From: an uncultured Flavobacteriaceae bacterium
Lineage (GTDB): Bacteria > Bacteroidota > Bacteroidia > Flavobacteriales > Flavobacteriaceae
Assembly: GCA_947503005.1 (NCBI GenBank)
Contig: CANNCA010000011.1
Location: forward strand, 1 to 32,956
Direction of reading: 5' to 3'
DNA: 32,956 nt
The notes below the pieces were generated by a model. That model saw only the letters and a program-made list of their open reading frames with translations. It did not search any database and had not been told where the DNA came from. Positions 1 through 32,956 of this stretch are shown piece after piece (the stretch's first letter is position 1; the number at the start of each line of letters is the position of its first letter). A program made the position numbers and the translations under genes.

Positions 1-1509
1 CGGGGGAAGGGCCTCCGCAGTGGCGCCCTCGCAATAGAGCGTCGTAAAACTGAAGGTAGGGGTCACCGTTTCGGTAATAGTTACAACAAAACTTTCTTCA
101 TCATTACAATTCGGATCAGCGCTAAATTGATCGTAAATCCAAACTGTTTGTGTACTGGTAATTGGATCCAAGATCGGTGATCCGCCGTTTGCTTGACTAT
201 CATCGTAATAGGCCTCATTTCCACTTAGATTTGTTCCCATGATAATAGGAAGATCATAGCTGCCACAGGCCGTTTGATCTCCGGGATTCGTAATTTCCGG
301 AAGAATACAAGAAAGCCTATTTGTCACAGCGCCCATTATAGCGGCAGTAGGATCGACGGTAATGTCTCCTTGATTATTTACACCACCAATATTGGTGATG
401 CCATCTCCCCAGGTTACAAATTCATATCCACCTGGAAGTGAGGTTTCGAATATTTCATAACTTCCTTCAACTCGGGTGAATACTACCTGGCCCGTATTGT
501 CCGTAATGAGCGTCTCACAAGATGCATCACCAGGCAGTGTTCCATTATCACAAAGAGTTATGGAATAGCCCGCAAGTAGTGGGTCAGTATCAACTCCGCC
601 AACAAGGTCCACAATGCCATCTCCATCCGTATCTACCTTCTTTGAAATTGGCCCTACTTGGACTTCAATATCTCCTGGTTTAGCGTTAACCGTTTTATTT
701 CCAGTGACTTGAACAAGCTTTGTTTGAAATGTTCCAACCGGCCATGCCGCTAATCCTTGTCCCATGGGTACTACATCACCGTATTCTGTGATCGCCCCTT
801 CTTTGGCCAGTTCGGCACCAAAATATATGTAATACATCCCAGGTGTGCTGGGCGTAGTGAGTTCGATCTCATAGGCAAGTTGATTATTACCCGTAACCAT
901 TGCACCAGCATCGGCTCCAACTCCTTGCATAAGTGGGAACACATTAAGAATAACGCCATCTCCATCTATGGAAGCGCCTCCGGCACTACTATTTATTGGA
1001 CCACCACGCAGGGTCGGTGTAAAGGTTGTATTATATGGTTGAAGATCTATATAGGCATAAGGCCCCACTCCCGGACCGACCGTATTACTGGATTGGTCAT
1101 AATCAAAACTGACAGTGAACTCATAGTTCATACTAACTTCCGAGGCATCTATATCAATTTCGACTGAAAACGCTGCAATATCTCCTTCAGCTATATGTGA
1201 ATAATTTCCGGGTACCCAACCGATTACTGCAGGGTTAGGGTCCCAGGCCTGGTAATTGTTGGTAACAATTCCACCCAAATCGGGATAATCGGTACCAGCA
1301 AAATTCAATGAGCTAGATTCATTTTTACTATTTTCCGGACTGCTAATCTTTCCTTTAATCGGATCAATAACAACCGGAGTTATACTATTTGTTTCAAAAT
1401 TCAAATCATTGAATCCTGAGACATGTTCAGTAGCCTCCAGTGGCGTTGAGTTTAACGGAATTAACAGTAAAAAAAATAAAAAGGAAAAAATGTGTAGCGA
1501 AATCCTCAT
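1..1509 (-). CDS. Secreted adhesin-like protein, N-terminal 503 residues (gene runs off the left edge)
   Basis: The reading frame is open from an ATG at 1509 down to base 1 with no stop, so the 3' end lies outside the window. The first ~26 residues are a typical signal peptide (MRISLH, then an F/L-rich core). Residues ~30-285 are a beta-rich region I do not recognise. Residues ~288-365 contain VDTDGDGIVDL and a GYSITLCDNG...GSYEIFETSLPGGYEF stretch that resembles SdrD/Cna-B-like prealbumin-fold repeats. Residues ~375-503 resemble the Ig-like repeats of large flavobacterial surface proteins (LSGNEAYYDD, QTVWIYDQ, then YCEGATAEALP). Such proteins are usually very long and end in a type IX secretion C-terminal domain; that end is not visible here. 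A role in adhesion or gliding is inferred from architecture only. The frame is reliable; the exact function is not. Confidence 0.8.
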   Translation of the reverse strand, partial: MRISLHIFSFLFFLLLIPLNSTPLEATEHVSGFNDLNFETNSITPVVIDPIKGKISSPENSKNESSSLNFAGTDYPDLGGIVTNNYQAWDPNPAVIGWVPGNYSHIAEGDIAAFSVEIDIDASEVSMNYEFTVSFDYDQSSNTVGPGVGPYAYIDLQPYNTTFTPTLRGGPINSSAGGASIDGDGVILNVFPLMQGVGADAGAMVTGNNQLAYEIELTTPSTPGMYYIYFGAELAKEGAITEYGDVVPMGQGLAAWPVGTFQTKLVQVTGNKTVNAKPGDIEVQVGPISKKVDTDGDGIVDLVGGVDTDPLLAGYSITLCDNGTLPGDASCETLITDNTGQVVFTRVEGSYEIFETSLPGGYEFVTWGDGITNIGGVNNQGDITVDPTAAIMGAVTNRLSCILPEITNPGDQTACGSYDLPIIMGTNLSGNEAYYDDSQANGGSPILDPITSTQTVWIYDQFSADPNCNDEESFVVTITETVTPTFSFTTLYCEGATAEALPP

Positions 1510-1816
1510 GATAAAGGTTTAAGGTTATTAAAACTTTACCATAACAAATAAATAGATTCTTCGAATCAGTAAGATTGTGGGCATCTTATGAATCAACTAC
1601 CAATAAAAAAGCGTGTAATTAAACAGTGAATTAGAAACACTTATGATATAAGGGGAAAGTACTGTTAGTGTAAAAATCTAAATCATAAAAAGCGAGTTTG
1701 TTATATTTACAACTTTAATTAATGGTTCTGTGATACATAAAGTTCTTAATATTCTGTTAATAACGTATTAACATTGAACTTATTATCGATGAAATGCACA
1801 AAATTTGGTTGAATTG

Positions 1817-1846
1817 AAAAAACCCCTACAGGAATAGGGGTTTTTT
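1817..1846 (-). terminator. Intrinsic terminator downstream of yidC
   Basis: Bases 1817-1828 pair perfectly with 1835-1846 (AAAAAACCCCTA / TAGGGGTTTTTT) around a 6-nt loop. It lies 25 bp past the yidC stop and has a T run in either direction, so it may be bidirectional. The rest of the 361-bp gap 1510-1870 is AT-rich leader sequence of the adhesin-like gene; I could not assign a clear promoter box in it. Confidence 0.85.
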
Positions 1847-1870
1847 GATTAATTGTAGGTAAAGAAAAGT

Positions 1871-3736
1871 CTATCGCTTCCCTGATTTTTTCTGCTCCTC
1901 GGCCTGCTCCATCATTTCGCGCATCTTACGTTGAAACTTGTTTTCCTTCTTTGGTTTCTTTTTATTCTCCTGAATCTGGGCATGTATCTTGTCATTGTCG
2001 AGAATAAAATTCTTGATGACCAACATAATTCCTATGGTAATCAAGTTAGATATGAAATAGTACAAACTCAATCCACTCGCATAGTTGTTGAAGAATACCA
2101 ACATGAAAAACGGCATCAGGTACATGATAAACTTCATGTTTGGCATACCAGGTTGTTGTGGCATATTCTGACCTGTTGTCATCATCATATAGAAGAAAAT
2201 GGCAACGGAGGCCAAGATGGGGAAAAGACTGATATGATCACCGTAGAACGGTATTGAAAATCCTTCCGGGAATTGATAAATCGTATCAAATGAAGAAAGG
2301 TCATCGGCCCATAAAAATGATTTTTGACGCAATGCAAATGAGGTCGGGAAGAACATGAACAGCGCATAGAAAATAGGCATCTGTATAAATGCAGGTATAC
2401 AACCACTCATGGGGTTCACTCCTGCTTTACTATTAAGTTTCATAGTCTCCTGCTGCTTTTTCATAGCATTGTCCTTATACTTCTCGGCTATTTCAGCGAT
2501 TTCCGGTTTCAACACCTTCATTTTTGCCTGAGACAGGTAAGACTTGTAGGTAGCTGGAGACATTGCCAAACGTACTACAATGGTCATAATGATAATGGCT
2601 ACTCCGTAAGGGAAAATTCCACTCAAAAAAGTGTAGAAGGGCGTAAAGACATAGCGGTTGATCCATCCGAAAATCCCCCATCCGAAGGGAATGGAATCTT
2701 CCAACCCCAGCTCTTCATATTTAGCCAATACGGCCACATCGGTTGGGCCATAGTACCAGTGCATGTTCTTTGACAACTCACCACCCGCAAACTGCAACGG
2801 AACTACAGAGGTATACTCCTTAGTAAAACCTGCACTTCTACTTTCTTCTTCGACCAAGTTTACGGAGGTTAGGTCCGCTTTTTCAAATTCTTCCTTTGTT
2901 GCCAATATTGAACTGAAAAAGTGCTGCCGATACGACAACCATTTGACATCAACTTCGGTTTCATCATCGTCACTACCTTCAGACAACTTACTTATTTTAC
3001 CATCTTCATGGGAGTAGGTCAAACGGGTATACCGGTTCTCATAAGTGATACTTTTATTGTGACGAATTCCTTTTAGTTTCCATTCCATCTGTACAGGTTG
3101 GCTAGTATTGAAAACGCCGTTCAATCCTTGAGAACGTATGGTGAAATCCACGAGGTAATCATCAGGTTTCATTTCATAGCGATACTCCAGATACTTGTCA
3201 GCAGCTACTTTGGCCTTCATGGAAAGTACTTGATTGTCTCCACTTTTAGACAATGTGGGCTCAAAATAAAGGTCTTTGGTATTCAGCACCCTATTATCGG
3301 AGGTCGAGAAATTCAAGCCGAATTGCGCATTACCGTCTTTGACCAAATAAATCGGAATTGAGTCATAGGCCTTAAACGTCTTCATTTTGGCCTCGACAAT
3401 CTGCCCTCCTTTGTTGCTAATCTCAAGATATACCAAATCGTTCTCCAATTTGGTAGTACCTTCAGATGGTTGGGTAAAACCAAACGCACCTATAGTGCTT
3501 TTGTAGTTTGCCACTGCAGTGGAATCTTGAAGGCTCACTGCAGGTGTCACCGCAACCGTATTTTCTTCAACTTGATTTTCGGGTGCTTTCTGTTCGGCTT
3601 CCACTTGCTCTTGTTGTGCCTTTTGGGCCTCCAGCTCTTCGGGGGTTGGCCTGTTTTGGTAAAACATGTAAATGAGTATACCGAAGATGAGCACAAAACC
3701 GATTATGGAATTGATATCCAATTTCTTTTCTTCCAT
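1871..3736 (-). CDS. yidC: Membrane protein insertase YidC
   Basis: 621 aa, inner-membrane insertase/foldase that inserts and folds membrane proteins with or without SecYEG. It has an N-terminal transmembrane anchor (~9-26), then a ~320-residue periplasmic domain as in Gram-negative YidC. The conserved C-terminal 60KD_IMP core starts near GWINRYVFTPFYTFLSGIFP and carries VVRLAMSP (the arginine of the hydrophilic groove) and further membrane spans. The tail is very basic (KKKPKKENKFQRK), suited to ribosome contact. ATG at 3736. It follows pyrG on the same strand with an 81-bp gap and is closed by the hairpin at 1817-1846, so co-transcription with pyrG is likely. Confidence 0.97.
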   Translation of the reverse strand: MEEKKLDINSIIGFVLIFGILIYMFYQNRPTPEELEAQKAQQEQVEAEQKAPENQVEENTVAVTPAVSLQDSTAVANYKSTIGAFGFTQPSEGTTKLENDLVYLEISNKGGQIVEAKMKTFKAYDSIPIYLVKDGNAQFGLNFSTSDNRVLNTKDLYFEPTLSKSGDNQVLSMKAKVAADKYLEYRYEMKPDDYLVDFTIRSQGLNGVFNTSQPVQMEWKLKGIRHNKSITYENRYTRLTYSHEDGKISKLSEGSDDDETEVDVKWLSYRQHFFSSILATKEEFEKADLTSVNLVEEESRSAGFTKEYTSVVPLQFAGGELSKNMHWYYGPTDVAVLAKYEELGLEDSIPFGWGIFGWINRYVFTPFYTFLSGIFPYGVAIIIMTIVVRLAMSPATYKSYLSQAKMKVLKPEIAEIAEKYKDNAMKKQQETMKLNSKAGVNPMSGCIPAFIQMPIFYALFMFFPTSFALRQKSFLWADDLSSFDTIYQFPEGFSIPFYGDHISLFPILASVAIFFYMMMTTGQNMPQQPGMPNMKFIMYLMPFFMLVFFNNYASGLSLYYFISNLITIGIMLVIKNFILDNDKIHAQIQENKKKPKKENKFQRKMREMMEQAEEQKKSGKR

Positions 3737-3817
3737 CTATATAAGGATAATTTGGTAACGTTTGATTTTTTGCTGATAACGCATCAGCATCCGCAAATAT
3801 ATGTCCAATTGTGCTTT

Positions 3818-5470
<1,653 letters not shown>

Positions 5471-5480
5471 TTACGGGATT

Positions 5481-5488
5481 CAAAGATA
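5481..5488 (-). promoter_or_regulatory. Putative -7 box (TATCTTTG) of the pyrG promoter
   Basis: Read on the minus strand, 5488-5481 is TATCTTTG, an exact match to the Bacteroidota -7 consensus TAnnTTTG, 25 bp before the pyrG start. A clear TTTG at -33 is not visible. The element lies between the DUF3820 gene and pyrG, so pyrG can be transcribed independently of it. Confidence 0.5.
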
Positions 5489-5505
5489 CAAATCCCCAAA
5501 GGAAA

Positions 5506-5748
5506 TCAGTACTTCTTGGGTGGAAAATCTTTTTGCATCCTGCGTATCAGGGCTTCTAGGCCGTTAACTTTTATTTCGTGCATCGATTTTAACAGCATAC
5601 CGAGTTTTCCATCAGGAAAACCTTTTCGATTGAACCAGACCAAGTAGGGTTCAGGCAAATCGACCAAATAACGCCCCTTAAATTTTCCGAAAGGCATTTT
5701 ATAATGGGCCAATTCTATTAATTTTTCTTTATCGGGGGATACGTTCAT
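5506..5748 (-). CDS. DUF3820 family small protein
   Basis: 80 aa. The sequence YKMPFGKFKGRYLVDLPEPY followed by LVWFNRKGFP matches the DUF3820 family (small cytoplasmic proteins once described as putative quorum-sensing-regulated virulence factors, mechanism unknown). The MPFGKxKG core and the WF..KGFP motif are the recognisable parts, and the length is normal for the family. It sits 50 bp upstream of pyrG on the same strand and diverges from the isomerase-like gene at 5798. The molecular role is unknown. Confidence 0.85.
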   Translation of the reverse strand: MNVSPDKEKLIELAHYKMPFGKFKGRYLVDLPEPYLVWFNRKGFPDGKLGMLLKSMHEIKVNGLEALIRRMQKDFPPKKY

Positions 5749-5767
5749 TTTTTAAAGCTAAAAAATA

Positions 5768-5775
5768 TATCTTTA
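5768..5775 (+). promoter_or_regulatory. Putative -7 box (TATCTTTA) for the isomerase-like gene
   Basis: TATCTTTA differs by one base from the TAnnTTTG consensus and lies 22 bp before the ATG at 5798, in the short divergent gap with DUF3820. The same octamer occurs before the genes at 16288 and 20985, which supports it as a recurrent promoter element here. Confidence 0.4.
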
Positions 5776-5797
5776 GGAAGCTTAAATAATAACCGAA

Positions 5798-6670
5798 ATG
5801 GAAAGACGAAAATTCATAGGAACATCGGCCGCGGCAACAGTAGGCCTAATTGCAGGCAAAACCAATGCAGCAACTCCAAGTGCAAAAGAAAATGAAATGA
5901 CCGAACTTAAAGGAAATATCAATCATAGTGCCTGCCGTTGGTGTTATAACAAAATTCCAATGGAAGAATTTCTTAAGAATTTAAACGACCTTGGGGTCAA
6001 GGCGATGGACCTGACCGGACCCGAAGATTGGCCGTTAATGAAAAAATACGATATTCACGCCTCAATGTGTTGGGGCGCCGGCAAAGGCATTCTAGAAGGG
6101 TGGAACGACCCGAAATTGCATGAAGAATTGATAGCAGATTATAATAAGGTAATTCCCTTAGTCGCAGAAGCAGGTTATACCAATCTCATTTGTTTCAGCG
6201 GAAATCGTAACGGTATGGATGATGCCGAAGGTTTGAAAAACTGTGCCGAGGGTCTGAAAAAAATAATGCCCACCGCGGAAAAACATGGCGTCATTATTCA
6301 AATGGAGCTGCTAAACTCAAAAGTTGACCATAAAGATTATATGTGTGATAAAAGTGCTTGGGGAGTAGAATTATGCAAGGCCATTGGTTCGGACAACTTT
6401 AAACTTCTATATGATATTTACCATATGCAGATTATGGAAGGTGATGTGATTCGAAATATTCAAGATTATCATGAGTATTTTGGTCATTATCATACGGGTG
6501 GTAATCCAGGGCGGCATGAAATCAACGAAACACAAGAATTGTATTACCCGGCTATTATGAAGGCAATTGTTGAAACCGGATTTAAGGGTTACGTGGCCCA
6601 AGAATTCATTCCAACATGGGATGACCCAATTGCGGCCTTAAAAGAAGGGATTACCATTTGTGATGTGTAA
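5798..6670 (+). CDS. Tat-exported hydroxypyruvate isomerase-like TIM-barrel protein
   Basis: 290 aa. It begins MERRKFIGTSAAATVG, a twin-arginine signal, so a folded, probably metal-bound enzyme would be exported to the periplasm. The mature part is a xylose-isomerase-like TIM barrel of the hydroxypyruvate isomerase (Hyi) group. Likely metal ligands are Glu170 (IIQMELLNSK), Asp206 (LYDIYHMQ), His232 (HYHTGG) and Glu269 (VAQEFIP); their spacing fits the E-D-Q/H-E set of Hyi. TGGNPGRHEI is characteristic of the group. The true substrate is open: Tat-exported Bacteroidota members are often annotated only as sugar isomerase/epimerase. A TATCTTTA box lies 22 bp upstream, and a small lipoprotein gene follows 25 bp downstream. 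Confidence 0.85.
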   Translation: MERRKFIGTSAAATVGLIAGKTNAATPSAKENEMTELKGNINHSACRWCYNKIPMEEFLKNLNDLGVKAMDLTGPEDWPLMKKYDIHASMCWGAGKGILEGWNDPKLHEELIADYNKVIPLVAEAGYTNLICFSGNRNGMDDAEGLKNCAEGLKKIMPTAEKHGVIIQMELLNSKVDHKDYMCDKSAWGVELCKAIGSDNFKLLYDIYHMQIMEGDVIRNIQDYHEYFGHYHTGGNPGRHEINETQELYYPAIMKAIVETGFKGYVAQEFIPTWDDPIAALKEGITICDV

Positions 6671-6695
6671 TTATGCATGAACCTAAATAACTCTA

Positions 6696-6968
6696 ATGCC
6701 TAAAAAACTATTGATTTTCATGCTTGCCTTTGTAAGTATATCACTACTCACAAATTGTGTAAAGGGTGCTAAAGACCTCATAGAAGATATCGACCAACGG
6801 ACGCGATGTGTGGAACTTTTATCCGAATTCACGACAGAAGGAGGTGATAAAAGTTGCGCACAACAAACCGCCGATATTGACAAAATTCTAAGAGACTGTG
6901 GTCCGTTTTTAACGCAAGACCAAAAAGATGAATTGAATTTCGCAAAGGAAAACTGTGAGGACAATTAG
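6696..6968 (+). CDS. Small cysteine-containing lipoprotein, function unknown
   Basis: 90 aa. The N-terminus MPKKLLIFMLAFVSISLLTNC looks like a lipoprotein signal peptide with the lipid cysteine at position 21, although the -1 residue (Asn) is not the commonest. The mature ~69 residues hold four further cysteines (TRCVEL, KSCAQQ, RDCGPF, ENCEDN) and are acidic and probably helical. I recognise no family. It starts 25 bp after the isomerase-like gene and ends 36 bp before an outer-membrane protein gene, all on the plus strand. The even cysteine count in the mature chain suggests disulfides, an inference only. Confidence 0.7.
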   Translation: MPKKLLIFMLAFVSISLLTNCVKGAKDLIEDIDQRTRCVELLSEFTTEGGDKSCAQQTADIDKILRDCGPFLTQDQKDELNFAKENCEDN

Positions 6969-7004
6969 AAGACTTTTTTACCTTTACAAAAAATGTGATA
7001 ACCA

Positions 7005-7538
7005 ATGAAAAGACTTATAAAAACAAGTTTAATACTTTTATCTGCTATTTATGGCCTACAGGCCCAAGAATTTGAATCCGGAACCAATGCCATCAACCTA
7101 GGTATTGGATTAGGAGGAAGTTATGGCACCTTCACAACCTCATCGGTTTCACCGGGATTTAGCGTTAGTTATGAAAGAGGAATTTGGGATATTGGTGGCC
7201 CAGGGGTAATCAGTCTGGGTGGTTTCATTGGAGTAAAGGCCTATCGCTATGAATTTATAGGTTCAAATTCTAAATGGAGCTATACCACGGTTGGTTTTAG
7301 AGGAGCCTATCACTTCAATGGTCTCGAAGTTGAAAATCTTGACGTTTATGGTGGAGCAATGCTTGCCTATAATATTGCTAATTTTTCGGGTGATTCCGTT
7401 GCCTTTAAAGTAGCAAGTACTTTCAGGCCTACTATTTATGTTGGCGGCAGGTGGTACTTCAGTGACACTTTTGGTGTTTTTGCAGAAGCAGGTTACGGTG
7501 TTGCTTTTCTAACCGTAGGAGGCACATTTAGATTTTGA
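7005..7538 (+). CDS. Outer-membrane beta-barrel family protein
   Basis: 177 aa. Signal peptide MKRLIKTSLILLSAIYGLQAQ, then alternating hydrophobic/polar strands rich in Gly and aromatics, ending ...TVGGTFRF with the C-terminal phenylalanine typical of barrels inserted by BamA. The length fits a small eight-stranded OmpX/OmpA-like barrel. No peptidoglycan-binding domain follows. A TACCTTTA box at 6979-6986, 18 bp before the start, could serve as its own promoter. The gene converges with the DUF922 gene and no clear terminator hairpin lies in the 31-bp gap. Function beyond an outer-membrane location is unknown. Confidence 0.75.
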   Translation: MKRLIKTSLILLSAIYGLQAQEFESGTNAINLGIGLGGSYGTFTTSSVSPGFSVSYERGIWDIGGPGVISLGGFIGVKAYRYEFIGSNSKWSYTTVGFRGAYHFNGLEVENLDVYGGAMLAYNIANFSGDSVAFKVASTFRPTIYVGGRWYFSDTFGVFAEAGYGVAFLTVGGTFRF

Positions 7539-7569
7539 ATTTGATTGTGTTCACGCTCCTAAAACGTTC

Positions 7570-8100
7570 CTAGTTAAGCCCTAGTGCGGCCCCTATTTTT
7601 TTGTTCCAAATAATCTGCTTCTGTACATTCCGAGAGAAGTTGGTGTCTTCGTCGTATTGATTCTGAAAATCGTTTAGGGCCTTATTATTCTTATTATAAA
7701 TAGTCTTGATTTTTGATTTTACATTTTCCGGAGTAAAATGGGCTTCAGAAAGTTCTTTGCGAAGTTTTCTTGCGAACAATTCTGAAATATCGAAGTGCAA
7801 CTGTTCATGACTTAAGACAATATCATCGGACAATGTGGGTTTGTACCATGATTTTCGGGGATAAAAATGGGTGCTAATCTTAAAATCAACTTTGAAGGTT
7901 TTTCTCGTACCCGAGCTTGAAAATTGATACGAAATTCCACTTGCTGTGGTCGCTGCCACCCTATCGCTTACAGGTGGTTCTCCTTTAAAATCTTTCCAAC
8001 TCAGTCTTTTTTCGCTCCAACGGATGGTTTCGTAATCTTGTGCAGGACAAAAGCCCGTCCACAAAAAAAATAAGACCAAAATAACTTTTACAGCAACCAA
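7570..8100 (-). CDS. DUF922 secreted putative zinc protease
   Basis: 176 aa. Signal peptide MVAVKVILVLFFLWTGFCPAQ, then a domain of the DUF922 type with the zinc motif HEQLH (HExxH) in VLSHEQLHFDISELFA. The family is predicted to be metal-dependent proteases; no substrate is known. No in-frame ATG fits: the frame upstream closes at a stop, so the start is read as TTG at 8100, which overlaps the end of the osmC-type gene by 13 bp and gives a good signal peptide. It is the last gene of the guaA-LysM-OsmC-DUF922 run. Confidence 0.8.
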   Translation of the reverse strand: MVAVKVILVLFFLWTGFCPAQDYETIRWSEKRLSWKDFKGEPPVSDRVAATTASGISYQFSSSGTRKTFKVDFKISTHFYPRKSWYKPTLSDDIVLSHEQLHFDISELFARKLRKELSEAHFTPENVKSKIKTIYNKNNKALNDFQNQYDEDTNFSRNVQKQIIWNKKIGAALGLN

Positions 8101-8492
8101 TTGAATGTGATTGCTTTTTCGATATCTGGATGTAAACTATAAAGAACAGGACACGTATTGGCCGTGTGAGTCAGAATCTTTCGGTGTTTTTCAGAAACAT
8201 CGGAAGGAAGATTCAAGTCAATTTCTATTTTGGAAATACGTCTTGGATCCGCAGACATGTGTTTGATCACTTCAGCAGTTGAATTCGAAAGATCAACGTC
8301 TAGGCCTTCCGCTTTCATTCCCATCATGGTCAGCATACAACTGGCCAAACCGGTTGCAACCGTATCCGTTGGTGAAAATGCCTCTCCTTTTCCATTATTG
8401 TCAATTGGGGCATCCGTCAAAAAAACATCTCCCGAACGTAAGTGCTCGCAGCTGGTTCGCAGTCCCCCCTGATAGGTTACTTTTGAAGTCAT
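8088..8492 (-). CDS. OsmC family peroxiredoxin-like protein
   Basis: About 134 aa from MTSKVTYQGG. OsmC/Ohr proteins reduce organic or fatty-acid hydroperoxides with two cysteines. Here they are in ATGLASCMLTMMGMKA and ANTCPVLYSLHP, the expected positions. An ATG at 8501 (MINMTSK) would overlap the LysM gene by 8 bp; the ATG at 8492 lies one base after that gene's stop and gives the usual family N-terminus, so I prefer it. It overlaps the DUF922 gene at its 3' end. The tight packing suggests one transcript from guaA onward. Confidence 0.88.
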   Translation of the reverse strand: MTSKVTYQGGLRTSCEHLRSGDVFLTDAPIDNNGKGEAFSPTDTVATGLASCMLTMMGMKAEGLDVDLSNSTAEVIKHMSADPRRISKIEIDLNLPSDVSEKHRKILTHTANTCPVLYSLHPDIEKAITFNWLL

Positions 8493-8493
8493 A

Positions 8494-10650
8494 TTAATCA
8501 TTTAATTCTTTGATGCGCATATCCTCATAAGAAAGAATGTAAGAGGCTTGATTGAAATATCCTGAAGTTAAATCCTTTTCATAAGAAAACTTGTTTCCCG
8601 TGTATTCCGTTTGACCTATTAGTTTAGATACTTCGATCAAGTTATTCTTATAAGCCAATTTAAGTAGTAAATCATACGTCAAATCAAATCCGCGTACGGC
8701 GTAACGGTCGGGCGTATCACCAAATTTTTTGCGATATTTTTTGGCAAAACTGTTGTTCTCAGCTTCACGGTACACCGACGGGAATGTAAAGTTCAGGTTC
8801 GATAAATGGGAGCCGGAAATCACATCACTATCAAATGCATTATTCTTATTAGTCGTGAACATTCGCAATTGTAACTTTTCTTTACTTATTTCAGGGTCTA
8901 ACAGTGCATTTTGAAAGGAATTTAGAATCGAGGTAACGCTTGAAATCAATTTGTAATTGCCCGATTCTACGAAAACCCAATTCTCTTCTTCTTCCGACAA
9001 CAATGCTCCCAGTTTATCACGGACCACACCAATGTTTTTTTCTTCTTCTATAACTTCAGCAATCTTTGCTTCGGGAAACCGTGCCAAAATAGAATCTCGC
9101 GCAACGGTATTTGTACTATCGGCAATAACAACTATATTTTGTGCTTCTTTTACTGATTTCATGTAGTCGAGCATTCTTGTTCGCAATACCTCATCGGGCG
9201 TATAGGAGAAAAAAACATTGCTCATGCTCAAATTCGTATTTGCAGGAATGGGCGCTATAACAGGAACTTGGTATTGAGAAGTTCTTACGGCAACTTCACG
9301 AAGAGAAGCCACATCCAATGGACCAACGATAGCGCTATACTCGGCGAGGTTTTCTTGGAGCAATATCTCGCGCGTCTTGGCCAGATCCAATTGGTTGTCA
9401 AAGGTGCGCACGTCAACCGATATTCCCAGGGAGGCAACAGAATCCAAAGCTACCAACGCACCTGAATACAACCCCAGACTATACTTTAAGCTATTACGAG
9501 ATCCTATGATTTTGCGAACTCCTGACTTATCGTTCAAATCCAACCTGTTCAAACGAAAAGGCAACAAGAACATGATTTTAGGCTTGTTCGCAGGGTTTAT
9601 ACTATCCAACAAATCGATTTTGTCCAAGACCAATGCATTACGTACCTCAAAATCTCCCGTTTGCCCCTTAGGTAATTTGAGCACCATACCCGCTTTCAAA
9701 CCTTCTTTCAAATCGGGGTTCAGGGCCAATAACTCTTTATAGGTAACACCCAGCTTTCGCGTTAAAGAAAATTCGGTCTGTTTTGGCTTTACTTCGTAGA
9801 AGATATAGTTGTCGGTATTTACATCTCCTCCTTCTACCTTCCGTTCAGGAATTCTGATGACCATACCTTCTTTTAAACCACCTCGTTCAGTAATCTCAGG
9901 ATTCAAACGTACAATCTCATCTGATTTTACATTGAACTTTTTCTCCAACTGGTAAAAGTTCATCTTAGGAGGTACCGTGTACGAAATAAATAGCTCCGTC
10001 ACTTGATTTTGCACACTGCTACCTGCTTTCTTTGGCATTTTAAGCTCTTGACCTTCCCCTAAGTAATTTGAATTTTTTGCTAAATCAGGATTCAGCACGA
10101 CCATACTATCAATGGTAATACCATATTTATGGGCAATACTCCATCGAGTTTCCTTTGCGGCTACGGTATAGGTTTCATAATCATCTTCATTAATGGTATT
10201 CTCAGACGGCGCGACTCTTTTATACTTTGGTATACGCAGCACCATTTTCTTTTTCAACTGTGCCGAATACAATTCTCGGTTGTATTTCTTAATCTGATCT
10301 TCGGTAATTTTATAACGCTGTGCAATACCGTATAAGGTTTCCTTTTTCCGCACTTTATGCGAGGTGAAACCAATCGGTTCTTCTTCAACCTTTGTTTCGG
10401 TAGTCGATGTGGTTGCAGCCGCCGCATCAACCGGAATGACCAAAATAGTATTGGCTTGAAGGTCCTGACCTGCTTTAATTTCCTTATTGTAGGTTAGAAT
10501 ATTTGCGGGTGTAACTTTGTACTGCTTCGCGATACTTTCCAGTGTTTCTCCTCTTTTAACGGAGTGCGTCGAAAATTTCTGCGCCGTTGCTTTGCATCCC
10601 ACAAAAACAAACAGAAGCAATACGACTATATTTTTAAAAACTTGATTCAT
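8494..10650 (-). CDS. LysM-repeat protein with periplasmic-binding-protein-like C-terminal domain
   Basis: 718 aa from MNQVFKN (an ATG at 10662 would add MGIT and overlap guaA). The N-terminus ends in VFVGC, a lipoprotein-type or plain signal. Five LysM modules follow, starting near FSTHSVKRGE, FTSHKVRKKE, YETYTVAAKE, ISYTVPPKMN and IFYEVKPKQT, each ending in a hydrophobic-Pro strand such as VIP, RIP, KMP, RIP or KLP. From about residue 355 on (KIMFLLPFRLN...) the chain resembles a type 1 periplasmic-binding/LivJ-like fold (LYSGALVALDSV, AIVGPLDVASL, FFSYTPDEVLR, VRGFDLTYDLL). LysM binds peptidoglycan GlcNAc; the ligand of the second half is unknown. It sits between guaA and osmC with almost no spacing. 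Confidence 0.88.
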   Translation of the reverse strand: MNQVFKNIVVLLLFVFVGCKATAQKFSTHSVKRGETLESIAKQYKVTPANILTYNKEIKAGQDLQANTILVIPVDAAAATTSTTETKVEEEPIGFTSHKVRKKETLYGIAQRYKITEDQIKKYNRELYSAQLKKKMVLRIPKYKRVAPSENTINEDDYETYTVAAKETRWSIAHKYGITIDSMVVLNPDLAKNSNYLGEGQELKMPKKAGSSVQNQVTELFISYTVPPKMNFYQLEKKFNVKSDEIVRLNPEITERGGLKEGMVIRIPERKVEGGDVNTDNYIFYEVKPKQTEFSLTRKLGVTYKELLALNPDLKEGLKAGMVLKLPKGQTGDFEVRNALVLDKIDLLDSINPANKPKIMFLLPFRLNRLDLNDKSGVRKIIGSRNSLKYSLGLYSGALVALDSVASLGISVDVRTFDNQLDLAKTREILLQENLAEYSAIVGPLDVASLREVAVRTSQYQVPVIAPIPANTNLSMSNVFFSYTPDEVLRTRMLDYMKSVKEAQNIVVIADSTNTVARDSILARFPEAKIAEVIEEEKNIGVVRDKLGALLSEEEENWVFVESGNYKLISSVTSILNSFQNALLDPEISKEKLQLRMFTTNKNNAFDSDVISGSHLSNLNFTFPSVYREAENNSFAKKYRKKFGDTPDRYAVRGFDLTYDLLLKLAYKNNLIEVSKLIGQTEYTGNKFSYEKDLTSGYFNQASYILSYEDMRIKELND

Positions 10651-10652
10651 TG

Positions 10653-12185
10653 TTATTCCCATTCTATGGTTGCTGGAGGTTTGGAACTAATATCATATAC
10701 GACACGATTCACTCCAGGGACTTTATTAATTATATCATTAGAGGTTTTTTGCAAAAACTCATAGGGTAAATTCACCCAATCAGCGGTCATTCCATCCGTA
10801 CTTTCAACAGCACGTAAAGCTACACATTTTTCATAAGTACGCTCGTCTCCCATCACCCCTACACTATTTACCGGTAAGAGCATGGCACCTGCTTGCCAGA
10901 CTTTGTCATACAACCCCCACTCACGCAAACCTTGTATAAAAATATGGTCAACTTCTTGTAGGATGGCCACTTTCTCCCGGGTTATATCACCTAGGATTCG
11001 AATTGCCAATCCCGGACCTGGGAATGGGTGCCTGCCCAAACGTTCATCGCCGACATCCATACTTTTTCCTACCCTACGCACTTCATCTTTAAACAACATT
11101 TTTAAAGGCTCCACCACTTTCAGTTTCATAAAATCAGGCAAGCCACCTACATTGTGATGACTCTTAATAGTTGCGGATGGACCGCCCGTACCCGAAACTG
11201 ATTCAATAACATCAGGATAAATCGTACCCTGCGCCAGCCATTTGGCATCTTCAACAAGATGTGCCTCATCGTCGAAAACCTCGATAAAAACCCGTCCTAT
11301 AATTTTTCGCTTCTTTTCAGGATCACTTTCCCCAGCCAAGGCATCCAAAAAGCGTGCCGAAGCATCTACGCCCTTCACATTGAGTCCCATTCCTTCATAT
11401 TGCTTCAACACATCGGTGAACTCGTTTTTACGCAACAGTCCATTGTTGACGAAAATACAGTGCAGGTGTTTGCCGATGGCTTTGTGCAGCAATACTGCGG
11501 CCACTGTGGAATCAACACCACCTGAAAGTCCTAAAATTACTTTATCCGTACCGATTTTCTGTTTTAATTCAGCAACCGTTTTTTCAACAAATGCATCGGG
11601 TGTCCAGGTCTGTTTCAAACCTGCAATGTGCACCAAGAAATTTTCAAGAATTTGTTTTCCTTGGGTGCTGTGGTATACTTCCGGATGGAACTGAATGCAG
11701 TATGTATCCTCATCGTTAAAGCGGAAAGCCGCGTTCTTCACATCTTGCGTACTCGCTAGCAAGGTTGTATTCTCAGGAAGTGACTTTATCGTATCGGCAT
11801 GGCTCATCCAAACTTGAGAGCCATCGGTAATCTCATAGAAAAAGGGCTCCGTACTGGAAATTGCAGTCAAATTGGCCCGACCGTATTCACGGGTATTAGA
11901 CTTTTCAACATTCCCACCATGAAAATGGGCCAAATATTGTGCTCCGTAGCACACCCCCAACAGGGGTATTTTACCCCTGATTTGTGATAAATCAGGATGT
12001 GGTGCATCATCGGCACGTACCGAGAAGGGGGAACCCGAAAGAATGACCGCCCCATACTCGGAGATATCTTCAGGCAGTTTGTTATAGGGTTTTATTTCAG
12101 AGAAAATATTCAGTTCTCGAACACGTCTACCAATGAGTTGGGTATATTGAGAACCGAAGTCTAGAATCAGGACTTTGTTTTGCAT
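10653..12185 (-). CDS. guaA: GMP synthase (glutamine-hydrolysing)
   Basis: 510 aa from [20 protein letters not shown]. It aminates XMP to GMP in purine synthesis. The class I amidotransferase has Cys in LLGVCYGAQ and His-Glu in [11 protein letters not shown]. The ATP-pyrophosphatase has the PP-loop [14 protein letters not shown]. The dimerisation domain carries [12 protein letters not shown] and ends [11 protein letters not shown], the standard terminus. Two codons upstream an in-frame TTG at 12191 could also start, but the ATG at 12185 gives the family N-terminus. The plus-strand sequence CAAAAATA at 12189-12196 reads TATTTTTG on the coding strand, a possible -7 box but very close to the start codon. 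Confidence 0.97.
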
Positions 12186-12313
12186 GGGCAAAAATAGGAA
12201 AATCGAAAATTTGAAGAAGGGTTCTTGGTAGATATTTACAAGAGGTTTTTAACAAGTACTTAAATGTTAAAAAAATGAGTATTTTAGAACTTCCCCCACT
12301 AAACCAAACTGAT

Positions 12314-14194
12314 ATGAAGACTTATAAGGTACTAATTATTGTTTATCTTCCATTTTCATTTATGTTTTCACATGCACAGGAAAAAAAAGACAGCTTATTA
12401 TCCATATACAACAAAGTCGATGCTGTGGATAGCGTAAAGTTTCAAGCTTCTAGAGAACTTTACAAAATGACCTTTCTAACAAATCTTGGGGAATCCGAAG
12501 AATACGCACGCGAACTTTTAAGGATAGCGAATAAAACCAAAAATTATGAACATCTAGCTATCGCAAATGAATATTTGGCCGGGTTTTATCACCAATCACA
12601 ACAAAATGATTCAGCAAAGTTCTATTATCAAGAAGTGCTCGACCTTCGAAAACAAAAAAATGATATTCTTGCAATTGCGAGAGCTGAAGATAACATAGCC
12701 TTGTTAGAATATAAAAAGGGAAATTATAAATATGCAGATAGTATTTTATCAAAAAGCATTGAAGCATATAAGTCTTTAAATGATTCTGTAGATGTGGCTT
12801 ATAATTATGATATGCTAAGTCGTGTTTACGAACATCAAGGTTTCTACAGGCGTGCACTGCAAAGCTCCTTGAACTCTTATCAAATTTACAATGCTCTCCA
12901 ACATGAAGGTGGTAAAACCGATGCTTTGGTTCAATTGGCAATAGTCGAGAATAGTCTTGGTAATTTTGAACAAGGAATCAAATACAATATTGAAGCGTTG
13001 GAAATTCTCGAGAAAAACAACAATAATTATTTTTCTGCTGTCGCCAACATCAATCTTAGCGAAAACTATTTAGACCTACGCAAATTAGAAAATGCGGAAC
13101 ATTTTGCACAAATAGGGCTTACATTATCAACTGAAATGCAAGCTCCTGAGATGCAGGCTGATGCGCTCAATATTTTAGCCAAGATAAATCTTGAGCAAAA
13201 AAATTTGAATCAGGCTTTGGAATATGCCAAAAAAGCACTTCAGATTTATGAGAAGATCGAAATATCAAGCGGTATCCTTGAATCGTTGAACATGTTGGGG
13301 AATATTCATAACAAATTAGAAGATGAAAATAGTGCTTTGCAATATCTAAACAAGGCAATAGCGCTAGGAGAGAATAAAAAAGCTAATTCTTTTCTCGCAG
13401 AAACATATTATCATAGGGCACTAGCATATAAAAAATCCGGTAATTTGACTGAAGCATTTAATGACTATAAAAACTTTCATGAATTAAAGGAAAAGTTCTT
13501 AAATAATACAAAGTCGAAACAGATTGAGGAAATGCGTGCCATCTTCGATACCGAAAAAAAAGAACAACAAATCGCCCAGCAAGAAACCGAGATAAGCCTT
13601 TTAGAAGAAAAAGAAAAAGTTAGCCGACTTCAAAAGATGGCTCTAGGTGGTGGTATGGGCCTTTCTGCCTTAGCTCTAGGTTTTGGGTTTTACGGTTTCC
13701 GCCAAAAAACAAAACGAAACCGGCTTGAAAAGGAAAAGGTAGATGCCGAACTGGCCTTCAAAAAATCAGAGCTTGATTTTAAAAAGAAAGAATTGACCAC
13801 CCAGGCTCTACAACTCGCCAAAAAGAACGAAACCCTTGAAAATTTAAAGCAAAAAGCACATGAACTCAAAACATCCGAAGTTCATAATGGGTATCAGCAA
13901 TTGATAAGCGCCATTAATTTTGATTTGCAGGATGACAACAATTGGGAAAATTTTGCGCGTTATTTTGAAGAAGTTCATAAAGATTTTAACAGCAATGTGG
14001 CCAAAAAATACCCCGAAGTGACCCCCAATGAATTGCGTTTAATGGCACTCTTGAAAATGAATCTTTCCTCAAAAGAAATCGCGAATATTTTGAACATTTC
14101 CATCCCTGGAATTAAAAAAGCACGGCAGCGTTTGCGTAAAAAAATGCAACTTTCTTCGACCGATTCACTTGAAAATGCTGTTTTAAGCATATAG
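12314..14194 (+). CDS. TPR transmembrane regulator with LuxR-like HTH, paralogue 1
   Basis: 626 aa from MKTYKVLIIVYLPFSF, a signal peptide ending SHAQ; an ATG at 12275 would put a long extension in front of it, so I reject it. The periplasmic half is a chain of tetratricopeptide repeats (for example SLGNFEQGIKYNIEALEILE, KLEDENSALQYLNKAIALGE). One transmembrane helix lies near 442-461, then a charged coiled coil (KRNRLEKEKVDAEL). The C-terminal HTH, about 571-612, holds NLSSKEIANILNISIPGIKKARQRLRKK. This is a Bacteroidota one-component membrane regulator: periplasmic TPRs sense, the cytoplasmic HTH binds DNA. It lies directly upstream of an aerolysin-like lipoprotein gene, its probable target. 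The C-terminal third is close to the paralogue at 16288-18144, even at nucleotide level. Confidence 0.88.
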   Translation: MKTYKVLIIVYLPFSFMFSHAQEKKDSLLSIYNKVDAVDSVKFQASRELYKMTFLTNLGESEEYARELLRIANKTKNYEHLAIANEYLAGFYHQSQQNDSAKFYYQEVLDLRKQKNDILAIARAEDNIALLEYKKGNYKYADSILSKSIEAYKSLNDSVDVAYNYDMLSRVYEHQGFYRRALQSSLNSYQIYNALQHEGGKTDALVQLAIVENSLGNFEQGIKYNIEALEILEKNNNNYFSAVANINLSENYLDLRKLENAEHFAQIGLTLSTEMQAPEMQADALNILAKINLEQKNLNQALEYAKKALQIYEKIEISSGILESLNMLGNIHNKLEDENSALQYLNKAIALGENKKANSFLAETYYHRALAYKKSGNLTEAFNDYKNFHELKEKFLNNTKSKQIEEMRAIFDTEKKEQQIAQQETEISLLEEKEKVSRLQKMALGGGMGLSALALGFGFYGFRQKTKRNRLEKEKVDAELAFKKSELDFKKKELTTQALQLAKKNETLENLKQKAHELKTSEVHNGYQQLISAINFDLQDDNNWENFARYFEEVHKDFNSNVAKKYPEVTPNELRLMALLKMNLSSKEIANILNISIPGIKKARQRLRKKMQLSSTDSLENAVLSI

Positions 14195-14242
14195 TAAACC
14201 CTCAGTAAATACTACGCTTTCCGAATTATTTTGGTGGAGTAT

Positions 14243-14411
14243 ACCATTTGTCTCCCCTCTTTTTTTTATGCCCCAGAATGTGCGGCCTAGGTTTGTGGTG
14301 TCATTAAGTTGACAATTAAGTTTTGTGGTCTTGCTCGGTTCGGTACTGCAGATCAAAACCGAGTAGGTCACACAAAGCATAAAAGAAGTTTAACCACAAA
14401 ACAAATAGATT
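14243..14411 (+). promoter_or_regulatory. Promoter and structured leader of the aerolysin-like lipoprotein gene
   Basis: TAGGTTTG at 14288-14295 matches the TAnnTTTG -7 box. Upstream lie a T-run (~14261-14267) and ACCATTTGTCTCC at 14243-14255, which aligns with the repeat before the second effector. The predicted leader (~110 nt) contains a hairpin: 14322-14327 with 14371-14376, and 14334-14340 (CTCGGTT) with 14357-14363 (AACCGAG). TTTTGTGGT at 14321-14329 can instead pair 9/9 with ACCACAAAA at 14393-14401, only 10 nt before the ATG. The block aligns over its length with 18202-18382 before the cytolysin-like gene, with compensatory changes in the hairpin. Confidence 0.65.
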
Positions 14412-16178
14412 ATGAAAACTTTGAACAGATTTTTTAGACTCGTAGTATTAATAGTATTGACCCTTGGCCTTACATCTTGTAGTAAGGAAGAAATTGAACC
14501 ACCCATACAGGTTATTGACACCGACAAAGATGGTATTGCCGATGCAAACGATAACTGCCCCTCCATAGCGGGTCCCGTAAGTAATCAAGGCTGTCCGGCA
14601 AACACCGATGGTGGTGATGGACAAATTACCGAAAACGAAGGCATCACCGAAGAAGATTTGGAAACCTATAAAGGTGATATCGGTATGGTGCTCAACACCA
14701 GGGAACTGGCCAAAAAAGGTTATCACCCCGTAAAAGCCCAACTTGAAGTTAAAGGAACCTCGGCCGATTTTTCTCAAACCATCGATCTAGACCCCTACGC
14801 TTTTATGGGTCAAATCAAATTGCCGGTTGAAGATTTGAGCGAAGCTGACTTAGAAATCCTTAAAGACGGGGTAGAGGTTATCGCCAAACTGTTCAATGCA
14901 GAAGGCGCTGAAATTTTTACGGAAACCTTTTCCAGCATTTTGTTCAAGCCAGACCCGGTTCCGGCGACCTGTAACCCTAACGACCTTCCCGATTTGAATA
15001 CCGAGGTCGAAGTAGTAGAGAACACCCCTTATTATATACAGGCCGTAAAATATGAAAACAACCAAGTAGAACCCGAAAACAGGGCAGCTTTTCGTCGGAT
15101 TTTGCAAGAGAACCCGTTAGATCAGTCGAGTTACTTGTACAACAATCTGTTGAGCATGACATCCACCATTGAATTCACGGGTGATGAAGAGAACTCCTCA
15201 TTCTTTTTTGAAGCCATAGAAGGCAAAGCGAACCATTTCAATATCAAACATCAAGCGTCGGACAGCTATTTAAAAAGCGAATTATTGAGGTATGGCTTTC
15301 TCGATTTAGGTTATGACGGAATAAAAGTTGGCCATGAAAAAAGCGATAGACTAAACCAACAATTTGTTTTGCACAAAGTAGCCAATGGGGTTTACCGTAT
15401 GACGGATGCCTATTTTGAACCTATCAAAGTTACACCCGGTGTCGGTCTTACGGTAGGTGCTGCTGAAGGTGAAGAATTATTGGTGAGACTGGTACCCATG
15501 AACATCGATTGGGAGGTCCAAGAAATCGAAACCCACTATTTGGAGCCCTTGTTACCCGCAGCACAAAATGGTTTTAGCTACAATAGTACGCTCATTAATT
15601 GTGGTAGCGGTTCGTTGAAACAAACCATCGGTGAATCAAAAAGTGTCGAGACCAAGACGACCGTAGGTTGGGAAGAAAGTTTCTCGTTCATGTCCAGCAG
15701 CACCTCTAGCTATTCTATGACACTTGGTTTGGAAGTTGAAGGAAAATTTTTCGGCAATGGCGCCAAATATTCAGCTGAGGCAACCGGTAGCAGTGAGTTT
15801 ACGACCCAAAATTCTATTGAAAACAGCATTTGGAACGAAGCAACCGATACCACAACCGAAACCTTTTTCTCTGAACGCGAAATTACCGTGCCCGCCAAAA
15901 GTGCAGTGCAGGCCTATGATGCCTTCCAAAGCTATGACAACATTAAGGTTAATGTTGTACAGCGTGTTCAGGTAAAGGGAAGAAACCAAAATGACAATAA
16001 TGAGGCCTTGAGCGGAAAACAAATCGCTTCACAGTTCCACTTTAATGGCTTTGATGGGGTCATTACGCGAATCGAAGGCGATTATGTCGAAGTGACCATA
16101 AGGGCTGTTGCCACTATGGACAAAATTTTTAAATCTAAAAGTGATGTGCAGGAAGTTGCTGCCAATTGCAGTAATTGA
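14412..16178 (+). CDS. Surface-type lipoprotein with TSP3-like motif and aerolysin-like pore-forming domain
   Basis: 588 aa. Lipoprotein signal MKTLNRFFRLVV...LTSC with the lipid cysteine at 23. The following SKEEIE fits the acidic lipoprotein export signal known to send Bacteroidota lipoproteins to the cell surface. Residues 36-50 (DTDKDGIADANDNCP) are a calcium-binding thrombospondin type 3-like motif. Residues ~205-385 are beta-rich (FNIKHQASDSYLKSE, YRMTDAYFEPIKV) and might be a beta-trefoil lectin, a weak call. After Cys397, residues ~398-575 look like the aerolysin/ETX-MTX2 fold: long Ser/Thr-rich alternating strands (VETKTTVGWEESFSF, SSSTSSYSMTLGLEVEGKF, TTTETFFS) and the EITVPAKSAVQAYDAFQ turn typical of these toxins. 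Likely role: antagonism or prey/host membrane attack from the cell surface (inference). Its leader is homologous to that of the cytolysin-like gene. Confidence 0.7.
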   Translation: MKTLNRFFRLVVLIVLTLGLTSCSKEEIEPPIQVIDTDKDGIADANDNCPSIAGPVSNQGCPANTDGGDGQITENEGITEEDLETYKGDIGMVLNTRELAKKGYHPVKAQLEVKGTSADFSQTIDLDPYAFMGQIKLPVEDLSEADLEILKDGVEVIAKLFNAEGAEIFTETFSSILFKPDPVPATCNPNDLPDLNTEVEVVENTPYYIQAVKYENNQVEPENRAAFRRILQENPLDQSSYLYNNLLSMTSTIEFTGDEENSSFFFEAIEGKANHFNIKHQASDSYLKSELLRYGFLDLGYDGIKVGHEKSDRLNQQFVLHKVANGVYRMTDAYFEPIKVTPGVGLTVGAAEGEELLVRLVPMNIDWEVQEIETHYLEPLLPAAQNGFSYNSTLINCGSGSLKQTIGESKSVETKTTVGWEESFSFMSSSTSSYSMTLGLEVEGKFFGNGAKYSAEATGSSEFTTQNSIENSIWNEATDTTTETFFSEREITVPAKSAVQAYDAFQSYDNIKVNVVQRVQVKGRNQNDNNEALSGKQIASQFHFNGFDGVITRIEGDYVEVTIRAVATMDKIFKSKSDVQEVAANCSN

Positions 16179-16205
16179 TTTTTAATATTTTAGCTTGCTT
16201 ATCTT

Positions 16206-16229
16206 AACAGGCCTTCGGGCCTGTTTTTT
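16206..16229 (+). terminator. Intrinsic terminator after the aerolysin-like gene
   Basis: AACAGGCC (16206-16213), a TTCG tetraloop and GGCCTGTT (16218-16225) form a perfect 8-bp hairpin followed by a T-run to 16229. It separates the first regulator/effector pair from the second and shows that the in-frame start at 16195 of the next gene is not the real one. Confidence 0.9.
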
Positions 16230-16262
16230 ATTGCCCTTAAACATAATTCTAGAAAGAAAATG

Positions 16263-16270
16263 TATCTTTA
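16263..16270 (+). promoter_or_regulatory. Putative -7 box (TATCTTTA) of the second TPR regulator
   Basis: TATCTTTA lies 17 bp before the ATG at 16288 and directly after the terminator at 16206-16229, so the second regulator probably has its own promoter. It is the same octamer as at 5768 and 20944. Confidence 0.45.
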
Positions 16271-16287
16271 AATTAAACCAAACCCCT

Positions 16288-18144
16288 ATGAAACCCAAAA
16301 TCATCTTTTGGTTTTTGTTTGTTTGTGTCATATCTCCCCCGCTCTGTGCCCAGCAAAATCAAAAACTGGATAGTCTTTTACATGTTTATAAAACACAAAA
16401 AGATGACACCCTAAAAGTCTTAACTCTGGAGAAATTGGCTTATGGATATTTGTACATAGATATAAATAAATCATTCGAATACTCAAATGAGGGGTTGCAT
16501 CTATCGCACAGGTTAGACTATGAATACGGATCAGCCTTAAGCAATTTAAGTATTGGTACGGCGAATGCCGTTTTAAATCAACCAGATTCTGCAAGGATTT
16601 ATTGGAATAAAGCGCTGAAAATTTTTGAAAAACTTAGGAAATACGGCGCAATTGGAAGAACAAATAGAAATCTAGCAATTTTAGGATATGAAACGGGAAA
16701 TTACGCAACAGCTTTAAGTCATATTCAAAGGAGTATTACCATTTTTAGGGAAAAAATAAATGACTCTTTAAGCTTGGCCAACTCCCTAGATACAAAGAGC
16801 AAAATTCATGTTTATCAAGGGAATTATAAACTAGCACTTATTCCATCATTACAATCATTAAGAATTTTAGATAAACTCAATGAGCCACAATGGCTTGCTC
16901 ATGCTTTAAATAATTTGGGCATTATCGAATTCTATAATGGTAACTTTCTAAAGGCTATTGAACATAACGAACGTGCCCTTGAAATCTATAGAAAACTTGG
17001 TTTGAATTGGTGGATTGCACAAGCACTAAATGATATTGGTAATGCCCAGTTTTATCTAAAAGATTATCAAATGGCCGAAAGCACTTTAAACGAATGTGTA
17101 ATTGTAGCTAGAGAAATAGGAAATCAGTCTGTATTAGGAACCGCGCTAAACAACCTAGGAAAAACTTTGGTTAAAATAAACATGGTGGATAAAGGCATTG
17201 GAAAACTTGAAGAAAGTCTGAAAATTGCTGAGGAAATGGATGCGAAAAATAAAGTAGTAGAGCGACTTAATGATTTAGGAAAAGCTTACACTGAAAAGGG
17301 TAATACAAATCGTGCTATTGCGTATTACAACAAAGCCATAGTTCTTGCTGATAGTATAGGAGCCAAGGATAACCTTAAAAATGGATATTTTCATCGTTCA
17401 AAATCCTACGCTAAAATAAATAGGTTTAAAGAGGCCTATTTAGATCAAGAAAGGCTTAGAATCTTGAATGACTCGCTATACAATGAAAAAAAATCACATC
17501 AGATACAAGAACTACTAACCATATATGAAACCGAAAAAAAAGAACAACAAATCGCACTTCAAGAACAAGAAATCACCGTTTTAGAACAAAAAGCTGAAAT
17601 AAGTAATCTGCAAAAACTTTTAATGGGTATTGGCCTTTTGCTTTCCCTTGTAGGATTTTACGGAATTCGCCAAAAACTGAAGCGTAACAAACTCGAAAAG
17701 GAAAAGGTAGATGCCGAACTCGAATTCAAAAAGAAAGAATTGACCACCCACGCCCTTAACTTGGCACGAAAGAATGAAACGCTTGAAAACCTAAAACTAA
17801 AAGCGCAGGAATTGAAGCAAAAGGAAAATACTGGAACGGGTTACAACCAATTGATTCGCTCCATCAATTTTGATTTGCAAGACGATAATAATTGGGAGAA
17901 TTTCTCACGTTATTTTGAAGAAGTACATAAAGACTTTAACAGCAATGTGAAAACGAAATACCCAGATGTTACCTCAAATGAATTGCGATTATTGGCACTT
18001 TTAAAGATGAATTTGTCTTCCAAAGAAATTGCCAACATCCTTAATATTTCCGCCGAAGGGATAAAAAAAGCACGTTATCGACTGCGGAAAAAGTTAGATT
18101 TAACTACAGAAGACTCCCTACAAGATTTGGTCTTATCCCTTTAA
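16288..18144 (+). CDS. TPR transmembrane regulator with LuxR-like HTH, paralogue 2
   Basis: 618 aa from MKPKIIFWFLFVCVISPPLCAQ, a clean signal peptide; the upstream in-frame ATG at 16195 would place the terminator hairpin inside the gene. Periplasmic TPRs include NLGIIEFYNGNFLKAIEHNE and GNTNRAIAYYNKAIVLAD. A transmembrane helix lies near 444-460, then a basic/acidic coiled coil (KLKRNKLEKEKVDAELEFKK). The HTH at about 563-604 holds NLSSKEIANILNISAEGIKKARYRLRKK. The same domain order as the gene at 12314, and near-identical blocks such as FDLQDDNNWENF and EVHKDFNSNV, mark them as duplicates. It lies just upstream of the cytolysin-like lipoprotein gene, its likely target. Confidence 0.88.
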   Translation: MKPKIIFWFLFVCVISPPLCAQQNQKLDSLLHVYKTQKDDTLKVLTLEKLAYGYLYIDINKSFEYSNEGLHLSHRLDYEYGSALSNLSIGTANAVLNQPDSARIYWNKALKIFEKLRKYGAIGRTNRNLAILGYETGNYATALSHIQRSITIFREKINDSLSLANSLDTKSKIHVYQGNYKLALIPSLQSLRILDKLNEPQWLAHALNNLGIIEFYNGNFLKAIEHNERALEIYRKLGLNWWIAQALNDIGNAQFYLKDYQMAESTLNECVIVAREIGNQSVLGTALNNLGKTLVKINMVDKGIGKLEESLKIAEEMDAKNKVVERLNDLGKAYTEKGNTNRAIAYYNKAIVLADSIGAKDNLKNGYFHRSKSYAKINRFKEAYLDQERLRILNDSLYNEKKSHQIQELLTIYETEKKEQQIALQEQEITVLEQKAEISNLQKLLMGIGLLLSLVGFYGIRQKLKRNKLEKEKVDAELEFKKKELTTHALNLARKNETLENLKLKAQELKQKENTGTGYNQLIRSINFDLQDDNNWENFSRYFEEVHKDFNSNVKTKYPDVTSNELRLLALLKMNLSSKEIANILNISAEGIKKARYRLRKKLDLTTEDSLQDLVLSL

Positions 18145-18163
18145 AATAAGGCTCTCAAAAGCC

Positions 18164-18212
18164 TGTCCACCTTTTGTCCTTAAACTATTTTAGGGGTGTC
18201 CACCTCTTGTCC
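18164..18212 (+). repeat. Direct repeat TGTCCACCTYTTGTCC upstream of the cytolysin-like gene
   Basis: Two 16-bp copies (18164-18179 and 18197-18212) differ at one base and are 33 bp apart, about three helical turns. A related ACCATTTGTCTCC stands at the corresponding place (14243-14255) before the aerolysin-like gene. The position just upstream of the promoter suggests binding sites for the adjacent HTH regulator (inference). Confidence 0.55.
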
Positions 18213-18246
18213 ACCATCGTTTTTTTACTTCCTGAAACCAAGGCTA

Positions 18247-18382
18247 TAGGTTTGTGGTGTCATTGAAATCAATCTAGACAATGACAACCGTTTTGTGGTC
18301 TTGCTCAGTTACGTACTGCAGACTAAAACTGAGTAAGTCACACAAAACAGCATTTAAGTTTAACCACAAAACAAAACGGATT
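18247..18382 (+). promoter_or_regulatory. Promoter and structured leader of the cytolysin-like lipoprotein gene
   Basis: TAGGTTTG at 18247-18254 is the -7 box. The leader hairpin pairs 18292-18297 with 18341-18346 and 18304-18310 (CTCAGTT) with 18327-18333 (AACTGAG). TTTTGTGGT at 18291-18299 can alternatively pair with ACCACAAAA at 18363-18371, 11 nt before the ATG. Compared with the leader at 14288-14411, the pair g14337-c14360 is a18307-t18330 here, and t14331-g14366 is t18301-a18336, both keeping the pairing. Confidence 0.65.
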
Positions 18383-20359
18383 ATGAAAACGCAAAACAGA
18401 TTTTTCGACAAACTGATTATTCTCTCTTTTCTAGTTGTAGGGCTAGCATGTAGTAAAGATGACCCTGAAGGACCAGGCCCGGGTCCGGGCCCGGAAGCTA
18501 ACACCTTTGATGAAGTTATTGCGCTCGGAGCAGATTTCGAAGCTTTTCCACAAATGCAAAGCGAAGAGATTCTTACAGAGGAAGAGCCTAAAAACGAAGA
18601 TTTTGAACGTGAAGAAGATGGGGAAGAAATCAAAGAACGCTTTATTTGTACCAAAAGAAGGGTAAGCATTACCGATGGAAATGACGAGTTTCCTTTATTC
18701 AATCCAAACTCGGCTATAATCTTCCCTGGAAATCTATTGCAAGGAAAAACCCTCGATGACGCCACACCGGAATCCATACCGTTAAAAAGAGGCAAAGGGA
18801 CCATCTCTTATAACATAATTGATGGAAACCTGCAATCAACTGTCAAAGTAGATGAAGTGAAACTTAGTTCAATTCGAGATGCTCAAAACAATATCATTTT
18901 TGGATCGCTTGCAGATGGCGACTACAAAGTACCCGCCAACTTTAACCTAACTGTCGAAGAAGTGCAATCGAAAGAGGAACTAGCCCTAAAATTAGGGGTA
19001 AAATTTAAAACCTTCAATGCCAAAGTATCTGGAAGTTTTTCCGTCGATACCAGCCGCGAAGTGAACACGGTATTGGTTAAACTGACACAGCAGTTTTATA
19101 CTATGGATTTTGACGTACCTACGAGTTCTGATGAATTCTTTGACGAAAGTGTAACTCCGGAAGATTTGAAACAATATATTCAAGCGGATAACCCTGCAGC
19201 CTTTATCTCTTCGGTGACCTACGGAAGGACTTTTTACATGCTCTTCGAATCAACGTCCTCTTCACAAGAAATGAAGACCAAACTCGAAGTTGGTTATCGA
19301 ACCATTGGAGCGGCCGGGGAAGGTGAGGTAGAATTCGAATCGTTCAATAGTTTGAAAGACCTGTCCTTACAAGTGATTGCCTACGGTGGAGATGCTGCAG
19401 AAACTTTAGACGCAGTAGGTAATTTTAGGGATAACAGTAGTATCGGGGATTTTCTCTCCAAAATTGGGAAAAGCAGCGATATACGAACTGGTCTACCATT
19501 ATCATACATCGCTAATAGTGTGGAACGTCGTTCTCAAGTTGTTGGAGCAAAATTGGCAACGGAATATGATGTGGTAGCGTGTGAATTAAAAGGTATTTTG
19601 CCACCAAATTTATATACCGACTTTGATCGTCTATTTGAAGATGGTATAGGAGCTATGGTAAATATTAAAGACAGCGATGTATTAATTTTTAACAAGACAG
19701 GAACCAATTATGCATGGTTTAATGGGAACTTGGGTAAAATACTTGGTGACTCCGGTCCAAAAATCTACAGCATCAATGATTCTGACGCCCCTCTTGGAGA
19801 TGTTGGACTAGATGATATAGGTGCGGGTGCAGTTACAAGAGAAGATTTATCTGCAGGTTTACAGATCGCCATTTATAGCACTGACGGAAAATCGGTTCAA
19901 TTTTTCAACATAGATAATTCCAAAATACCGGAAAATGCGCTACCAAATGGAATGATAGGAACCTATAGTGGCAGTATACGACCCGTTAACCAAATATATG
20001 GAGATGCTGGGAATTTTATAATTGGTACTGATGGTTTTGAAGCTGCAGTAAGAATAGGAGAAGGGAAGCAGGCATTCTTTGGAAAACCTGGGAATCGATA
20101 TCAAACATACGATGGGTCTGTTGGTACGGATGGAGCTTTTGGAAATCCTTTAAATTCCGATGAATGGTTCGGTGACCCACTAAGTATAGAAAACGGTGGT
20201 GCGTTGTTTGACAAAGTAGGAGCGGCAACCTTCTTTACCCTCGGTGGAAATAGTGGCCGTTATTTGTTTGTGAACGAAGCAGGAGACGAAATAAAAGAGT
20301 GGTTCTCTTCAGCTACTGATGGTCAAGACCGATTTAATGGTCCTTGGGTAATTAATTAG
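18383..20359 (+). CDS. Cholesterol-dependent-cytolysin-like (thiol-activated cytolysin fold) surface lipoprotein
   Basis: 658 aa from MKTQNRFFDKLIILSF; a frame extension upstream to 18281 would translate the leader. Lipid cysteine at 23 (VVGLAC), then SKDDPE, an acidic surface-export motif, and a GPGPGPGP linker. Residues ~105-420 match cytolysin domains 1-3: NSAIIFPGNLLQGKTL, YKVPANFNLTVEEVQSKEEL, LTQQFYTMDFDVP, the conserved SSVTYGRTFYMLFESTSSS (~275-292), VIAYGGDAAETLD and GLPLSYIANSVERR. Domain 4, with the tryptophan-rich undecapeptide and cholesterol-binding loops, is absent. Instead ~235 residues carry four short repeats of the type DVLIFNKTGTNYAWF / QAFFGKPGNRYQTYD / TFFTLGGNSGRYLFV, possibly a hemopexin-like propeller (weak). 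CDC-like lipoproteins of Bacteroidota have been linked to killing of other bacteria. A terminator follows at 20388-20415. Confidence 0.85.
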   Translation: MKTQNRFFDKLIILSFLVVGLACSKDDPEGPGPGPGPEANTFDEVIALGADFEAFPQMQSEEILTEEEPKNEDFEREEDGEEIKERFICTKRRVSITDGNDEFPLFNPNSAIIFPGNLLQGKTLDDATPESIPLKRGKGTISYNIIDGNLQSTVKVDEVKLSSIRDAQNNIIFGSLADGDYKVPANFNLTVEEVQSKEELALKLGVKFKTFNAKVSGSFSVDTSREVNTVLVKLTQQFYTMDFDVPTSSDEFFDESVTPEDLKQYIQADNPAAFISSVTYGRTFYMLFESTSSSQEMKTKLEVGYRTIGAAGEGEVEFESFNSLKDLSLQVIAYGGDAAETLDAVGNFRDNSSIGDFLSKIGKSSDIRTGLPLSYIANSVERRSQVVGAKLATEYDVVACELKGILPPNLYTDFDRLFEDGIGAMVNIKDSDVLIFNKTGTNYAWFNGNLGKILGDSGPKIYSINDSDAPLGDVGLDDIGAGAVTREDLSAGLQIAIYSTDGKSVQFFNIDNSKIPENALPNGMIGTYSGSIRPVNQIYGDAGNFIIGTDGFEAAVRIGEGKQAFFGKPGNRYQTYDGSVGTDGAFGNPLNSDEWFGDPLSIENGGALFDKVGAATFFTLGGNSGRYLFVNEAGDEIKEWFSSATDGQDRFNGPWVIN

Positions 20360-20387
20360 ATAGTAGGTTTGAATTAGTTTAAAAACA

Positions 20388-20415
20388 AAAGCTCGGAGCA
20401 ATCGCTCCGAGCTTT
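20388..20415 (+). terminator. Intrinsic terminator after the cytolysin-like gene
   Basis: AAAGCTCGGAGC (20388-20399) and GCTCCGAGCTTT (20404-20415) pair perfectly over 12 bp around AATC, 28 bp past the stop codon. Confidence 0.9.
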
Positions 20416-20943
20416 GTTATTTCTTTCCGGTAACCAGCCGGAAAAACCAACCAAACTTATTTAAACTAACTTTCTTTTTCAAAGTCGTTTAATAAGTCGT
20501 TGCATTTAAGGTTGCCTTACAAACTGTAGCGGAAATTTTAATTAACTCAGAATACTAACGATACTGTAGTGCCTAAAGCCATCTCTTTTGAATTTCCGTA
20601 TGAAGTGGTAGTGATGCCCGAAAGTAGTTCCCTAAAAAAGTAAAAGTCCGGGAACCACCCCGGACTTTTCATCAAAATCAAAAAACCAACCTAAACACAT
20701 AAACTTATTATACTCATTCGGCACATCATGAAGCTAATTCTATTTAAAGGCCGAAATAAAAATCAATTTCATAGCAATTTGTATATAAAACAATACTATT
20801 TCAAAAAACCCTACCTAATATTCTGATTTTTTTAAAAATAATTTCTATTATGGCAATTAAACCCCTTAGTACGCTACCTTTTAGCGTAGCATTGAATTTT
20901 TAACAGTCGCGTGTCATTAACAATTTTTAGATAAATCTTTTCC
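20416..20943. other. Long non-coding gap with a second terminator-like hairpin
   Basis: The 625 bp between 20360 and 20984 hold no convincing gene. Besides the terminator at 20388 I see a TTTCCGG/CCGGAAA hairpin (20424-20444), an 11-bp terminator-like hairpin at 20642-20669 not preceded by any recognisable ORF, a 7-bp hairpin at 20870-20888 (TACGCTA/TAGCGTA), and two similar AC-rich tracts containing AACCAACC at 20442-20466 and 20681-20709, each just after a hairpin. A small RNA or a decayed gene ending at 20642-20669 is possible. Confidence 0.4.
20642..20669 (+). terminator. Orphan terminator-like hairpin
   Basis: AAAAGTCCGGG (20642-20652) pairs with CCCGGACTTTT (20659-20669) around AACCAC. 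It has the usual form of an intrinsic terminator, but there is no visible gene between it and the previous terminator at 20388. Confidence 0.7.
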
Positions 20944-20951
20944 TATCTTTA
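20944..20951 (+). promoter_or_regulatory. Putative -7 box (TATCTTTA) of the PPOX gene
   Basis: TATCTTTA lies 33 bp before the ATG at 20985; a TTTTTA stretch about 20 bp further upstream could act as the -33 element. Confidence 0.4.
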
Positions 20952-20984
20952 AGAGTATATACAAAGGTCAAAATCAACTACAAA

Positions 20985-21530
20985 ATGACAGAAGATTTCT
21001 TCGAAGAGCTTAAAGATGACCTTCAAAAAGGGGTACACCAAAAAGGGCATCCGTTTAGGTATTGCACTATGGCCACCGTTGGTTTGGACAAAATGGCAAG
21101 GCTGCGCACGGTGGTACTCAGAAGAATATCTAAAGACATGAAGCTGACATTTTACACAGATAAGCGCTCAAAAAAGCTGGTGCATATCAAAGAGAATAAC
21201 AAGGTGAGCCTTTTATTCTACCATCCGAAAAAATTACTCCAGATAAAAGTTGAGGGTTTGGCGACGGTAGTGACCGATAAAAACCAGCTTCAAAAGTACT
21301 GGAGCGGCGTTCAACCCAATTCGCGAAAAGACTATACCACCAGTAGCGCCCCGGGCAGTAGTATTATTAATCCTGACCATATTGAATACCTTGACGACCA
21401 AAACTACTTTTGTATACTAGAAATTGAACCTTTTAAGGTAGAATACTTGAAACTACAGCGCCCCAACCATCTTCGCGTCCGCTTTTCAAATAACGGTACG
21501 GATTGGAAAGGGGAGTTTTTAGTTCCTTAA
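20985..21530 (+). CDS. Pyridoxamine 5'-phosphate oxidase family flavoprotein
   Basis: 181 aa, cytoplasmic. It has the split-barrel flavin-binding fold of PNPOx-like proteins: FRYCTMATVGLDKMARLRTV (first strands), VVLRRISKDMKLTFYTDKRS (flavin-binding segment), KVSLLFYHPKKLLQIKVEG, then YWSGVQPNSR and a C-terminal LEIEPFKVEYLKLQ. Members use FMN or F420-like cofactors. True PdxH enzymes are ~215 aa and carry a C-terminal RLhdR-type motif that I do not see, so this is probably not the vitamin B6 enzyme itself. It stands alone between a long non-coding stretch and a small ORF. Confidence 0.85.
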   Translation: MTEDFFEELKDDLQKGVHQKGHPFRYCTMATVGLDKMARLRTVVLRRISKDMKLTFYTDKRSKKLVHIKENNKVSLLFYHPKKLLQIKVEGLATVVTDKNQLQKYWSGVQPNSRKDYTTSSAPGSSIINPDHIEYLDDQNYFCILEIEPFKVEYLKLQRPNHLRVRFSNNGTDWKGEFLVP

Positions 21531-21740
21531 TCGCGCCTTACCGAAATACCGTTCACCTGTGCGTATTTCAAGACGAAATGCTACCGGCAATCAAACATGA
21601 AATACCGATATTTTCGGCCAAAGGCATCGTCGAGTAATTCTAACGAAGATTTTTACGCTCTTATCGACTTTTAACCCTTTGCTTCTACATTCAATTGAAT
21701 GTCAATTACTTTTATGGTTCGAACCCAAATCGATAGATCA

Positions 21741-21920
21741 ATGAACAATTCACTACCTCAAGAACCTGAATTCGAAAACTTCGAGTCAAGCTCTTTCAGC
21801 ACATCGCTTCTTGAACTATTTTCTGAAAAAGAAATACAGGTAAAAGTCCAGACCAAGATTCCGCTATTGGCAGCACTATTGCTGTTGATGGGACCGGGAA
21901 GCCATTTATTATTATTTTAA
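21741..21920 (+). CDS. Small hypothetical protein with C-terminal hydrophobic segment
   Basis: 59 aa from MNNSLPQEPEFENFE, or 73 aa if the ATG at 21699 is used. The first 40 residues are acidic and Ser-rich; the end (IPLLAALLLLMGPGSHLLLF) is hydrophobic enough to be a tail anchor. I recognise no family. It ends 5 bp before the convergent bshC stop. No promoter is clear, and the 168 bp between the PPOX gene and 21699 show nothing else. It may be a real small membrane protein or chance. Confidence 0.35.
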   Translation: MNNSLPQEPEFENFESSSFSTSLLELFSEKEIQVKVQTKIPLLAALLLLMGPGSHLLLF

Positions 21921-21925
21921 TCGAC

Positions 21926-23530
21926 CTACCTATAGGTCAAAATGCTGAATTGTAACTCAAGTGGATTCAACACCCCTAGTAGTTCAGTAATCAAAGCTTC
22001 TCCCCTTTCGAGGTAGAACTCCGCAAAATTTAAATTGCGCTCTTGTAATGACTGCCCGGGAAACAATTCGTTTTGAATTTCGGTCATTCGCTGCACATGG
22101 TCTTTGAGTTTTCTTTTTTGGGCTTTGAGCAACCGTTTTTCAAGCCGATCCAATCCCTTTTTTTGTTTGACCTCTTGGGCTTTCACGGCTCCCAGAAAAG
22201 AAGCGTCAGTTTGTTCCGCTAATTCATACAGTTTTTTAAACTGTTCTTCAAGTAATTTCTTTTGTGGTGAGAAGTCGATATCAATGTTCGAAATTTCCCT
22301 AATTTTCTTGTTGATAAGCCTATTTTGTTTCAAGAAAAGGTCTTCTGCGGTCAAATCGAGTTTTTTCAACTTATCACGTTGCTTTTCCGAAATGATCAAG
22401 GCGGAATTACGGAGCAATAAAACCGGAAACACTACTTGCATGGAATCGAACATCGATTTCAACTCAAGCCAATACGCGATTTCTCCCCCTCCGCCGATAT
22501 AACAAAGGTTGGGCAAAATAACTTCTTGGTACAGAGGCCGTGTAATGACATTTGGTGAAAAACAATCCGGAGAATTTTCTATTTCATTGACCAGTTCTTC
22601 TTTTGAAAATTCGAAATCCGTATTATTCACGTAGAACCTACCGCCTTTCTCGATAATCCGTTCGCGAGTATCGTCTACCAAATAGAAGTAGTTTATTTCG
22701 CGTGGGTTGACCTGAACCGGATAATTTTCATTTACTTCTTTTAGGTTCTTCGCTGTTTCCGAAACTTCTGTAAACGATGTGTTTTCGAAAATATCCTTTT
22801 TTACAAAGGGTACAAGCAATTTTTTTAAACTACCGTCATCCGCATCCAAAATGACCAAGCCTTGGTCCTTAAAAAGTTCATTGGCGACATGACGTGTTGC
22901 CTGCGCCAAACTACGATTTGTGAGATAGGCGTCCTGAAAGAGGGATTTGAGTTTCTTAGCGTTATCGCTATTGCCCAACTGTTGTTCAAATATGTTATAG
23001 ACCTCGTTTAAACCCTCGGTATCAAAACTTCCGACAGCTCCGCTAGCATCCTTGTTCCACTGTATTTTTTTTCCCTTGAAATTAAAAAAATTGATTTCGT
23101 CAAAATCATGATCTTCCGTAGCCATCCAATAAATAGGCACGAAATTGTATTTTGGATATTCCTTTTTTAGCAGCTTCGCCAAATTGATCGTTGAGATAAT
23201 CTTGTACAAAAAATATAAGGGTCCGGTAAAAAGATTGAGTTGATGCCCCGTAGTTACCGTGAACGTAATGGGTTCTTTCAACTGTTTGATATGATCTTGG
23301 GTCTTTTTTGAAGTCGTAAAACCTTTATACTGCTGAATCAGGGATTGGTACAAAATCTCACGATTTGCTTCCGGTAATTGTTTTGCCTTCTCTTCGATCT
23401 GCCCTTGAAAATTTTTCAAATTCGGAAATCGGTTGTAAAAAGGTTTCAGTCCCTCTTTTTCATCCAAATAGTCGCAAATCAATTCGGAAAAATAACCGGT
23501 TTTCTTGAAAGGCAAACAGTCTACATCCAT
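21926..23530 (-). CDS. bshC: Bacillithiol biosynthesis cysteine-adding enzyme BshC
   Basis: 534 aa, normal for the family. It is thought to add cysteine to GlcN-malate in the last step of bacillithiol synthesis, a low-molecular-weight thiol found in Firmicutes and many Bacteroidota. It starts MDVDCLPFKKTGYFSELICD, the family N-terminus, and has TVTTGHQLNLFTGPLYFLYK (nucleotide-binding-fold core), IYWMATEDHDFDEIN and CYIGGGGEIAYWLELK, all typical of BshC. A Lys-rich coiled coil lies in the C-terminal half (KKLLEEQFKKLYELAEQ, LEKRLLKAQKRKLKDH). It is divergent from the M14 peptidase gene, with a palindromic element in between. Confidence 0.95.
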   Translation of the reverse strand: MDVDCLPFKKTGYFSELICDYLDEKEGLKPFYNRFPNLKNFQGQIEEKAKQLPEANREILYQSLIQQYKGFTTSKKTQDHIKQLKEPITFTVTTGHQLNLFTGPLYFLYKIISTINLAKLLKKEYPKYNFVPIYWMATEDHDFDEINFFNFKGKKIQWNKDASGAVGSFDTEGLNEVYNIFEQQLGNSDNAKKLKSLFQDAYLTNRSLAQATRHVANELFKDQGLVILDADDGSLKKLLVPFVKKDIFENTSFTEVSETAKNLKEVNENYPVQVNPREINYFYLVDDTRERIIEKGGRFYVNNTDFEFSKEELVNEIENSPDCFSPNVITRPLYQEVILPNLCYIGGGGEIAYWLELKSMFDSMQVVFPVLLLRNSALIISEKQRDKLKKLDLTAEDLFLKQNRLINKKIREISNIDIDFSPQKKLLEEQFKKLYELAEQTDASFLGAVKAQEVKQKKGLDRLEKRLLKAQKRKLKDHVQRMTEIQNELFPGQSLQERNLNFAEFYLERGEALITELLGVLNPLELQFSILTYR

Positions 23531-23594
23531 AGTAAAAAATAAAATCCCGTAAATATAAAACTCTCGGTTTTTAGACGTGCTAAAAATAAGTTAA

Positions 23595-23757
23595 TGAACC
23601 CGTTAAAACCTTTATAATTGGCTAAAAAATTCCTCTTTTGCACCCATTCTTCATCTTCTTCTCCTTCCGTAGCCCAACTATGCAACTCAAAGAAGTTTTC
23701 AACTGGGTACAAAACCATGAATTTTCGCTTCAATTCAAAAAGGATTTAACGGGTTCA
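23595..23757. repeat. Long imperfect palindrome between bshC and the M14 gene
   Basis: The ends TGAACCCGTTAAAACC (23595-23610) and GGATTTAACGGGTTCA (23742-23757) are inverted repeats with one mismatch in 16. The similarity of the two arms continues inward with small indels for about 50 nt (shared AATTG, AAAATTC, TTTTG and ACCCA blocks). The 323-bp gap 23531-23853 otherwise holds only the -7 box at 23821. It could be a MITE-like element or a foldable regulatory sequence. I found no clear target-site duplication. Confidence 0.5.
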
Positions 23758-23820
23758 ATTACTTCATCCTGAAATATAGGCATATCAAAGAATATTCTGA
23801 GAATTTTAGCCATTATTCAC

Positions 23821-23828
23821 TAGATTTG
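23821..23828 (+). promoter_or_regulatory. Putative -7 box (TAGATTTG) of the M14 peptidase gene
   Basis: An exact TAnnTTTG match 25 bp before the ATG at 23854. No clear TTTG is seen at the -33 distance. Confidence 0.5.
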
Positions 23829-23853
23829 AGATTACGCCAAAATGAAACGCTAG

Positions 23854-26310
23854 ATGAAAAGATCAGTATTGTTATTCGCCTTTTTACTATCATTCAACTT
23901 GTTCGCCCAAGAGCTAAAATCACCTTCTGAATTTTTAGGGTATGAACTGGGTACACAGTTTACCAGACATCATGAAGTAGTGGATTACTACCAATATCTG
24001 GCCGCTGAAGCACCCGATCGCGTACAATTGAACGAGTACGGAAAAACCAATGAGCGACGCCCGTTGTTATTGGCCTACATCAGTTCTGCCGACAATATCA
24101 AAAATCTAGAAAGTATACGCGAAGAACATCTGAAAAACACTTCGGGCGAAGGCAACCCAACAAAGGCGATCGTTTGGCTCAGTTATAATGTGCATGGCAA
24201 CGAAAGTGTCAGTACGGAAGCCTCAATGCAAACAGCCTATGAATTGCTCACCAAAAAAGCTGAATATTTAGAAAATACAGTTATCCTAATGGACCCCTGT
24301 ATCAACCCGGATGGGCGCGACCGCTATGTGAACTGGTACAACGAGACCAAGAACACGCCCAACAACGTAGATCCCAATAGTAAAGAGCACCATGAAGGAT
24401 GGCTCAACGGGCGTGCGAACCACTACATGTTCGACCTGAACCGTGATTGGGCCTGGTTGACCCAAGTGGAGAGCCAGCAGCGTTTGAAATTTTTCAACAA
24501 ATGGTTGCCCCATGTACATGTTGATTTTCATGAACAAGGAGTTGACAATCCGTATTATTTTGCTCCTGCGGCAGAACCTTTTCACGAAGTCATTACCGAT
24601 TTTCAACGTGATTTTCAAAAGACCATCGGAAAGAACCACGCCAAGTATTTTGATGCCAACGGATGGTTTTATTTTACCAAAGAAGTTTTTGACCTACTGT
24701 ATCCGAGTTACGGTGACACCTACCCTACCTACAACGGTGGTGTTGGCATGACCTACGAGCAAGGTGGTAGCGGACGTGCCGGGTTGGGCATCATTACCAG
24801 TATCGGCGATACACTTACTTTGAAAGATAGAATCGCCCATCACCATACCACAGGCCTTTCGACCGTGGAGGTTGCAGCGCAGAACGCACAAAAACTGAAC
24901 GACGAATTCAAAAAGTTTTACACCAACAAAAACTTCACTTACAAAAGTTACGTCTTGAACGGCGACCAGGATAAAATTGATGCGCTGACCAATCTGTTGG
25001 ACCAGCACGAAATCAAGTACCAAGCCGGAAAGGCCTCAACGGTAAAGGGCTTTAGCTATAAAACCGGTAAAATGGGCAGCATGAAAACCTCTGACAAGAG
25101 TTTGATCATACCCGGCAACCAATCAAAGGGAACGTTGGTCAAAGTACTTTTCGAACCCAATGCAAAACTCAGTGATTCAGTCACTTATGACATTACAGCA
25201 TGGTCTTTGCCTCACGCCTACGGTCTAGAGGCCGTAGCCACAACAACTGCGGTTACTGGTAACACTTATGAAAAGAGCATGGGGAATGCTGCAACAAGTT
25301 TGAGCGACAACGCCTATGCTTTTTTAACCGACTGGAACAGTATGAAAGATGCCCGATTCTTAGCGGAATTGATCCAAGAGAAAATACGGGTACGTTATAA
25401 CTACAAGCCTTTCTCTTTGGATGGAAAAAACCATAAACGTGGAACATTGATCATCGCCCGCGGCGATAACAAAAACCACAACGATTTTTTGGGCACCCTA
25501 CAAAAAGTTGCTACAAAACATGGTAAGGATTTGACACCCACCCAAACCGGATTTGTAGACAGTGGAAAAGATTTCGGTTCCGGTTGGGTACAGATGATCG
25601 ACGATGTGAAGGTGGCCGTACTTTCCGGTGACCCTACCTCTACCCTTCGTTTTGGCGAAATCTGGCACTTTTTCGAGCAGCAGCTGCATTATCCGTTCGC
25701 GGTACTCGATGCCAGTTATATTAACCGTGTAGACCTTTCGGAATATGATGTGTTGATATTGCCCGGCGGACGGGGGTATAGTGACTTTATGAAAGAAAGT
25801 CAGTTAAACGATCTAAAAGAATGGGTGCGAAGTGGCGGAAAGCTCATTGCCATGGGCGGTGCCATCAGTTCCATTTCGGGCGAGAAAGGATTTGGACTGA
25901 AAAAGAAGGAAATCGAAAAAGACAGTAGTGCCATCATGCGACCTTATGATGGCTCGGAGCGGGAACGCATACAGAATGAAATTACCGGTGCGATTTTCAA
26001 AACGAAGGTCGATAACACCCATCCGTTAGCCTTTGGGTATGACAGCAGCTACTTTACGTTGAAATTAGGCAACGATGCCTTTGATTATATGAGCGAAGGT
26101 AATGTGGTGTATTTGGAAAAGAACCAAAACAAACCCGTATCAGGTTTTGCGGGCAGCATCGCCCAAAAAAATATAGATAAGACCTTGGTCTTCGGTGTGG
26201 AAGATTTTGGTCGCGGTAGTGTGGTGTATATGGTAGACAATCCACTTTTCAGGGGCTTTTGGGAAAACGGGAAACTCTTTTTCGCAAATGCGATTTTTAT
26301 GGTAGATTAG
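23854..26310 (+). CDS. Secreted M14 family zinc carboxypeptidase with C-terminal GATase1-like domain
   Basis: 818 aa. Signal peptide MKRSVLLFAFLLSFNLFAQ. The catalytic domain shows the M14 zinc motif with His114 and Glu117 in SYNVHGNESVS, then DPCINPDGRDRYVNWYN, FDLNRDWAWLTQ (substrate-binding Asn-Arg) and the third-ligand region VHVDFHEQGVDNPYYF. Residues ~630-690 (YDVLILPGGRGYSDF, WVRSGGKLIAMGGA) resemble a class I glutamine-amidotransferase-like fold, an arrangement common in large Bacteroidota M14 peptidases. It probably trims peptides in the periplasm or outside the cell. A three-codon ORF (ATG AAA CGC TAG, 23842-23853) ends immediately before the start codon. The integrase gene follows 19 bp after the stop. 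Confidence 0.92.
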   Translation: MKRSVLLFAFLLSFNLFAQELKSPSEFLGYELGTQFTRHHEVVDYYQYLAAEAPDRVQLNEYGKTNERRPLLLAYISSADNIKNLESIREEHLKNTSGEGNPTKAIVWLSYNVHGNESVSTEASMQTAYELLTKKAEYLENTVILMDPCINPDGRDRYVNWYNETKNTPNNVDPNSKEHHEGWLNGRANHYMFDLNRDWAWLTQVESQQRLKFFNKWLPHVHVDFHEQGVDNPYYFAPAAEPFHEVITDFQRDFQKTIGKNHAKYFDANGWFYFTKEVFDLLYPSYGDTYPTYNGGVGMTYEQGGSGRAGLGIITSIGDTLTLKDRIAHHHTTGLSTVEVAAQNAQKLNDEFKKFYTNKNFTYKSYVLNGDQDKIDALTNLLDQHEIKYQAGKASTVKGFSYKTGKMGSMKTSDKSLIIPGNQSKGTLVKVLFEPNAKLSDSVTYDITAWSLPHAYGLEAVATTTAVTGNTYEKSMGNAATSLSDNAYAFLTDWNSMKDARFLAELIQEKIRVRYNYKPFSLDGKNHKRGTLIIARGDNKNHNDFLGTLQKVATKHGKDLTPTQTGFVDSGKDFGSGWVQMIDDVKVAVLSGDPTSTLRFGEIWHFFEQQLHYPFAVLDASYINRVDLSEYDVLILPGGRGYSDFMKESQLNDLKEWVRSGGKLIAMGGAISSISGEKGFGLKKKEIEKDSSAIMRPYDGSERERIQNEITGAIFKTKVDNTHPLAFGYDSSYFTLKLGNDAFDYMSEGNVVYLEKNQNKPVSGFAGSIAQKNIDKTLVFGVEDFGRGSVVYMVDNPLFRGFWENGKLFFANAIFMVD

Positions 26311-26329
26311 CGTAGGAAAAAACAATCAA

Positions 26330-27514
26330 ATGGCGACCATAACGCTTACGCCGATTTTGCATCAAAGTATCGAGCAAATAAAAATCGAATTTGACCACGA
26401 TGTTGCTGTAGAAAATTATGTCAAAAAATTCCGTGGAGTCAAATGGAGCCGGACGCACGAGGTATTTTGTCTTCCTTTTACCAAAAAGAATACGAACGAC
26501 CTGTACATTTATCTTAGAAAACAAGGCCATTTTGTAAACTACAGCGCCTTAAAGGCAGTAGCACCGTTCGACACCAAAAAAAATCATCAGGAAAACAAAA
26601 TAGCACTAACGACAGAAAATAAAAAAAGGCTGCTCGCTTATCAAAATTATCTGCGCGGCTTGCGATTGAGCCCCAATACCATTGCCACCTACACAACTTT
26701 TATATGCTATTTTCTTGGCGATCTCAAAGACCAATCGCTAGATGTGATTGACAATACCCACATCAGGCTCTTCATTGAGCGCCTACAGGCCAAAAAGAAT
26801 TTTAGCATCAGCAGCCATCGTCAACTGATCGGAGCCATAAAACATTTTGCTCAACTCTTTGGTACCACCGCAGTAGTCACTACAGATTTACGAATGCCCA
26901 GAAAAGATAAAAAACTACCGGTGGTTTTAAGTCAATACGAAATCATCAACCTCTTACGATACACCACCAATATAAAGCACAAGGCAACCTTGGCCCTTCT
27001 CTATTCTGCCGGACTGAGAATCAGTGAAATCATCAGCTTGCGTTTAGCTGACATCGACATCAATAGAAGACAATTACACATAAAAAATGCCAAAGGGCGA
27101 AAAGACAGGTATGTCGTTATCGCCGAAAGCACCATTGCACTATTACACAACTATGTAGCTGCTTTCAAACCAAAATATCTTTTTATTGAGGGCCAAAACG
27201 GCAAACCTTATAGTGCCACAAGTATCAGGAAATTTTTAAAGAAGTATTGCAAAGCAGCCGGTATTCATAAAAATGTGACCCCACATAGTCTTCGACATTC
27301 TTATGCCACACATTTAATAGAAAACGGTGTAGGGCTGCGACACGTTCAAGAACTTCTTGGTCATTCAAAACCCGAAACCACTATGATCTATACACACATA
27401 GCCAAGAAAGATTTATTATCGGTTACTAGCCCTTTAGATGAAGCAGTTAGGCAATTTCAAAATTCTGCTAAAGTACCCTCAAAAGTTTCTTTATCAGGGT
27501 CTATAAACCCATAA
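26330..27514 (+). CDS. Tyrosine recombinase heading an integron-like cassette array
   Basis: 394 aa. Residues 1-~85 form an N-terminal domain (VKWSRTHEVFCLPFTKKN) seen in some Bacteroidota integrases. Residues ~100-190 are the SAM-like core-binding domain (YQNYLRGLRLSPNTIATY). The catalytic domain has Arg230 (SAGLRISE), the AKGRKDRY lysine hairpin, His319/Arg322 (HSLRHSYATHL), His345 (LLGHSKPETT) and nucleophile Tyr354 (MIYTH); all are present, so it should be active. The end TTMIYTHIAKKDLL...SPLD is IntI/XerC-like. The extra ~16-residue patch that marks classical integron integrases is missing between VAAFKPKYLFIEG and the HSLRH box. It points the same way as the cassettes; the first cassette starts 28 bp after its stop. 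No tRNA lies next to it. Confidence 0.93.
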   Translation: MATITLTPILHQSIEQIKIEFDHDVAVENYVKKFRGVKWSRTHEVFCLPFTKKNTNDLYIYLRKQGHFVNYSALKAVAPFDTKKNHQENKIALTTENKKRLLAYQNYLRGLRLSPNTIATYTTFICYFLGDLKDQSLDVIDNTHIRLFIERLQAKKNFSISSHRQLIGAIKHFAQLFGTTAVVTTDLRMPRKDKKLPVVLSQYEIINLLRYTTNIKHKATLALLYSAGLRISEIISLRLADIDINRRQLHIKNAKGRKDRYVVIAESTIALLHNYVAAFKPKYLFIEGQNGKPYSATSIRKFLKKYCKAAGIHKNVTPHSLRHSYATHLIENGVGLRHVQELLGHSKPETTMIYTHIAKKDLLSVTSPLDEAVRQFQNSAKVPSKVSLSGSINP

Positions 27515-27525
27515 TGACCTATATT

Positions 27526-27551
27526 AGTTGTCATATAACAAGTTGGCATTC
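27526..27551 (+). other. Putative attI-like primary insertion site
   Basis: AGTTGTCAT (27526-27534) and AGTTGGCAT (27541-27549) are direct repeats with one difference, 15 bp apart. GTTGTCATATAAC is an imperfect palindrome and AACAAGTT a perfect one. The G at 27542 with the following TT is the left border of the first cassette. Unlike the sites between cassettes, there is no long palindrome here, as expected of attI compared with attC. Confidence 0.5.
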
Positions 27552-27574
27552 ATTATAACCAAACATAGAAACTT

Positions 27575-28588
27575 ATGAAAAACATTTTAATTTTAGTCAT
27601 ACTAATAATATTTTCGTCTTGTAAAAACGGAGAAAAAAAAGAAGAAAATATAGTTGAAAAAGTACCTACTTCAGAAGAAAGAGCCAAATATGCTGAATTG
27701 AAAACCGAAGCTTGGAATCTTTACGAAAGCAAAGACTATTTAGCATCTGCAAAGAAATATTCGGAAGCATTTACTGCTCTTGGAAATAAGGGAAACACAA
27801 ATGACAGATATAATGCTGCTTGCTCTTGGGCGTTAGCCAATCAAATTGATTCATCATTCGTGCAATTATTCAGAATAGCCGAAAAAGGTAATTATAATAA
27901 TTATGGACATATCACAACAGATAGTGATTTAAACGCTTTACATTCCGATAAAAGATGGGACAAAGTGCTGGATTTAGTTAAAGGTAATAAGGAAAAGGCA
28001 GAAGCTAATTTGGACAAACCCTTAGTTGCAATTCTTGATACTATTTATCAAGAAGACCAAGGTTTAAGAAAACAAATTAATGAAGTCGAGGAAAAATATG
28101 GTAGAGATTCGGACGAAATGAAAGCTCATTGGAAAACCATAAACGAAAAAGACTCTATTAATCTAATTAAAATTCAAAAGATACTTGACGAAAGAGGTTG
28201 GCTTGGTCAAGACGTAATTGGAGGGCAAGGAAATACGACACTATTTTTAGTCATTCAGCATTCGCCAATTGAGATACAACAAAAATATTTACCAATGATG
28301 AGAGAAGCTGTGAAGAAAAATAATGCAAGACCAAGTAGTTTAGCATTATTAGAGGACAGAGTAGCTTTAAGAACTGGTAAAAAACAAATTTATGGCAGTC
28401 AAATTGGTAGAAACCAAGAAACAGGAGAGTTTTATGTTTCACCAATAGAAAACCCCGAAAAAGTAGATGAAAGAAGAGCCGAAGTTGGACTTGGCACTTT
28501 ACAAGAATATATATCGAATTGGAATATAACTTGGGATGTTGAAAAACATAAGGAAATGACTACGAAATTAGAGACTGAAAAAAAATAA
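27575..28588 (+). CDS. DUF6624 lipoprotein with TPR-like N-terminus (cassette 1)
   Basis: 337 aa. The signal MKNILILVILIIFSSC places the lipid cysteine at 16; KNGEKKEEN after it is charged and acidic/basic. Residues ~30-135 look like a TPR-type helical region (AWNLYESKDYLASAKKYSEA, NAACSWALANQIDSSF). The C-terminal ~165-310 region (IYQEDQGLRKQINEVEEKYG, KILDERGWLGQDVIGGQGN, TLFLVIQHSPIEIQQKYLP, ALLEDRVALRTGKKQIYGSQ) matches DUF6624, a domain of unknown function common in Bacteroidota. No promoter is visible before it, as usual for cassette genes. Its stop is 3 bp before the cassette's terminal inverted repeat. Confidence 0.85.
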   Translation: MKNILILVILIIFSSCKNGEKKEENIVEKVPTSEERAKYAELKTEAWNLYESKDYLASAKKYSEAFTALGNKGNTNDRYNAACSWALANQIDSSFVQLFRIAEKGNYNNYGHITTDSDLNALHSDKRWDKVLDLVKGNKEKAEANLDKPLVAILDTIYQEDQGLRKQINEVEEKYGRDSDEMKAHWKTINEKDSINLIKIQKILDERGWLGQDVIGGQGNTTLFLVIQHSPIEIQQKYLPMMREAVKKNNARPSSLALLEDRVALRTGKKQIYGSQIGRNQETGEFYVSPIENPEKVDERRAEVGLGTLQEYISNWNITWDVEKHKEMTTKLETEKK

Positions 28589-28591
28589 CGA

Positions 28592-28725
28592 AATGCCAAC
28601 AATGGCTATAAGTAATTGCTTGTTCTCGCCTACTTTTGAAATTCCTGCGGAATTTCCAACTTGGTGTGTACTTGCAAAGTTAAGTGCTAAACCACGCAAC
28701 TACTCATAGCCGAACCGTTACCTGC
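28592..28725 (+). repeat. attC-like recombination site 1
   Basis: AATGCCAAC (28592-28600) is the inverse box, complementary to 27542-27550. The stem 28604-28619 pairs with 28696-28711: 14 of 16 positions pair, with A opposite C at 28610/28705 and 28615/28700. An internal perfect hairpin sits at 28638-28656 (GAAATTCC/GGAATTTC). The site ends CCGTTACCTGC; GTTACCTGC (28717-28725) complements the end of the next cassette. Confidence 0.75.
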
Positions 28726-28749
28726 AAGCTGAAAAAACATCACGATTGA

Positions 28750-30162
28750 ATGAATATTAAGCATTACGAAATTGAAATTGAAGAAGAAAATCCTTTTGCT
28801 AACTGTAAACTGGACCGAAAAAAATATTCTTCCGTACTGACCAATATTATAAATTCATATCCTTACGGTTTTGTTCTTGCTTTAAACAACAAATGGGGAA
28901 CAGGTAAAACCACTTTTGTAAAAATGTGGGAACAAGACCTAAAAAACAACGATTATCAAACTTTGTATTTTAATGCTTGGGAAAATGACTTCGAAGATAA
29001 TCCGCTAACAGCTTTGATGGGAGAATTAAAAACTCTCACTACCAAAGAAACTGAACCTGAATTCAAAAAAACATTAAAAAAAGCTTCCACTTTAACTAAA
29101 CATATTGCACCTATAATTGCTAAAGCAATAGCCGATAGATATATTGATACAGAAGGTGTAAAAGAGGCTATTATCGGAGTAACAAAAGGATTATCCGATG
29201 TATTCGAAAATGAAGTCAATGAATATCAAAAAAAGAAAAAAAGTATATCTGATTTTCGTCAAAGTTTATCCGAATTTATTGCAAGTACAAATGAAGGAAA
29301 ACCATTAATATTCATTGTTGATGAACTCGATAGATGTAGACCAAATTATGCAGTTTCAATTTTAGAACAAATAAAGCACTTCTTTTCCGTGCCAAATATT
29401 GTTTTTATTCTGTCTATAGATAAAGTCCAATTAGGTAATGCTGTTAAAGGAGTATATGGAAGTGCTGATTTGGATGCAGATGAATATTTAAGACGATTTA
29501 TTGACTTAGAATACTCAATTCCAGAACCTGAAGCTGATATTTTTTACAAGTACTTATACGAATATTTCAAATTTGACGAGTTCTTCATTTCACCAGAAAG
29601 ACTTAAATACAGAAATGTAGATTCTGATAAATCAAATTTTCTTGAAACAAGCAAACTACTATTTACCAATGCTAAAATCCCTTTAAGACAGCAAGAGAAA
29701 ATTTTTGCACATTCAAGATTAGCTTTAAGAAGTTTTAATTGGAACACTTATGTAGTTCCGCATATTTTTCTGTTTCTAACATTTATAAAAATAAGACACA
29801 ACGACTTTTACGAAAAAATGAAATCTAAAAGTTTAAGTATTCAAGAATTACAAGAGCGATTTTTAGATTTAGTAAAAATTAAGATAAATGAAGAAACAGA
29901 AAGACAGCTAATGTGGCTCGAAGTCTATTTAGTAAATGTTTATAATAATTACTTCCAAGAAAGATATTATCGAAAACCTCTTTACGAAAGAGACAAGGAA
30001 ACTGGAGAGAATAAACTATTAATCACATCCATAATTAAAAAAGGAGCTGAAAATGACTTTATGCACATACTGGAAAGTATTAATAGAGGTCGTGGAGAAG
30101 GAGACTTAGACTTATCACATTTTACGAAACGAATTGATTTATTAGAAGATATAAAAACGTGA
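28750..30162 (+). CDS. KAP family P-loop NTPase (cassette 2)
   Basis: 470 aa. Walker A at 50-55 (NNKWGTGKTTFVKMWE), Walker B at 188-195 (FIVDELDRCRP), and ADEYLRRFIDLEYSIPEP, a typical KAP motif. KAP NTPases are STAND-like ATPases often tied to membranes; bacterial members include the phage-exclusion protein PifA and components of defence islands. This one lacks obvious transmembrane segments inserted in the NTPase domain. The gene is more AT-rich than the core genes. It is the only gene of its cassette, which ends 8 bp after the stop with GCAGGTAAC. A defence function is plausible but unproven. Confidence 0.88.
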   Translation: MNIKHYEIEIEEENPFANCKLDRKKYSSVLTNIINSYPYGFVLALNNKWGTGKTTFVKMWEQDLKNNDYQTLYFNAWENDFEDNPLTALMGELKTLTTKETEPEFKKTLKKASTLTKHIAPIIAKAIADRYIDTEGVKEAIIGVTKGLSDVFENEVNEYQKKKKSISDFRQSLSEFIASTNEGKPLIFIVDELDRCRPNYAVSILEQIKHFFSVPNIVFILSIDKVQLGNAVKGVYGSADLDADEYLRRFIDLEYSIPEPEADIFYKYLYEYFKFDEFFISPERLKYRNVDSDKSNFLETSKLLFTNAKIPLRQQEKIFAHSRLALRSFNWNTYVVPHIFLFLTFIKIRHNDFYEKMKSKSLSIQELQERFLDLVKIKINEETERQLMWLEVYLVNVYNNYFQERYYRKPLYERDKETGENKLLITSIIKKGAENDFMHILESINRGRGEGDLDLSHFTKRIDLLEDIKT

Positions 30163-30169
30163 AAAGCCA

Positions 30170-30374
30170 GCAGGTAACAATGTATATAAAAAATAGCGCA
30201 AGTAGTTTCTAATATCAAGTCTTGAGCATTTTTAGAAAGTCGCCAAATTTTTAAATTTGACGATTTACAATGAAAAAGATAAATAGTAAAATTTAAAAAT
30301 TCGGCTTGTGTTTAATCCGAAAAGTAACAGCTTATTTTCAGCGCTACTTTTCATATACGGAGCCGTTGTAGCAC
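30170..30374 (+). repeat. attC-like recombination site 2
   Basis: GCAGGTAAC (30170-30178) complements 28717-28725. The stem 30182-30199 (GTATAT A AAAA A TAGCGC) pairs with 30341-30358, with A opposite C at 30188/30352 and 30193/30347 and all 16 other positions paired. It ends GCCGTTGTAGCAC; GTTGTAGCAC (30365-30374) complements the end of cassette 3. Confidence 0.75.
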
Positions 30375-30393
30375 ATTTACAAAAACCAACTAA

Positions 30394-30861
30394 ATGCTTG
30401 AATTCATACTTTCTACATTAGCAGAATTCGGCCTACTTCGAGAGGATTATAAACATCGAAAACGAATAAGTAAAAAGGAAAAAGAAGACGGTACAAAAAG
30501 ACCTATACAAAAATACTTTCTGCAACCAAGTTCAATAATGGTCATTTCACTTTTAGTAATTGTAAGTATAAGCTCATTTCTGTTTTTCGGTTATCAAAGA
30601 AAATCTATTTACCCTGATAAAACTAAAAAAGAAATAGCCGAAATGAGCGATAGAATGAAAAATTGGAATCAAAAGTTCGGAAAATATCCTGCGAACTTGA
30701 ATGAGCTAATCGGAAACAATCCTTTAAGACAAGGTTGGGAAAAAGACGCTTGGAATCGAGAATACAAATTTAAGATTACGGAAAATGGACGAGGGTTTTT
30801 AATCACTTCTGCTGGCTCGGATGAAAAATTCCATACTGAAGATGACATTAAATCGAAATAA
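30394..30861 (+). CDS. Membrane protein with GspG-like pseudopilin C-terminal domain (cassette 3, gene 1)
   Basis: 155 aa. A basic cytoplasmic segment (HRKRISKKEKEDGTKRP) precedes one transmembrane helix (~48-68, IMVISLLVIVSISSFLFFGY). The extracytoplasmic part (KFGKYPANLNELIGNNPLRQ, GWEKDAWNREYKFKITE, TSAGSDEKFHTEDDI) resembles the C-terminal domain of type II secretion pseudopilin GspG, including the calcium-site-like GSD...DD end. It lacks the prepilin leader, so it is not a normal pseudopilin; the domain appears to be used on its own. It overlaps the next ORF. Confidence 0.7.
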   Translation: MLEFILSTLAEFGLLREDYKHRKRISKKEKEDGTKRPIQKYFLQPSSIMVISLLVIVSISSFLFFGYQRKSIYPDKTKKEIAEMSDRMKNWNQKFGKYPANLNELIGNNPLRQGWEKDAWNREYKFKITENGRGFLITSAGSDEKFHTEDDIKSK

Positions 30862-31114
30862 CAGAAGTTTAAAAATTATTAGGCTTTATCTAATCAGCTT
30901 AGTCTGTATAATCTGTTATTTCTTAATGGATAATTATAACGCAATAAACAAGCTTGTTGAGATAAACATTGAATATGGGTTTAATGAACATACTGATAAA
31001 TTTGTTGCACTTGTTTTCGGAGGTTTGCTCCAATATGGATTATTAGCAGTTGGAATATGTATTTTTTTATTACTGAGTTTTACTCTAATCAGAGACAAAA
31101 TCAAAACCGAATGA
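30842..31114 (+). CDS. Two-helix membrane protein, function unknown (cassette 3, gene 2)
   Basis: 90 aa from MTLNRNNRSLK (97 aa from the ATG at 30821). Two hydrophobic helices (LYLISLVCIICYFLMDNY and FGGLLQYGLLAVGICIFLLL) are separated by a short charged loop. It overlaps the end of the GspG-like gene by 20 bp in another frame, suggesting translational coupling and a functional pair. I recognise no family. The stop is 12 bp before the cassette's terminal inverted repeat. Confidence 0.6.
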   Translation: MTLNRNNRSLKIIRLYLISLVCIICYFLMDNYNAINKLVEINIEYGFNEHTDKFVALVFGGLLQYGLLAVGICIFLLLSFTLIRDKIKTE

Positions 31115-31126
31115 AAAAATAAAAAC

Positions 31127-31328
31127 GTGCTACAACAAAGCCTAAACGTAATGCGGACTTTAGGGCAAAACCGAAAGGTCTGAGTATATTTATAAAGTCG
31201 CTAAATCTTATGGATTTAGCTTTGGACAAAAAAAAGAAAAAGCAAAACAATAAGCTTTAGCTTCGTCGGCAAACGGAAACGAAGAGTTTCCTTGCCTCCG
31301 CACTACGCTTAGCCCAACCGTTAGCGTT
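31127..31328 (+). repeat. attC-like recombination site 3
   Basis: GTGCTACAAC (31127-31136) complements 30365-30374. The stem 31140-31157 pairs with 31297-31314, with A opposite C at 31146/31308 and 31151/31303 plus one C-C mismatch. An inner hairpin GCTAAATC/GATTTAGC sits at 31200-31220. It ends CCGTTAGCGTT; GTTAGCGTT (31320-31328) complements the end of cassette 4. Its left ~130 bp are nearly identical to site 4. Confidence 0.78.
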
Positions 31329-31361
31329 CATTGTAAAAAAGCATTCTACAAAGTTCAAAAT

Positions 31362-32762
31362 ATGAGTATACGTTTATGTACAGTTTTAATTTTGGCAGTT
31401 CTCTTTCATGCATGTAGTATAACTCCTCCGAATGAAGTCATAGATGGAATTCTAGAAGTTCCTGAAAACCGACTAAATCCCGATTCTCGAACTCTCAAAT
31501 TGGCATATAAAGTTCTTAAAGCAAAAAAAACTGATTCGTTAAAGGCGCCTATTTTACTTTTGGCGGGCGGGCCAGGAGCTCCCACCTTGTTCATGGAGGA
31601 ATATTGGAAAAATCATCTTTTCAGAAACGATAGGGATATTGTATTGATGGATCAACGTGGAACAGGTGCATCTGAAGCAAACTGTATTGACATGGGTAAA
31701 GCCATCCTTGATATTGCAAGACAAGACTTGAAACCTAAAGACGAACTATCCGCCTTGGACTCAATCTTTAACCAATGTAAGGAAGCGGTCAATCAAAAAG
31801 GAGTTGATTTGGCTGGGTATACTAGCCAAGAAAATGCTGCTGATTTTGAGGACTTACGTAAAGATTTGGGATATGAACAATGGAATCTATATGGCACTTC
31901 CTATGGTACAAGGTTGGGGTTGACCATCATGCGCGATTTTCCAAATAGTGTTCGTAGTTCAATCTTTGTAGGCATTTTTGCTCCAGAATATCAATTATCT
32001 GGAGAAACGATTATCGATTTTGAAAAATCTCTTTTTGAAGTTCTAAGGCGTTGTGAACAAAGTGAGAAATGTAATAACCGATATCCTAATCTTAAAAATC
32101 GTTTGTTAAATATCCTAGAAAAGTTAAAATCGGAACCTTTGCGTTTAGACTACGATTCAAAACCTTTTGCTCTGAACCGTCGTGATGCTTTATTAATATT
32201 ACACCAGTCACTTTATAGTCGCTATTCAATAGCATATATCCCCGAAATTATTGAAGCAATGGAGAACGGTGAATTGGAACCCATCAAAAACACCTTGCAA
32301 CGTATTGAATTCATTTACAATCTTGTTAATTGGCCGATGAACAATTCGGTCATGGCCTATGAAGAACTCCCCTTTATCGATAGTCTTAAAATAATTAATG
32401 CTCAGAGAAAATCTGAGCTAGGATTTGACATTACAACCTTTGAAGGGTTTAACTCTTTATCCAATTGGCATCCATTTAGGGCTCCGGTTCTTGAAAACCA
32501 ACCCGTGATTTCAGAAATACCCACATTGATGGCTTCGGGCAGTTTGGACCCCGTTACTCCCATTAGTAATTCCATCGAAGCTTTAAAGTATTTGAAAAAT
32601 GGTTATGGCGTCGTTTTCCCAGATGAAAGTCATGATATGGCTAACCCCTGTTTCCTTCAAATTTCCGAAGATTTTCTTAATAACCCTTTCAGTAAACCGG
32701 ATTTAGGTTGTAGCAAAATAAGACAACCAATTGAATGGAATTTACCCAAACCATCTCAATAA
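31362..32762 (+). CDS. TAP-like alpha/beta-hydrolase lipoprotein (cassette 4)
   Basis: 466 aa. Lipoprotein signal MSIRLCTVLILAVLFHAC. Alpha/beta-hydrolase fold: oxyanion region LLLAGGPGAPT, DIVLMDQRGTGASE, nucleophile Ser180 in LYGTSYGTRLG, Asp396 in ASGSLDPVTP and His424 in PDESHDMANPC, a complete triad. The late segment matches the TAP-like C-terminal domain of tripeptidyl-aminopeptidase/proline-iminopeptidase-type hydrolases. Likely an envelope peptidase or esterase; substrate unknown. It is the fourth cassette gene, flanked by sites 3 and 4. Confidence 0.88.
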   Translation: MSIRLCTVLILAVLFHACSITPPNEVIDGILEVPENRLNPDSRTLKLAYKVLKAKKTDSLKAPILLLAGGPGAPTLFMEEYWKNHLFRNDRDIVLMDQRGTGASEANCIDMGKAILDIARQDLKPKDELSALDSIFNQCKEAVNQKGVDLAGYTSQENAADFEDLRKDLGYEQWNLYGTSYGTRLGLTIMRDFPNSVRSSIFVGIFAPEYQLSGETIIDFEKSLFEVLRRCEQSEKCNNRYPNLKNRLLNILEKLKSEPLRLDYDSKPFALNRRDALLILHQSLYSRYSIAYIPEIIEAMENGELEPIKNTLQRIEFIYNLVNWPMNNSVMAYEELPFIDSLKIINAQRKSELGFDITTFEGFNSLSNWHPFRAPVLENQPVISEIPTLMASGSLDPVTPISNSIEALKYLKNGYGVVFPDESHDMANPCFLQISEDFLNNPFSKPDLGCSKIRQPIEWNLPKPSQ

Positions 32763-32808
32763 AAAAATGACCTACTCAAACGGAATACTCACTCGGGCGG
32801 AAACAACA

Positions 32809-32956
32809 AACGCTAACAAAACCTAAACGTAATGCGGGCTTTAGGGCAAAACCGAAAGGTCTATGTATATTTATAAAGACGCTAAATCTTATGGATTTAG
32901 CTTTGGAACAAAAAAAGAAAAAGCAAAACAATAAGCTTTAGCTACGTCGGCAGACG
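32809..32956 (+). repeat. attC-like recombination site 4 (cut by the right edge)
   Basis: AACGCTAAC (32809-32817) complements 31320-31328. After it, AAA, six bases, A (32827), CGTA, A (32832) and TGCGGG repeat the geometry of sites 1-3. The sequence from 32818 to the end is over 90% identical to site 3. The right arm is outside the window. Confidence 0.75.

Follow-up and report, generated by a model that had tools for sequence, protein, structure and literature searches.

A probable integron-like cassette array headed by a patchless tyrosine recombinase in Flavobacteriaceae

Sedentary chromosomal integrons, or superintegrons, of the Vibrio cholerae type are built on the IntI, attI and attC layout. 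The pdif modules of Acinetobacter plasmids consist of genes between tyrosine recombinase sites, and these sites are short, double-stranded, found in both orientations and without a hairpin. Archaeal Xer and XerA recombinases resolve chromosome dimers at dif, and we know of no cassette arrays associated with them. Like the recombinases described here, members of the 'Integron-like' subgroup (Smyshlyaev 2021, PMC8138268) are simple tyrosine recombinases; extracts of that paper describe the IntI insertion as essential for integron function and, for members without a patch, mention neither sites nor arrays nor Bacteroidota systems. In extracts of the IntegronFinder 2.0 paper (PMC9024848), one complete Bacteroidota integron was named, in Salinibacter.

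The window analyzed here is the whole stretch of 32,956 nucleotides, an entire contig from an uncultured Flavobacteriaceae bacterium. A tyrosine recombinase gene is followed by four complete, codirectional cassettes (Table 1). We consider this locus likely to be a chromosomal integron-like cassette array, in which the recombinase would join a folded bottom-strand site to an attI-like site. Like superintegrons, the flavobacterial arrays have a recombinase at the head, an attI-like site, long arrays whose cassettes mostly carry one gene and share one direction, two-stem hairpin sites, complementary cassette ends, selection on the bottom-strand fold and many unrelated cassettes including defence and toxin-antitoxin genes. 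Unlike in superintegrons, the recombinase is patchless, codirectional with the cassettes and equipped with an extra N-terminal domain; the attI-like site lies after and not before the recombinase gene; the arm is a private 10-mer (GTTN7) and not GTTRRRY; and, in most sites, the first 17 positions of the stem need no bulge, while G.T wobbles are conserved. An earlier note on this DNA had read the locus as an integron-like system with a recombinase at the head, codirectional with at least four same-strand cassettes that are separated by foldable sites of 134-205 bp. The features in Table 1 agree with that description, and the reading was supported on a larger scale than the window showed.

Table 1. 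Positions of the recombinase, sites and cassettes in the window
Feature	Position	Strand	Description
Tyrosine recombinase, 394 aa	26330..27514	+	no IntI patch insertion
N-terminal extra domain, residues 1-77	26330..26560	+	tentative fold likeness to XPB damage-recognition domain, weaker to HARP
attI-like site	27520..27551	+	TATATTAG then ATATAAC-AA-GTT; predicted crossover G27542^T
Cassette 1	27542..28716	+	arms GTTGGCATT (27542-27550) and AATGCCAAC (28592-28600)
Cassette 1 ORF, 337 aa	27575..28588	+	DUF6624; lipoprotein-like start judged by eye
attC-like site 1, 134 bp	28592..28725	-	both arms; folds stably as the bottom strand; R1 score 86.9 bits
Cassette 2	28717..30364	+	arms GTTACCTGC (28717-28725) and GCAGGTAAC (30170-30178)
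Cassette 2 ORF, 470 aa	28750..30162	+	KAP-family P-loop NTPase
attC-like site 2, 205 bp	30170..30374	-	both arms
Cassette 3	30365..31319	+	arms GTTGTAGCAC (30365-30374) and GTGCTACAAC (31127-31136)
Cassette 3 ORF a, 155 aa	30394..30861	+	weak T2SSG-like
Cassette 3 ORF b, 97 aa	30821..31114	+	no convincing family
attC-like site 3, 202 bp	31127..31328	-	both arms
Cassette 4 to own end arm	31320..32817	+	arms GTTAGCGTT (31320-31328) and AACGCTAAC (32809-32817)
Cassette 4 ORF, 466 aa	31362..32762	+	alpha/beta hydrolase, TAP-like C-terminus
attC-like site 4	32809..32956	-	cut by contig end at 32956; 94% identity to site 3 over 142 nt

The recombinase and the attI-like site

The six usual catalytic residues, which we take to be R230, K255, H319, R322, H345 and Y354, are all present in the window recombinase. 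The IntI profile TIGR02249 matched all 44 recombinases at E ≤ 1e-10, and the window recombinase passed the cut-off of NCBIfam NF040815 (XerA_Arch), titled 'site-specific tyrosine recombinase/integron integrase', by 2 bits (222 vs 220). The locus also shares the logic of IntI/attC systems, including an attI, hairpin sites, the own-arm rule and codirectional cassettes, and Bacteroidota are listed among the integron-bearing phyla in extracts of two reviews (PMC8618304, PMC9668308). A plain IntI/attC integron of Bacteroidota, merely under-scored by current models, would fit these observations. However, the TIGR02249 scores of the window recombinase (189.3 bits) and a second recombinase (217 bits) were below the cut-off of 265, while four IntI controls scored 323-418 bits. 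The patch, 37 inserted residues in 3/3 IntI controls, was absent from 36/36 rows of the flavobacterial family and its relatives, as the earlier note had seen for the window, and IntI4 residues ~189-243 were unmatched in the alignment to the window recombinase. A search of the four IntI loci with our site model R1 found no site, and the cassette starts rarely fit GTTRRRY (see below). This explanation therefore appears unlikely.

The nearest core by sequence was that of archaeal Xer/XerA (PDB 4a8e and 5hxy), which likewise has no patch, and the top Foldseek match was XerA. The equivalog cut-offs of XerC (184 vs 335 bits) and XerD (194 vs 330 bits) were not reached. The archaeal Xer alignments start at residue 90 or 105 of the window recombinase, past the N-terminal domain. 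This domain is absent from relatives L017-L019, and its sequence profile gave chance matches only against the PDB. The AF2 model of the whole recombinase was middling (pLDDT 73.9, pTM 0.47). For the recombinase alignment (A5), 44 of 50 recombinases were used, and L037, L045, L055, L056, L058 and L074 were excluded for a doubtful start or as partial or duplicate. In a tree of 41 rows, IntI, Xer and the flavobacterial family formed separate groups; no sister group is claimed, because of the very long Xer branches and the tool's false-join warning.

Within the 230 nt past the recombinase stop, 38 of 44 loci carried an attI-like motif (by chance in one case, C4, whose true site differs), compared with 46 of 3000 random windows. 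The motif was of the ATATAAC-NA-GTT type with an AAC..G^TT core, a putative attI as judged from sequence, in 37 of the 44 loci. Seven of the 51 loci tried were left out of this count: three (L040, L042, L053) end too early, one (L069) has no whole recombinase frame and three are duplicates. In the window the motif is preceded by TATATTAG, which presumably is promoter-like.

Cassette ends and the folding of the sites

In the window, G^TT and a set of private bases open each cassette, and the end of the cassette is the reverse complement of that opening, over 9, 9, 10 and 9 bp for cassettes 1-4. ORFs a and b of cassette 3 overlap. The integron-like complementarity claimed from the window was confirmed in 22 loci using detectors that saw neither the arms nor the locus under test: 6 or 7 of 7 positions paired between own ends in 158 of 184 cassettes, compared with 11 of 211 array junctions. 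In the same arm-blind test, 211 sites were forward and none was on the opposite strand. A single consensus arm had been expected and was ruled out by the private arms, which consist of AAC/GTT and a private complementary heptamer. GTTRRRY fit only 12 of 147 cassette starts, in agreement with the earlier view of the core as GTT plus cassette-specific bases.

The distance from AAC to GTT in the sites is 54-227 nt. The sites form an imperfect hairpin with an outer and an inner stem, a spacer and a variable top. In 180 of 215 unique sites, the inner stem had at least 11 Watson-Crick pairs over 17 ungapped positions, so no bulge is needed in the first 17. The site alignment A1 comprised 50 non-redundant members of the 154 sites of the 114-124 class, together with the window site. 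Two G.T wobbles, at columns 17-139 and 23-134 of this alignment, were conserved. The covariation score of the sites was 0.629, compared with 0.160 for shuffled and at most 0.147 for slid alignments, and both sides changed in 12 of 15 pairs. Top-strand mismatches were A.C or C.A in 423 cases and G.T in 33, i.e., the G.T wobbles are on the bottom strand, and this excess was nearly the same with or without favouring A.C in the choice of alignment offset. The bottom strand was the more stable fold in 140 of 145 circle-form sites. The covariation and the mismatch bias show that the selected form is bottom-strand single-stranded DNA and not RNA.

Since the palindromic sites sit between codirectional genes, RNA elements such as terminators or attenuators, or passive intergenic repeats, were also considered. 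Cassette transcripts correspond to the top strand and would there tolerate G.U, yet A.C was found on that strand and G.T on the other. In addition, the two own-end arms are one whole gene apart, and Rfam gave no match to the sites at E values up to 1. With the wobbles on the non-transcribed strand and the blank Rfam search, this extremely improbable reading was rejected.

Arrays and probable cassette movement across the family

In other genera, up to 22 cassettes in a chain were found behind related recombinases. A chain of at least 13 cassettes lay 3' of the recombinase at 7 of 22 real loci, compared with at most 5 cassettes in 110 shuffled loci. Shuffles of 3-base blocks and an arm-blind detector served as controls, because the self-complementary pair is detected on both strands and the opposite strand is therefore unusable. 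The longest ORF was in the array direction in 135 of 153 cassettes. The cassettes were mostly one-gene and many were unrelated, with defence and toxin-antitoxin genes among them.

Recombinase relatives (E ≤ 1e-50) were present in 172 of 299 genomes of the family. With R1, which was trained on one size class only and on sites from genomes later scanned with it, sites were found in 260 of the 299, including 168 of the 172 with the recombinase (four had no R1 site) and 92 of the 127 without a match at that threshold. Among eight relatives, L014-L021, R1 found sites only at L016, L019 and L020, and several of these loci end soon after the recombinase. Few sites were detected at some of 20 loci in near-complete genomes (none at L059, one at L068, two at L072, three at L061 and L070). 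In the complete genome G071, 16 sites stand in a row, and only two recombinases, both of ~300 aa, were found. Such rows resemble the CALINs (recombinase-free clusters) of classical integrons, and they leave the link between site and recombinase looser than our main reading has it. The earlier note had named palindromes unlinked to recombinase loci as evidence against its reading; this is partly the case, as G071 and the 92 genomes show.

Given these 92 genomes with sites but no strong match to the recombinase, the sites could also be the work of another enzyme, such as XerC/D, or of past activity. In an alternative reading, XerC/XerD move the sites as double-stranded dif-like modules and the adjoining recombinase is incidental. 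Arrays in G071, G171, G059, G142, G198 and G209, where only ~300-aa recombinases (Xer-type by length alone) were found, would be consistent with it. The AAC-to-GTT spacing, the single direction and the strand-biased folding, however, would be needless for double-stranded modules, and the recombinase heads the array, its gene being followed by an attI-like site. We regard this reading as very improbable. Like pdif modules, the flavobacterial gene modules are flanked by recombination sites. Unlike pdif sites, these fold into hairpins in one orientation.

Several observations indicate that the cassettes of the proposed integron-like array are mobile, as far as sequence comparison can tell. Identical cassettes occurred at separate places within one array, and homologous cassettes had both arms differing in step. 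Cassettes were common to different genera (cassette 3 has a counterpart at 86% in a different genus), and sequence similarity between genera often ended at GTT. Among the alignments listed, with own-genome rows excluded, 73 of 147 had their right end at most 3 nt from a shared GTT (random mean 4.6), although many of the 147 are sites alone, whose end at GTT is simply due to the private arm. Among the long alignments listed, 5 of 17 started within 1 nt of an inner GTT, not counting one that started at the query's own edge. In the genus, represented by other species with one genome each and not by strains, the flanking gene was kept in 12 of 13 other genomes and a DNA match into the recombinase was found in none (five inspected). 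Together with the duplicates and the sharing between genera, this differs from the gene order conserved without gain or loss that had been named as counter-evidence.

Proposed mechanism and meaning

We propose that a cassette leaves as a circle, in which its two own arms meet and complete the hairpin site. The recombinase would then join this hairpin, as bottom-strand single-stranded DNA, to the attI-like site in double-stranded form (ATATAACNAG^TTN7). Cleavage would fall between G and TT, and the product would be resolved by replication. The N-terminal domain, possibly XPB-DRD/HARP-like, may grip the base of the folded site. Since the attI-like site is just 3' of the recombinase gene, with a G/TT cut, new cassettes would enter behind the recombinase in its direction of transcription. 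The system appears integron-like in its presumed working, yet lacks some IntI/attC features, namely the patch, an IntI profile score above the cut-off and the GTTRRRY arm.

In our literature search, which covered mainly open-access journals, no description of a patchless Bacteroidota cassette system was found. The results suggest a second kind of bacterial gene-collecting machine that has been largely unnoticed. With about even confidence, we further propose that Bacteroidota have an integron type of their own, largely unseen and arisen without the IntI patch, in which conserved G.T wobbles and not extrahelical bases set the strand, a private 10-bp lock closes only in the circle, an XPB/HARP-like domain holds the site, and which is the main cassette collector of Flavobacteriaceae. 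A family-wide patchless system that seemingly recombines folded single-stranded sites would be a natural comparison for the origin of single-strand recombination and the purpose of the patch. It would also open up a large pool of mobile cassettes, including defence genes, and the arrays may explain why assemblies of flavobacterial genomes break at such places.

Recombinase, cassettes and their arms

The genome of the uncultured Flavobacteriaceae bacterium comprises 4.58 Mb in 31 contigs, and the window is one entire contig (C11). Four complete cassettes were found 3' of its tyrosine recombinase, on the same strand, with unrelated products (a DUF6624 protein, a KAP NTPase, two small proteins and an alpha/beta hydrolase). 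Each cassette starts with GTT and private bases, and its own end is the reverse complement of that start, as listed in the table. A second recombinase on contig C4 (L012 1-3121, minus strand) is 35% identical, of another subtype, and has its own cassettes. As judged by eye, a tRNA-like and a mutS-like sequence lie upstream of it.

Features of the window locus
Feature	Position	Strand	Sequence
Tyrosine recombinase, 394 aa	26330-27514	+	
TATATTTG-like element	27520-27527		
Putative insertion site	27519-27544		CTATATTAGTTGTCATATAAC-AA-GTT
Cassette 1 arms, start/end			GTTGGCATT/AATGCCAAC
Cassette 2 arms, start/end			GTTACCTGC/GCAGGTAAC
Cassette 3 arms, start/end			GTTGTAGCAC/GTGCTACAAC
Cassette 4 arms, start/end			GTTAGCGTT/AACGCTAAC

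The arm rule was compared in 22 loci, namely 20 fetched from genomes assembled into one to four contigs, plus both arrays in the genome of the window. Chains of 13 to 22 rule-obeying cassettes were observed downstream of the recombinase in 7 of the 22 loci, while 110 shuffled control loci gave chains of 5 at most. Sites were detected with weight matrices restricted to the conserved flanks; the tested locus was excluded from training, and the seven variable bases were ignored. This arm-blind detector found 211 sites on the array strand and 0 on the opposite strand; some arrays were short (one site in L068, two in L072, three each in L061 and L070), and the flank scan detected none in L059. At least 6 of the 7 positions agreed between the start of a cassette and its own end in 158/184 cassettes, whereas the two arms meeting at one array junction, from neighbouring cassettes, did so in only 11/211. 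Since the arms match the cassette's own end and not the array junction, the outer stem closes fully only in the circular cassette. The mean bottom-strand folding energies (DNA parameters, n = 145) are -30.5 kcal/mol and -24.4 kcal/mol for the circle and array forms, respectively. Only 12 of 147 cassette starts fit GTTRRRY. Site lengths fell into 119-nt and 185-nt classes, with very short sites in L074 and L076 (AAC-to-GTT distance 54-64, variable top almost absent).

To the 3' side of the recombinase, the first 230 nt after the stop codon contain ATATAA followed by 1-5 nt and GTT in 38 of 44 loci, one of which (C4) is a chance match, compared with 46 of 3000 random windows. The motif lies mostly about 30 nt past the stop, and in 21 of the 38 loci a search of up to 2.4 kb located the end of the first cassette that complements its start. 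The TATATTTG-like element just before the insertion site is present likewise in many loci; because it is similar to the -7 box of Bacteroidota promoters, it is a possible cassette promoter. The insertion site of L012 appears to differ from the others in having a palindrome before AATTGTT in place of ATATAACNAGTT, as does that of L076. Around position 1501 of L131, a left border next to a cassette 3 relative lacks the usual site end and may represent another type of insertion site.

Strand under selection

For 180 of 215 unique sites, an ungapped alignment of the inner stem was obtained over 17 positions, of which at least 11 are Watson-Crick. The other oppositions, read on the top strand, were A.C or C.A in 423 cases vs G.T in 33, and a top-strand A.C is a G.T wobble when read on the bottom strand. 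The same feature recurs as an A opposite C directly after the 10-bp arm match in 113/169 arms. When 51 bottom-strand sites were aligned, one G.U pair proved common (37/51) and another nearly fixed (48/51), 12 of 15 pairs varied on both sides, 94.5% of cells were paired vs 68.5% after shuffling, and the covariation score was 0.629, compared with 0.160 for shuffled and no more than 0.147 for slid alignments. The bottom strand gave the more stable fold in 140/145 sites. A role of the sites as RNA elements was ruled out, because cassette transcripts bear the top strand and the wobbles sit on the bottom strand; judged from the sequences, selection is on single-stranded DNA, the bottom strand. Classical attC sites are also described as recombining as the bottom strand (PMC8946536).

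Cargo and probable mobility of the cassettes

Among 169 cassettes of the fetched loci, repeats included, 153 had an ORF of at least 50 aa, the longest ORF ran in the array direction in 135, and the median coding fraction was 0.90. The 126 cassette proteins matched 68 Pfam families; among the 25 listed, 17 were seen a single time and the rest at most 3 times. The cargo includes restriction enzymes, abortive-infection-type and other defence models, and a Gp49 family, to which HigB-like toxins belong.

Cassettes were repeated within arrays: in L076 one 306-bp cassette is present in three copies and another of 1823 bp in two, at 100%, and L066 has four copies of an approximately 437-bp cassette at 96-99.8%. 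Between homologous cassettes, both arms differ in step. When the window cassettes were compared with 299 genomes, 73 of the 147 alignments listed had their right end within 3 nt of a shared GTT and 41 exactly at it, against 4.6 on average and 12 at most for random placement; many of the 147 cover sites alone, where the right end falls at GTT because the arm is private, and the breakpoint evidence partly rests on these. Among alignments longer than 700 nt, 5 of 17 begin within 1 nt of an inner GTT, with GTT starts at the query edge excluded. Cassette 3 was found in another genus at 86%, from GTT to GTT, with different neighbours. The flanking M14 peptidase gene is kept in 12 of 13 other genomes of the window's genus, and in none (five inspected) does the DNA similarity extend into the recombinase. 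Window 28717-30374 (cassette 2) and L076 9199-11205 have identical outer arms and similar 185-nt sites and encode unrelated proteins, as if new genes had been loaded into a ready-made circular site.

Distribution and relation to classical integrons

Recombinase relatives at E <= 1e-50 were found in 172/299 family genomes, the window's own counted; a named relative comes from Gelidibacter mesophilus (Flavobacteriaceae). R1, a covariance model trained solely on the 119-nt site class, matched at E <= 1e-6 in 260/299 family genomes (168/172 with such a recombinase, 92/127 without) and in 43/109 genomes of a phylum sample (34/98 outside the family). At E <= 0.01 the window's genome had 40 matches over eight contigs, three of them short with sites almost throughout. 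The window ends within a copy of the repeated site (32815-32956), and C1, C4, C7, C15, C18 and C19 also end in or near such sites; part of the arrays is thus probably missing from the assembly. Across the 15 loci of the named scan, R1 matched in L016, L019 and L020; it found no sites in L014, L015, L017, L018 and L021 (several of these loci stop shortly past the recombinase) or in L022-L028, four of which carry IntI. In L020, an Owenweeksia MAG, the R1 sites (452-8718) lie upstream of the recombinase (10001-10813), and the array runs the other way relative to it, as in classical integrons.

Sixteen genomes with sites and no recombinase at E <= 1e-50 were searched again. Seven had a longer relative with a weaker match (E 4e-45 to 3e-50), two a 43% fragment, six solely proteins of about 300 aa, taken for Xer by their length, and one (G242) weak matches only. 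One of these six, the complete genome G071 (L120), has a row of 16 sites, in which 11 of 15 links follow the arm rule, and the two recombinases found were both of about 300 aa. Such rows resemble the recombinase-free cassette clusters of classical integrons, and leave room for another enzyme.

Bacteroidota are listed among integron-bearing phyla (PMC8618304, PMC9668308), and the IntegronFinder 2.0 paper mentions a single complete integron for Bacteroidetes, that of Salinibacter (PMC9024848). The IntI insertion is described as not fully conserved within the integron-like recombinase subgroup (Smyshlyaev 2021, PMC8138268). Our literature search, with preprints outside it, found no description of the present system. 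The comparisons make it likely that the window's cassette array is an integron-like system. It appears to work like an integron, and because it was tested for the IntI patch, the IntI profile cut-off and the arm consensus and showed none of them, it should not be filed under the IntI/attC family.
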